A DNA stretch of 64,000 bases from Diabrotica undecimpunctata (taxonomy: Eukaryota; Arthropoda; Insecta; Coleoptera; Chrysomelidae), in the NCBI RefSeq assembly GCF_040954645.1, contig NC_092808.1:84823389-84887388 (forward strand). Reading direction: 5' to 3'. The translations under genes were made by a program, and so were the position numbers. Shown here piece after piece: positions 1 through 64,000 of this stretch (within the stretch, counting starts at the first letter, position 1; each line of letters starts with the position of its first letter). The notes below the pieces were generated by a model. It did no database searches. It was not told the origin of the DNA and worked only from the letters and a program-made list of their open reading frames with translations.

Positions 1-1125
<1,125 letters not shown>

Positions 1126-1657
1126 CTGTTTTGGATGGGTTGGAGTCAATAATAGGGCTATTGGTTAACTATTTTTTTAATCTCGAGCTTTCAATTGTGT
1201 TTACAATTATTATCAAGAGCTAAAAAAGACAAAATACTTACAAGGTTGAACTAAAAAGAAAAAACAATTTTTGTTAACTTACCAAATAAAAATTAGTTTG
1301 GTAAGTAAAAAATCACTGCTTACATGTTCAAAATATTTTATATAAAAATGTTTTGATCTAACAAATGTTTCTCCGAAAATTTCTATAATTTTGAAAACAT
1401 TTTTTTTAATATAAAAATAATTGAATTTATAAATAAGTTCAAATAGCAACCAATTACAAATAGCCTCAATGTCATAAATGCCAACATAAAATTTTTATTT
1501 TTGACAATTATATTGCCAAAAGTAAAACTTCGTTTAAACATTCTTTTTTGTTTAGTAACAAAAAGAAGAAGATTTATTCACCCTTGACAGATGTCTGAAA
1601 GAATGTGATAGATATATGGAGAATTGAATATGACATTTTACAATTTTTATATATAAA

Positions 1658-1849
1658 TCATAAAGAAAGAATATAATTATATATTTTACTTAAATTTTGA
1701 ATCTCAGATCTTTTGTTTAAACTCTTATCATTTTTGCTAATACAAACCATTTCCAAAAAAGTCCTTTTAAATTTATTACTTTCACTACATAAAATTTTAA
1801 TGTTATCAAAATCCATAATATGGTCTTTATCGATTACATGTTCTGCCAA
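1658..1849 (-). pseudogene. Penelope-like GIY-YIG C-terminus, left copy
   Basis: This frame encodes the same last 63 residues as the plus-strand copy at 2579-2767 and lies at its mirror position in the inverted repeat. The reading continues upstream on the minus strand to about 2070, where the arm ends, so this copy lacks the start present in the loop. It is the 5'-truncated partner, not an independent gene. Confidence 0.8.
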
Positions 1850-2071
1850 AGCACAAGATGGTTTTTTAATTCTGCAATCACTTTTGTGAGAAATAATGCG
1901 ATTTGAAAGATTTCTTCCGGTCTCACCAACATATTCAGCCTCACACTGAGTACAACTAATGCTGTATACTAAATTCGTTTTTTCAAATTTGTCTATAGGA
2001 TATTTAGTTTTAGAATATAAAGATGAAATAGTTTTGATGTTCTTTGTTGCTATTTTTATATTGTCAATAAG

Positions 2072-2767
2072 ATGAAAATGAACCTTATAACAGGATTAAA
2101 AGAACGTGTTTTAAAACTTTCTCATCCAGATTATCTACAGGAAGATCTTCAGTTATTAAAAAATATTCTAATTGAAAACTCTTATCCTCCAGATATGCTA
2201 CATAGGATGCTTTTTTCTAATATTGGTAATATAAATAATTTAACACCATTTTTTGCTCAATCTCAAAACATTGTATCTAACAATCAGAACATCTATTATC
2301 ATTCACTACCTTTTATACCATCATTAACACCTAAATTAATACAAACACTAAAGGTTATTGACAATATAAAAATAGCAACAAAGAACATCAAAACTATTTC
2401 ATCTTTATATTCTAAAACTAAATATCCTATAGACAAATTTGAAAAAACGAATTTAGTATACAGCATTAGTTGTACTCAGTGTGAGGCTGAATATGTTGGT
2501 GAGACCGGAAGAAATCTTTCAAATCGCATTATTTCTCACAAAAGTGATTGCAGAATTAAAAAACCATCTTGTGCTTTGGCAGAACATGTAATCGATAAAG
2601 ACCATATTATGGATTTTGATAACATTAAAATTTTATGTAGTGAAAGTAATAAATTTAAAAGGACTTTTTTGGAAATGGTTTGTATTAGCAAAAATGATAA
2701 GAGTTTAAACAAAAGATCTGAGATTCAAAATTTAAGTAAAATATATAATTATATTCTTTCTTTATGA
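2072..2767 (+). CDS. Penelope-like element, C-terminal part with GIY-YIG endonuclease
   Basis: The 231-residue open frame starts in the loop of the inverted pair and ends in its right arm. Residues from about 125 on carry the GIY-YIG signature of Penelope-like elements: VYSISCTQC, then EYVGETGRNLSNRI, a conserved SHK and a later AEHV. The endonuclease nicks target DNA to prime reverse transcription of the element RNA. The first 120 residues look like the linker that follows the reverse transcriptase; the RT domain itself is absent, so this is a 5'-truncated fragment. The start codon is simply the first ATG after the truncation point and need not be real. Confidence 0.8.
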   Translation: MKMNLITGLKERVLKLSHPDYLQEDLQLLKNILIENSYPPDMLHRMLFSNIGNINNLTPFFAQSQNIVSNNQNIYYHSLPFIPSLTPKLIQTLKVIDNIKIATKNIKTISSLYSKTKYPIDKFEKTNLVYSISCTQCEAEYVGETGRNLSNRIISHKSDCRIKKPSCALAEHVIDKDHIMDFDNIKILCSESNKFKRTFLEMVCISKNDKSLNKRSEIQNLSKIYNYILSL

Positions 2768-3340
2768 TTTATATATAAAAATTGTAAAATGTCATATTCA
2801 ATTCTCCATATATCTATCACATTCTTTCAGACATCTGTCAAGGGTGAATAAATCTTCTTCTTTTTGTTACTAAACAAAAAAGAATGTTTAAACGAAGTTT
2901 TACTTTTGGCAATATAATTGTCAAAAATAAAAATTTTATGTTGGCATTTATGACATTGAGGCTATTTGTAATTGGTTGCTATTTGAACTTATTTATAAAT
3001 TCAATTATTTTTATATTAAAAAAAATGTTTTCAAAATTATAGAAATTTTCGGAGAAACATTTGTTAGATCAAAACATTTTTATATAAAATATTTTGAACA
3101 TGTAAGCAGTGATTTTTTACTTACCAAACTAATTTTTATTTGGTAAGTTAACAAAAATTGTTTTTTCTTTTTAGTTCAACCTTGTAAGTATTTTGTCTTT
3201 TTTAGCTCTTGATAATAATTGTAAACACAATTGAAAGCTCGAGATTAAAAAAATAGTTAACCAATAGCCCTATTATTGACTCCAACCCATCCAAAACAGT
3301 TATATATTTGTTCCAAACGAGTCACAAGTACTTCTTTTTT

Positions 3341-3342
<2 letters not shown>

Positions 3343-3392
<50 letters not shown>

Positions 3393-3402
3393 TATATATA
3401 TA
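3343..3402. repeat. (AT)n microsatellite
   Basis: This AT tract of about 60 bp, with one interruption, lies between the Penelope pair and a degenerate DNA-transposon-like stretch. Confidence 0.9.
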
Positions 3403-3411
3403 GCAATATAT

Positions 3412-5666
3412 AGGAGGTAACATGGAAATAACATGCAAACAGACTTAAGTCACACAAAAATCAAAGTTGAGTTAGATGTGCATTGTTTTGTTGTAGACAA
3501 AGTGGTTTATTTTATCTGATTCATGCAAAAAAAAATTACCACCTTTACATACAAAACAACTTATTTTCACTATACTGCCACTCAGCCGACCCAGTGAGAA
3601 TAACAAAGTTCAGGTTATGTGGGGGTTTATTGTCAAAGTATATAAAAACAATTAGTAATTACTTTATTATTTAAAGAATAATGGATGGTGCAGACGGAAG
3701 TGTAAGGAAGTGTTGGTGAAGTAAATGAAGGGACTAGAAGGAGAAGAGATACAGGAGGAAAAAGGAAAAGTGAACAAATTACCAAGTATGTAGCTAGTAA
3801 AAGAGCCCTAGTTTTTGTACCGTTTAAGCACAACAATACACGTTTCAGGTGCGCAAAAATAAGGAATATTTACACCAGCGCTTTAAAAAAAAAGAGTTTT
3901 ATACAGTTCCAGATACAAAAAGACAAGACAATATAATTGCCATTCTGATTTATACAACAACACAAATCAAAAGACATAGGCCTAGGTCGATAAATAAAAA
4001 CAAAAAGAAAAAACCTGGACCTGAGCGAAAGTACTCAATACAATACTTTTTTCCAACTGTCCCTGATGCTAAAACTTTTGTATATTTAAAGCTTTTTCGC
4101 ACTGTTATTGGTATTGAAGAAATTACAATAAAAACATAGCCAAATAAGTGCATTTTGGGTTTGCTGTTGAAGTAAACTAAGTGAAATCATAACATGGTCA
4201 GCTGCCTCCGATAGTTACAGTAGGTGCTGCCTGTTCAAAGAGTACATTAAAAGTGCACCAGCACAGTCTGCTGAAAGGCGCAGCTAATGGTTGAAAAGCG
4301 AATTCATTCAAGAGGAGTAAAGACGTTTTATGAGTACATTGAAATGGAGAAATGGATGCTTCTCATTCTGTTAACCTTTACTTTGATGTTTAACAAATTC
4401 AGCCACAACCGAAAAGCCCAATTCAAGAAGCTTATTACGCTAGACAACTTTGGTTTTATACTTTTTGTATTAATGATCTAAAAACTCAAAACTACATGTT
4501 CTACACTTGGACAGAGAAGCAGGCAGGAAAAGACAGTGTGAAAATATCATCGGCTGTCTTTAACTATTTGAAAGAAGCTTATTTTTAGGGCTGTTCTGTA
4601 CTAAGGTTGTTTAGCAATGGTTGTGTTTCTTAAAATAAAAATAATATTGTTCTGACAACACTGATACATTTTTTGGAAACACACAAAACATCAATCCAAA
4701 GGATTTTATTGTATTTCGCTGTACGTGGACATAGTTTCTACCTGCCGACTGTGTTTTTAGAAGAACAAAAAAAAGTTGCGAAAAAACCCATAATTTTAAT
4801 TTAACAGGAATACTATGACATCTACAGTAGTATAGGCAAGGTAAGAGCACTAGGAGAAGATTGACCACTTCTTGATACTAAGAAGCTAAGTAAATACTAT
4901 AAAGACATCCAATCAATTAGTGAACGAAAGAGAATTGAAATACGCTAAAGGACACAAGAAGAAATTGAACACCTCCGAAAAACCGGAAAAAAAATTTTAC
5001 AAAAATATTGTGTTGGTAAGAGGCTCGAAAAACTACAAGTATGAAGGAAAAGAGTCTTTTATATATTTAAGAAAGAAAGGAAAAAAGAATCTTAAATAAG
5101 TGAGACTGGAAGAACTCTCACTTCCTCATGTGTTAACCAAAGAAAAGACAAAGATGTTCACAAACTTAAAAAAAATTGTTTTTCTGACCCACGCCTTGAT
5201 TCGTACAAAAGTTTTATTTTTGATAAACCCACTAGAGCAGCTGCTGGTGAAGAGCAGGAAATAATGAGTGACTCTCTCGACGATGAGTGCTGTGACTTCC
5301 ATATTTAAAAAAACTATTTGTTATTATTATTTTATAAAGTTTATTCAGAAAACCATTCTTCATTTACTTTATTGCTTTGCTTTTTTACTTTATCATCATC
5401 TCATGTCCACAACATTTTACATGCAAAACGACTTATTTTCACTAAGTTCGTGCAAAAGGTCTTATTGCCAAAACAAAATCAATTTTTTAAACTATTTTTG
5501 TGCTTCCCTATCTGAAATAAGTGTTTTAATCTCATGTTTGGAACCAATACTATTGCATAACATTGATTAGAACTTATTATCCTTTTTCAGAGCAAAGCTA
5601 CAAGTTTTTCGCCTTCCCTGAAAACTTACTTATTTGTGACTTAACCTTGTTTGCATTTTACCTCCT
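3412..5666. mobile_element. Degenerate DNA-transposon-like region with inverted ends
   Basis: The sequence at 3412-3455 (AGGAGGTAA, then ATGCAAAC and TTAAGTCAC) recurs in reverse complement at about 5635-5666, and (AT)n tracts lie just outside both ends. Inside are short frames with many stops. At 3849-4136 the translation shows a run ending YFFPTVPDAKTFVYL, and near 5190 another piece reads SDPRLDSYKSF. These resemble scattered blocks of the insect transposase type seen more clearly at 49.9-51.1 kb. The assignment is tentative. Confidence 0.35.
3849..4136 (+). pseudogene. Possible N-terminal fragment of a Sola/DUF7869-type transposase
   Basis: This 95-residue frame is Lys/Arg-rich and has no ATG that can be trusted. 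The segment KYSIQYFFPTVPDAKTF resembles the N-terminal block that, in insect DUF7869-type proteins, precedes the catalytic region. I recognise the block pattern only loosely, and nothing downstream stays in frame. It lies inside the inverted-ended region 3412-5666, as a decayed transposase would. It could be chance. Confidence 0.25.
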
Positions 5667-5671
5667 CATAT

Positions 5672-5674
<3 letters not shown>

Positions 5675-5754
<80 letters not shown>

Positions 5755-5780
5755 AATATATTTATATATATATATATTTA

Positions 5781-5836
<56 letters not shown>

Positions 5837-5855
5837 TGTATATATACATATATAC
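5675..5855. repeat. (AT)n microsatellite
   Basis: About 180 bp of interrupted AT run up to within 60 bp of the splice donor of the host exon at 5914-6057. Confidence 0.9.
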
Positions 5856-5913
5856 ATTATTTGAATGTATGTGTGTGTAAAGAGTTTAAAAACGTTATAA
5901 AAAAGAAACTTAC

Positions 5914-6057
5914 CATTACTGGAAATCGACACACTACCAGAGGCTGAAATTCCTCCAGATGCCGACCCATCTGCTGACCCATCTGCTGACCCACTTGCTG
6001 ATCCTGATGCACCCTCACTATCTTCTGCAGATCGTTTAGTTCTATATGGTACTGACC
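5914..6057 (-). CDS. Exon 2 of a secreted Ser/Gly/Ala-rich host protein
   Basis: On the minus strand a 144-bp open segment is bounded by a good acceptor (pyrimidine-rich, TTACAG, ending at 6058) and a consensus donor GTAAGT starting at 5913. It enters and leaves in phase 1, exactly matching the phase left by exon 1 at 11670-11721. It encodes about 47 residues: SVPY, then a furin-like RTKR, then SAEDSEG and a low-complexity run of GSAS and GSAD units, ending SVSISSN. The GSAD units come from 12-bp tandem repeats. With the signal peptide of exon 1 this predicts a small secreted propeptide-containing protein. Its function is unknown. Later exons are not visible and probably lie left of the window. 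Confidence 0.65.
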
Positions 6058-6169
6058 CTGTAAGATAAAATTATTTGTAGTAAACAAGAAAATGTGGAAA
6101 TATCGTTAGAATGTAGTATGAAGCAAAGATATTAATAACATAATTGCAGGTGAGAGCATAATGTTTAAA

Positions 6170-6218
<49 letters not shown>
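6170..6218. repeat. (AT)n microsatellite
   Basis: A short AT tract lies in the intron of the minus-strand host gene. Confidence 0.9.
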
Positions 6219-6221
<3 letters not shown>

Positions 6222-6269
6222 TGTTTAAATAATAAAAATAATAATGTTTTAATAATAAATAATAATAAT

Positions 6270-6420
6270 AAACGACGTTTCAACTTCCAATATGGAATCG
6301 TTCTTAAAAAAGATTATTTTAAAGAATTCTGCGAAAATGTATAACGGAGTGGAAGTCGAAACGTCACAAAACATTAGTATTTTTATTACAACTAATATTT
6401 GTGGCTTAATCCCATAATAT
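6270..6420. repeat. Dispersed repeat with GACGTTTC and GTGGCTTA motifs
   Basis: The segment has CGACGTTTCAACTTCC and later GTCGAAACGTC in inverted arrangement, followed by GTGGCTTAATCCC. The same words recur in the tandem units at 30226-30640 and in degraded form near 37210-37300, so this is a member of a dispersed family. Confidence 0.5.
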
Positions 6421-6724
6421 GGAAAAGAAAATAATTATAAAAACTATTTACAAGATATACTGATATTAATAAACAACTCTTATAAACAAATTATGCTGAA
6501 AACTTTTTTCGCTAAGAGGAAAACAAAATTGAACACGTCACAAAATTCTCATCTAGAATACGTTAATGTTATCGAAATACCTAACATAAAACATAAATTT
6601 TAAAAACAGTTTTAATTATTATACTAATTTTCTTTTAAAAACAGCTAATTAATAGTTGATAAAACAGAAATTGACATTATCAGGTAAGACTTACAAACAT
6701 GTATACAAACATGCAGTGTAAATA

Positions 6725-7224
6725 AACGTAATTTGACATGGTACTTCATTCCCGTATCTAAATTAAGACTATACAAGCAAACTTTTGGCTCAGTTGTTAT
6801 ATATAGAAGTGAAAAATTAACCCTACATCAGCAGAAAATAAATAATTTGCTGGTATTTGAGAGAAAGGTTCTTAGAATGATATATGGACCTCAAAGAGAT
6901 GAATTGACGGGAGAGTAGAGAAGGCACCGCAATGCTGAATTGTTGACTCTGTATGATACTGAAAACATCGTTATACTATATATAAGCTAACTGGATAAAA
7001 TAGGTAGCTATTTGATAAGATCAGAGGAAGACACAGTGCTAAAGACAGTGTTTTTTAAAACACCTGACGGTAGAAGATCAGTAGGCCGTCCCAGAAAAAG
7101 ATGGAAGGATGATGTTAAAGTCGATTGGTCTAGGATTGGAGTACAACAATGGAAAATAGAAGTGCAAGATCGTGAAATATGGAGGGCTATAGTGGATGCC
7201 GCGAAGACTGATCCCAAGTTATAA
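6725..7224 (+). pseudogene. Non-LTR (RTE/CR1-like) reverse transcriptase, C-terminal tail
   Basis: The first part (to 6918) reads LRLYKQTFGS, then FERKVLRMIYGPQRDEL. A second open part (7012-7224) carries the typical tail block PDGRRSVGRPRKRWKDDV followed by the QDREIWRAIV pattern and DPKL at the end. In insect non-LTR elements this block ends the reverse transcriptase ORF. Stop codons separate the two halves, and nothing remains of the endonuclease or the catalytic RT motifs. It lies in the intron of the minus-strand host gene, in the opposite orientation. Confidence 0.75.
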
Positions 7225-7659
7225 AGCCAGTCAAAAAGAAAACTTTATTCCTGTCAGGTAACGATGCAACAGTCGGCAAGAAAACAAGCATGGTTACAGA
7301 TATTTGATAAATTGTAAGTACAATTTTCCCACGTGAGGTGTTTGATAGCGGTTATACTGTTAAATCTACATGTATCAAATTACCTTTTATTAATTTAGTT
7401 TCTTTTGTCAAATCACCGTAAATGTACAACATCTGCAAATGATAAAATTTTTTCAAAAACAAAACAGGTGTTCTGTTCGGGCAAGGTTCTGCGTGCTTCG
7501 TCCATTTTACGGGCAACATAATCATCCTACTCCCATTCACTATTTATCGCTATTCCCATGAAATGACATACAACATCGACTAACCAGTGTGATAAATACA
7601 ATACCAAAAATATTCACTAAAAATATTTACAATCTTCTACACACAAAATATAAGTCAAA
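7225..7659. other. Intronic stretch without recognised feature
   Basis: I see no open frame or repeat motif that I can name between the two RTE fragments. Confidence 0.4.
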
Positions 7660-8890
7660 GGTGACAGAAACCCAGTTCGGCTTTGAAGGAGATTTTGGGA
7701 TCCAAGAATTTATTTTCTTCCTTCAAGCACTCATCAAAAATGCTGGGACATAAGCCGGAATGTATTTGTAATAAAACTCCGCAAAGATACAGGTACAGAT
7801 TCGACAGACCTCAGATTCGTATTGAGCCTATATTGAAATCAATCGGCAAAAATAATAATCAATACAGACTTATCAAAAAACATCAGAATTAAAATAGCAT
7901 TTCGCCAGGAATGTGTGCCACTTACGCATTTCATTTCGTACTCAGAAACGATCCATGACGAGGTACTTTATGATGCTTCAGAAGTCATAATAATGAATAG
8001 GTGCCAAATATCATTAGTTACACTGACGATACTACTATTATAGCCAGCAGCTTTGAAGACCTGCAAAATCTACTACAAAGAGTGAGTGACGTATATAAAA
8101 CCTGGATATTTAAACTAAACACCTAAAAAGCACCTGACAACAACTGTCCACAATGAATGGAACATGACAATGGATATTATTAGGTCCAGTATTGAAAAAG
8201 TCCGATGAAGCTGTAGTAAGATGAAGAATATATTTATCAGCAAGAACATTTCATTACCATCAAAAATCTGATCTGATCTGAATCTGATCAAATATTACGT
8301 ATTCCTAGTTCTATTAAATGAGATGAAAGCATACATATTGACAGAACAATTAATGAAACAACTCACATCCTTCCAATTGAAGATATATAGAAGAATTCTC
8401 TAAATACCCTGAACAGATCATATAATGAACAATGATGTGAAGTGCTCAAAAGAATGGACAAACAACAAAAAATTACGTTTACAGTGAAAAAAATTACAAT
8501 TTTTTTGTCATGTTACGAGACATAGTAAATATCGCCTCCAGCAACTGATTCTCCAGGGAAAGGTGTATGAAAGGAGAGGTCTGGGTAGAAGAAGAAACTC
8601 TTGGATGCAAAATATACTTATAACATACATTAGCGGTAATTAAAACACAAAGACTCAGGTGGCTGGGTTTGTTCAGAAAATGTTCCATCTAGACTTCTTA
8701 AAATGGTACTATTTAGTACATTGGCAGGTAAAAGGCGAACAGGAAGACCGAAGTCAAAATGGAGCAACGAAGTTAAATAGGATATGAGAAGACTTAAAGT
8801 AACGAGTTGGGAAAGAAAAGCAGCTGACAAAAGGAAATGGAAAAAAATAGGACACCAAGTAGTGCTTGTATATTATTATTATTATTATTA
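7660..8890 (+). pseudogene. RTE-like non-LTR reverse transcriptase, decayed
   Basis: Translating across frames gives the order expected for this family. QFGFEGDFGIQEFIF stands near 7675 (consensus QFGFR.G.GTREA), a YTDD catalytic box near 8015 is followed by TTIIASSFEDLQNLL, and at about 8640-8870 the tail reads QRLRWLGL, then TGRPKSKW and VTSWERKAADKRKW. A (TAT)n run at about 8872-8890 forms the 3' end, as is common for such elements. Many stops and frameshifts and a possible internal deletion make it non-functional. The block order matches the better preserved copy at 22.0-23.2 kb. Confidence 0.7.
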
Positions 8891-9059
8891 CTTATACCTA
8901 GATAAAAAAGTAAACAGCTAGTCGCCAAACAGTGTGAATGAATGACTTTTCAACTTACATCTATATTTTTATTTACTAATTCATCTTATTTCTTCTATAG
9001 TAGGTTTGGTTAGTTTTTTTCGTAAATTTTGCTAGGCATACATTTTCAGATGTTTTATT

Positions 9060-9500
9060 TTCTCTTGATCTTTCGGAGATCAGTCATGAAACAAATACCC
9101 GGTCTAGTGTTGACTTTTATCTGCAAAAGCCACATTGGTATTTTCCAACTATTTTTGAGCATATAGTTTTATTATTTATAAAATAATAGATAATATTTTG
9201 CATGTTGTATTCAGCGTCGTCATTCCCCAGTAGTATTCTCATTTCAACTGGTCTTCTTTTTATGTAAGGGTACAGTTAAGTCAGTGTTCTATTCATCGGG
9301 TGGCTGTTTGTTCACATATTAATTTATTGTTAGCTTATGGATTGCAATTAATAAGAAATTTCTTCCTTCCTTAATAAGCTAAGATGCTATTTAATCTGAT
9401 CCTGGTGCCTTATTATTTTATAATACGTCTACTGCTCCATTAACTTCAAGCATTGTTTGGAAGTTTTCTTCTGTGTTATTCTTTCTGGCGCCTTCAAGTT
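9060..9500 (-). pseudogene. Non-LTR reverse transcriptase fragment (minus strand)
   Basis: On the minus strand the translation contains the block NNKAPGSD followed by LIKEG (near 9390-9430), the classic start of the RT palm in non-LTR elements. Further downstream (near 9215-9290) a KKEDQLK...NYRGIT-like block follows at the expected distance. Several stops and frame changes interrupt it. It lies in the same intron as the plus-strand RTE pieces. Confidence 0.55.
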
Positions 9501-11200
9501 TTTTTTTCAAATAATTTGTCTATCTTTTTAGTATTTCATCCTGTTTTGTTGTGATATTTGTTTCTAATTTTTTGAGTATTTTCTACTTTTAGTTTTTTGT
9601 CTCTTCTGTTTTACTAAGTTTCTGTATTTCTCTTTTTATATAGCTTTATCAGCAGAGAAGAATTAAGGATATTTTTAAACATTTCCATGTTCAAAATAGC
9701 AAAACAACATGTTTTATAAAAAAAACATGCATATACGTCATGGGCAGCGTATTTTATTTAAAAAATAAATGAACGAAATGTGTGTTCAAAAATTAATTAC
9801 CAATAACTGAATTAAAACTATTTGCGGCCACTTTGTGCCTGGCAATCATGATCAATGTATTCCCCTTACTTTAAATATATGAAAAAATGTGAGTTTAATT
9901 AACTACGTTATGAACGTATTGATCTTGCAGTGGGATCTTGTACTAATACGAACATTTATACAAACTTAGTAATACATCAAAAATAGCTTTAGAAATATAT
10001 TATTATAAGAAATACGTGCAAGTAAAAGAACTAATAAAACAAAAAACAACTAACGCAAACGTTTTTTGTGTAGGAGAATTGAGTAATGAAAATGCTTTAT
10101 GAGTAGTTAAAGGGATCAGTAGTTCTGAATTGATGAGGGAATGAAAAAATACTACCTGCTATTAAAACTACACTGGTCAGAATACATATAAAATCATGTT
10201 GCTTCTTTGGATATACTTGACAAGTTCACTAGCGCCTGGCCTACTGCGTATTCATTCTTACGATAGACATTTTGTGCAAACCGAAAAACATGAAAGAGTT
10301 TGAAGGAGTGTTTAGGACCGGGCTGACATCGACTAGATGCAACACTGAGCAGTTTCTGTGTGGTTCATCAACTAAAGACTTTTATAACATTAAACAAGCA
10401 GTCGATTCATATATAGATATCATTACATGACCAAACAAAGGTTGGATTAAAATTCAAAAAGTTTTTCCGGGGTTAGTGAAGATAACAACCATGTTCAGTG
10501 AAAGTGAAACATCTAATTTATTCCAGGTTCTTAAGGAATGAGCAATAAGTAATAAAATCAAGGTTATATTTATACTTATTCTTATTCAGTTGGAAATCAG
10601 AAAGGTTAACTTATGTAAACTTAACATATACTGATATATTTAAGTGAGCAAGATAATGAGGGTGCTTTTAAGATCTAATCAATTAAAATAGTTTTATATA
10701 TTTAATAATTTTTTAATTTGTCTTGGCTGTTAAAATCAAAAATGGACTAAAAGAAAATTATTAAATTTAACAAGAAAAATTATCTCCTCCTTTACTGCTT
10801 ACTTCATTATAGCCAATAAATATCTTTCACATTATGTGTATTTCTTTGAAAATATTCATCTTTATTGATAAGAACACAATAAATATCAATAATACTCGTA
10901 ATATAAACTTGTCACTAGTTGGTGAATAAAAAACTAGTTTATATTTTATTAATCAAAGATTTTCGTGAAAATAAAAAAATAATCTGGTGTCAGTCAAGTT
11001 TATGTCGTTTAGCTCATCATAAAGTTATAATGTTTTTTTTTAACTTTTTTCTTACAGAAAGTTTTGAACGATCTAAAACCTGGAATAGAATCATTAGATA
11101 TTAAAGTTTTTCAGTCGTTTACGCGATTTGTCAAAAAATATGAATTTTATGATTCATAATTGTCTTTTTTATTAAAAATAACTTTTTTATTTTGAGTTTT
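9501..11200. other. Intronic AT-rich DNA, nothing recognised
   Basis: Frames are short on both strands. A patch at 10200-10540 is less AT-rich and reads EFEGVFRTGLTS in one frame, but I cannot link it to a known family. Confidence 0.4.
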
Positions 11201-11213
11201 ATGAAAAAAAGTT

Positions 11214-11320
11214 ATTCTTTATAACAAGTTCTGAATGATCTAAAACATTGTATACAAAATATTTAATATTTATTGATTGTATTTTAGGTTTTAGATCATT
11301 CAGAACTTTTTATAAAGAAT
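11214..11320. repeat. Short inverted repeat, possible MITE remnant
   Basis: TTCTTTATAACAAGTTCTGA with ATGATCTAAAAC (11214-11246) recurs in reverse complement at about 11289-11320 with few differences. A third partial copy, GTTTTGAACGATCTAAAACC, stands at 11061. About 60 bp further on is TTAATTAGACACACTGTATA, the kind of end seen in Tc1/mariner-derived elements. Confidence 0.4.
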
Positions 11321-11669
11321 AAATGTATTTCATATAACTAAAATTAAAAAGTTTCTCATAGGTGCAGACTTAATTAGACACACTGTATATACCAACTCAA
11401 AATACCCAAAGAGTCAACAAGTTAAAATCTAAAACTACTGCTAAACTTGAAAAATAAAAAAGGAGGCCGAAAATACCAGTGATATAAGGAGAACAAGAGA
11501 ATGCATATCACACCTAATTTTTGTATAAAATATTTCAAGCGAAAATATTTAAAAAAATAAATTACAAAAACAAAGGAAGCTATAATTTTTTCAATTAATA
11601 ATTATTGCAAATGATAATATTTTTTTAAAAATGATATAAAATATTGTCCAAATGAATGAAACAAATTAC

Positions 11670-11721
11670 CTGATATGTGTACAATACAAAGAACTAGAAG
11701 CAGCAATACAAAACTTTTCAT
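11670..11721 (-). CDS. Exon 1 (signal peptide) of a secreted host protein
   Basis: On the minus strand an ATG at 11721 in good insect context (CAAC before the ATG) opens MKSFVLLLLVLCIVHIS, a textbook signal peptide with a Lys near the start and a Leu/Val-rich core. One extra G leads directly into a donor, CAG/GTAATT, at 11669. The exon ends in phase 1, and the Ser/Gly-rich exon at 5914-6057 begins in the matching phase, so the split codon gives Gly. A TATA box lies about 65 bp upstream of the ATG. The exon is too short to stand out as an ORF. The protein enters the secretory pathway; its function is unknown. Confidence 0.7.
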
Positions 11722-11754
11722 GTTGAAGTCCTCTGCTACTATGATGTTATAGAC

Positions 11755-11815
11755 CTCAGTTTTCAGAAACAAACGTTTTAGAATATATAGCCAGCCTTTT
11801 AGTTATTGGTTATAG
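11755..11815 (-). promoter_or_regulatory. Core promoter of the secreted-protein gene
   Basis: On the minus strand GGCTATATATTC (TATA box at 11782-11789) follows AACCAATAACT, a CCAAT-like element, by about 20 bp. A start site about 30 bp below the TATA box would give a 5' leader of roughly 35-40 nt before the ATG at 11721. Confidence 0.5.
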
Positions 11816-12375
11816 ATATGTTGATAATATTAAAGCCAATTAAATTCATTAACAACGTAGGTGACGATTATTTTTTTTTAAATGTTTATTAACAATATTT
11901 GTTTATAACAAAATAAGACTTAGTAAACTCTATTTTCGCAATAGCTTACGTTAATAAGCAAGATAACAGCCCTTGTCAAGGTTTCCGTAAAGTACTTTCA
12001 AATTAAATATTTTTCTAGTTGTTGGCTGTTAGTTTAAAATAAAATGATCAAAATAGTTCTGAAATTGCACATTGTTCACATATTGTTGCCCTTAAAGCTA
12101 TTTTCTTGTGACATATTACTTTTATAATTACTATAGAATAGGAGTTAACGAGGATTGTAAAATTGAAACTACTTTGATTGAAAGTTTGGTCTCCAAGTCG
12201 AAGGTCAGAAGAAGATCGAGAAAACGAGTTTTACCAAAAGACCGAAACAAAAATATAAAATTGCTTTGAGAAAAAACAATTTGACAATATATTTAAAATA
12301 CTAAAATTATCCAATAATAAGAAAAACTAATAGATTGACAAAAGACAAAATCCAAATTTTTGGTTTAACGTACAC

Positions 12376-12885
12376 TTGAAAATGTACGTACACATGTATA
12401 CAGTATGTTCTAATAAGGGTGACTTTTTTATCTCTTGCTATTTTGAGGACACGGGTCTCCCCCAATCTGCTTATTGGGTTATTCCATTCTTTTTTCTATT
12501 TTGTGTCTATTCATTTATGCACTGTACTTTAGATTTTCTTCTAATGTCTTCACTTCTCTTTCGATCTCTCATCGTATTTTCTGAAATACTTCTCAGTACT
12601 CTCGTCTTTGCCGTTTCCAGTAGCATTTGTGTTGTGGCTGTGTCGGGTCTTGTTTCTATTAAGGCATTATATCACTCTATTTGCTTTTTGTAGTTGATCT
12701 CTCATTTTTTTCCAGGTCTCCATAGCTTGTCAGTGTAATTCCAATTTGACTCTTCATGCAAGCTCACATATCCTATAGTTGGCTGGAAAAATTTCTCTTC
12801 CAAAATTTTTGCATTAAGGTCCCCGTCAATTATCAGATCAAAAAACTGCCCAATGTGACTTAATCGATACCATGGCCCTAAACAC
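12376..12885 (-). pseudogene. Non-LTR retrotransposon, C-terminal RT tail (minus strand)
   Basis: Minus-strand translation across small frame changes gives TIGYVSLHEESNWNYTDKLW, then a TRPDTATT-like run, KRSEDIRRKSKVQCINE and WTQNRKK. These are the blocks that follow the catalytic domain in the RTE-like elements of this window (LTYGAE.WTLT..., then ...RNEDIR...). The plus-strand 105-residue frame over the same bases is an antisense shadow. The errantivirus-like element begins at the right edge, so the two are joined by a rearrangement or insertion. Confidence 0.5.
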
Positions 12886-13663
12886 ACTTTTAACCGGTTT
12901 AGAACATCGTCTAGGAGAAATTATTAGGGCTAGTAATCCAATAGATCTCATTGAAGCAAGCAATCGTATTAGACGCAAACTTCAATTGTCATATTTTGAA
13001 GAACAAAAATCTAATTCTAGATCAACTATTCCTAAATCCTCTCAAACAATGAGAAGACCCTCATCTCAGTTTACAAAATGTACAAATTGTGGCCGCATTG
13101 GTCATCTAAATAGTGAATGTCGCTCTTCACGTTTCGTACAGCCAAACCAAACTTTTTCTAGTCCACACGGTTACCAAAACTAATATAATAATGGACCTAA
13201 CAACTATCAAAACAATCAGAATCCTAATAGGAATCAATATTCCTCCAACAATCCAAATTTCAACCAACAGAGACCTTCCTTTTCATCTCAAAATCAAAAT
13301 CGTCCATCTGTTATTCAAAGAAACCCAAACTTCCAACGGGCACATGTTTTAAACGAATACCCTGATGAAATGACGACTAACTATTATACAAAAGAATAAT
13401 ATACAGATAATTATTATAATACCGATAATTATGAAAACTATGAAACAGATTATTATACAGAAAATAATCCACAAACTGATAACATTTACGAAACCAATAA
13501 CACACAAAATTATCAGGATTTTCTTTCACTTCAGAATCAAAATCATCCTCCCAATCATACGAACCCCTCAACGGATATTACGAATATCCAAGAACAAATC
13601 CAAGCACTCAACTTGGACAACTTTCATTCGAATCTCAATTTTCCCGAACAGACATTCATGTAA
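12872..13663 (+). pseudogene. Errantivirus-type Gag, C-terminal part
   Basis: The frame contains one nucleocapsid zinc knuckle, CTNCGRIGHLNSEC (C-X2-C-X4-H-X4-C), at about 13078-13120. A long Asn/Gln/Tyr-rich tail follows, in the same frame, to about 13660. Two in-frame stops (13181 and about 13397) interrupt it. The capsid region is absent because the element is truncated. Pol follows in the -1 frame relative to Gag, as expected for this group where a -1 frameshift makes Gag-Pol. Confidence 0.75.
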
Positions 13664-13677
13664 CCCCATTTCATACA

Positions 13678-16240
13678 ATGAGTTCCAAAAATTTATATTA
13701 CATTAACGATGCTACCAACACTTTTAAACTTTTAATCGACACAGGTGTTGGAATAACTGTTTTCAAAGAAAACACAGCACGCAATTATCATAATAGATTT
13801 CCTGAAAACGTTACTATTCAAGGTATAACCGATCAAAAATTGTTAATAACAGAATCTGTCCTGATTCCCTTCACTGACGATAATCCTCACAAAGTCTTTA
13901 TTTTCAATTTAAACATTGATTTCGGTGGCATAATAGGCCTAGACTTTCTAGATCATTATGAATGCGTAATAGATCTTAAATCCCGATAGTTGCATACAAA
14001 TTTTAAAACTGTCACCCTTCACAAAGTAGGACACGAGACAAACACACCTCCTAAAGACAAAACACCGACACACCCTACAGAAACAAGACAAAACGAACCT
14101 AAAATAAAAATTAAATCAGATTCTAAATAGGAATCAAATTTAAAATATCAAAACCCTATAAATGAAAAATATACTATCGTAAAAAACCGAGATCAAGACA
14201 AAAATCTTAAAAGACCAGAGAGAAAACGAATAAAAGGAAAAAACAGAATTACCATTGACAGCCGGACCGAACAAATATGCAGACTAAAATGCAACTTATC
14301 AAATACAGATGCCATACTATCAGCTCAAGAAATAGAAAAAGTTAGATTACCTCATGGATTAGTCCATGTAGATGAAAATGGAGAATTCTTAACTTCCGTA
14401 CTAAATGCTAATGCTATGCCGAAGACAATCAAATTTTCAGACATTTTAATCTAACCTTTCAACAATTCGGAGACAATCTTATCCTACAACGGAAATGATT
14501 TTGAAGAACCCGTAGTAGATAGAAGACGAATAATTAAAGGACAACTAAGAATTGATCATCTAAATTGCGAAGAACAAGAACTAATTCTAGATATATGTTC
14601 TGAATACGCAGATATATTTTATGTGGAAAAAGACAAACTGACCTTCACAAACGAAATCAAGCACAAAATCGAAACAAACAACGCTAAACCTATCTTCACT
14701 AAATCCTATAGATATCCTCAAATACATAAGGAAGAGGTAAAGACGCAAATTAATAAAATGTTAGAAGAAGGAATAATCCAGAAAAGTGTCTCGCCCTGGT
14801 CGAGTCCAGTCTGGGTCGTACCGAAGAAATTAGATGCGTCAGGAAAACAAAAATGGCGAGTTGTCATTGATTATCGAAAACTCAACGAACTCACAGTACA
14901 AGACCGTTATCCTCTACCACAAATATCAGAACTATTGGACCAACTAGGAAGATGCCAATACTTCACAACACTAGATTTAGCGTCTGGATTTCACCAGATT
15001 GAAATCGAGCCACAAGACATCCAGAAAACGGCCTTTTCTGTCGAAAATGGACATTACGAATTTGTCCGCATACCATTCGGACTAATGAATGCTCCATCTA
15101 CTTTCCAAAGAGTAATGGACAACATCCTCTTAGGAATACAAAACGAAAGATGCTTAGTGTATATGGATGACATAATTATCTACTCACCCACTATTCATGA
15201 TCACATGTTACGACTAACAGAAGTTTTTAAAAGGTTACGAAAACCAAATTTAAAAATACAGCCAGACAAGTGCGAATTTTTAAGAAAAGAAGTAGCATAT
15301 TTGGGCCACCTTGTAACAGAAAATGGTGTAAAAACAAATCCAGCTAAAATATCTTGCATCAAAAACTTCCCGGAACCAAAGAACACCAAAGAAATAAAGT
15401 CATTCTTAGGCTTAGCCGGTTACTATAGAAGATATATTCCAAATTTTGCCAAAATTTCTAAACCACTTACGAAACTACTTCAGAAAGACGTACCTTTTAT
15501 TTTTAATTCTGATTGCAAAGAAGCCTTTAACGAACTAAAAAATATTTTAACTTCAGATCCAATACTTATATATCCCAATTTTGAGGAACCATTTTTACTA
15601 ACTGACGCTAGTGCATTCGCGATTGGAGCTGTTCTATCGCAAGGCCCTATTGGAAAAGATTTACCCATAGCTTATGCCTCCAGAACATTATGCGGTGCCG
15701 AAACAAAATATTCGACTATAGAGAGAGAACTATTAGCTATTGTATAGGCAGTCAAACATTTGAGACCATATTTTTTTGGCCGAAAATTCACCCTGATTAC
15801 AGATCAACGACCCTTTACATGGCTTTTCTCGATAAAAGATCCCGGAAGCCGATTAGCGCGTTGGCGCCTAAAACTCGAAGAATACAATTATAAAATAGAA
15901 CATCGCGCAGGAAAAATAAACAGAAATGAAGATCCCCTTTCAAGGATAAAGATTAACCATTTCAAGGATTGTGCAAACTTTCAATCAAAAATCTCATTAC
16001 ATGCATCGAATAAAGATGACACGGAAACTCAAGAAAACGAAGACGATGATGAAGAAAATATAGAAAAAATGTCCGAAGAACTTGACAAGTTTATCGAACT
16101 GTATAGAACTAAGTCAATAATCGATTATTCTAAAATTGAAACATCGAATACGGACTTATTAGACAAATCCAACAAAAATATTGGCATACAAATATTACAT
16201 TTTTTTGGCAAAATAAACTTGAAGAACTCCACGAGAAAAT
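13678..16240 (+). pseudogene. Errantivirus-type Pol: protease, reverse transcriptase, RNase H
   Basis: The protease (13678-13989) shows LLIDTGVGIT, with the catalytic D-T-G, and later IIGLDFLD. The reverse transcriptase occupies 14623-15747 (374 residues), with WRVVIDYRKLN, LDLASGFHQIE, the FGLMNAPSTFQRVMD block and the catalytic YMDD. RNase H begins TDASAFAIGAVLSQ and continues past an in-frame TAG at 15745 into 15760-15950 (LITDQRPFTWLF). All parts are in one frame but are broken by stops at 13987 and 15745 and in the linker. It is inactive. This part of Pol would copy genomic RNA into DNA in the cytoplasm. Confidence 0.9.
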
Positions 16241-16241
16241 A

Positions 16242-17527
16242 ATGAATGACATATTCGAAGAAAACATGGAATATAGTAACCGAAAAATTAATATTGTACA
16301 CAGCAAAACTGTAAAAGATCGAAAATATTTTATTATACCATTACCGTTTGATCCCGAACGAGTAATATCACATTTGTTTCTTGTACTTTTTGCAAATAAA
16401 GATCAATTCGATGAAACAAAAATATATTGTGTCGAAAATAATCTCGAACTACCTATCCTAGAAATATTTTCTTACATTTTTGCTGACAAAGAATTAAAAT
16501 TAAGAATCTGTCAAAATATAATTAAAACAGCCAGCGAAGATGAAATCCCTCAAATTTTAGATCATTACCATTGCGGTAAAAACAACTTACATCGAGGAAT
16601 AAACGAAACTGTCAGAAGAATAAAGCAGAAATACAATTGGAAGAATTTAACAAAAGATGTAGAGAAATTTGTAAAAGCATGTGAAATTTGCCAAAAAGTT
16701 AAGATTTGCAGGAAAAACTTAAGTGGACCACTAGTCATAACAGAAACTCCAAAAACACCATTCGAAAGAATAAATGTGGATATATTCGAATACCCTACTA
16801 GGAACTACGCTTTAACTATTCGTGACGAATTGACAAAATTCACGCAAGCCTATCCTTTGGAAGACAAAAAGGCAGTAACAGTAGTCAAGACACTCCTACT
16901 CTTTTTTCAACACTATGGAACACCACTAAGAATTCATTGTGACTGCGGTCGAGAATTCGAGAATGCTATAATCAAAGATCTATGCGAATTATACGACATT
17001 AAACTAACATTTTCTAGCGTTAACCATCCAAAATCTAATGGATCTATAGAAATCAAGCCGAGAACCCAAACGATCATCCCTTCACTATACTTCCTTATGC
17101 AATAATATGCTATAACAACACAAAGAATAAGACCCACGGTTTCACACCATATGAACTTATATTTGGGCACACTGCAAACCGACCACCAGAAACTCTATAC
17201 AATCAAAAAACACTAATGAGTAAATATATTCGAGACCTGAATAATCGCATGGAATATTTTTACAAAGTAGCCAGAGCAAAAACAGAAAGACAGAAAGAAA
17301 AGGCGAAAGTAAGATTTGACGAGAATATTTCAGAACGAAGACCTGATTTTAAAATTGGTGACAAAGTTTACGTAAAAGAATCCCAAAATAAATCAAAATC
17401 GGATAATCTTTTTAATGGACCTTTCGAAATTCAAGAAGTTTTTACAAATTCCGCAATTATCCTTAACCCCAAAACTAACCAAACCTCTAAAGTAAATTTT
17501 GACAGACTCAAACCTTATTTTGAATAA
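16242..17527 (+). pseudogene. Errantivirus-type integrase
   Basis: The zinc-binding HHCC module is visible (HYHCGKNNLHRG ... CEICQ, about 16565-16695). The core has the first Asp in NVDIFEY, the second in HCDCGREF and the Glu in NGSIEIK. The C-terminal part (17216-17527), with GDKVYVKE and FNGPFEI, lies in another frame. The frame also changes against RNase H near 16240. Integrase inserts the cDNA into the host genome; this copy cannot make an intact one. Confidence 0.85.
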
Positions 17528-17545
17528 TTTTCCTTTACAGATTCT

Positions 17546-19382
17546 ATGGACTCCTTCCTATCGTCCAATCCCAAATTCTCCTCACTCCAATTAATAACAC
17601 AATTGGAATATTTTTTTGTGAAAAAGGAACTATACGAATATCTAACGACAAATGGACTTTACTTGTTTAAAAAGAATTATTACCTATCAAAACTACAATA
17701 TCCAATAATGACAGAATTTTGGAAAAATTTATTAACGTGGATACACCGAGAAAACTTGCCTTTCAAGCCGAAGTATAGACACATGTTAGTCTGCTAAAAC
17801 AAATCTCAAACTCCGTTAATTTAAAATATAAAGAAATAACCTCTGACACAGTACCTTATAATAAACGCCTAAAACGCGGTTTATTAAATGGTATTGGAAC
17901 AATCTGGAAATCTATTACTGGAAATTTAGACGCCTCTGATGGCGAATACTTTAATAAATGTATAAATAAGATAAATTCCGATGAAACTCAAATTGAAAAT
18001 TTTCTAAAAAATCAAATATCTTTTACCACTTCAGTTATAAGAACTTTCAACAATACAATTCAAAAATTGCAAATAGACGAAGAAACTTTTAACAAAGACT
18101 TAAAAAATATGGAGCCTACACTTCTGGACATTAAAAATGACATCTTCTTTTACCAAGCACAATTACAAATACTAGATTTATGTGAGTCCTTAATGGAAAG
18201 CTACGTATTTTTAGAAAATTATTTAAATGATATACTAAATTCTATCGCCTGCAAATTCTACATAGTTCTATTATTTCGCCCATAGACTTAATGGGCGCAT
18301 TAAAAGAAATCTCACAGTCATTACAAAATATCGTATTGCCTCTACCCACTTATATGTCAAATATAGCTCAGTATATTGACATAATAAAACTGCAAGCTTA
18401 TCAGCTTAATTCAAAAATTGTTTTCGTCCTCGAAATTCCGTTAGTTGATCCCGAAATATGCACCTTGTATCAATTATATTCAATACCAATATTAGATAAT
18501 CAAACTGGTTTTCATCATATACTTTCAACTGTTCATAAATACATAGCGCAAGATGATGATTTAATTTCATATGTTTTACCCATGGACACCGAAAAATGCA
18601 AACAAATCAGTCAAAACCAAAGAATGTGTACAGACATTCTTCCGTATCCCATAGACACAGATGCTATATGTGAAGCCCAGCTTTTGAAACCTCTCAGCAA
18701 CTTACCAAAAACTTGCCAGATGTCCATGCTCTTGGCACAAGGTTACAATGTACAAGAAATTGACCGAAATTTATGGTTACTAACCATTTCCGATCCATTA
18801 CCAGTAACAATCAAATGTGCAAGAAAAGACGTCACTACACAAATAGTCAAAACAAATTCAATCTTAAGATTAATTCCCGAATGTATTGCATTCATCGGCA
18901 GTACCAGAATTCATGCTAGAGACCAAATTGAGAAATATACAAATATCACGTATAGAAGTCACCCAGTTAACGTACCCTACAGATGCTGTGACCATTTTGA
19001 GACAAAGAGTCACCTATCAAAATTGAAACTACTAAAACTCAGTAAGATCAACGTAGATGACTTAAATATTGCACAACACAAATTGGACCAATATTCAGAA
19101 GAACTGGACCATATTATGAGCCAATCATTTATTGAGGAACATCTACCCTTATTCACTATATCAACCTTATCCCTGAATATTATCCTAGTTATCTTATATC
19201 TTTTCTGCAAATACCGAACCAAAATATTCCCAAAAATTGCAATCTTCTTGTACCAGGATCAGCCTCCTACTTCATTACCACGCAGAAATTCCATTAGACA
19301 AAAACTTCAGGGCTTAGCCTCCTTCAGAAGAAGACCCAATGTCCAACAAGAAAGCGAAGCAGAAACACCAATTACTCTGTAA
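17546..19382 (+). pseudogene. Errantivirus-type envelope glycoprotein
   Basis: The frame is open in three pieces: 17546-17797, about 17782-18285 and 18291-19382. The furin-like cleavage site RLKR (17866-17877) is followed at once by a Gly-rich start resembling the conserved fusion-peptide region of this family. A hydrophobic segment near 19145-19215 (LSLNIILVILYLF) is the transmembrane anchor, and a short basic cytoplasmic tail follows. Several Cys are spread over the middle. Frame changes near 17795 and 18255 break it. An env gene distinguishes errantivirus-type from ordinary gypsy elements. Confidence 0.85.
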
Positions 19383-19410
19383 AAGTCAAAGCAATGGCAT
19401 TGACTTTTCA

Positions 19411-19735
19411 CTAATAAGGGGAGCTGTTGTATGAGAAAATATTAACCTTGAACTAGCTTAAGTTCGCCGACTTCAGATTTCATCATCCCATTCCCATAGA
19501 AACCGCTGAGCACGCAGTAAAACTTTGTACGAACCGTTGGCCAATATTCATGGGAACAGCGATTCAGCATTTCATACCAAACCTATAAATTACCATTTTC
19601 AGATGCCGGAACCACTCTTAGCTGCAACTTCGACCAGTCCAGTTATTGTAGTCATTTTAAATTAATTTAATTTTGTACTATTATTTAATATTTAATTTGT
19701 AACAAATAAAGTTCTTTTTTAAAAAGTTAAATACG
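19411..19735 (+). repeat. 3' LTR of the errantivirus-type element, with polypurine tract
   Basis: Directly after env stands AATAAGGGGAGC (19413-19424), a polypurine tract, then TGTTGTATGAG as the likely LTR start. A TATA-like CTATAAATTACC lies near 19585 and an AATAAAG polyadenylation signal at 19705. The right edge is uncertain because no second LTR is present for comparison. Confidence 0.65.
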
Positions 19736-19751
19736 TGATTAGTGATCTAAC

Positions 19752-19769
19752 ATATATATATATATATAT

Positions 19770-19823
<54 letters not shown>
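19752..19823. repeat. (AT)n microsatellite
   Basis: An AT tract with one GATA interruption lies just beyond the errantivirus LTR. Confidence 0.9.
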
Positions 19824-19828
<5 letters not shown>

Positions 19829-19844
19829 ATATTCAATATATATA

Positions 19845-20372
19845 TTCAATTGATATTCACTTGTATAACTATCTGCCTAACGAAATAAAAATTCTGTCTC
19901 CACCACTGTTTAAAAATAGGATCAGAAAGCATTTTTTAACATATTGTTTTTACTCAAAGACAGAATACCTCAATACACCTTTATAACGTGTACCCAGTTT
20001 GGTCAGAATACTGTCGATTTACTATCTACATATCACATTGTATTATTGCTATTAAAATGTACTAAGTTTTATGTATTAGTTTATTTAGTCATCGATTCGG
20101 GAATATTCTTAATTATTTGCACATTTTTGTTACTTCCATATTTCAAAGATTTTTTATGTAACAGTTTAGGTTTGTTTTTTTTTTTGGTTAGAGATTTTTT
20201 TATCTTAAATTTTTAATTTTAATTCTTCTGCTAATACTTACATATGTATATTACTTTAGCCAATATGGTTAAGTTAATTTTAAGTTTACATTATTATATC
20301 TTTTATTGTATTTTTTATACGGACTTCAAACTTTATGTAAAGTGGTCAATAAACGTTCTATCTATCTATCTA

Positions 20373-20376
<4 letters not shown>
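19845..20376 (+). mobile_element. CR1-like non-LTR retrotransposon, 3' end
   Basis: The end of the coding region reads LYNYLPNEIKILSPPLFKNR, then a KHFLTYCFYS block. This is the C-terminal signature of CR1-type elements (LPxxIK...FK..LK..L....FYS). About 370 bp of AT-rich 3' untranslated sequence follows, ending GTCAATAAACGTTCTA and a (TCTA)n run at 20359-20376. Everything upstream is lost. Confidence 0.6.

Positions 20377-20437
<61 letters not shown>
20376..20437. repeat. (AT)n microsatellite
   Basis: The AT tract grows directly out of the (TCTA)n tail of the CR1-like element. Confidence 0.9.
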
Positions 20438-20439
<2 letters not shown>

Positions 20440-20440
<1 letters not shown>

Positions 20441-20845
20441 AGTCTTTTCTCTCAATAATTCCAGAACTAGTTCATCTCATCTCTTATATAGCTATTACAT
20501 CGGCTTTTATTTCATTCAGTTCTTGTGTTAACAATTTAAGAGCGCCTGGGGCATAAAGGGTTCGTACGTTCTACAAGTAGATTCGTATTCGTAAATCGTT
20601 ATTCCCTTATCGTTTGCTAGGTCGTCGTAAATTAAACAGTCCGGCTTTTCTTCTTTGTGCTTTCATAACAAGTTTTTTAAGGGAAGAGGTCGTTAATCAT
20701 TTGTCCAAAGCCCTAGTTTTCAAAGGAGCATTTATACAGCTCTCATTTGCCCTGACTCTGCTTCCCACTGGGGTTGGTTACCGCAATCTTCCACAGAGTT
20801 GCACAGGTTACCGGGGTTCACTGCGTGGAGGTGAGTTTCAAAAAT
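20440..20845 (-). pseudogene. RTE-like element, 5' part with endonuclease start
   Basis: On the minus strand the translation reads NVRTLYAPGALKLLTQELNE, then IKADVIAI and GIIERKDYNI, separated by stops. This is the start of the apurinic-type endonuclease of RTE elements (WNVRTLY..GAL...). About 240 bp of moderately GC-rich sequence upstream on that strand would be the 5' untranslated or N-terminal region. The rest of the ORF is missing. Confidence 0.7.
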
Positions 20846-21170
20846 AATATCGTCAGCTCCACCTGCCAATGCAAATTCTCAGGAATCTGCACGTCAACCA
20901 CCACCCAAACACCATGTCAGTGAACCACGTCATCATCGACAATATAAGTGAACTGCTTTTCATAGGGTACGTACACCAGGCGCCCTAAGGAAAAAGTTAT
21001 ATTTCTTTCAGCTAAGCTTCTGAACTTGGTTAAAAACGAACTTCCTGATGAGTGCCGTGACGTTCTGGAAACAACCACACTAATATATCGTAAAAAGAAT
21101 AAGCTGCAAGCCACAGATGTTGATCCAATAGCCGTTCCCAACGTATAGCTGGTAATATACAAGATATCTT
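20846..21170 (+). other. Unidentified coding-like segment
   Basis: One plus-strand frame from about 20965 to 21147 is open and has a protein-like composition (SAKLLNLVKNELPDECRDV, then LETTTLIYRKKN and DVDPIAVPNV). Another frame upstream is Pro/His-rich. I do not recognise the family; the pattern is vaguely like the tail of a MADF/BESS-type DNA-binding protein. There is no convincing start or splice site. Confidence 0.3.
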
Positions 21171-21468
21171 CCTAATTACTAAATGCCTAAACAAAACTTC
21201 CTTGCACTATAGAATCATAGAATATAGAATAGAAGAGATCAGCTCTACCTTAACGGTGCACTGCCTAAACGAGGGTATAACGTTTAGGTCGGTTTTCAGT
21301 AGTAGTAGTGCATAGATTAGTAAACAGTGTCTCGGGGCTCAAGAATCCCCAAAGAAGACTTAAGAGAGGATTTCAAAAGCTCGACGCAGTGATAATCAAC
21401 GCGGTTCAACCCGGGTTCAAGCCTGGTGAGTTTAATAATAATTGTTTTAATTTTAATAATCTTAGTTT

Positions 21469-21473
<5 letters not shown>

Positions 21474-21532
<59 letters not shown>
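21474..21532. repeat. (AT)n(GT)n compound microsatellite
   Basis: About 43 bp of AT pass into eight GT units. Confidence 0.95.
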
Positions 21533-21533
<1 letters not shown>

Positions 21534-21579
21534 ATGGATTCGACCGTTAATTGATAGAAGTTCATTTTATCAAGCATTT

Positions 21580-22020
21580 TCAACACTGCCACAAATTTTA
21601 TTTTAATTTATATAACTACAGCTGTTTCGGCACAGTGCCTTTTTTAAGTGAGTTATTTTTATTATGCGTTAACACTTATATCATTATCTTTAACTAAATA
21701 AGTAAGTAGGGGGGGCTGTTTTTCTTAAGTTGGTCATTCAGAATTATAGCTCTATTTTTTAATTTGTTAATTATAAATTAGATAGATTCTAATAATGATA
21801 GCTTAAGGCACTTATTTTGAATGTGAAGAATCTGAATTTGGTTATTAAAAGAATGATTATGATCAAGAAGGTGAAGTGCATACGTAGAATCTGTTTTTCT
21901 ACTATTGAAAGCGCTTTTGTGTTCTGCTATATATTTGCTTAAGTCGGTGTGTGTTCTAAAAGCTGGCGTTATTCCTTTCTTTTTATGTGTTTGGCTATTT
22001 TTGATGATATCTTCTAATTT
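21580..22020 (-). pseudogene. Penelope-like GIY-YIG fragment
   Basis: On the minus strand an open stretch reads GITPAFRTHTDLSKYIAEHK, then SAFNSRKTDSTYALHLLDHN, HSFNNQIQILH and KLSLLESI. This is the second half of the GIY-YIG domain and the tail typical of one group of GIY-YIG-bearing retroelements. A GCTGTTTCGGC motif near 21610, as often seen near the 3' end of such elements, follows. It is a different subfamily from the pair at 1119-3306. Confidence 0.6.
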
Positions 22021-22029
22021 ATCTATCCA

Positions 22030-23190
22030 AACATAACCTTCTATGAAATGGAAATAGCTATAGAACTATCAAAGAATATGAAAGCAACCAGTCCAGATGA
22101 AATTCCCAGAAAAATTATCAAACTTTTTGATGATAAAGGCAAACATTCCCTTTTAAATCTCTTCAATAAAATATACGAAACAGGCCATATACCAAAAGAC
22201 TGGCTACTGTCAACATTTGTAATGATATTGAAAAAATAAACGCTAAACAATGTAGCGATCATCGTACTAGCAGTACTCAAAAGTTTCTTAAGAATACTGC
22301 ATTCAAGAATTTACAACAAAATAGAAGTACAACTAAGTGAAACACAGTTTGGTTTCAGAAACAACCTTGGAACCAGAGAAGCATTATTTAGTTTGTAGGT
22401 TTGGGTTCAAAGATGTAGAGATATAGAACTACCAGTGTATATGTGTTTTATCGACTTTGAAAAGGCCTTTGACCGAGTTACCCGCGACAAACTGATGGGT
22501 ATCTTGAAACAGGTGGGAATTGATGATTAAGACCTCCGTAACATCAAAAATTTATATTGGCATCAATGTGCAAACATACGAACGGGTCAGAATACGACGA
22601 AAGTAGTAGAAATACGACGTGGAGTGAGGCAGGGGTGTATTTTATCACCTCTAATTTTTAGTATCTACTCCGAGTTTATTTTCAAAGAAGTCTTAGATGA
22701 AAATGCAGGCATTAAAATCAACGGGATTAATGTCAACAATCTCAGTTACGCAGATGATGTGGTACTGATTGCATCCAATGAAAAAGAGTTGCAAATACTT
22801 ATAAACAGGGTACCCGAAACATGTGTTAAATATGGGCTAAAGCTTAATACGTTTAAGACAAAACTTATGGTTGTTAGAAAGACAAAGTTACAACCGATTA
22901 ACATCAGAGCGTATGGAATAGAGTTAGAAAAAATGCACAATATCACATATTTGGGCGTCAATGTTAATGATAACTGGGATATAAGCAAAGAAATATGAAT
23001 TCGCATTGAAAAAGCCAGAGTTGCCTTCTGTAACATAAAGACAATTCTGATTAGAAGAGATATTACATACTTAAAATACATGTTGCATCCATTAACTAAA
23101 ATCAGATTAATACGCTGCCACATATTATCCACATTGCTGTATGGCATGGAGAGCTGGACTCTTAGAACAACGCTAATGAAATAACTTTGA
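22030..23190 (+). pseudogene. RTE-like reverse transcriptase
   Basis: This is the best preserved RT of its type in the first half of the window. The blocks run SKNMKATSPDEIP, QFGFRNNLGTREALF, CFIDFEKAFDRV, RRGVRQGCILSP and the catalytic YADD (LSYADDVVLIAS), then KTKLMVV and TLLYGMESWTL. A few stops and one frame change (22239, 22398, 22528, 22996) disable it. The endonuclease is missing. RTE proteins nick target DNA and prime cDNA synthesis at the nick. A second, related tail follows immediately (23230-23665). Confidence 0.85.
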
Positions 23191-23229
23191 GATGTTGATT
23201 TACCGACGAATATTACGGATGAGGAAACA

Positions 23230-23665
23230 TAAGAGGGATTCCAATAGAAAAAGTAAAAAAATACAGATATCTTGGTACAATTATTAATGAAAATAACGAG
23301 TATATAGAAGAAATAAACATGAGAATTGGACAAGCTAGAGCAACATTTAATAAGATGAGAAAAGTATTATGCAGTAGAGAAACTCAAAATAAGAATATTA
23401 CGTTCATATATGTTTTCAGTGCTCCTGTATGGGGTGGAGGCCTGGACCTTAAAGAAAGAGGTGAGCGATCGACTTGAAGCATTCGAGATGTGGACCTACC
23501 GAAGAATATTAAAAATAAGTTGGGTAGACCGACTAACAAATGTTGAGGTCCTCAGAAAGATGACAAAGGAAATGGAAATCATGAATACGATTAAGATAAA
23601 AAAGTTACAATATCTCGGCCACGTTATGAGAGGAGATAAATATGTGTTGCTACAAACCATAATGC
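23230..23665 (+). pseudogene. RTE-like RT tail, left half, split by an LTR element
   Basis: The frame reads a KYRYLGTIIN-type block, then VLLYGVEAWTLKKEVSDRL, MWTYRRILKISWVDRL and LQYLGHVMRGDKYVLLQ. It breaks at 23665, where the gag-only LTR element starts, and resumes at 31203 with the expected next block (QGKIQGKRSIGRRRISWLNN). The 4 bases ATGC are present at both junctions. Before the insertion this was one continuous RTE 3' end. Confidence 0.8.
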
Positions 23666-23903
23666 TGTTGCCGAGAGGGGGCATTTGGGCCTGTAGGACC
23701 CATCGCCGGCTCTCCGGGCTTCTTCCTATCCCCGGAATTGGATTGGGTATTCACCATCTTTGGTTTGTCGCTGGCAGAAAGGTTAAATACCACCGCTGGT
23801 ATAAATAACAGTTCCAGTGACAAATATCTGTTATAGGTAACGGTTCCAAGGAACAGTTACAAAGTAACAGCGCAAAAATGGAAAACAGATAGGTACAAAT
23901 GAT

Positions 23904-25222
23904 CTAAGTATTCCTTGACTTACGGAAGGAATAACTTAGTAAACAAGTTAATTAAATGGTATAAAAATAAAATGCAAAGAAAAAAATGTTTCTAAGTGTT
24001 TCTTGACTTACGGAAGAAACAACTTAGGACAGAAATATAGATAAATGAAATATGTAAATGTGAGAGTAAAATATGGAAATATTTCTAAGTGTTTCTTGAC
24101 TTATGGAAGAAACGACTTAGAGTGGAAAAATAAAATACTCAAAATATAAAACGAGACATGTAAAAATGAAACAGATTATAGAAATATGTCTAAGTGTTTC
24201 TTGACTTACGGAAGAAACAACTTAGAACAAAAAATAAACAAGAGAATCAAATATAGTAAAATAAATGCACAAATATTTATAAGTGTTTCTTGATTTACGG
24301 AAGAAACAGCTTAGCGAAAAATGGAAAAATGAAATAGAAAAATATATAAGTATTTTTTTTTTAACTTACGGAAGAAAATATCTTAGATAAAATATCAGAA
24401 ATAATAATGCGATATGAAAATATTTCTAAGGGTTCTTTTGACTTACCGGAAAAGAACGACTTAGACACACAATAAAATAACAAGTCAGATATCAGAGAAA
24501 TACTTCTAAAAGTTCTTTGACTTACCGGAAAGAACTACTTAGACAAAGTACAAATCAAAATATAAAATAGAAAAAGCAAGATAAATATTTCTAAGTGTTC
24601 TTAACTTACGGAAGAAACAACTTAGGACAGAAATATAGATAAATGAAATATGTAAATGTGAGAGTAAAATATGGAAATATTTCTAAGTGTTTCTTGACTT
24701 ATGGAAGAAACGACTTAGAGTGGAAAAATAAAATACTCAAAATATAAAACGAGAAATGTAAAAATGAAACAGATTATAGAAATATGTCTAAGTGTTTCTT
24801 GACTTACGGAAGAAACAACTTAGAACAAAAAATAAACAAGAGAATCAAATATAGTAAAATAAATGCACAAATATTTATAAGTGTTTCTTGATTTACGGAA
24901 GAAACAGCTTAGCGAAAAATGGAAAAATGAAATAGAAAAATATATAAGTATTTTTTTTTTAACTTACGGAAGAAAATATCTTAGATAAAATATCAGAAAT
25001 AATAATGCGATATGAAAATATTTCTAAGGGTTCTTTTGACTTACCGGAAAAGAACGACTTAGACACACAATAAAATAACAAGTCAGATATCAGAGAAATA
25101 CTTCTAAAAGTTCTTTGACTTACCGGAAAGAACTACTTAGACAAAGTACAAATCAAAATATAAAATAGAAAAAGCAAGATAAATATTTCTAAGTGTTCTT
25201 AACTTACGGAAGAACAACTTAG
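23904..25222 (-). repeat. Array of 16 covarying hairpins in the 3' LTR
   Basis: Hairpins of 34-40 bp start at 23904, 23992, 24085, 24190, 24280, 24347, 24426, 24506, 24591, 24683, 24788, 24878, 24945, 25024, 25104 and 25189. On the plus strand each is CTAAGT-like, a variable stem arm, the loop GACTTACGG or GACTTACCGG, the complementary arm, then ACTTAG. Arms vary in pairs: TTCCTT/AAGGAA, TTTCTT/AAGAAA, TTCTTTT/AAAAGAA, GTTCTTT/AAAGAAC and GTTCTT/AAGAAC. Spacers of 30-70 bp are AT-rich and unconserved between units. Confidence 0.85.
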
Positions 25223-25390
25223 ACACAAAATACAAGAAAAATAAACAATCAAAATAATCAAATAAAATATCAAACAATCAGTACATGAACAAATATAGAT
25301 CAATGTAATATTCTAACCTGAAAAGGTCTGAATATATAATAATGCTAAAATAAAAATGGTATATAGGAAATCAGAAATAAAACAATAACT

Positions 25391-25648
25391 TAGTTGGAAC
25401 AATAATAGCACCGACTAGGTCTACAGTAGAAGAGGCAAGCTCGACTGATCGATGAGAGAAAATCTACCTGCTTTATGTAAAACAAATCCTTTGTTTTACG
25501 TAGCAAAAGTGGAATTTTCCTGCATCGAGTCAATTAGAAATTTGGATTTGGCCAAACTTGGAATTCCCAAGTATTTTGACCAATATCCAAATTCCTTGAT
25601 GCATCCAGCACGGCTGTCAGCTTCCGACCGACATGCCTCCGGAGGACA
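25391..25648 (-). repeat. Start of the 3' LTR, repeated at 30944-31202
   Basis: These 258 bp match 30944-31202 with about six differences. On the minus strand the segment starts TGTCCTCCGG and leads into AGTTATTG, the edge where the 5' LTR was later opened by an insertion. The plus-strand frame of 71 residues within it is probably fortuitous. Confidence 0.75.
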
Positions 25649-25662
25649 TCCCCCCCCCCCCC
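25649..25662 (-). promoter_or_regulatory. Polypurine tract (G13) before the 3' LTR
   Basis: On the minus strand AGA, 13 G residues and an A directly precede the LTR start TGTCC. This is the expected place and composition for the plus-strand primer of an LTR element. Nothing coding is lost between it and the Gag stop at 25803 (about 140 bp, with an AATAAA near 25693-25698). Confidence 0.7.
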
Positions 25663-25802
25663 TCTGAAAGACCTAACGGTGCTAAAAGAAAATTTATTGG
25701 TAAAAAAATCGAAAATACATACAGTGAGAAGTCCTTAACCTAAAAAAATACAATATAAATACAAATACAATACAAAAGATACAATACAACTACAATTCAA
25801 AC

Positions 25803-26603
25803 TTAAGATATATCATACTTAAAATTATAGTGGTCCAGGTGGCGTGGTGTGTTGTTGTGACGTGGGGGACGGTACTGCTGTCGCTGTTGGGGTTTATTAC
25901 TGGCGACGGTGTTCCGGCGGGTGTCTGCTTCCATTCCCTGGGCTATGGTCAGGAGGTCCTCCTCGGTCTTGGGAATGTTGACTCGTAGGCAGATCGCGAT
26001 GTCGGGTCTCCGCTGGTTTACTATGGTGATACATCTCTGGTCCTCAGGGGTGTATGGTGCAAGACGTCTGAATAAGGCTGCTTCACCATTGATGAAATCC
26101 TCCGTGGGTTCATCCTTCCGTTGATGTTCTCCATGAAGTTTCGACGTCAAGGCTGAAATCACGGCAGGGTCGTTGTATTTCCTTAGGAGACGGTCTCGGA
26201 AGGTGTCGTATGGCAGGTCCGTGTGTGAAAACTTCTGGGCCCATTTCTTCGCATCGCCGCGGAGTGAGTTGTCGATGAGATAGTCTATCCAGTTGTCCTC
26301 GTCTACGTCATATTTAGTTAGGAAATTCTCAGCTTTGGTTAGGAAGTTGAGAGGGTTTTCAGTGTCCCGGCCTGAGAATTGAGGGGGCTTCATATATGTA
26401 ATCCTGGGCTTCGGTGGCTCAGGTTGAGGCATCTGGGGTGTAGTGCCTTGAGTAGTGGATAGGGCTGTCATCGCTTGCATTAGGGCAGAGATAAAGTCAG
26501 CTGTGGAAGGCTGGCTTGAAGACGGTCCTGGTGTCGCGAGTTTGGGTTTTGTTTGTTGGGCGCCATGTTGCCGAGAGGGGGCATTTGGGCCTGTAGGACC
26601 CAT
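25803..26603 (-). CDS. Retrotransposon Gag protein (only ORF of the element)
   Basis: The 266-codon frame encodes a Pro/Gln-rich N-terminus, then a capsid-like domain from about residue 75: PPQFSGRDTENPLNFLTKAE, WAQKFSHTDLPYDTFRDRLL and KDEPTEDFINGEAALFRRL. This matches the retrotransposon Gag fold of Ty3/gypsy elements and Arc-like proteins. The tail (QQRQQYRPPRHNNTPRH) is basic and could bind RNA, but no zinc knuckle is present. The first 12-13 codons lie in the 5' LTR and the frame reads through the primer-binding site, so translation more likely starts at Met42 (26480) or nearby. The ORF is free of stops, which suggests recent activity or selection. Confidence 0.75.
   Translation of the reverse strand: MGPTGPNAPSRQHGAQQTKPKLATPGPSSSQPSTADFISALMQAMTALSTTQGTTPQMPQPEPPKPRITYMKPPQFSGRDTENPLNFLTKAENFLTKYDVDEDNWIDYLIDNSLRGDAKKWAQKFSHTDLPYDTFRDRLLRKYNDPAVISALTSKLHGEHQRKDEPTEDFINGEAALFRRLAPYTPEDQRCITIVNQRRPDIAICLRVNIPKTEEDLLTIAQGMEADTRRNTVASNKPQQRQQYRPPRHNNTPRHLDHYNFKYDIS
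26548..26565 (-). promoter_or_regulatory. Primer-binding site of the gag-only element
   Basis: Immediately after the LTR end GGCAACA the minus strand reads TGGCGCCCAACAAAC. TGGCGCCCAAC is the usual complement of the 3' end of a tRNA-Lys primer in retroelements. This fixes the LTR boundary at 26566. Confidence 0.75.
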
Positions 26604-27693
26604 CGCCGGCTCTTCGGGCTTCTTCCTATCCCCGGAATTGGATCAGGTATTCACCATCTTTGGTTTGTCGCTGGCAGAAAGGTTAAATACCACAGCTGTT
26701 ATAAATAACAGTTCCAGTGACAAATATCTGTTATAGGTAACGGTTCCAAGGAACAGTTACAAAGTAACAAAGCAAAAATGGAAAACAGATAGGTAAAAAT
26801 GATCTAAGTATTCCTTGACTTACGGAAGGAATAACTTAGTAAACAAGTAAATTAAATGGTATAAAAATATAATGCAAAGAAAAAAATGTGTCTAAATATT
26901 TCTTGACTTACGGAAGAAACAACTTAGGACAGAAATATAGATAAATGAAATATGTAAATGTGAGAGTAAAATATGGAAATATTTCTAAGTGTTACTTGAC
27001 TTACGGAAGAAACGACTTGGAGTGGAAAAATAAAATACTCAAAATATAAAACGAGAAATGCAGAAATGAAACAGATTATAGAAATATATCTAAGTGTTTC
27101 TTGACTTACGGAAGAAACAACTTAGAACAGAAAATAAACAAGAGAATCAAATATAGTAAAATAAATGCACAAATATTTATAAGTGTTTCTTGATTTACGG
27201 AAGAAACAGCTTAGCAAAAAATGGAAAAATGAAATAGAAAAATATATAAGTATTTTCTTAACTTACGGAAGAAAATATCTTAGATAAAATATCAGAAATA
27301 ATAATGCGATATGAAAATATTTCTAAGGGTTCTTTTGACTTACCGGAAAAGAACGACTTAGACACACAATAAAATAACAAGTCAGATATCAGAGAAATAC
27401 TTCTAAGAGTTCTTTGACTTACCGGAAAGAACTACTTAGACAAAGTACAAATCAAAATATAAAATATAAAAAGCAAGATAAATATTTCTAGTTAAGTGTT
27501 CTTAACTTACGGAAGAACAACTTAGACACAAAATACAAGAAAAATAAACAATCAAAATAATCAAATAAAATATCAAACAATCAGTACATGAACAAATATA
27601 GATCAATGTAATATTCTAACCTGAAAAGGTCTGAATATACAATAATGCTAAAATAAAAATGGTATATAGGAAATCAGAAATAAAACAATAACT
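26566..27693 (-). repeat. 5' LTR (3' portion) with 9 hairpins
   Basis: This part of the 5' LTR matches 23666-25390 without the 599-bp duplication. Nine hairpins start at 26804, 26892, 26985, 27090, 27179, 27247, 27323, 27403 and 27493. Single differences from the 3' LTR include unpaired decay (CTTGG instead of CTTAG at 27020). At 27693 the LTR is interrupted; it resumes at 30944. Confidence 0.8.
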
Positions 27694-27885
27694 TAAAGTA
27701 GAAACCCTCAACTAAGGTACATGTATCGCTAAAGGCGAATATACTTGATTTTAGAGGACGAGATCCTTGAAGTAATTCAGGGGGCAGTTCCCTTTTGTTC
27801 TTTCTAATGGTCCCCACAACAGTCAATCCAAATTCTTTTTTTAAAACATCTATTAAAGTAGAAACCCTCAATTTAGAAGAGTGAT
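27694..27885 (-). pseudogene. piggyBac-type transposase fragment
   Basis: On the minus strand the frame reads STLIDVLKKEFGLTVVGTIR, then KNKRELPPELL and SSIFAFSDTCTLV. This is the stretch of piggyBac transposases around the conserved GT.R.NR..lP block. A 19-bp direct repeat (containing AAAGTAGAAACCCTC) stands at 27693-27711 and 27853-27871, at both ends of the fragment. Catalytic residues are not included. Confidence 0.65.
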
Positions 27886-28533
27886 ATCATAGTTTAAACG
27901 CCGAATATCCTCAAATTTAAATGTACACAGCGGCCCTCGAAAACTGCCTGTTTTCTCGATTGCAATTTGCGAGTCCTCATAAGAAATTACAGAATATATA
28001 AAGTAGTATATTTATTTGTGCTTCTCTATAGTAGACTTGACCAGAAGTTGTCGTACAGTGTAGCCAATTCTTGTTCACAAGTAGTAATTATGGTCATACA
28101 AAATCTGTATTCTTCCACGCAGCGATTATTACCGTCATAAAAATACAAAAAAACCTGATTTTTTCAATAGTAAAAATTAAGCACAAAATTGTAATGAAAT
28201 AAATTTTATTTATATGTTCCGTTTCGTTACATATTTAAATTTATAAAATAAAACTCGATATTTTAAAACAATATTTTTTAATCGTTTGGCAACTTTGGAA
28301 TTAGCGACGGAACTCCGTTTCAATTCAGATCCACAGAAAGCCGTTAAACTAGTTTTTGTCGAGCGAGTGCCCATCAACAATAGTTCATTATATTGGCGTT
28401 TCTGAGGGTAGGGTATTTTATGCGATAAGTTTGTGTTATTAATAAAACGTGTTATTGATAATACGAGTGTTATACTTTGTCGTTTTATAGTAAATTTTTA
28501 GTTATATTCTGTGATTATTTGGTTTGAGTTTTA
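27886..28533. other. Unassigned DNA between piggyBac and mariner fragments
   Basis: I see no gene here. It may contain the 5' flank and terminal inverted repeat of the mariner-like element, but I could not match ends by eye. Confidence 0.35.
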
Positions 28534-29823
28534 TTGGAGTTGGACGAAAAACCGAGTTGTTCCAAGAGAAGACTGCAAAATTCTGATGTTGATTCTAAAA
28601 ATGAAATGCCGCAAAGGAGACGGAAAATGTTAACGTCCGAAGAGAAGGTAATAATACGAAACGTTTATGAAGGAATTGTCGGCAGAAAAATGGAATTAAA
28701 TGTTAGCCAAGCGGTCGACATTTGTAGCAGTTTAACAAAAGTATCCGTTAGCTGTATTTATCGTGTACTTAAAAATACATCGGAAAATAAAAAGCAAGAA
28801 AAAGGTAAAACTAGAGGTAGGAAAAGCATTGTTTTGGATGACGAGACAAGGAATATTATACGTCGAAAAATTCATTCATTTTATTTTCGGAGTGAAATTC
28901 CAACACTGAAAAATATTTCTCAAGAGCTCGAAAACGATGACTCCTTACCCAAGATATCTCGTAGAGTTTTACCCAGGACCATGCGTGAAATGAACTTTCG
29001 ATATGTAAAACTCAACAGAAAAAGTATGCTATTAGAAAAAAATAAAATTATTGTGCGGAGAAGAAAATATTTAAAAGAAATACGCAAAATTCGCAGCACT
29101 GGACGCAAAATATGTTATTTGGATGAAACCTGCATTAACCAAGGTTGGAAACGGTCATACAGTTGGAAAAGTTTGGCAAGATTTAAATGTCAAAAGTAAA
29201 CGCCAAGCATTTATAGAAGGCTGATATACAGGATTAAAAGCTCCATCAGGAAAGGGACGGCGTTTAATCGTCACCCATATAGGAAGTGATACAGGGTTTC
29301 ATGATGATGGTTTTCTTCAATTTGAGTCGAAAAAAACAGGTGATTATTAAAGAAATTGAAAGGGAGGATTCAAGAATGGCTTACAGAAAAGGGGATTGCA
29401 TACGAAGAATCAATGCTCAAAATTTAGCTACTTGACATTGCACGGTTAAAGAAAATTGAATATCTTAAATATGCTGTAGATGAAACTGCAAAAGATTATG
29501 GTGTCAAAGTTCTGCATCTACCACTTTATCATTGCGAACTTAATCCCATTGAACTTATCTGGGAGCAAGTGAAAGGAGAAGTAGCACGCAATAACAAAAC
29601 GTTCAAATTAAACGAAATTAAGAAACTTTTGATTCAAGCAATCCTCCATGTAACTCAAGAGAAATGGGCTAAATGTATAGGCCACATAATTAAAGAAGAA
29701 CATCGTATGTGGGAACTTGACACTCATATCAAAGTTTTACTAGAGCCAATTATAATTACACCAGGTGGTGAAGATAATGACAGCGATAGCAGCACTGCAT
29801 CTTCAGGTTTAGACAGCGAATAA
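28534..29823 (+). pseudogene. Tc1/mariner-like DDE transposase
   Basis: The N-terminal 221 residues (28534-29196; no ATG at the very start, first in-frame ATG near 28605) form a helix-turn-helix region with a basic linker (TRGRKSIVLDDETRNIIRRK) and reach the first catalytic Asp in KICYLDETCINQGW. A frameshift follows. Other frames show KGRRLIVTHIGS and GFHDDGFLQFESK, then a deletion removes the block with the second Asp. From 29455 the frame recovers with YAVDETAKDYG, LPLYHCELNPIELIWEQVKG (final acidic residue) and an acidic tail. The enzyme would cut and paste its element at TA sites. This copy is dead. Confidence 0.8.
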
Positions 29824-30225
29824 TATTTTCTAATAGTTTAATAAGAACATCAGCATAAAAAAAACCAAAAACAAAAAAAAAAACGAGAAGGACATAGTAA
29901 GTGTGTATAGTGTTAGTGTTTAAACACATCAAACATTATTTTTTATTTTGTTTTTATAGGATTTTATTTTGTTTTGTTTTATACTGTTTAAATGTTTTGT
30001 TCATTTTATTTAATAAGACAATATGGCTCTTGGCGAACACCCATTTAAAAAAAGTATCGCGCCACAAGACATACCTCTGGGATGGTGTGGAAACTGTCTT
30101 AAAATTTGTTTTAAAAAAATTTCATTGTGTAACTCTTTAAGGACGGGTCACGTCAAAAGACGTTTTAGCGTAACTTCCGCGACAGCCGGTTGGTATCAGT
30201 AAACTTTCTGCAAAATTACTTCTTT
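29824..30225. other. AT-rich 3' flank of the mariner-like gene
   Basis: Low-complexity A-rich and T-rich sequence; no gene recognised. Confidence 0.4.
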
Positions 30226-30640
30226 TTTATAGCTTTTTGTTTGTGGCATTCTATATTTTTAGAGGAATGTAGGGAATGAGCCACAAAATATTTATTCATA
30301 TATTTATTTATTGACGTTTCGATCTCTATATCCAGAGACCGTTTTTAATTATACAAATGATAGTACTATTTATTTTCTATGGCTTTTCGCTTGTCGTTCT
30401 GTATTTTTAGAAATAATGTTGGGAATAAGCCACAATATATTTATTCAAATGTTTAATTTACGGACGTTTCGATCTCTATAAAGAGACCGTTTTCAAACAA
30501 ACAAATGACAGATATATTTATTTTTCTATAGCTGCTTGTTTGTGGGATTCTGTATTTTTAGGGAGAAGGTTGGACATAAGCCACAATATATCTATTTACA
30601 TGTTTAATACATTGACGTTCCGATCTCTATTCCGTTTTTA
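30226..30640. repeat. Three tandem ~147-bp units with inverted GACGTTTCGATC motif
   Basis: Units start at about 30226, 30371 and 30520. Each has TATAGC, GTTTGTGG, CTGTATTTTTAG, GAGCCACAA or AAGCCACAA, then GACGTTTCGATCTCTAT and AGAGACCG. A reversed copy of the last block (AGAGATCGAAACGTCAAT) stands near 30745-30765. Units differ by about 20%, so the array is old. Confidence 0.7.
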
Positions 30641-30943
30641 AAGATAGAAAAAAAAAGAAAATAAACAATATAAGATTATAAAAATATATAATAATAAACA
30701 AATAAAATAAATATAACTATCATTTATATCTTTGAAAGCGGTCTTTGGATATAGAGATCGAAACGTCAATAAAAACTTGTAAATAAATATATTGCGGCCT
30801 ATTTCGAACATTAATATTTGAAAAATAAAATATAATTAACGTTAAAATAAAAATAAGTGTACGTCACTGGATTTCCAAACGGCTTTCCGCATTTCTGGGC
30901 CTTTAAACGATGACTCACTCTCTCAAATAGTGAAATTATACTA

Positions 30944-31202
30944 TAGTTGGAACAATAATAGCACCGACTAGGTCTACAGTAGAAGAGGCAAGCTCGACTG
31001 ATCGATGAGAGAAAATCTACCTGCTTTTATGTAAAACAAATCCTTTGTTTTACGTAGCAAAAGTGGAATTTCCCTGCATCGAGTCAATTAGAAATTTGGA
31101 TTTGGCCAAACTTGGAATTCCCAAGTATTTTGACCAATATCCAAATTCCTTGATGCATCCGGCACAGCTGTCAGCTCCCGACCGACACGCCTCCGGAGGA
31201 CA
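30944..31202 (-). repeat. 5' LTR (5' portion) of the gag-only element
   Basis: This is the first 258-259 bp of the LTR (minus strand, beginning TGTCCTCCGG at 31202). It is separated from the rest of the same LTR (27693 and below) by the 3.25-kb insertion 27694-30943. Joined length (259 + 1128 bp) agrees with the 3' LTR minus its duplication. The junction to the RTE tail shows the ATGC target duplication. Confidence 0.8.
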
Positions 31203-31372
31203 ATGCAGGGAAAAATACAGGGAAAACGAAGTATTGGAAGAAGACGCATCTCCTGGCTCAACAATCTGAGAAAGTGGTATAATTGCAGTTCCGTCGACTT
31301 GTTCAGAGCTGCAATCTCAAAAGTGAAAATAGCTGTGATGATTACCAACCTCTTTAGAGGAGACGGTACCTA
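31203..31372 (+). pseudogene. RTE-like RT tail, right half
   Basis: The frame continues the coding interrupted at 23665: QGKIQGKRSIGRRRISWLNN, then LRKWYNCSSVDLFRAA, ISKVKIAVMITNLF and a stop. This is the terminal block of the RTE-like ORF. Confidence 0.75.
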
Positions 31373-31389
31373 AAGAAGAAGAATTACGG

Positions 31390-31740
31390 ATGAGTTAGGT
31401 TGATCAAATGACAAATGAAATAGTTTTACACCGGATGAAAAAGGGCTATAAAATAACAAAAACAATAAAACTTCGAAAGTTACAATATTTCGGCCATGTA
31501 ATGAGACATTCAGAGAGGTACAACCTTCTACACCTCATAATACAGGTCAAGATCGTCGGAAGAAGAGGCCCAGTCCGAAGAAGAACATCCTGGCTCTGAG
31601 ATATCCGAGAGTGGTATCAAAAGACATTCGCTAATCTGTTTCGAGTTACCGTAAACAAAGGTATTATTGCCAATATGATCACCAACGTTCAAGAAGCGGA
31701 CAGGGTACTAAAAGAAGAAAAAGAAGATGTTGATATCTTG
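31390..31740 (+). pseudogene. Second RTE-like RT tail
   Basis: A related but distinct copy: KLRKLQYFGHVMRHSERYNL, then IIQVKIVGRRGPVRRRTSWL, a stop, REWYQKTFANLF and ANMITNVQEA. The tail lies directly downstream of the previous RTE end in the same orientation. Confidence 0.7.
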
Positions 31741-31925
31741 CCTGTATATGTAATCTAGCAGAAAATACTGGGTTTTTTCTCCGTTGGTGGAAAGACTAAT
31801 TTCAGGGTTTTCTATGTAGTTTTTGGTTTAAAATTTTGTTTATTGTCTGTTCGTTGTAGCCATTGTTTACTGCTATTTGTCTAATAGCCCAGGGAAATAA
31901 TCATTTTTTCATGACACTCGTCCGG
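31740..31925 (-). pseudogene. Penelope-like element fragment
   Basis: On the minus strand the frame reads FPWAIRQIAVNNGYNEQTIN, then KILNQKLHRKP. This is the pattern found after the reverse transcriptase and before the GIY-YIG domain of Penelope-like elements. It is too short for subfamily assignment. Confidence 0.45.
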
Positions 31926-31929
31926 CCAG

Positions 31930-32575
31930 GCAAACGAAGTTGTTTTGAGTAGTATGGACCTCTGTAAAAAAACCTATATGTTTCCTGCAGTAGGTTTTTT
32001 GGACTTAATTAGTTATCAACAAACTAACGTCAAAAAACAAAACGGAAAATTTTTGCTTTTTTCGTCCATCATCAAAAAGTGAAGCATTTTAAACAAATTT
32101 TAGAAGAGAAGAAACTTTAAGTTATATAAAAACCTTTAAAATTGCGTTTTCTAAATGTTTCTATCCTTTTTTGTTGCTTGAGAAGTTTCAAAAAAAGGGA
32201 AAAAATTTCGGTTTTTTATAAATGTTATTAACTTTTTTGAAAATAAACTTATAACATTTATATTTCATGGAATGCTGTGCCTTGTAATGCTTAAAATATG
32301 GTCAAAATTGATCGGTCAAATAGTTTAAAAGTTATTTTATTTGTTTATCCCAAATTAATTTTTTTGCGACAATATAAGTCAGAAAATAATATAGTTTTAG
32401 TAATTGTAAGGGTAGTTTCTGAAAGAAGAAGACCTGTTCTATATTTATGTGTATGTTTATATTGTATAGGTAGTCTATAACGTTTCCTTTTACTTTGACA
32501 TGTCCTATATTATGTAAATAATCTGCAAGGATGAATAAAGTTTTATTTATTTATTTATTTATTATTAACATTAAA
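31930..32575. repeat. Unassigned AT-rich repeat ending in (TTTA)n
   Basis: The stretch ends GAATAAAGTTTTATTTATT with repeated TTTA (32545-32570), typical of a non-LTR 3' end on the plus strand. Upstream I see only short frames. Confidence 0.35.
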
Positions 32576-32924
32576 AAAAATTAAGAAAATTAATTTTAAA
32601 TTGCCAAATAATTTTGCAAAAACATGTCGCTTTTTTGCTTATAAACAATTAGAATAACTTTTTAACCATTGCCTGCAAGAATATTATTTTTTTATATTTA
32701 AAAAGCCTGAATTTTTTCACAAGTTTAAAAAAAAATTGGTGCTAAAACAATTTGGGCCAAAGTTAGTCTCTTTTTTTATTTAATTCAGCAGCTTTGTTTA
32801 TAACAATTAAGAAATCCAATTAGCGTTATTTAAAAGCACATACTTTATAGTTTTAACGTATCAAATTTTAAAAAGATTGCCCTTTTTCCACAAAGCTTCA
32901 AAATATGGTCCTTAAAATCGGCTG

Positions 32925-33012
32925 GCTTCGAAACTCACGGGTGCCGAAGGTAGGCGGAAGGAGCTGTTAGCTATATCTCTGGTTCTTATTTATGGATTTC
33001 AAGGTTCCTTTG
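32925..33012 (+). pseudogene. Ty3/gypsy RNase H scrap
   Basis: A short open run reads ASKLTGAEGRRKELLAISLV, then LIYGFQGSFV. It matches the RNase H block AS..LTGAE..YS..E.ELLAIV, with a small internal deletion. Nothing else of the element is visible nearby. Confidence 0.45.
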
Positions 33013-33332
33013 TTTAATTTGTATGTACTGTTTGCGTACATTACGAATATGCATTATTTCAATAAATAAATTGTTAAATAAACTATCTAATTTGCTTAAA
33101 AAAATTTTTTCAATTTTTGTTGTAATCTTTGAGATAATTTTTAGTTAAAAACATAATAAACACAATATTTATAATTAATTTATACTTCTTTAATAAAATT
33201 GTAAATAATTTATTTATAATAGATTTTATGAAAACAACAAATTGTCCTATTTAATTGTTTCTAAAAATAGTATTGCTTTGGAAATATTAATTAAAATAAT
33301 TTTTCTAATGGCTATTTTTAAGTTAGAGTTAA

Positions 33333-33435
33333 TTTCATGTAATCGAATGAACTATCCTACAATAAAGTCGTCCAAAAAATGCAACTCAGTAATATTGGCA
33401 AAATCAGTTTAAAGTCATCTACTTTAAAATATATG
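33333..33435. repeat. Dispersed repeat, copy 1
   Basis: ATTTCATGTAATCGAATGAA with CTATCCTACAATAAAGTCGT and the following 60 bp recur at 36979-37085 in the same orientation with roughly 80-85% identity. The family is not recognised. Confidence 0.6.
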
Positions 33436-33457
33436 TTAATATATATATATATATATA

Positions 33458-34343
33458 TAGGGTGATTGATTAGTGTGAGAAAGCTCAGTAGATCTGTTAT
33501 AGTAAAAATTACAAAAAAAGTTATTGACAAAAATTGTAGGCAGCTTTAAACTCCAAATTTTAAAATTAGTTATAATCTTACAGGGTGTTCCATAAGATAT
33601 TGGTAGACCAAACTTATGTTTTTGTAAACGGAACACCCTGTATTTTATTTTAAATTTCAAATCTGCTTCACTTCCACATGTTATACCGGGTATTTAAAAA
33701 GTTATAACCAATACTACCTGAAAATCGTATCAAGTTTAACTCCCTGTATAATTAAAAAGGAGTATAGGAACATTGATCTATTGCAACCATAGTTTTTTAA
33801 TAATTGTTAAATATTATAAAACATATTCGTTTTCATAATATTCGTTAAATCAAATACAGGGTACGTCAAAATGCAAGTTCATTATTTTCTTGGTAATTTT
33901 AAATAGAACACCCTGTATTTTATATCACTATCGAAAAGTACTAATATCGTACTTCAAATTTTATGAAGTACTCCCTATACCTAAAGTTATCAGTTTTCTA
34001 GATATTTTTATTTTTCCATCAAAGTATTAATTTGGTAGATATTTCAACGTTTACCAATAATTATTGGGAGTTGGCCATGATTGATTTGTCAGAAACTGAC
34101 AGTTTGACATTATTGTTTATTAATTCAGTATTGGGGTACACCGTAAATTAGCAACAATTATTTAGTAATTCAGTAATTAATTCAATTTAAATTAACAATA
34201 ATGAATTTTACTACTGATGAAATGGTAGCTATGATCTGAATATTGGGGGAATGCAATAAAAATTCATTACTATCAGCTAGAATTTATCAAGAATGGTTTC
34301 CAGATAGGCGGCAACCTAGACAAGATACATTTGAAAAATTGAC
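33458..34343 (+). mobile_element. Mariner-like element, 5' end and transposase N-terminus
   Basis: The segment starts GGGTGATTGATTAGTGTGAG next to a short AT tract and carries several ACACCCTGTAT words in its long leader. At 34201 an ATG opens MNFTTDEMVAM, a stop, then ILGECNKNSLLSARIYQEWF and PDRRQPRQDTFEKL. This is the DUF4817-type helix-turn-helix found at the N-terminus of many insect mariner-related transposases. It is cut at about 34345 by a Penelope-like fragment. Confidence 0.65.
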
Positions 34344-34353
34344 ATGGGAATTT

Positions 34354-34641
34354 CTATTGTAACATGCTATGCCAATTTATGTTGTATAGGTTCTTTTTTA
34401 GGAATTTGTTTTTAAGTCTAATAATGTTTAAATCTAGAAAATTTTTGGATTGATTCTGTTCTGTTTCTAATGTAAATTCAATATAACTATTGAGTAAATT
34501 CATGTAAGATAAAAATTGGTCAAATTGTCTGTTAGTTCCTGTAAAGCATACCAGTATATATCGTCCACATAATATCTCCACCAATTTAAAAAACTGTTTG
34601 AATACGGGGTGTTTTGAAATCTTTGTTTCTATATGATCCAT
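34354..34641 (-). pseudogene. Penelope-like reverse transcriptase fragment
   Basis: On the minus strand 95 residues read KQFFKLVEILCGRYILVCFT, then GTNRQFDQFLSYMNLLNSYI and EFTLETE, ending with FLDLNI. This corresponds to the catalytic YVDDI region and the following conserved block of Penelope-like RTs (F...LN..H..I.FT.E.E....FLDL). The YVDD box itself is altered (GRYIL), so it is inactive. Confidence 0.7.
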
Positions 34642-35329
34642 AAAAATATCTGAGTATCTAGTTATATATTATATAGTATAATAGATAATTAGATATTATA
34701 GATATAATCAGATAATCATAAATTTGCATAAATCAAGACTACTTTGAGTTTAATAATCAAATATATCTAAATAACAGTGCAGGACTTATCATGGGTAATG
34801 AATAAGATTTGAAATAATGAAAAATAGGGTGCGGTCGATCATAAGAGAAAATAGGAGATTGAATGTGGAAGGATGCAAGAAAGAACAGATTGTATTGCCT
34901 CAAGTAAAAATACCCACATTTGAGGTACATATGAATAATGGGTAACGTTCCATGTTCCATGATTTGTTTAAACGTTTGATATATATGTAACGATAATTTT
35001 GCCTACCACATTGGGATCACTATAGGGGATTGAAAATTGGGGACAGAAATTACTGGGGTGGAGATAGGGTAAGCAAAACAAACCGGAACGTTTGCGAATG
35101 GCTACTCAGGGTTTTTTTTGGAGAGCTGGGTCGTAGATAAGTGAATGAAACAAGGGGACTGCAATGGGACAACTGCAAAAATGAAACAAAAGGGGTACCT
35201 ACATGGGTCTCCTGGACAAAAACAACACAAGAAGGTTCTTAAGCTATTTAAAGTAAGGACACCGCTTACAAGAATCTTCCTGCTCGGTGGAAAGATAGGC
35301 TTTTCTTTCCCGGTTTTCACCCAATGTTG
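34642..35329. other. Unassigned AT-rich DNA
   Basis: I recognise no gene. A purine-rich stretch at 34800-35200 has short frames only. Confidence 0.4.
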
Positions 35330-36311
35330 ATTTTTCCTTTATAAGTTCTGGGGTTGGAACTGGACTTAAATTTACTGCAAACAAACAAATGCATCTCACA
35401 CTGCAAAGATAGTCTGGAATGACCTGCCACAAACAAAATGTGGCATGTGGTTAATCTCCACGGAAGCAAACTACAGTGCTGCCTGGAAAATGTTACAAGA
35501 TATGTGGAATAACCTAAGGATTAATTTATTTATATTAATAAAGATATTTTAGGCTGCAGAGATAAAAGAACCTTCAGCAAAGGCGCTGAAAACATTATAT
35601 GACAGTCTCCGCGAATGCTTAGAAGTGATTAGTGGACTAGGTGTAATAACAAAATCCTGGAGCCCTGGCATAATAAAGTGGGAGACGCAAACCATGGCAT
35701 TATATGAAACATCAATTCAAGATATTAGGGACATTCCGACACATAGAACAACACAGGAATTCCTGCAAAGAAGGTTACAAACATTAGAGATGTTGGAAAC
35801 TGATATAGGGATTATACGGAGTTTCTATCTGTTGGAAACTGATATAGGGAACTGATTATACGGAGTTTCTAACTCTAAAACTACGAGAAAAAAACAAAAT
35901 TTTAAAGAAAAGCAATGGAACGATAGATATTTACTACACAAAAGGGAAGTAGCATGTTATTGCTCTCATAAATGTAAAGAATGTAATGGACGACACCATT
36001 CATTGCCACACATAGCAGAAGGTCGGTATGATAACAGAAGAAATTCTGAAAACAGAAAACGACAAAATAGACCCAATTCCAGTGGGTCAGAAAGTCGATA
36101 TGATAACAGAAGGGATTCTGAAATCAGATGGCCACAAAATAGACCCAATTCTAGTCGGATCATAAGTGACAACAGTTACAGGGGATCGTCAACAGAGAAT
36201 CGAGAGAATACCGTGAGCTATCTAAATCATCATAATGAAGAAGTGGTACTTGCAACAGGATTAGTACGAGTAAGAGACTCAAAAGGAAGTTCGCAGTTAA
36301 TGAAACATTAA
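35330..36311 (+). pseudogene. BEL/Pao-type Gag with start of protease region
   Basis: Across small frame changes the translation shows [20 protein letters not shown] (near 35465), then [20 protein letters not shown] and [12 protein letters not shown], the DUF1759-like Gag of BEL/Pao elements (W..L...Y.N ... L..L.D.....L..L..LG.....W). Near 35950-36000 it has a C-X-C-X4-C-X5-H zinc-binding pattern (CYCSHKCKECNGRHHSL). The last frame (36003-36311) ends VVLATGLVRVRDSKG, the start of the protease region. An imperfect duplication near 35795-35850 causes a stop. Confidence 0.65.
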
Positions 36312-37889
36312 GAAACTCAATGTAGACTATCAAAATAAAGCAAATGACCAATGCAGATTATTATTAAATTGTAGAAAATTTTCAAATAATATAGTGTAGA
36401 TACCTACTAATACATATGTAGTTTACGAACAACTCCATTAATCCAAAACCACACATCCACACATCTTAACGGTAGGCCTACTTTTGCTTAAAACTCTTAA
36501 CATTGATAGGGTTATTTTACATAACAAGAATTTTCACCCACACTTTTTAGTTGGAAAAAGTTAGTTAGTTTAGTTAGGAAAAATTGGGAATTCGCACGCA
36601 AACGATTTTTGGAACATTTCAATAACCAGGCGAAAAGTAACAACATTTCAAACTTTATGTCGTTTATGGTAAAAAAAGCTGGTTTTTTACCATAAAAAGG
36701 AAAATACCAATATTAGTAGCATATCGAGGATATACCATTTATGTTTTTTAAATAACAAGCATATAAAATCAGAATTAGTTGTTTATTGAGAGTAAAGTAA
36801 ATGTAATACCAAATAATAATCATGTCGGGATAGTATTATGAGGTTTTTTTCCGGGTTTTCCCCTTATGATTTACTATGGAATCACTAAGGAATAATTTTA
36901 CTGTCATCATGGCATATGGTTGTCTGTCACGAGTTACATGCTATGTGCTATGATTTTTTTTGGCGGATATTCGCAAGTTGATTTCATGTAATCGAATGAA
37001 CTATCTTACAATAAAGTCGTCCCAGGAACACAACTCAGCAATATTGGCTGTATCATTTTAAAATCGTCTACTTAAAAATGTATAATATATGTCTGTCATT
37101 GTTAATATTGAATTGTCAATATAAATGAGTCAGATAAAATTAAATTATTAGAAGAATTTTTTACCAAGTAACAAAAAACAAAATTTGTTTAATTTATTAA
37201 TATTTGTATTTTGAGAACGATTTTCGAAGTGGAAATTCCAATGTCATTAAACTTGCTTTAACCTTCAATTGTGGCTTATTCCCATTAAAATAGTAATTAC
37301 TTTAAAAATGCCACAAGAAAATAGCTTCAGAACATAATTTTTACTCGTAATATAATTTTAACTAATTTTGAATATACTCTATTTTCTTAGTTAAACAAAG
37401 TCTTATTTTTCCTGTTTGTTTTAATCTTCTCCTTGACTTTTGAGGTCACAATCGACTCATTACGATAAACTTGCGTATGGTGTTATTTGTCACTATCTAT
37501 TTTATTAGTTTATTGTTGTTACTTCCACAATACCCACACAAATATTTTTTGTTAAATATATTTTCGTGAGCTCGTTGATCAGTTTATTTTTTAAATAATT
37601 TAAAGTTTAAAAAACATGGATTATAAATTAATAATAACTCAAAAAAATTTTAAAATTAGCATATTACTTATTTGGTACAATAAATTACATGAACACTGGA
37701 TGGGAAATATGTGAAGAAAATTGACTTATTTTTTTCACCAAATATTACAATTGTGAATTACAGACTATCCCCAATAAATCACAGTCAATAGCTACAAACA
37801 TCTCACAAAAGACCAAGGCGACATAATCTACATCGTAGAAATATCACAAATTTTATTGGTATCACAAATTTAAGCTCTAAAAAGGGCCT
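36312..37889. other. Long AT-rich stretch without gene
   Basis: It includes a hairpin at about 36665-36705 (AAAAAAGCTGGTTTTTTACC), the second copy of the dispersed repeat (36979-37085), and a degraded member of the GTGGCTTATTCCC family near 37270. No coding capacity was seen. Confidence 0.45.
36979..37085. repeat. Dispersed repeat, copy 2
   Basis: Same orientation as 33333-33435; shared words include GTAATCGAATGAACTATC and ACAATAAAGTCGTCC. Confidence 0.6.
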
Positions 37890-38290
37890 TAAACTATCGT
37901 AGTTATGATAGTTTAAGGAGACTACTAATTTATCTTCTATGTACAGCATATAAAGTCCTCACGTATATTATAAATTAGCTGCTCCAACCAATAGCAGAAA
38001 ATATTATTGGAGAGTATCAGACGGACTTCCGACGGGGAAGATCGACACTAGATCAAATATTTACGGTCAAACAGATCTTGAGTAAATCATGGGAATATGA
38101 CATTGATGTTCACAACGTGTTTGTAGATTTCAAACAGGCATACGACTCAGTCAAAAGGAAAAAACTGTACAATATATTGGCTGAATTGGCAATACCACAC
38201 AAGCTAATTAGACTCATTACAGACACAATGGATGAAACGATTGATTTGTACCAATGGATTTCTAGATATATAACTGTACGTTTTAGGTGA
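37890..38290 (+). pseudogene. RTE/CR1-like reverse transcriptase fragment
   Basis: After a degraded start (LLCTAYKVL) the open part reads QPIAENIIGEYQTDFRRGRS, then TLDQIFTVKQIL and VFVDFKQAYDSVKRKKLYNI. These are the finger and first palm blocks, with the catalytic Asp in VDFKQAYDSV. The YADD part is missing. The YRGISLL-LCTAYKVL type marks a subfamily different from the copy at 22.0 kb. Confidence 0.75.
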
Positions 38291-38299
38291 AAAGGAGGA

Positions 38300-38610
38300 A
38301 ATTTCAATTTGAACATTAATTGCATCGCATGATGATTAAATGCAACCGAAACCTATTAACCACTTTTTAGAGTTTAGTTTACTTTTAGTTATTTTAGTAT
38401 TTGCATGCACATTTTACCAATTTTAATTGGATAATTATCAGAACCCTAGATGTAAGTATCTATTTAATTAGCTTACTTAAAAAATTATGCTTATTACATT
38501 TTTGGGTTACAAACTTATTTTCCAATTTAATTTGACTACTAATTTACAGTACTTAAACGGTAGGCTGCTAAAGTTGAAATAAATTTCAAAGCAAGCAAGC
38601 AAGCAAGCAA
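38300..38610 (+). repeat. Non-LTR 3' end with (CAAG)n tail
   Basis: AT-rich sequence ends GTTGAAATAAATTTCAAAGC followed by five CAAG units (38589-38610), as at the 3' end of several non-LTR families. It need not belong to the RT fragment just upstream. Confidence 0.4.
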
Positions 38611-39096
38611 TTTAATTAAACCCAGCCTGTGAGAAATGTTCACCCCTAAGAATTACGTTCGGGTGTAACAATTCATTGGAGCGAGGTGTATTAACTCGAG
38701 TAAAAACAGGAGTCACTCCACCGCGCTCGAATGCTCCAGACCATCCCTTTCCCCCCTATAGCACTCTGATGCGCGATAGGGGCACAACTATCAGCCAAAT
38801 GCTCTTCATGTGGAGATCCTGGGTAATAGAACCCCAACATGGTTTCCTAACCGAATTCAAAACTCAGGACAGCGCATTGTCGCTATATTCCTGTTATCTT
38901 AATGTGGCTTATCCGCGAACTAAAATTGCTTACTTGGGCCTCAAGTCTCCGCTCTGAGCTAGGCTCAGTTCGGCGACTTGGTGCTCAAGGGGTTGGGCCC
39001 TACATGCCCGAGTTTTTAGTGGTTTTTGTTAATATTTTTTTGTGGCTTGCGCCGGTTTTTGTTAGTAGTTTTTTGATTTTTTTGGTGGCCGAAGCC

Positions 39097-39097
<1 letters not shown>
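38611..39097. other. GC-richer unclassified segment beyond the Jockey poly(A)
   Basis: The composition changes abruptly against the neighbours. One minus-strand frame near the tract is Lys/Thr-rich. I cannot match the segment to a family; it could be the 5' part of another non-LTR element. Confidence 0.3.

Positions 39098-39150
<53 letters not shown>
39098..39150 (-). other. Poly(A) tail of the Jockey element
   Basis: About 50 T residues on the plus strand, i.e. the 3' poly(A) of the minus-strand element, mark its 3' end. Retention of such a long tail fits a recent insertion. Confidence 0.8.
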
Positions 39151-39151
<1 letters not shown>

Positions 39152-39393
39152 TTGTTTTTTGGATTTTTTTTGTAGGATGCCTGAAACATAAAATCAGAAT
39201 TAGTGCATATTTATATAATAAATTATCTACATAAAATTTACTGGGTCCACGCTGTACGTTGCGATTGTCCACAAGGGTTATGAGCTACGAACTATCTTCA
39301 TTGTGCGTTGTTGTTGTTTTTTGAAGTGTTTTCTCTCTGGTGTCTTGTTTTCTCTCTGGTGTGATTGTTGATTTTCTCTCTAGTATTATGATT

Positions 39394-42075
39394 TTATTGT
39401 ACTATTTGTTGTTTGGGTCTTTTGTGCTTCCATCTGTGGAAAGCGTCATACCTCAATATCTCTCGCAATATGTGGTTGGGGTGGTTCTCTATCTCCGCGA
39501 ACTTTGTCCTAGCTTTTTCTTTCATTGTGTCGGTCACTCTGATTTGTTGTAGTTCTCTAAAGAGAAATCTTTCTGCTACGTATCTCGGTACGTTGACTGC
39601 TTCTCTTAGGCTGTTGTTATGTGCCGCTTGTATTTTCTTTTTTGATGTATTGCATATGTGTCCCCATGCGAGAGATGCATATGTTAGTATAGGAAGAATT
39701 ATACAATTTATTAATCTTATTTTTGTTTTCAATCTAAGTTTGCTTTTTCTTCCTGCTAGGCCTCTTATTGATGCTCTTGCCATGTTGGCTTTTTGTACTG
39801 TAGCTTCTACATGTTTGCTAAATGTTAAGCCTTTGTCTATGATTACTCCGAGGTATTTTGCTTCACTTTTCCACTCGATAGGATTGTCTTGCACAGTTAC
39901 CTGTTCTTCTGGTTGTTGGTGCCTCTTTTTGAAAAGAACAGCCTGTGTCTTTTCGGAGTTTATAGCGATTTTCCATTTTAAACTCCATTCTTCTATGTCA
40001 TCTACCGCTGTTTGTAAGTTGTTTACCGCTATGTCTACATTTCTGTGTTTGGCCGCTATCGCTGTGTCGTCGGCATAGAGGCTTAGTAGTGTACCTGGTG
40101 TTCTAGGTATGTCTGCTGTGTATATCGTATACAGTAGAGGTGACAGTACCGCTCCCTGTGGCACTCCAGCCTCCGGGTTCCCGAGTTCGGATAGGACTTG
40201 TCCTATCCGGACTCTGAAACTACGATTGCTTAAGTACGAAGAGATTAGTCTTGTCATTGCTCCGCTGTAGCCGTATCGTCTCATTTTGTAGATAAGTCCT
40301 TTATGCCAGACTCTGTCGAAAGCTTTGCTTACATCTAGGAAGACAGCTCCTGTGAATTGTTTGTCATTAAATCCAGCTGCTATGTACTCTGTTAATCTGA
40401 GTACTTGTAGCTCACTGGAGTGTTCTGATCTAAAACCGAATTGGGCTTCGGGTATTATATCTAATCTGTCTGTTTCAGCTTGGAGTCTGGCGAGTATTAT
40501 TCTCTCTACAATCTTGCTGATTGCAGGTAGTAAGCTTATTGGCCTGTAGTTTTGCGGGAATGTGCTGTTTTTTCCGGGCTTTGGTAACATTATGACATGA
40601 GCCTCTTTCCATCTGTTTGGGAATTTCTTGAATCTTAGCATCGCGTTGATAATATTTGTTAGATATACTATGGCTCTCGCTGGTAAGTATTTTAGAGCCC
40701 TGTTCGTTATTTGATCAGGACCAGGTGCTTTTTTCGGCGAGCTATTTTTAATTAGCTCGTTTATCTCCTCCGGTGATGTAGGAGGGATGATTTCGTTCGG
40801 GTTTTCGGGTCTTCCTCTTTGTCTTTCGACTTCTTCTATGAAGTCGATGTCCTCATCTGGGTGGTAATTTAATGTACACTCTCTTTCGAGAGTACTCCTC
40901 ATTACTTCTGCTTTTTCCTCTGTGGTGTAGACTATTCCGTTTTCTCCATGTAATGGAGGGATTTGCTTTCTGTCGTTTCTCAGTATTCTCTGGAGCCTCC
41001 AAATATTTTGCATATTTGGTCCTTGCTCCTCCATGTCTCTTATGTGGTTTTCCCAGCTTTCACTACGGTGTTGTTGTAGTGCTGTTTTGACCTCTCTGTT
41101 TAGCCTATTTGCTCTATTTTTGTCTGCCTGGTTCCTTGTCCTTCTCGCTGTCTGCTTTGCTCTGTTCTTTTCCCTTATTAAGTCTTTTATTGCTTGTGGT
41201 ATATCCTTAAATCTTCCCGTGTGCATTTCTACTTCCTCTTCTGTAGTGCTGTTTCTGAGTGCTTGTTGGATGATGTTTTCCAACTCTAGGACTCTGTCTT
41301 CTATTTCTCGTGGGTTGTCTATCACCGGAACTATGTTAATTCCAGTGCTCACGAGTCTTTTAAAGTTTGTCCACTTTGTTTTCTTTTTAACTCTTTTGAT
41401 TGTACTTTCTTCTTCCCACGTTCCTAGTTCTAATAGGATGGGGTTGTGGTCCGTTGTGCCTTCGTTTAATGTTTGTATTTCTGTTTGTAGTCCTAGGTTT
41501 CTTGCTACTACAATGTCTATGTGTGTAGGAAGTCCGTTTCCTGGGTAATGCGTTGGGTCTGTGGGGCCCATTGCCATAACGTCGTCATTATTTTCTATGT
41601 ATGTGTTTAGTAGTCTTCCGTTTCTGTTCGTAGCTCTGTCGTTCCAGTTTGGGGATCTTGCGTTTAGGTCTCCTATTATGATTGAGGGTTCGTTGTTTAG
41701 GAACATATTTAAGTCGTCTTCAATCAGTAGGTCTTGTGGTCTTACGTAGGCGGAGGTAATTCTGACTTCTCCTTGCCTCATTTGTACTCTTATTGTTGTT
41801 GCTTGCATAGTATTTAGTTGTGGTGTTAGAATTCTGATGTGACCTATGCCTTTTTTCACTAATATTGCTGTGCCACCTGATCTTGCTGTGTTGTCGTTCC
41901 TGTATATGTCGTAGCCTGGAAACTTGATGTTGATGTTGTTCGTGAGCTTTGTTTCCTGTATTGCCACGACGTCCATTTCATATCTATTGACCAGTTCGTC
42001 CAGTATATTCTGGTTGGTCCTTATGCCTCCTGGGTTCCAGGAGCCTATCCTCAAGTATCCCCTGTTTGCTTGCAC
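39394..42075 (-). CDS. Jockey ORF2: endonuclease and reverse transcriptase
   Basis: The 893-codon frame starts with an apurinic-type endonuclease (residues ~10-225): SWNPGGIRTNQNI, AIQETKL, IIGDLNARSPNWND and the TDHNPILLEL block. The reverse transcriptase (about 450-750) has KAPGPDQI, NYRPISLLPAISKIVERIIL, FLDVSKAFDRVWHKGL, GVPQGAVLSPLLYTIYTAD and the catalytic YADDTAIAA. A Cys/His-poor tail with YLGVIIDKGLTFSKHV and ILTYASLAWG follows. Length and order agree with Jockey ORF2. The frame begins at GTG overlapping the ORF1 stop (TAGTG); the next in-frame ATG is at residue 34, inside the endonuclease. The protein nicks DNA and reverse-transcribes the element at the nick. Confidence 0.92.
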   Translation of the reverse strand: MQANRGYLRIGSWNPGGIRTNQNILDELVNRYEMDVVAIQETKLTNNINIKFPGYDIYRNDNTARSGGTAILVKKGIGHIRILTPQLNTMQATTIRVQMRQGEVRITSAYVRPQDLLIEDDLNMFLNNEPSIIIGDLNARSPNWNDRATNRNGRLLNTYIENNDDVMAMGPTDPTHYPGNGLPTHIDIVVARNLGLQTEIQTLNEGTTDHNPILLELGTWEEESTIKRVKKKTKWTNFKRLVSTGINIVPVIDNPREIEDRVLELENIIQQALRNSTTEEEVEMHTGRFKDIPQAIKDLIREKNRAKQTARRTRNQADKNRANRLNREVKTALQQHRSESWENHIRDMEEQGPNMQNIWRLQRILRNDRKQIPPLHGENGIVYTTEEKAEVMRSTLERECTLNYHPDEDIDFIEEVERQRGRPENPNEIIPPTSPEEINELIKNSSPKKAPGPDQITNRALKYLPARAIVYLTNIINAMLRFKKFPNRWKEAHVIMLPKPGKNSTFPQNYRPISLLPAISKIVERIILARLQAETDRLDIIPEAQFGFRSEHSSELQVLRLTEYIAAGFNDKQFTGAVFLDVSKAFDRVWHKGLIYKMRRYGYSGAMTRLISSYLSNRSFRVRIGQVLSELGNPEAGVPQGAVLSPLLYTIYTADIPRTPGTLLSLYADDTAIAAKHRNVDIAVNNLQTAVDDIEEWSLKWKIAINSEKTQAVLFKKRHQQPEEQVTVQDNPIEWKSEAKYLGVIIDKGLTFSKHVEATVQKANMARASIRGLAGRKSKLRLKTKIRLINCIILPILTYASLAWGHICNTSKKKIQAAHNNSLREAVNVPRYVAERFLFRELQQIRVTDTMKEKARTKFAEIENHPNHILREILRYDAFHRWKHKRPKQQIVQ

Positions 42076-43838
42076 TAGTTCAGTGCTAGCTTTATATCTG
42101 CAATCGCCTCGTGGACAATTCTAGTGACCAGTTCCTTAACTGAGTTCACTAGGCCGTCTTGCTGTTGTTTCGAGATCAAGATGGTGTTCTCGGTATTTTG
42201 CGCTTTTGCTGCCTGTGCGTAGGAAGGTCCACTTGATGTTTGTTGCGGCCTTGTTTGCGGGGCTTGTTGTCTCTGTGGTTGTTTTCTTCCCCAGGTTGGG
42301 CATCTGGGGCATCCTCTGAAGTTTGCCGGGTGTTGACCCTGGCAGTTGGCACATTTTGCCTTTTGTTCTCGGGGCATTTGGCAGTTTCTTGTGGAGTGAT
42401 TTTCTCCGCATCGTACGCATCGAGGTGTCTTAAAACACGCTCTCTGCGCGTGGTGGTACCCCTGGCAGTTGAAACACTGCGTGGGCCCAGTTGCTTTTCT
42501 GAGGTCTTCGATGTGAACCTTCATATGCATCAGATTAGTAATGCGCCTGGCTTTTTCCACGTCCTCCTTCTCCAGTGTCAGCACAAACATTGGTAGATTT
42601 CTTTTATCACTCTTTCTGGAAATCATATTCTTTATTGATTCACATTCGATATCATACTCTTCTTTGAGAGTATTGAACATTTCTGTAACGTCTGTGTTTG
42701 GAGGTAGTCCTCTTAAAACCATTCTTGGTTTTATGTCTTCCTCTAGTGGGAAGGCAATCCACTGTATAGGTGTATTTTGACTATACTCCTCTATGATTTT
42801 TACCATAGACCTATAATCTTCTGGATTTTTCGCTTGTATTAACGTTTCTCGTCCACTTCTCGATAGTCTATTCGACGTTATCACCTTCTTTTTCTGAGCA
42901 ATGTCTAGTATTGCTCCTGTCTGGCTGACGCTCTGTAATTTAATTACAGGCGGCTTTGGTTTCCACGTTGGTTTATCTTGTTTCGTGGTTTGTTCTCCGT
43001 CGGTTTCCATTGCTTGTGCTTGGCATGGAGTCGGAGGGCGTGGTGTAGCGCGCGCATCTCTTTCCTGATGACACTCTAGTTCTGTTGCACTAGGGGTCGC
43101 TAGTGGAGGGAAGTCTTCCTTCACGGCCTTCTTCTTGCTGTTTTTGGGTTCTTCTGCTTGTTTTCCCTTTTTTGTATTTTCTATTGTTGTTTTTGTCTTT
43201 GGGATTGTTCCCGTGGACTTTTCTGCGGTTGCTTTTGTCTTTGGGATTGTTCCCGTAGACTTTTCCGGTTTTGACGCCTTTTTGGCTTGGGTTTCCCAGG
43301 TATCTTCTTTGCTGCTCTCTTTTGAGACCGTTTCTGTTGTCTTCTTGGTTTTTTTATTTTCTTTTCCATTGCTAAGTTCTTGGAACTTTGAGTCAATGTG
43401 GCCAATTATTGTTTTTTGCGAGGTTACTATCGTATCCTGCAGTTCTTCAATTTTCTGTTTTAGTGCTGCTATTTCGGCGTCCTTTTCTTTCAATATCATC
43501 TTCATCTTTGCCAGTGCGGACTTTTCGTCCTCACTGCTCCTCTGTCTCATCCTTTTTGTAGTGGCTCGTTTTTCGAGCGGTACGTCGTCGTCAGTGGAGT
43601 ACATTTCTTTTTCGCGGTTTCCCTCCGCCCTGTCTTTTGTTCGTTTTTTCTTGGTCTTGGGGCGTTTGAAGTCCCCTTCGTGTATGTCCTCGGTGGGGAG
43701 ATTTTCAAAGATCTCGTAATTTGTGTCCTGGTCTTCTAGGAGGGCATCATAGATATTATAGTTGAGTTTATACCTCGAACTATAACCATTGGGGCTTGGA
43801 GTGGCCTTTCGGCAGGGTGGGGATCGTGACCGATCCAT
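42075..43838 (-). CDS. Jockey ORF1: nucleic-acid-binding Gag-like protein
   Basis: The 587-residue protein opens MDRSRSPPCRKATPSP. A highly charged Lys/Glu region with coiled-coil character (about 95-180, KMKMILKEKDAEIAALKQKI) and a Lys/Thr-rich low-complexity stretch follow. Around residues 340-460 lies a domain leading to PTQCFNCQGYHHAQRAC, the first of three zinc knuckles. The others are CVRCGENHSTRNC and a degenerate CANCQGQHPANFRGC. ORF1 proteins coat the element RNA and target it to the nucleus or telomere-proximal sites. No stop or frameshift is seen. ORF2 follows with a one-base overlap. Confidence 0.9.
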   Translation of the reverse strand: MDRSRSPPCRKATPSPNGYSSRYKLNYNIYDALLEDQDTNYEIFENLPTEDIHEGDFKRPKTKKKRTKDRAEGNREKEMYSTDDDVPLEKRATTKRMRQRSSEDEKSALAKMKMILKEKDAEIAALKQKIEELQDTIVTSQKTIIGHIDSKFQELSNGKENKKTKKTTETVSKESSKEDTWETQAKKASKPEKSTGTIPKTKATAEKSTGTIPKTKTTIENTKKGKQAEEPKNSKKKAVKEDFPPLATPSATELECHQERDARATPRPPTPCQAQAMETDGEQTTKQDKPTWKPKPPVIKLQSVSQTGAILDIAQKKKVITSNRLSRSGRETLIQAKNPEDYRSMVKIIEEYSQNTPIQWIAFPLEEDIKPRMVLRGLPPNTDVTEMFNTLKEEYDIECESIKNMISRKSDKRNLPMFVLTLEKEDVEKARRITNLMHMKVHIEDLRKATGPTQCFNCQGYHHAQRACFKTPRCVRCGENHSTRNCQMPREQKAKCANCQGQHPANFRGCPRCPTWGRKQPQRQQAPQTRPQQTSSGPSYAQAAKAQNTENTILISKQQQDGLVNSVKELVTRIVHEAIADIKLALN

Positions 43839-44365
43839 AATCGCGTGGGGTGGAAGTCCTAATCTTTGGAGGAAAGCTTATTTTTTGACCGTCTGACCCG
43901 TTGTCAGCACGGCTTCTGGGTGCCACCCAGTACCTTTACTCGGAAGTTCACGCTCTAGGCAGAACTAGAGTGGGATCCGCTTGAATTTCTTACCTCCCTG
44001 ACCTTGGGGCCGTGTCTGCCAGGTGTAATTTCTAAAATATTACACCTCACAGTGTCATCCCAATCGTAGTACAGGAAGTATCCCGACGGGCTAAGCCCGT
44101 TTACTTTTTCACTTGCCTATGCCTTGATTTTGGCCTCCGTGAAGATTCGATTAATACAAATCTCCCCGGTTCAGCTTTGTCTCGGCATAGGCTTTTGCCT
44201 CTAGTGGCCTCGGCCGCGGCTAACGCAAGTCTCCGCTCTGCCGTGCTTACATTCACGGCACAGACTGATAAGTCCGGCTTCGACTCAACGCTGCAGCTCC
44301 TCGGCGGTCTTCAGGTGTCGCTTCTACTGCACGTCCGTACTGTTCAGCGGCTGACGCTGAACTGA
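43839..44365 (-). promoter_or_regulatory. Jockey 5' leader, presumed internal promoter
   Basis: About 525 bp of GC-rich DNA precede the ORF1 ATG on the minus strand. Jockey-type elements carry an internal polymerase II promoter in this leader. It contains a palindromic patch near 44080-44100 (GACGGGCTAAGCCCGTTT). The 5' boundary is judged from the sharp drop in GC near 44365. Confidence 0.45.
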
Positions 44366-44503
44366 ATAAATTTCAGACTTCTTGGTTGTGTTATATATTC
44401 ATCCAGCATCGGAACAGACTATGTACAGCTGTGTACTTTGGAAAAATTAGACAAGCTGTGGTAAGGTTATGTCATGTGGGTGAGCAGCTCCGAATGTCCA
44501 CGC

Positions 44504-44690
44504 TGCCACAGAATAATAAACAATCAGAATGCCCACTCTGCTTGAAAAAATATGTACGCGCATCTCGTTTGCGCAGACGGAATTCGCCAGGACGCTAGTC
44601 GGAACCCATGGTACAATGAATACACAAGGTATGATACATAATGTTCCAAAATCGGTTCGCTTTCGCGCATGACGTAGTCAAGAACGCTTA
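44504..44690. repeat. Left arm of a foldback-like inverted repeat
   Basis: Three blocks match 46441-46855 in reverse complement: CAGAATAATAAACAATCAGA (44509), CATGGTACAATGAATACA (44609) and GACGTAGTCAAGA (44671). The last two keep constant pairing (sum about 91130); the first is offset by about 230 bp because the right arm holds extra sequence. Confidence 0.6.
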
Positions 44691-45660
44691 TTCCGGCAAC
44701 ATTTGAATGTAGTATAGGAAAGACTTTTAATATTAAGTTTTTTTATATAATTTGGCTAATTTAATTATAGTAATTATAAAGAGATGATAAAATTATGTTA
44801 TTATAATATTTTAATCATAAATAAAATTTTGAAGTTAATTTAAATTTATTGATTTTTGGTACAGTTATTTTGTTAACATAGATATCCTTTATAAACAAGT
44901 TTTAATTATCTTTTATTACACTTAGGTACAGGTTAATATACTCCAGAGTTCGATATTTCAGATGTTTAAAAAGATACAAAAAACTGGTAATGAAGGTACA
45001 CAAAATTTGTACGTATATACATACCTACTGAACAAAACACAAAATCAAAATAAATAATGATAAAGTCAACTTTATTTAGATCGGATGAGCTAGCTGGCCA
45101 TCGAATATTGTAGTGTAGTGAGGTCACACAATATTGCACAACATTTTAAATGGCATCGCTATTATATATAAAAGCACCTATTTTTAACAGCGATGGTTCA
45201 TAAAGATGTGGAATATTCACTTGCGACGTGTATATATTTGTATAAAGAGACATATGTAAGCATATATCTAAATTATTTTTCTATTATATGTAGAATAGAT
45301 GACTCAGTCAGTATTGAGTTACTTTAAAATATATTTATTATCTCATAACTTGCAATTTGCAGATAACCAATATTATCGTCGAACTTTTGTTTTTATACAA
45401 GCCTTCTGTCTTGCCGGTGTAAAGTCGTCTGAAGTCGATATTTATTGTGTTTTGCGTTTGAACTTATTTGTGCCTTATTTTTATATTATTATACTGTTTG
45501 ATAAGTAAATTTTGCATATAATAATCGGTAGGTTATAGTAATGTGTATATTTTTTATTTTACTAAATTTATTCATAACTCATCTAAAATACCATATTGAA
45601 TTGTAAAACAGATTTTTCTTTATTGTAATCTATTTTGTTTTTATTTCAGTAAAACTACTA
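44691..45660. other. Interior of the foldback-like structure, AT-rich
   Basis: A strong TATA motif (TATATATAAAAGCACC at about 45161-45176) stands 25-30 bp upstream of an ATG (45193) with a 44-codon frame starting MVHKDVEYSLATCIYLYK. This may be a promoter with a short leader ORF, but I cannot assign a gene. The rest shows nothing recognisable. Confidence 0.3.
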
Positions 45661-46125
45661 CTCATCATCATCATCATTCAATCTTTGCTTATCCACTGCT
45701 GGACATAGATCTCCCTCATAATTTTCCATCTATTTCGATCTTGTGCCTCTTGCATCCAATTCATATGACAACGTTTTAGATCGTCAGTCCAACGTGTTGG
45801 TGGACGACCTCTACTTCGGTAGGCATCATCTCTTGGTCTCCATTCCAGTATCCGCTTTGTCCATCTATTGTCTGTCATTCGAGCCACGTGACCTGCCCAG
45901 TTCCATTTTAGTGTTGCTACTCTCTCTACTGCATCAGCCACTCCTGTTCTTTGTCGTAGCTGGCGATTTGGGATCTTGTCTCGTAGTGAAACGCCCAACA
46001 TAGCACGCTCCATCGCCCTTTGACACACATGGATCTTTTGAACTGTTCTCCTTGTAATGGTCAACGTTTCGGCACCGTAAGTTAACACTGGCAAAACACA
46101 CTGATTAAACGTTTTTCTTTTAAGG
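45661..46125 (-). pseudogene. RTE (BovB-like) RT C-terminus
   Basis: On the minus strand the tail reads KRKTFNQCVLPVLTYGAETL, then RAMERAMLGVSLRDKI, TLKWNWAGHVAR, RPPTRWTDDL and YVQQWISKD, ending in (ATG)n at 45661-45677. Two further copies of the same tail stand at 56128-56790 and 58330-58864. The frame is open but 5'-truncated, and it sits inside the foldback-like structure. Confidence 0.8.
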
Positions 46126-46440
46126 CATAAAAACTACTACTACTATTTACCTATTCACAGTATTTCCTCTGCAGAAAATTTTTAAATTTCAAAGGATTTG
46201 CATACAGAAAAAAATGCTTATATTATTAGTATATGTATGAAAACAAAAATAAATATTTCGCCTGAATCCCTAGGAAAAGTAAAGGTTTTATGCTACTGAA
46301 AATATATTTTTTATTCAATTATAACCAAAACAAAACATTTAAAAAAAAATTTTGATCATTTTCTGACCATAATTTCAAAATACATAGCTAGTACAAAATA
46401 GATAGTACGTTAAGCTGTAATAATGGGTTCGAGGTGGTTC

Positions 46441-46855
46441 GAGCGGTCTTGACTACGTCACACTCCTGGGCCAGCTGTCAAATGTCATGCGCAATATCAT
46501 ACCTTCTGTATTCATTGTACCATGATCGGAACCAGTGCTGTTCAGTGAAATTTTATCTGTTGTGCATAGAAAAGTTAACCCGGTTTAATTTATTTACAGT
46601 AACCATAGACATAATATGTACTATTTTATTAGTACTTTTAGTTGAAGAATAGATTAAATTATTTCAAATTTACTAAATTGTTAATCTCTAAAAATTTAAC
46701 CTGTAAATGTAAAAATGTACAGTATTGTCGTAGCTTGTCACAAATTTCTCAATTCGAGTCTATGTTTCCGTTAAAAATATGGCGATCGTGTGCTGACAAA
46801 CTTCAAAGGCAGCATCTGAGAGTGGGCAATCTGATTGTTATTTATTCTGTGACGC
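46441..46855. repeat. Right arm of the foldback-like inverted repeat
   Basis: It pairs with 44504-44690 and includes an extra segment (46530-46800) that is also found at 57915-58300, where part of it is in the opposite orientation. The stretch could alternatively be part of an LTR of the gypsy element that begins at about 46949. Confidence 0.55.
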
Positions 46856-46948
46856 TGCTTTGATTAATTGAATTATTATGTAACCGTTTTATAATAAGTA
46901 AATAAATAATTTTGTTTTGTTAGTCTGTGCTTCATTAAATATACAACA

Positions 46949-47690
46949 TATTTGGCAACGAATCACAGAAAGAATCCGTAAAAGTAAAAAAATGTCGAGA
47001 ATTGGAGCCATTGAACAATTCGATCCCGCTAAAAGTGATGTCACGTCTTATCTAGAGAGACTTGAGCAGTTGTTTTTATGTAATGTAGTGGAAGAAGGCA
47101 AGGAAGTTTCATTATTAATTATTCTAATTGGCGAAGAAATTTACAGTGTCTTAAAAGACTTATTAGCACCAGAACTGCCATGTTCAAAAACATTTGAGAT
47201 TCTGACTGAATACTATATTCCAAAGCGGTTAGTTTTTGCTAAAAGGTATAAATTTTATAACACAAATCAAAAGCCGCAGGAGGATATTAAAATTTTTGTG
47301 TCAAAACTAAAAAAATGTGGATCAATATTGTAAATTTGGTCAATTTTTGAAAGAATCTCTCAGAGACAGAGCTTGATATTTCCTTTGAGAGAGCTTATGA
47401 GATATCATTGTCAATAGAACTTACAGAAGGTCAAGTTAGAAGGATGGAATCGGAAAATGTAGCTGCAATTAAAGAAAAGGTAGATAAAGTAATGTTCAGA
47501 AAAAAGGAAGCTACAATTAAAAATGATGGTGGTGTTTAAGATGGTAGAGGTTATGTCCAATATAAGTCATGCTTTAAATGTGGTGGAAAACATGATTCAT
47601 CAAAATGTTGTAAGAAAGTGGAACATACAAGTTAGAAGAACGGGGTATACAAAATTAAGTGAAGGAAGAAAATTCATTATTTCTGTGATT

Positions 47691-47788
<98 letters not shown>

Positions 47789-47827
47789 AATAATAATAAC
47801 AAAGAATATAGACGCTTATATATAAGC

Positions 47828-47924
<97 letters not shown>

Positions 47925-49377
47925 CGTCTATCTTCTTTGATAATAATAATATAATCAATAATACTGGTGCATATCGTACAGTAATTCATATACAGGATTT
48001 TAGAAAATTTTTGTCAGCTTTAAATATTTATTCTGTTAAGTATTGTTTTTTAAAAGTATTAACCGGTCAGGGAGTAAAAATTATGGAAGAAACTGATGTA
48101 TCAGTAAACCATAAGAACAATCTTGTAAAATTTCCTATTATTGTCATTTTAGAAAGTAATCATAATTTTACTTTTTTGTTGGAAAGGAATTGGTTAAATG
48201 TATTACATCCTAATTAGAGACAAATGTTACCTTTTCACAGAGTGAATTTGTTAGTCAGCTAGAATTTAAAAACCTTAAAATGAAGTTTAATAACCGAAAT
48301 AAAAAAAGAATTTAGATCTGATTTTGATGAGAATAGTCTTTCATTCATTAAACATTTTTAAATGGATTTAAATTTAAAAGAAAATGCACAACTTATTTTT
48401 CATAGAGCCTATGATATGCCTTTTGCCCCAAAAGATAAAGTTGAAAGAAATTTGAAAAAAAACTAGTTCAGTTAGGAATTTTACAAACAGTCAGTTATAG
48501 TAACTGGACCAGTACAGTAGTTGTAGTTCCAAAAAAAGCATCTGTGGAATTAAGAATTTGTGTAGATTTTAAAAAAACATTAAACAAAGTCTTAGATCAT
48601 GATCAGTGCACTTTACTACTACTAGAAAATATTTTAGCATGTCTAAGCGGACATAAATATTTTACTGTTCTAGATTTAAAAGGTGCTTATTAGCAGCTCA
48701 GTAAAAATACACAAAAAATGTTAGTAATAAATACCCATATAGGCTTGTTTGCCTTTACTAGACTAGCATATGGTATCAACTCAGCACCAGGTATTTTTCA
48801 GTCAGTAATAAACAGCATTTTGGCAGGGTTACAAAATACTAAATGTTACTTAGATGATATTTTTGTATATGGTAAGTCGCTTATAGATTGTTACGAGAAT
48901 ATCAGAAAAGTGTTGAAACGTTTACATGACTGATGTAAAAATTAATGTAAATAAGTGTAAGTTTTTCGAAACTAAAGTAGAATTTTTGGGTCATATCATA
49001 GATGCCAAGTAATACATCCTACTGAAGAAAAGATCGTAGCAATTAATTCAGCTTCAACACCAAAAATATAACTGAATTAAAGTTACGTTTAGGTTTGCTA
49101 AATTACTACGGAAAGTTTATTCCGATGTTGTCTTCCAAATTAAAACCATTATATGAACTGTGTCAAAATAATATTGATTTTAATAATCGCTGGTTACCTG
49201 AATGTGATAAAGTATTTTCAAACAAGTATGAAGTGGTTTACATCTAAAAGTGTCAATACACACTACGATCCGTCTCTTCCAATTTATGTTACATGTAATG
49301 CAAGTAGTTATGGAGTTGGTTGTGTCTTAAGTCATAAAATTGGTCATGTAGAGAAAACTGTCATGTTTGCATCAAGT
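46949..49377 (+). pseudogene. Ty3/gypsy element, left half: gag, protease, RT, start of RNase H
   Basis: A primer-binding-like TTTGGCAACGAATC at 46951 follows a possible LTR end ACAACA. The Gag frame (46992-47333) reads RIGAIEQFDPAKSDVTSYLE, then QLFLCNVVEEG. A zinc knuckle (CFKCGGKHDSSKCC) lies near 47562-47610. The protease end has LLERNWL near 48175. The RT contains VELRICVDFKKTLN, TVLDLKGAY, FTRLAYGINSAPGIFQ and the catalytic YLDD (48849). RNase H starts CNASSYGVGCVLSH. Many stops and an (AT)n palindrome at 47693-47955 break it. It is cut at 49377 by a DNA transposon and resumes at 54646. Confidence 0.8.
47693..47955. repeat. (AT)n with nested palindromes
   Basis: Two AT tracts (47693-47786 and 47831-47920) enclose the perfect palindrome GACGCTTATATATAAGCGTC (47811-47830). 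The outer segment AAGAATAATAATAACAAAG with its flank (47787-47818) recurs inverted at 47921-47952. The whole can fold as a large cruciform. Confidence 0.8.
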
Positions 49378-49879
49378 CGTCCCTAGCATTTCCAACTATC
49401 GAATATGAAAAATCGGGTTTTTCAGATTCGATACCTTGTCCTTATAGCAAAATATCGTAATTGTAGCTTGATAAGGCACGCGGGAAATATTTTGTTTAAA
49501 ATATCGAATATGAACATTATGTCATATTGTTTTGGTAAAAATATCAAATATAATGCAAACTGACGAAAATGGAATATTCGATACTTTTGTTGAGTATAAA
49601 TATAACTAAAGGCATATTTGTACAACGTAAAATGACGAATGTGTCACATTCATTAGTTTCAGTGTTGTATTGATACAGTTATTCAATTATAATCTGCAAA
49701 CTGTAAAAAATACTAAACATTGCTGACAAAAATATAAGGCATTGTGTTCACAATTGTGTGAGTTATTGTTTCTAAGAAGTTCTTTCTAATAGATTTAAAA
49801 ATAAATTAGGGGATGATGATCAACTTGTCGATGATACGATGATTTTTTTAAAAAGCACATCCTTTCTTTTTCGGCTTTG

Positions 49880-51062
49880 AAGTCACATTATTGTCAGAAA
49901 AAATCTGGTTTTAGATATTAAGACTCAAAATTAAACATAAAAACTATGTATGAATTGGATAAGGAAGAATGTAAAGTTAAAAAAGAAAAGAAAAATGCTA
50001 CGAAACATTATAAAATTATAAAGAAAGATATTTGCAAAGTTTGTGTTACTTATGATGGTAGTCCAGACGACGAAACGGTTTTAAACCACGAAGCACATCA
50101 CAAATACCTCGAAAGAAAAGTTGCAGCGAAAAAAAAAGGGATGAAGATAAACAGTCGGCTTTGGAGAATAATCAAATATTAGCATTTAATTTCAATCTGC
50201 AATCTGTTTTGTCAATTCCTAAAGGACCTTTTTTTATGTGAGAAAACTTGCCATCTATAATTTATCCATTTGTAATTTAGGAGACGGGAGAGTCCAGTGT
50301 TTCATATGGGTTAAAACTGAGGGAAAACGCGGTAGTACTGAAATTGCTACATGTATATTTAAATACATCATGTCTTACTCTGATATTAAACATGTCAAAA
50401 TGATTTTGAAATTGACAGAATCATGACAGAAAAACTTTGCTTTTTCTGTTAATTGTTACCCAAATTTAAAAACAATTGACCATGTAATTTTGTACCAGGT
50501 CACACAGAACTGGAATGCGATTATATCCATTCAAAAATTAAATCTAAGTCAAAAAATTTTTAAGCAATGCCCGTTTGAAGTGACATACCTACTTCATGAC
50601 GATTCTTAGATTTTAACCAAAGAAAGGTGACATTTGCACTAGAACATAAAATAAAATCAAAGAACAAGCAAAACCAATAGGAAAAAGAAAATGAAGTAAA
50701 AGATGAAGAGCAAGCAAGTAATGAAAATATTAATTTTAAATATAATGATGGTATAGATACCATTATAGCAAAAATAAAAATAACAAACTTTTCATGAAGA
50801 CTAGCATTGCCGGAAACTTTTTATCTCTTGAAACCAAACAAAAAAGAGGCAAACAAAATAGTATAAACCCCGTTAAAGCATACGAACAAAGACTCCCAAT
50901 CACGGATGCGAAGAAAAAAAACTTTTCACTATGTGAACAAAAATTAATACCTAGGCCATACCACCAATATTACCAAGCTTTGCCAACATTTAGTACTGCC
51001 AGAGATTGTCTTTCAAAACCTGACGCAACTGAAGACAATGATAACGTTTATTTCAAAATTTA
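49880..51062 (+). pseudogene. Sola/DUF7869-type transposase
   Basis: Fragments in changing frames follow the order known from many insect DUF7869-type proteins: SHYCQKKSGFRYLDSKLNIK (near 49880), KKDICKVCVTYDGS with C-X2-C and then NHEAHHKYLERK. Next come NLQSVLSIPKGP, the frame KLAIYNLSICNLGDGRVQCF with WVKTEGKRGSTEIATC, and PNLKTIDHVI. An intact protein would be several hundred residues longer. Function as a transposase is inferred from the flanking inverted repeats and target duplication. Confidence 0.6.
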
Positions 51063-51328
51063 AAACTTTTAATTTATCATTATTTTGAGAGAACTAGACT
51101 TCGGCAAATATGCAAATAAAAATGTAGAAAATATGCGCATAAGTATGCACGTGTTTACCCGAAAATATGCAAATATTTTACAAAATATGCATACAAATAA
51201 ATAAAAAAATCGTAAAATAGTAACAATTTTATTTAAAAAAAAAAGTGTACATAACTAAATATTTCCTACTATTCATTAAGATTTACATTTATTTTAAGTA
51301 ACTACATCATTTCTAAGTATGAATAAAC

Positions 51329-52709
51329 TTATTTAGAATTATGGTAACAATAAATGACCAAGTGGTGTTCAAAATTTTCTAACAAAAACTTGTGGCTTCT
51401 GTCTGAGTACATATATTTATATATGGAAAAACTTCGTTCAACATCAACTGATGTAACGGGAGCATTTTGCAAACTAACCAAAACATTTGGTTCTAAATTA
51501 ATTGTTTCCGAAATATTTCCAGCTAGAACACTGACTACTTCAGAAAGAATATGGTAACCTTTATTTTTTTCCATAGTAGCTTCAAATTTTTTTAAAATAT
51601 CTTTTCCAATATTACCTCTAACGTTCCGACAACATGACGCAAATTCTTTTATTAATGCTGTACTTTCGAACAATGACAGTTTTGGTGATTCTAACTGAGT
51701 AATTGTTTTTTGAACAAAACTAAAATGTGATTTTATAAATGAAAGTTCTTTTTGAAGCAAGTTACTCTGAAAAGTTTGTTTAGAATCCAAAAGAGATTGG
51801 GAACTTTCATCTGTTAACGTATCAATTATGTTCTTTATTTTAACAAAATGATCTGCATAAAAATTAGCTGCTCCTAACCATGTTCCCCATCGCGTTAAAA
51901 TAGGTTGTGGTGGAAGAGGAATATTAGGTAGCATTTCTTTATAAAGTTGAATTCTTATAGGAGATTTAAGAAATACTTTTTTGACACTGAATATCATGGT
52001 ATTTACAAGAGGAAACTTTTTTCGTATTTCCTCTGCAACTCTGTTTAATCCATGCGCTACACAAGTAACATGTATTAAATCTGGGAAAAATATTTTTAAA
52101 TTTTGTCCTGCTTTCACCATATAAGGAGCAGCATCCGAAAAAATAAGCAGTAATTTATTAGAAGGAATAGTTATCGGAAGAAAAAAAGTTGCTAATGTTT
52201 CTTGTATAAAACACGAAATTGTTAAAGCATTTGTTTTCTCAAGTTGCTGGCATGAAATAAGATGAGATTTTGGTAAGGTATCTTCTTTAAGAACACCAAT
52301 CAATAAATGAGCAATATACTTTCCTGAGGAATCAGTGGTTTCGTCTACAGATATGTAAAAATAATTATCTGCAATTTCTTCCTTAATATTAATTAACACC
52401 GACGAGTATAGCCCGTTCACATTATTTCTTCTTAGAGACCGATCACTTGGAACATTAAGTTTGCAATATTTTTTTAGAAACGAACTAAAATTTACATTTG
52501 CTAATTTTGAAAGCGGTATGTTTGCAGACACTAATGCGCGACACAAGTCTTCATTAAAAGTTTCTTGCTCATCTAATTTTTTTGAAGTAGATTGGAAACA
52601 TTTAGCCATTGAAGTTTGATGTTTTCCTCCTATTTTTCCTTTTTTTGCAATGTGTGAAGCAGTTCTCCCATGTTGGTCTGTCTATCTGAAATTTCTTCTC
52701 ACATGCTAT
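51329..52709 (-). CDS. hAT transposase, exon 2 (catalytic part)
   Basis: The 426-codon open part (from Met at 52609) shows YFYISVDETTDSSGKYIAHL (catalytic Asp region), LIFSDAAPYMVKAG, HVTCVAHGLNRVAEEIR, a TRWGTWLGAA block and the C-terminal dimerisation block APVTSVDVERSFSIYKYMYS. This is the CGGBP1-like branch of hAT. Coding continues upstream to an acceptor (TTTATAG) at 52710. Between 52709 and 52609 one extra base shifts the frame near 52665-52675, so the joined protein would be interrupted. Apart from that the gene looks recent. Confidence 0.8.
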
Positions 52710-53324
52710 CTATAAATAAAAATAAAAACCTTTATTTTAACCCAACCTTTAAAATATAAAAATATACAAGGTGTTTTTGGTTAATCAAATAACTGGTTTG
52801 GAAAAGAAAACACTCGCTAAGTGTTTTAAATGCAGTATTAATCCACAAATTAGTTTTTGTTACTAACCATTAGTACATCATATAACTTATTTTAAAATTC
52901 AACAAAAGTTTTTTTTTGTTAATTCAATTACAATAAAAATAATTGTGTTTTAGAATAGCTGACTTCATAAAAAAAAGTAAAGGTGAAAAATTTTTCTAAA
53001 TACACACCATTTTATTGTACCATGGACAATTTTTTCTCACTAAAGGAAGCTATTTTTCATTTAAAAACAACCTACGAGTACTAAATTTCAAGTAAATACG
53101 TTTATTGGTTTTAAAGTTATTGTTGTTATTAACTAAAAGAATTTAATTTTTTTTAATTTTAACACCCTGTATCTCGAAAAGTAAATAAGTTTGACCCCTC
53201 ATTAACTATATCGTTTTGTTCAATTTTTCGAGAAGTATCTACAGTCAAACGTTGTAAGTGTCATTTGGAAACACCCTGTATGTATGAAATATTAGATATT
53301 TAATAGAAAATATTAGATACTTAC

Positions 53325-53420
53325 AATTTTGCCACAGACTGAACAGTAGATTTTTCCCATATCCATAGACAGCTCTTTATAAGGTTTAATCCAAGTTGAA
53401 GCACTGGTTGTTTTAGGCAT
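53325..53420 (-). CDS. hAT transposase, exon 1 (BED-type zinc finger start)
   Basis: On the minus strand an ATG at 53420 opens MPKTTSASTWIKPYKELSMD, then MGKIYCSVCGKI, followed at once by the donor GTAAGT. The C-X2-C pair is the first half of the DNA-binding zinc finger; the His residues follow at the start of exon 2. The exon is exactly 32 codons and ends in phase 0, as does the acceptor at 52710. The intron is about 615 bp. Confidence 0.7.
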
Positions 53421-54645
53421 TATAAAATCACAATCTTCCTTTTTGTTACGCACAACGAGTGTTTACGCTTTGAATATCAAAACAAAAATGATTTACAAAT
53501 CTGAGCATCAAATTAGAAATGTTTAGGTACCTAATTCAATCAACTGGGAGATTTTGGAAAATCCCTAAATTAGGAACAAAACTATTAGCCGTTTACCTGC
53601 TGTTAAGATACAATAAATTGTAGATAGATTTGGGGATTAGATCATAAAATGCAAATGAGCGAACCCTTAGCGATTATCCAATAACTGAATGCCTCAGTGA
53701 CCGAGACTTTCTAAGAATGTTGAGGGCTACTTAAATTGATCTTCTTTGAAATTGTAAATGTTTTGTACCTGTAGAGATTACGTACTTAGATCATTTCTTG
53801 ATTAAAATGACTACAAAATTTTATACAAGAATTGAAATAAATTGGTATGTTTAAAAATTTTCAAATACAGTATAAAAATCTGAACTTTTATGCACTTTAT
53901 GCAAACTTTTATACAAATATGCCAAAATATGAAATGTTTGCATAAAATATGCACAATATGCAAAATATGCAATATGCATATTTGCCGAAGTCTAGTCATG
54001 ACTCAGTACTTGAGGTATCTACAGGACGTGAAGTTCCATAATTAATGTATTGTGATTATTTTTAACTTTTATGTGTTTTACATTTCTAATTACATTAATT
54101 TTCTAGCATACTATCATAAAAACCTTTCATAAAAATACTTTTAATAATTTTTTTAAACATAATTTTCCCATTTTATTCTACAACTTCAATTTTTAATTAA
54201 ATGATTTGTAATAAACTTTATAAGAACATTAAAATTATTTTATTTTCCTACTTTTCAATTAAGCATATGAATTGGTTAAAATCAGACATATAAACTGTCG
54301 AAAATACAACATTCGCAATTTTGAAACATTGCACCAAATGAATGTGTTAAAAGTATACCAATATGAACTGTCGAAAATGCCACATTCGCAATTTTGAAAC
54401 ATTGGACTAAAACAAATCGTTGATTAACACAAAAACCAAAGTAACAAATGTGATTTTTTGAAAGAAAAAAACGGTAAGCCGTTTAATTTTTTTTCATCAA
54501 TCTAACAAGGATTAAACATAAAATATAAACATATTTCCATTTGTCAAGGATTTTGCTGATTTAGGATTCTCTAAAAAGAGTTATCTTCCTCTCCTGAAAA
54601 GTATCACTTTTCACATTCGATAGTTTGAACTGGTAGGGACGAAGT

Positions 54646-55275
54646 ATTCTATCTAATACGGAAAAAAAGTATAGTAATTTGGAAAGAGAAGCCCTCGCTG
54701 TTATGTTTGCTCTAAATAAATTTTATAAATATTCTAGTGGCCGCAAATTTACGCTGATTACGGATCATCAGCCATTACAGTTTATCTTTGGCAAAAATAA
54801 AGGAATTTCAACTTCAGCGGCTGCAAGAATCGCAAGATTGGCTATCACTGTCAGGTTATCAATACGATATTGAGTATAAAAAAGGGACAGAAATTTATAA
54901 TGCTGATGCTTTATCACGATTACCCTGTAATGAAGATACAAAAATTAGAGATTGTTTGTATTCTTGTAGCTTGGTAAATCAAATACCTTTAAATGCTTGT
55001 CATATTGCAAATAAAACAAACAAGGATTTGTTGTTATTAAAAGTAAAAGATTTTATTTTGTCGGATTGGCCAGGGAAGAGAGGAGTGATGAATCCTTAAC
55101 ACCGTACTTTAAACGTAGAAACGAATTGTCAATGGAACAAAATTGCATCATATTAAGAAATGGAGTAGTTATTAAAAAAAATTTCAAGAAAATATATTAG
55201 ACTTATTTCATGAACAACATAATGGTATTGTACGTAATAAAATGTTGTTACGTTCATATTGTTGGTGGAAATGTG
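54646..55275 (+). pseudogene. Ty3/gypsy element, right half: RNase H and integrase start
   Basis: The frame continues the RNase H interrupted at 49377: KKYSNLEREALAVMFALNKF, then KFTLITDHQPL. After a frameshift it reads QLQRLQESQDWLSLSGYQYD and YNADALSRLP, the RNase H tail. Decayed integrase zinc-finger text (EQNCIILRNGVV, then NKMLLRSYCWW) runs to about 55275. The rest of the integrase and the 3' LTR are absent. Confidence 0.8.
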
Positions 55276-55589
55276 AATAAACATATTGATCAATCATAAA
55301 TTAATCCCCTAATTTGTAATCTCACATTATTCTTAACTTCTTAATATTTTATAGTTTCACCGTGTGTAATTGAAACGACGTTGGATCATGGAGATTAGTC
55401 TAAATGTTTAAGTAAGTATTTATCTATTTACAAATTAATATTGTTATATTATGCATCTTCTGCACATTTCTTTAAATAATAGTATGTATGTCTAAAGTGT
55501 TGGAAGGGGGCGGCAAATATTAAGTTGCACACGGGCGGCCAATACCTTAGCGGCGGCCCTGGATATGACTTTGGTAAATTCATACATTC
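55276..55589. other. Unassigned spacer
   Basis: Nothing recognised; AT-rich with a short GC-rich patch near 55505-55560. Confidence 0.4.
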
Positions 55590-55950
55590 TCCACCGTAGA
55601 ATTCATGGGAAGACCCAGTAATTCAGAACCTTGCAAATTTTCGGAATTCAGTGGCTGATGTACTCTGCAAATATCAGGTAAATCCTAAGAGGAAATCAGT
55701 AGGTAGACCATTTCCTAAAGTACTGCAACCATCACCAACTGGTGGAAGAAAAACATATCTACCAGCAGATGATATTCGTTTCGAGAACACATCACACTGG
55801 CCAACTTTTCTTCTTGATAGAATGGGTAAAAAAACATGCAAGCTAGCTGGCTGCAAATCAGAAACTCAAGTTTTTTGTTGTAAATGTCAAGTTAATTTAT
55901 GTTTTCCTTCAACAAATAATTGTTTTCTTGCTTTTCACAAAAGCAACTAA
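55590..55950 (+). pseudogene. piggyBac transposase C-terminus with zinc finger
   Basis: The frame reads NFRNSVADVLCKYQ, a basic linker (KRKSVGRPFPKVLQ), DDIRFENTSHWPTFLLD and then the Cys-rich finger CKLAGCKSETQVFCCKCQVN with LCFPSTNNCFLAFH. This is the C-terminal cysteine-rich domain that binds the terminal repeats of piggyBac elements. The catalytic domain is missing. It does not continue the fragment at 27694, which is on the other strand. Confidence 0.8.
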
Positions 55951-56127
55951 CTTTCCATTTTCACTTACTTATTTATGTTTATTGTATTTGCTTATTACGT
56001 TTATAATAAAATAAAGTAAGAAAATGTGCATCTTGATGTAAATATGTATACTTTTCCATTGAAAATAAAATTGGCTTGGTAGAGGGTTAAATAAAGTCAA
56101 TATTGTCATCACATTTACTTATTACTC

Positions 56128-56790
56128 AATGTGCTGTTTATCATCATCAGCTGTTTTGAGTCCACTGCTGGACATAGGTCTCCCGTAAATAATTCAAATG
56201 CATTATATCTTCAGCATCCTGAATCCAGTTGTGCTGAATGCGCTTGACGTCATATGTCCTCTTGTTGGAGGACGTCCTCGATTACGATAAGCATCGTGTC
56301 TAAGTCTCCATTCCAGAATTTTCTTCGTTCACCTTCCATCTTTTCATCTGGCAACATGCCCCGCCCAGTTCCATTTCAATGTTGTAATCCTTTGAACTGC
56401 GTCAGTAACACCAGTTGTTCTCCTAATTATTCTATTTGATACTCTGTCTCCTCTGAGTGATACATTCAGCATTGACCTCTCCATCGCTCCCTGTGCCACT
56501 TGTATTTTATTGATTACTTTTATGGTAAGGGTCAATGTTTCTGCTCCATACGTTAGAACTGGGAGTACATATTGATCAAAGACCTTCCTTTTCAAGTACA
56601 TGGGAATATCTGATCTAAAGACTTCTCTCAGTTTTCCGTAAGCCGCCCATGCCAGTTCTATTCTCCTGTTTAGCTCCGTTGTTTGATTATCTGTTCCTAA
56701 TTTTTGCTGTTTATAAGTAGATTGTAAATATACATTTAAAAATAAAAACAATGAATAAAAATGAAAACCTTTCTTTGCAATAATCATCTC
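56128..56790 (-). pseudogene. RTE (BovB-like) RT C-terminus, second copy
   Basis: On the minus strand the frame reads NRRIELAWAAYGKLREVFRS, then RKVFDQYVLPVLTYGAETLT, NVSLRGDRVSNRIIRR and TLKWNWAGHVAR. The coding then decays toward a tail at about 56140-56160 ((ATG)n). The same motif order is seen at 45661-46125 and 58330-58864. Confidence 0.75.
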
Positions 56791-57240
56791 AGTTTAGGAC
56801 TAAGACAAAGAATGGTTAAGTGCTATATTTGGTCTGTACTTGTGTATGGAGCAGAAGTGGGGACACTAAAAGTATTAAGTATGAACAGAATTGAAACATT
56901 GTGGATTCAATCAAGTGTATTCATAGACGGATCCTTAAGATACCTTGGACAACAAAAAAACTAATGAGGAAGTACTAAGGAGGGTCAACAAAAATAGAGA
57001 ATTGCTAAAGACCGTTAAACATTGAAAAATGTCTTATCTAAGACAAACATGGAAGTGAAATTGATATACAATATTACAGCTGATTCTTAAAGGTAAAACA
57101 AAAGGCCGTAGGGGTGTACAAAGAAAAGAAAACAAATTCAGGATAATTATTCCATGTGGCAGAAGATTGAGAAGACTTCGCAATGATGATCGCCAACGTG
57201 CGATAACGCTGATATGGCACGTAAATAAGAAGAATCAACT
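56761..57240 (+). pseudogene. RTE-like RT tail (other subfamily)
   Basis: The plus-strand frame reads LRQRMVKCYIWSVLVYGAEV, then LKVLSMNRIETLW. After stops it continues with TTKKLMRKY, LKGKTKGRRGVQRKEN and LRRLRNDDRQRAITL. It overlaps the end of the minus-strand RTE copy by about 30 bp and is of the subfamily seen at 23.2 and 31.2 kb. Confidence 0.6.
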
Positions 57241-57540
57241 CGACGGTAAAAATTCGATATCTTTTGATCAAAGTACCCCATCGACAAAAATCGAAATGCG
57301 TTTTGAATGTGAAATATGCAGCTTTTGTATGAAATTTTTGTATTTTGCCACAAATGTAGTCAGTTTTTAAAAAGGTGATAAACAAATCAATATTACGCGA
57401 TTTTTGTCATTTTTACGATTCTCATGAGACCAATAAAATTTATCACTTTCATTGAACGGTCGTAGCGGAATTTCCATTTTTAGAGCATAACCTTTAGAAC
57501 TTATACATGAAATTTGGATTTTGAGTTTTGGCAGTAAATA

Positions 57541-57775
57541 TAAGGCATTTGAAATATGCCTATAAAACGCAGAATTTAAACTTTCAAAATATAAACGATC
57601 ACATTTCGCGGAAAAGGCCTCCACCCAGGCGGTATTGGGTGAAGTTGGTAGCTGGAGTCGTGTATTTTCGGAAAACGTACCTGTACAATGAAAAAGAAGC
57701 AGTGTTAAATGTTTAAGATCGTTTGGAATGTAAAAGTTTAAATTCAGCGTTTTTTTGGCATATTTCAAATGCCTC
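57541..57775. repeat. Inverted repeat with ~58-bp arms
   Basis: GGCATTTGAAATATGCC with the following 40 bp (57543-57600) recurs inverted at 57715-57775 (GGCATATTTCAAATGCC). Each arm has its own short palindrome. It looks like a small foldback or MITE. Confidence 0.65.
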
Positions 57776-58013
57776 ACATTTGTTGTGAGGCATTTGAAAA
57801 CACAATACACAAAACCAAAATTTTATGCTATAGGTTTTGAAGATTAGGATCTAATAGTAACCGGTCAATGAAAATGATACATTTTATTGATCTTATGAAT
57901 CAGTCATGTTTTAAACGGAACCAGTGCTGCTCAGTGAAATTTTATCTGGTGTGCATAGAAAAATTAACCCAGTTTAATTGATTTACGGCAACCATAGACA
58001 TAATATTTTATAT

Positions 58014-58300
58014 CGTACTTTTAGTTGAAAAATAGATTAAATTATTTTAAATTTACTAAATTATTAATCTCTAAAAATTTAAATTACAGTTCTGTCACAG
58101 AATAAATAACAATCAGAATGCCCACTCTCAGATGCTGCCTTTGAAGTTTGTCAGCACGCTATCGCCATATTTTAAATGGAAACAGACTCGAATTGAGAAA
58201 TTTGTGACAAGCTACGACAGAACTGTAATTCAAATTTTTAGAGATTAATAATTTATTACATTTGAAATAATTTAATCTATTCTTCAAATAAAAGTTCGAA
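58014..58300. repeat. Palindromic repeat with ~80-bp arms and 120-bp loop
   Basis: The arms 58014-58095 and 58216-58300 are about 85% complementary (word ATTAATCTCTAAAAATTT in the left arm). The loop (58096-58215) also occurs at 46725-46855 but in the opposite orientation relative to the left arm. Confidence 0.7.
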
Positions 58301-58329
58301 TAAAATAGTGCATATTATATCTGTAGTTT

Positions 58330-58864
58330 ATCATCATTAATCAGCCAATCGCGTCCACTGCTGGACATAGGCCTCCCTCAGTTCTTTTCATTGTTCTCTA
58401 CACTAGGCCGCTTATAGCCAGTTTCCCGCTACACGTTTTATATCATCGGTCCATCTAGTCGGTGGTCGTCCTCAGCTTCTTTTATAGTTTCTGGGCCTCC
58501 ATTCCATAATACATCTTGTCCACTTGTCCATCTTGTCAGCCCAGTTCCACTTAAGCGTCGTGGTTCTTTCAATGACGTCTTGAACTCCTGATCTTTGTCT
58601 GATTTGTTCGTTTGTTATGTGGTCTTGAAGGCTCACGTTCAGCATTGCACGTTCCATGGCTCTTTGTGTAACTCTGAGTTTATTCGCAGATTTTTGCGTG
58701 AGTGTTAAAGTCTCTGCTCCATAAGTTTGTACAGGCAAAACACATTGGTTATAAACCTTTTGCTTGAGACCCATGGGAATTGATTTTTCTAGAATATGGA
58801 TTAATTTGCCAAATGCTGCCCATGTCAGACCTATTCGCCTCTGTATTTCACGTATTTGATTGTC
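58330..58864 (-). pseudogene. RTE element, 3' part, split by a gypsy insertion
   Basis: On the minus strand the frame from 58864 reads DNQIREIQRRIGLTWAAFGK, then KVYNQCVLPVQTYGAETLTL, RAMERAMLNVSLQDH, TTLKWNWADKM and, after stops, YVQQWTRLADYDD. It is the direct continuation of the coding at 63288-64000; the two are separated only by the LTR element 58870-63282 and its 5-bp duplication. A block is lost near 58535 (WNWADKMDKW instead of WNWAGHVARM...). Confidence 0.85.
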
Positions 58865-58869
58865 TCTGC
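58865..58869. other. Target-site duplication TCTGC (left)
   Basis: The same five bases stand at 63283-63287 directly after the 3' LTR. Confidence 0.9.
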
Positions 58870-59023
58870 TGTTATATACTTGGCAACACAGGTAGGCAAC
58901 ACCGCTCACGGACACAAGGGAATGAAGTTAGTCAGTTATTGGGCAATAAAGGTTAATGATATAAAACCACGTTCTATTATTAATTATTACCTTATTTAAG
59001 TAAGAAATACCAAATACACAACA
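58870..59023 (+). repeat. 5' LTR, 154 bp, of a young Ty3/gypsy element
   Basis: It begins TGTTATATACTTGG and ends ATACACAACA. The 3' LTR (63129-63282) has the same length and differs at only two positions that I can see, about 98.7% identity. Confidence 0.95.
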
Positions 59024-59025
59024 AT

Positions 59026-59043
59026 TGGCGACGAGGATGGGAT
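59026..59043 (+). promoter_or_regulatory. Primer-binding site
   Basis: TGGCGACGAGGATGGGAT starts two bases after the 5' LTR. The TGG start fits a tRNA 3' CCA; I did not identify the tRNA. Confidence 0.7.
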
Positions 59044-59151
59044 ACATATGATGGTAATAACAACTACTACAGAGATTATTACGACTACTACCATTGCTAC
59101 TTCAACTTCAAGTACAGTTATTTACATTATTATTATACTACATCCCCAATT

Positions 59152-59648
59152 ATGTCTACACAAGTATCTACATTTCAATTTTCCGTTGAATCTTTCAACC
59201 AGTCTGCCACCAAATGGTCCAGGTGGGTAAAGAGGCTGGAAGGTGCTTATAAGGTATTTAAAATTCCAGACGAAATGAGATTACCTTATCTACTACACTA
59301 CATGGGTTCTGAGGCCTACGACACCCTATGCGACAAGTTAGCCCCAGAAGTCCCGGAAGACAAGTCATACGACGACATTGTGAATTTAATGGATAATTTT
59401 TACAACACTGCACCCCTGGAAATTGCAGAAATCTTCAGATTCCAATCAAAAAGGCAAGCCGAAGGAGAAACAATACAAGAATACCTTCATTCACTACAAA
59501 AGTTGTCAATTAACTGCAATTTCTCTACATATCTTAAAATGCTATAAGAAACCAATTTGTTTTTGGCCTACGATCGAAAAGAATACAAGCTAGACTTCTA
59601 GAATCAAAAGGACTGGACCTAGATAGAGCCGTTGAGATTGCCACAAGC
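59152..59648 (+). pseudogene. Gypsy Gag (capsid region), one frameshift
   Basis: From the ATG at 59152 the frame reads STQVSTFQFSVESFNQSATK, WVKRLEGAYKVFKIPDEM, LLHYMGSEAYDTLCDKL and FRFQSKRQAEGETIQEYLHS. This is the usual insect Gag capsid of K02A2.6-like gypsy elements. At about 59540-59548 a one-base loss gives a stop (59545). The frame beyond (LESKGLDLDRAVEIATSMEA) leads directly into the zinc-knuckle region at 59811. Gag forms the particle in which the RNA is reverse-transcribed. Confidence 0.85.
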
Positions 59649-61127
59649 ATGGAGGCATCAGAAAAGGACAGTAACCAATTTTTTCATAATCAAAATTATA
59701 ATAATTCTAGTGTCAATATATTAAATACAAAAGCAAAGAGTGCAAATAATAATAGGATGCAATTTCAGAATAACTCTGCTGCAAATTCTTTAAACACAAA
59801 TAGTAATGTATGTTATAGATGTGGAGATCCTTCACATTTAGCAAATTCTTGTTCAAAAAAACATTTAACTTGTAATTTTTGTAAAAAAGTTGGACACATT
59901 CAAAAAGTTTGTTTAAAATCAAAAAATGTTAGGTCTAACCAAGTAACTTCAGTTTGCTCAGTTCAAGAAATTTTTAAGATTAGTACTGTAAATTCAAAAG
60001 ACAAATTTTTTATAAACTTAAGAGTAAACAACAATATTTTAAAATATGAAATTGATTCAGGTGCTGCTGTTACCATTGTAAACAAAAATGTATTTGACAC
60101 ATATTTTTCTACACTACAATTACAGAAATCTGATGTAAAATTAACTACATACTGTAAAAATCATTTAAATGTTTTAGGGTTAACTCCAGTGGAGGTTAAG
60201 CACCAGGGAATAAGGCAAATGTTAAAGTTGTACGTGGTGGATGGTGAGGGTCAATCACTAGTTGGAAGAGAATGGATACGTGCCCTTGGAATTAAACTAC
60301 ATGAGGTAAATACAATATCACATGGGAACTCTAAAGTCTCAAGTTTATTAGATAAATACAAACATTTGTTTGAAAAGTCAATTGGTGAAATTATAGGTTT
60401 AGAAGCTGAAATTCATTTAAAACCTGGTAGTATAGCAAGGTTTCATAAGGCTCGCCCAGTTGCTTTTGCATTACGTCCTAAAGTGGAAGCTGAGTTAGAG
60501 TCGTTAGTTGATCAGGGTGTTTTACAAAAAGTAGAGTTTTCAGATTGGGCAACCCCAATTGTCCCAGTTGTCAAACACAATGGGGACATACGGATTTGTG
60601 GGGATTTTAAAATTACTTTAAATCCCTGTATTGAAGTGGACGAATATCCTTTACCTACCCCTGATGATCTTCTATCTCAGTTAGCAGGGGGCGATAAGTA
60701 TTCAAAAATAGACATTACAAAAGCTTATTTGCATTTACCTATAAAAAGTGAAATGAAACATTTACTTACACTTAATACTGACAAAGGTCTGTACCGCCCA
60801 AACCGTTTAATGTTCGGTATTGCAAGTGCTCCTGCCAAATGGCAACGTTTAATGGAACAAATGTTACAAGGAATCGATGGTATTTCTGTGTTCCTAGATG
60901 ATATAAGAATTACTGCCCCAAATACTGATATACATTTACAAAGACTTGAACAAGTGTTACAAAAATTATCTGAACATAATTTACATATAAATTTAGACAA
61001 AAGTGAATTTTTAAAAGACGAAATTGAATACTGCGGATACAAAATAAATAAATTTGGTATTACTAGTAGCTCAGATAAAGTAGATGCAATTGTAAATGCA
61101 TCTCCAATCTCCAATACCAGAAAATAA
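59649..61127 (+). CDS. Gypsy Gag nucleocapsid, protease and reverse transcriptase
   Basis: Two zinc knuckles (CYRCGDPSHLANSC and CNFCKKVGHIQKVC) at residues ~55-92 are followed by the protease active site YEIDSGAAVTIV (~135-147). The RT follows from ~255, with RICGDFKITLNPC, KIDITKAYLHLPI, LMFGIASAPAKWQRLMEQM and the catalytic FLDD (SVFLDDIRITAP). The frame ends at 61127 after a tandem duplication of seven bases (TCTCCAA at 61101-61107 and 61108-61114), which shifts the reading. The rest of Pol continues in the frame beginning at 61096. Apart from that the domain is intact. The start listed is simply the first ATG in this frame. Confidence 0.9.
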   Translation: MEASEKDSNQFFHNQNYNNSSVNILNTKAKSANNNRMQFQNNSAANSLNTNSNVCYRCGDPSHLANSCSKKHLTCNFCKKVGHIQKVCLKSKNVRSNQVTSVCSVQEIFKISTVNSKDKFFINLRVNNNILKYEIDSGAAVTIVNKNVFDTYFSTLQLQKSDVKLTTYCKNHLNVLGLTPVEVKHQGIRQMLKLYVVDGEGQSLVGREWIRALGIKLHEVNTISHGNSKVSSLLDKYKHLFEKSIGEIIGLEAEIHLKPGSIARFHKARPVAFALRPKVEAELESLVDQGVLQKVEFSDWATPIVPVVKHNGDIRICGDFKITLNPCIEVDEYPLPTPDDLLSQLAGGDKYSKIDITKAYLHLPIKSEMKHLLTLNTDKGLYRPNRLMFGIASAPAKWQRLMEQMLQGIDGISVFLDDIRITAPNTDIHLQRLEQVLQKLSEHNLHINLDKSEFLKDEIEYCGYKINKFGITSSSDKVDAIVNASPISNTRK

Positions 61128-63078
61128 AACTCAAGTCCGAAGTTTTTGTGGGTTAGTTAATTATTACAGACGTTTTTTACAACATACCTCTACAATATTA
61201 AAACCTTTAACAAATCTACTTAAAAATCATGTTGAATTTGAATGGTCCCGAGATTGTCAAATGGCATTTGATAAAGCCAAAAGGCTTATTTCTTCTAAAA
61301 ATGTTTTGTGTCACTACGACCCAAATTTGCCATTAGTCCTTGCAACTGATGCATCCCCTTATGGTGTTGGTGCAGTACTGTCCCATATTTTTCCAGACGG
61401 TACAGAAAGACCGATACAATTTGCTTCTCAAATGTTAACCCTTACACAGCAAAAGTACTCTCAAATAGATAGAGAGGCATACAGCATTATTTTTGGTGTG
61501 AAAAAGTTCTTCAATTACCTATATGCTAGAAATTTTATTTTATACACTGATCATAAACCTTTAGTTCAGATTTTTGCACCAGATAAAAGTCTACCAGTTT
61601 TAAGTGCTACAAGAATGCAGCATTATGCAATTTTCTTACAAGGTCTAAAGTATGATATTCGATACAAAAATACAGATTCTCATTTTAATGCAGATGCTCT
61701 TTCACGTTTACCTATTAAAAATGAACAAAATTATACTCATGATGAACCAGACATATTCGAACTTAATCAGATTGAAAATTTACCTACAGATATTAACAGT
61801 TTATCTTTTCATACCAAAAATGATGCTACTTTACAAAAGTTACTATTAGGTTTACAAACTGGTGAGGTTGTTGAAAAACAATTCAAATTTAACGTAGATC
61901 AATCACAGTTTTCACTACAGTCTGGAGTCATAATGAGAGGACAACGAGTTTTAATACCTATGAAATTAAGAAATAAAATTCTGCAGGAATTACACACTGC
62001 GCATTTTGGTATGGTGAGAATGAAGTCTTTAGCCCGGAGTTACTGCTGGTGGCCTTTCATAGACAAGGATATTGAATCTTTATGTAAAAATTGTTTTCAT
62101 TGCAACAAGCACAAAAACAATCCTGTTAAGGACAATTCCCACATCTGGGAAACACCTAAATTTTGCTTTGAAAGAGTACATGCTGACTATGCTGGACCTT
62201 TTAACGGAGGCTATTACTTCATTTTAGTCGATTCTTTTAGTAAGTGGCCTGAAATACATTTCACGAAAGACACTACTACAAAAACTACAATCGAAATTTG
62301 TAGAAAAATCTTCACTACTTTCGGAATACCCACAGTATTTGTTACTGATAATGGTAGACAATTTGATTCTCATGAATTTAGAGAATTTATGAAGAATAAT
62401 GGTATCACACATAAATTTACTGCACCCTATCACCCAGCCACGAATGGCCAGGGGGAGAGATATGTCCAAACACTAAAAAATTGTCTGCGAGCCATGCACA
62501 GTGAAGAGAAAGACAGAGAACTTGAATTGTGCAAGTTACTAATGCAGTATCGTAGAACACCTCACACAGTAACTGGCAAAAGCCCGTCTGAACGTATGCT
62601 AGGAAGGCAGATTAGAAATAGATTAGATTTACTTAAACCTTTTACTCATGACAAAAATGCTTACACAGACCAGAGTCTTAGAAATGTTGCTATAGATACC
62701 AGAGTCTCAGTGCGAGATTACTTTAATGCCAAATGGCAATTTGGCAAGGTTATACTAAGGTTAGGATTATTACATTATTTAGTTGAGTTAGATGATGGTA
62801 GGACGTGGAGACGTCATATTGACCAAATGAGAGTAATTGGGCAGGATACACCTATAGAATATAACCCAACTTGTTTCATTCCTGATACAGTTACACATAG
62901 TATAGTTCCAAGGGAGGTATCTGTCCCTGAACCCAATTCCGTTTCACCACCTACAAATGTACAAGAACTTCTAAATGATACAATAGAGCCAACAGTACCT
63001 GAGGCTCACACTGAAGCTGAACCAGTGTTAAGACGTTCAAGTAGAGTATGTAAACCTGTTCAGAGGATGAATTTGTAA
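61096..63078 (+). CDS. Gypsy RNase H and integrase
   Basis: The 660-codon frame begins with the RT thumb (VRSFCGLVNYYRRFLQ) and the RNase H with LATDASPYGVGAVLSHIF, REAYSIIFGVKKFFNYL and LYTDHKPL. The integrase zinc finger is H-X3-H (HTAHFGMVRMKS region: LHTAHFG) with C-X2-C (CKNCFHC). The catalytic core has Asp in HADYAGPF, Asp in VTDNGRQFDSHEF and Glu in NGQGERYVQTLK. A C-terminal chromo-like or GPF-like region and a Pro/Glu-rich tail (LRRSSRVCKPVQRMNL) finish the protein. No internal stop is seen. Confidence 0.92.
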   Translation: MHLQSPIPENKTQVRSFCGLVNYYRRFLQHTSTILKPLTNLLKNHVEFEWSRDCQMAFDKAKRLISSKNVLCHYDPNLPLVLATDASPYGVGAVLSHIFPDGTERPIQFASQMLTLTQQKYSQIDREAYSIIFGVKKFFNYLYARNFILYTDHKPLVQIFAPDKSLPVLSATRMQHYAIFLQGLKYDIRYKNTDSHFNADALSRLPIKNEQNYTHDEPDIFELNQIENLPTDINSLSFHTKNDATLQKLLLGLQTGEVVEKQFKFNVDQSQFSLQSGVIMRGQRVLIPMKLRNKILQELHTAHFGMVRMKSLARSYCWWPFIDKDIESLCKNCFHCNKHKNNPVKDNSHIWETPKFCFERVHADYAGPFNGGYYFILVDSFSKWPEIHFTKDTTTKTTIEICRKIFTTFGIPTVFVTDNGRQFDSHEFREFMKNNGITHKFTAPYHPATNGQGERYVQTLKNCLRAMHSEEKDRELELCKLLMQYRRTPHTVTGKSPSERMLGRQIRNRLDLLKPFTHDKNAYTDQSLRNVAIDTRVSVRDYFNAKWQFGKVILRLGLLHYLVELDDGRTWRRHIDQMRVIGQDTPIEYNPTCFIPDTVTHSIVPREVSVPEPNSVSPPTNVQELLNDTIEPTVPEAHTEAEPVLRRSSRVCKPVQRMNL

Positions 63079-63116
63079 GTACATCTTTATTTCAATCTGT
63101 ATTTATGAATTTTGGT

Positions 63117-63128
63117 CAAGAGAGGAGG
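63117..63128 (+). promoter_or_regulatory. Polypurine tract
   Basis: AAGAGAGGAGG lies directly before the 3' LTR start TGTTATATAC. Confidence 0.85.
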
Positions 63129-63282
63129 TGTTATATACTTGGCAACACAGGTAGGCAACACCGCTCACGGACACAAGGGAATGAAGTTAGTTAGTTATTG
63201 GGCAATAAAGGTTAATGATATAAAACCACGTTGTATTATTAATTATTACCTTATTTAAGTAAGAAATACCAAATACACAACA
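63129..63282 (+). repeat. 3' LTR, 154 bp
   Basis: It is identical in length to the 5' LTR with two substitutions seen (C/T in the AGTTAG run and C/G near CACGTT). TCTGC follows as target duplication. Confidence 0.95.
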
Positions 63283-63287
63283 TCTGC

Positions 63288-64000
63288 TTATTTTGATCTC
63301 GTGTCCCAGATATTTGAAAGTGTCTGTTTGTTGTATGGTATTATTTTCTACAGTTATATTTCCACTCATTACGAGTTTTCTCAAAGTTTATCTTTAATCC
63401 TGCTCTTTCAGACAGACTTTTAAGCGAATGTATCATACGAACTATATCCTGTAAGTTATCTGCGATTAATACAATATCATCTGCAAACCTTAGATGATTT
63501 AATCTTTTTCCATCTATATTGATGCCCATATCTTGCCATTGAGTGTTCTTAAATATTGACTCTAGAGCTGCCGTGAACAATTTTGGTGAAATATTGTCTC
63601 CTTGTCTAACTCCTCGACCTAAACTGAATTTTTCTGTCTTCTTGTAGTCGTATACTTGATGTAGCGTTCTCGTAGATGTTTTTGATTAGTGTCGTGTACC
63701 TGTAATCTATTCGGCTTTTATTTAGGGTTTCCAGTACTGTTTCAAACTCTACAGAATCAAAAGCCTTCTCGTAATCGACAAATGCAAGAATCAGTGGTAT
63801 GTTGTAGTCGATGCATTTTCTATTAAGATCTTTATGGTATGCAAATGGTCATTTGTGTCATATCCTGCCCTGAAGCCTGCTTGTTCCTTGGGCTGATAGA
63901 AATCAAGTTCAGGTGTTAGTCTCTTTGTTAAGATTTTCATAAAGAGTTTGTACATATGTGTCAAGAGGCTGATGGGTCTATAATTTTCTAATTTAGTAAT
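63288..64000 (-). pseudogene. RTE element, RT core (continues beyond the window)
   Basis: On the minus strand, entering from the right edge, the translation gives NYRPISLLTHMYKLFMKILT, KEQAGFRAGYDTNDHLHTIK, LAFVDYEKAFDSVEFETVL, a broken GVRQGD region near 63600 and the catalytic FADD in LRFADDIVLIA. Then come KSLSERAGLKINFEKT and FKYLGHEI. Coding then continues across the gypsy insertion at 58864. One frame change near 63370 and another near 63610-63640 are visible. The endonuclease would lie to the right of the window. Confidence 0.85.

Follow-up and report, generated by a model that had tools for sequence, protein, structure and literature searches.

Arrays of covarying hairpins in the long terminal repeats of a Ty3/gypsy retrotransposon family of Diabrotica undecimpunctata

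The window analyzed here is a stretch of 64,000 nt from Diabrotica undecimpunctata and harbors an LTR retrotransposon whose sense strand is the minus strand (Table 1). TG..CA LTR ends, a primer binding site (PBS, presumably of the tRNA-Lys type), a polypurine tract and the short target-site duplication ATGC are the structural features of a Ty3/gypsy element. A transposon of 3.25 kb (27695-30943) has inserted into the 5' LTR, so that the element extends to 31202. Within the 917-bp internal region gag is the sole long frame in element sense and a pol frame is absent; the gag ATG lies within the LTR, past the last hairpin, and an in-frame stop is found near the start codon. There is a complete Ty3/gypsy family to which this gag-only copy is related. 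The label gag-only, given by a first-pass annotation of this DNA, fits the window copy and not the family, in which the relative L001 has the layout LTR-gag-pol-LTR with the pol order expected of Ty3/gypsy (PR-RT-RNaseH-IN) and carries the same hairpin array. Against the Ty3_capsid model the window gag scored 27.7 bits, under the cut-off of 29.1, while relatives scored above it (L001 gag 33.9, P0001 30.3, P0002 40.2). The Gag is similar to Arc capsid proteins (E 4e-8). In a set of 5.8 billion proteins, two Gag relatives were obtained at E 0.001, both named Diabrotica undecimpunctata; RT-RNaseH had 3687 relatives, with identities of at most 54% among the 120 matches listed. A structure prediction for Gag had a mean pLDDT of 41.9 and was left out of the argument.

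Table 1. Coordinates of the element and its hairpin arrays in the window
Feature	Position	Strand	Remark
Target-site duplication ATGC, left	23662..23665	.	
3' LTR, 1983 bp, 16 hairpins	23666..25648	-	LTR-LTR matches, TG..CA ends
Predicted 5' leader (3' LTR copy)	23758..25446	-	start site to gag ATG
Hairpin array of 3' LTR	23904..25222	-	9 ancestral units, 7 doubled
Tandem duplicate, 598 bp	24604..25201	-	copy of 24006-24603, one mismatch
Predicted initiator TCAGT (3' LTR copy)	25444..25448	-	sequence only
Polypurine tract, run of G	25649..25665	-	adjoins 3' LTR
gag reading frame	25803..26657	-	begins within LTR, reads through PBS
PBS TGGCGCCCAAC	26555..26565	-	adjoins 5' LTR
5' LTR, inner part, 9 hairpins	26566..27694	-	LTR-LTR comparison
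Hairpin array of 5' LTR	26804..27525	-	9 units
5' LTR, outer part (U3 and predicted start site)	30944..31202	-	98% match to 25391-25648
Target-site duplication ATGC, right	31203..31206	.	

Both LTRs of this one element contain a hairpin array, as had been described, and the reported counts of 16 and nine hairpins and intervals of 67-105 bp were reproduced; the intervals run from start to start, and the spacers measure 31-69 bp. When 10 of the 25 hairpins were used to build a covariance model, it recovered all 25 in the 64-kb window and matched in addition six opposite-strand images of member hairpins and nothing more (E up to 5). As seven of the 16 hairpins arose by the 598-bp duplication, whose junction falls within the loop and 3' arm common to hairpins 2 and 9, the 3' LTR has nine ancestral units. 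Array size differs between the LTRs of two elements (16 versus 9, 10 versus 9) and is equal in a third (8 and 8), and by a loose count 34 leaders have 5-12 loops each; no fixed number of hairpins therefore appears to be needed. Across the family, arrays range from about five to 16 hairpins.

Each unit consists of a stem of about 12-13 bp with a single bulged base on the 5' side and a fixed loop of 9-10 nt, either CCGUAAGUC or CCGGUAAGUC. The inner stem measures 6-8 bp, and unit length varies with it (34-39 nt); such variation is easier to reconcile with a hairpin than with a rigid dimer bound to duplex DNA. For the following comparisons, where one LTR copy had changed, the copy agreeing with the other units was taken. 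The one-base bulge between outer and inner stems, absent from the first-pass annotation, was found in all nine units (in unit 7 as a 1x2 internal loop). Of the outer stem CTAAGT/ACTTAG, previously described as fixed, the core TAAG/CTTA occurs in 9/9 units, while the exact form is confined to five (1-4 and 9); ancestral changes break or weaken pair 1 in units 5 and 6 and pair 6 in units 5-8, the latter being rescued in some units by sliding of the bulge. The spacers had been called non-conserved, which held beyond 10 nt from the hairpins (39/200 shuffles as high) and failed for untrimmed spacers (0/200), because hairpin-adjacent bases such as AAATATTT recur.

Paired change between inner stems, the central claim of the earlier description, was borne out in the window, where the arms are complementary in 9/9 units with six arm types. 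Random reassortment of the 3' arms gave nine perfect inner stems with six types in 9 of 100000 trials, and neutral simulation gave nine perfect stems with at least five arm types in 0/2222 runs at each of six divergences. Of five measures applied to the 10 distinct rows from the window, two were weak (both-sided-change pairs 21/500, pair types 37/500). Covariation was also assessed among 49 distinct hairpins from 20 loci, drawn from the best 150 of 182 model matches. Here 95.1% of cells were paired versus 89.2% after shuffling, and 43 versus 12.0 cells were changed on both sides (each 0/500), while the number of pair types was unexceptional (173/500). When partner columns were slid by 1-3 positions, pairing fell to 48-61%. 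Over 34 copies the diversity of inner stems (0.033) was about threefold lower than that of spacers (0.100; 0/10000 permutations), and hairpin diversity was 0.059 after masking those that match the search pattern (0/10000). The hairpin fold and the constraint on stems and loops are thus shown by paired change and by the low diversity of stems and loops, and the check on genomic copies that had been proposed, run on part of the copies, leaves the structural reading unrefuted.

After insertion this constraint is lost. Differences between the two LTRs were counted at 7/313 positions in hairpins, 10/405 in spacers and 14/662 elsewhere; none of the seven hairpin changes is compensated, and hairpins decay at a rate like that of spacers. 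Changes between units are paired while those after insertion are unpaired, which supports the earlier proposal of selection on a folded single strand. The fold itself is nearly strand-symmetric. In 9/9 units plus-strand RNA is predicted to be the more stable, by 0.4-2.6 kcal/mol, the single ancestral wobble (unit 5) favors antisense, and wobble-type mismatches lack a sense-strand bias (11 G-T versus 10 A-C on the plus strand). When 941 nt of the 5' LTR copy in the window were folded computationally as sense strand, mean pair probability exceeded 0.7 in six of nine hairpins and was 0.11-0.25 in units 2, 3 and 9.

The position of the array relative to transcription was then considered. A TATA-like ACATAAA lies about 30 nt upstream of the predicted initiator, and the distance from initiator anchor to LTR start was 200 nt in 15 and 186 nt in two of the 17 loci having both. 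The predicted initiator precedes the array in element sense, and a zone poor in AUG begins at it. The predicted leader of the 3' LTR copy contains two ATG in 1689 nt of sense strand; 34 sense leaders contain 70 ATG versus 386.9 expected, each fewer than every one of 50 shuffles, while CAT is undepleted (641 versus 585.1 expected). The window spacers alone have no ATG versus 6.0 expected (3/2000). AAT is depleted more strongly than ATG in the window leader, and the comparison of U3 with leader in the window alone was not significant (2 ATG in 202 nt versus 1 in 1093 nt, Fisher 0.065). The leader is not fully AUG-free, since 21/34 leaders contain ATGCTAAGT; ATGTACTGA, an upstream ORF of two codons, occurs in 27/34. 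The AUG-poor sense leader is a new observation. A structured leader of 0.7-1.4 kb that is nearly free of AUG in sense suggests that the array belongs to a 5' UTR traversed by scanning and probably acts as RNA. Among the roles listed by the first-pass annotation, the AUG-poor leader favors RNA packaging or protein binding and disfavors removal by splicing.

We tentatively favor, at somewhat less than an even chance, a row of RNA stem-loops in a long Ty3/gypsy 5' leader that is bound many-fold by a protein, most likely Gag, for packaging. The array would be part of the leader of the genomic RNA and gag mRNA, and ribosomes would scan through it to reach the gag ATG. Every loop with its bulge may bind one protein molecule, so that the array would multiply binding; the likeliest partner would be the element's own Arc/Ty3-type Gag, and through this binding the array could tag the RNA for packaging and aid a switch from translation to capsid assembly. 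The array in the pol-bearing relative counts toward this explanation. Counting against it are the near strand symmetry of the fold, the ancestral changes in the outer stem, the low pair probability of three units, the variable array size, the weak or unexceptional covariation measures, the stronger depletion of AAT, the non-significant U3 comparison and the residual AUG. A bolder form of it, which we regard as possible though doubtful, is a packaging ladder with a translation switch, in which copy-number-variable bulged stem-loops inside the LTR would lay capsid proteins along the RNA while AUG-poor linkers stay open for scanning; with the same reserve, such an array might be a new kind of retroelement leader.

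Encapsidation signals in retroviral 5' leaders are located between cap and gag in a genomic RNA that doubles as mRNA, and consist of a few differing stem-loops rather than one repeated unit; the beetle array would resemble them in position and differs in being an array of one unit. The array has several stem-loops, a shared candidate recognition loop and variable paired stems. In this it is like the dispersed packaging signals of ssRNA viruses (MS2 and others), proposed in the part of the literature covered to be multiple stem-loops with a shared coat-protein recognition motif and suggested for Gag-like proteins too (PMC6281560). Those signals are scattered over the genome, whereas the beetle array is a near-regular tandem row with putative Gag binding.

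In a seemingly unlikely alternative, a host RNA-binding protein would bind the stem-loops and control translation or export of gag mRNA instead of packaging. The same structural facts apply to it, translational operators such as the iron-responsive element likewise combine a bulge with a fixed loop in the 5' UTR, and the two-codon upstream ORF would suit it; yet 5-12 units exceed the usual number of such operators and no particular host factor is indicated. Rfam covariance models gave no match in the region 23600-31300 at E up to 1, and hammerhead-type ribozymes were dropped on the same result. An IRES was dropped too, as it would make an AUG-poor leader unnecessary. A role of the loops as 5' splice sites, either decoy or regulated, with a sense GTAAGT hidden or exposed by the hairpin, seems highly improbable: GTAAGT occurs eight times in the 1093-nt leader versus 0.4 in shuffles, but the whole loop is conserved and not the donor alone, the preceding base is C in 6/8 units having GTAAGT, and AUG-poverty across the array would be needless if it were spliced out of gag mRNA. 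Small-RNA hairpins, another earlier suggestion, were dropped as unlikely, since usual Dicer substrates have stems longer than 12-13 bp.

A fold without function could also be envisaged. Reverse transcriptases switch templates, which might copy one arm onto the other while recombination resizes the array, and the labile hairpin numbers and the junction inside a hairpin are in line with this. However, correction of arms should erase the bulge that is kept throughout, and it would not account for the conservation of the unpaired loop, for hairpins being less diverse than spacers or for the AUG-poverty of the spacers, so we consider this reading improbable. Only slightly less so is an array of protein sites on double-stranded DNA, of the gypsy insulator or palindromic enhancer type, in which the hairpin would reflect the dyad symmetry of a dimer site. 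The gypsy insulator is located outside the LTR and the beetle array inside it. Neither array has a Su(Hw)-type core within two mismatches of a working consensus, in a scan of the 3' LTR and the inner part of the 5' LTR, and the one loose match per LTR to this consensus is located at the gag start. Duplex binding would require neither the paired variation of the inner arms nor their differences in length, and it would have no need of a fixed, asymmetric loop or a retained bulge. In favor of the DNA reading are the palindromic boxes of Sireviruses, treated below, and the gypsy insulator, which the sections covered describe as 12 Su(Hw) sites within 340 bp of AT-rich sequence, located in the 5' UTR of an LTR retrotransposon from insects (PMC2374998). 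The insulator is close to the beetle array in repeated short sites, AT-richness and setting; its sites are, however, bound by a zinc-finger DNA-binding protein and their consensus is not readable as a stem-loop (PMC2374998).

The other nearest known system is the plant Sireviruses, likewise covered in part, which carry 8-32 dyad-symmetric boxes per element in variable number, many in the LTR (PMC2829016), for which predicted structure and small-RNA mapping are available (PMC10760457; 2016 work as cited by PMC10760457 and PMC5311732). Their LTR boxes are drawn upstream of the TATA box, while the beetle array would, by prediction, follow its initiator, and they are short, mostly with a CGG-CCG core and a small or absent loop (PMC2829016); in the sections covered, no compensatory change is described (PMC2829016, PMC10760457). 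Sireviruses are Copia-type, unlike the beetle family with its Ty3 gag and, in L001, RT before integrase. The earlier statement that no LTR feature of this form had been described is thus too broad as regards layout, in which both systems come close. For an LTR array of hairpins that covary, titles and abstract openings, with subscription journals thinly covered, gave no report. Searches of viral and of bacterial and archaeal contigs gave no confirmed match to the array.

To our knowledge, RNA selection by Ty3/gypsy and Arc-like Gag proteins is poorly understood, and the family offers a natural multivalent candidate Gag site whose loop and bulge are well defined. It also shows a retroelement that would keep its long structured leader open to scanning by purging AUG. 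Exact matches to the hairpin pattern number 3183 in the genome, versus none for a reversed-pattern control; with these, the differing array sizes and a Gag near Arc capsids, the question of RNA choice becomes directly testable. The 100 matches listed of the 3183 fall into 37 clusters, corresponding to perhaps a thousand arrays genome-wide.

The first-pass annotation had counted 16 hairpins in one LTR and nine in the other, with a fixed outer stem and inner stems that vary between units by paired changes, and the recount returned the same numbers. Seven of the 16 hairpins of the larger array arose by a duplication of 598 bp, whose copies differ by one mismatch. The duplication junction sits in the loop and 3' arm common to hairpins 2 and 9, and the fused hairpin at this point (24591-24625), whose arms now match only partly, exemplifies the outcome of unselected recombination. 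A covariance model trained on 10 of the 25 window hairpins recovered all 25 together with six opposite-strand mirror images, and with E values up to 5 allowed the window yielded no further hairpins. In one related element at another genomic locus (L001), one LTR holds 10 units and the other 9, so the number of units can shift during transposition or later.

In sense RNA the unit reads CUAAG-U-bulge-inner arm-CCGUAAGUC-inner arm-ACUUAG, with 12-14 stem pairs in sense folds and 12-13 in antisense folds. The inner arms of the nine ancestral units (on the plus strand ATTCCTT, GTTTCTT in four units, ATTTTCTT, GTTCTTTT, GTTCTTT and GTTCTT) are exactly complementary to their partners in all nine, where the LTRs disagree taking the copy that agrees with other units. 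When the 3' arms were reassorted, all stems came out fully complementary in 9 of 100000 draws for the nine units and in 1 of 720 for the six arm types. The outer stem is less strict than proposed, pair 1 being lost in units 5 and 6 and pair 6 altered in units 5-8.

For 11 of the 25 window hairpins, which form 10 distinct rows, the paired share of cells was 95.0% against 88.7% after shuffling (0/500), while pairs with changes on both sides (21/500) and pair types (37/500) were less striking. The proposed check on genomic copies, run on part of them (the best 150 of 182 model hits from 20 loci, 49 distinct rows), agreed, with both-sided changes in 43 cells against 12.0 in shuffles (0/500) and in 7 of 13 pairs (0/500), and a covariation score of 0.225 against 0.119 (0/500), in an alignment that was fitted to the model and leans to the structure. 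Further pair types were unexceptional there (173/500). The model finds 182 hairpins in the 20 loci and 25 in the window; 162 of these were parsed, and 943 of their 972 inner cells were Watson-Crick. Rare variants were mostly unpaired decay and paired differences fell between slots, therefore independent paired events are modest in number, perhaps six to eight by our count. A selection-free simulation yielded nine perfect stems with at least five arm types in 0 of 2222 runs at each of six divergences.

Constraint was also seen across 34 copies (33 fetched loci and the 5' LTR of the window element), in which diversity was 0.042 in stems, 0.047 in loops and 0.101 in spacers. Since the search had picked out loci by their intact hairpins, every hairpin matching its pattern was masked copy by copy; hairpin diversity was then 0.059 against 0.100 in spacers (0/10000 permutations). 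Window slots 5-8, which lie outside the pattern, gave 0.049 (2/10000), and the inner stems, on which the pattern sets no condition, 0.033 (0/10000). With the masking in place, values of 0.083 for the outer stem alone and 0.070 for the loop indicate that most of the difference comes from the inner stem. When the LTRs of the window element were compared with each other, hairpins (7/313), spacers (10/405) and flanks (14/662) had changed alike, and inspection of the list by eye showed no compensated stem changes; these LTRs have undergone only decay since insertion.

The predicted leader, from the initiator-like TCAGT to the gag ATG, is poor in AUG. The leader of the nine-unit LTR, 1093 nt long, has one ATG where 12.8 are expected (dinucleotide shuffles, 0/2000); this ATG lies in a two-codon ORF (ATG TAC TGA) that precedes the array. 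The array spacers alone have none against 6.0 expected (3/2000), whereas CAT, the opposite-strand word, occurs 14 times against 12.4. When both strands of the 64 kb were cut into 504 overlapping windows of leader length, five held 1 or 2 ATG, all overlapping the leaders of the element, and the sole other one with at most 3 was a T-rich stretch (43251-44343). As a caution, AAT was depleted more than ATG in the window leader (11 against 29.3 expected). Across 34 leaders, drawn from 33 of the 34 loci (L004 has no gag anchor), 70 ATG were counted against 386.9 expected, each leader having fewer than all 50 of its own shuffles, and CAT reached 641 against 585.1. One 1821-nt leader of L002, beyond the length limit and left out of the 34, has 9 against 23.1. 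ATG density was 7.5 per kb over the ~180 nt preceding the initiator, compared with 2.0 for the leader; U3 versus leader, taken for the window by itself, fell short of significance (Fisher 0.065). The two-codon ORF (ATGTACTGA, ~25286, minus strand) is present in 27 of the 34 leaders and a second recurrent ATG (ATGCTAAGT) in 21. The leader sequence fits a gag-sense transcript that begins near the predicted initiator, with the leader retained in the mRNA and scanned.

The exact pattern had 3183 matches in the 1.74-Gb genome and its reversed control 0. The 100 matches listed, all on one contig, formed 37 clusters, all fetched as 34 loci; arrays were present in 20 of 20 loci of the first batch by the covariance model and in 34 of 34 by a looser loop count. 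L001 encodes gag (Ty3_capsid, 33.9 bits), protease, RT, RNase H and integrase, and L002 encodes gag and protease with arrays of 8 and 8. Therefore the array belongs to the family, and the description as gag-only holds for the window copy but not for the family as a whole, of which the former looks like a deletion form. The two Gag relatives found were both labelled Diabrotica undecimpunctata, which points to this beetle as the probable host.

Paired differences around a fixed loop and bulge mean that what is recognised is a folded strand. With its few AUGs, the leader suggests that the array stretch occurs as RNA in the gag mRNA. Counts of wobble-type mismatches do not tell sense from antisense, so the hairpins may instead act through folded minus-strand cDNA. 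For the array as RNA, the best-fitting role would be many-fold binding of the element's own Gag by many equal leader stem-loops. Gag of this family resembles Arc capsids, and L001 gag has no zinc-finger match in Pfam at E 0.001, so a many-copy structured target could offset weak RNA binding. Closest in layout are the gypsy insulator (PMC2374998) and the Sirevirus palindromes (PMC2829016), which the portions consulted describe as DNA-level or silencing-related features and which are unlike the array in the features tested. Multiple packaging signals of RNA viruses (PMC6281560) come closest to the mode of action that we infer.

Features of the window element and its surroundings (window positions)
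Feature	Position	Strand	Remark
3' LTR	23666-25648	-	
Internal part	25649-26565	-	
5' LTR, two pieces	26566-27694 + 30944-31202	-	split by insertion
DNA transposon, 3249 bp	27695-30943		inside 5' LTR; TA target duplication
DDE_3 fragment	29428-29823		in transposon; 25.2 bits, under cut-off 28.6
151-bp tandem repeat	30223-30630		within transposon
LINE-like reverse transcriptase	22531-23661 and 31207-31400		surrounds the window element; RVT_1 at 22531-22998
Extra hairpin	23837-23860 and 26737-26760	-	between array and gag ATG; GUAAC..GUUAC around GUUC-CUUG-GAAC
Long open frames	14455-19379	+	KR then GLLNGIG; presumably resembling errantivirus pol and envelope
Frames of 908 and 600 codons	39397-43877	-	LINE in appearance
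Second gypsy-like element	59538-63075	+	long open frames, judged by eye

The hairpin covariance model found no array in the second gypsy-like element. ATGC duplications border the window element, and joining its flanks restored the LINE-like reading frame across the empty site. The gag start codon lies inside the LTR, 146 nt beyond the array end, and the frame continues through the primer-binding site. From the LTR start it is ~200 nt to TCAGT, and from there a further ~225 nt to the first hairpin; among 17 fetched loci with both LTR start and initiator found, the two lie 200 nt apart in 15, whereas L012 and L034 have 186 nt.
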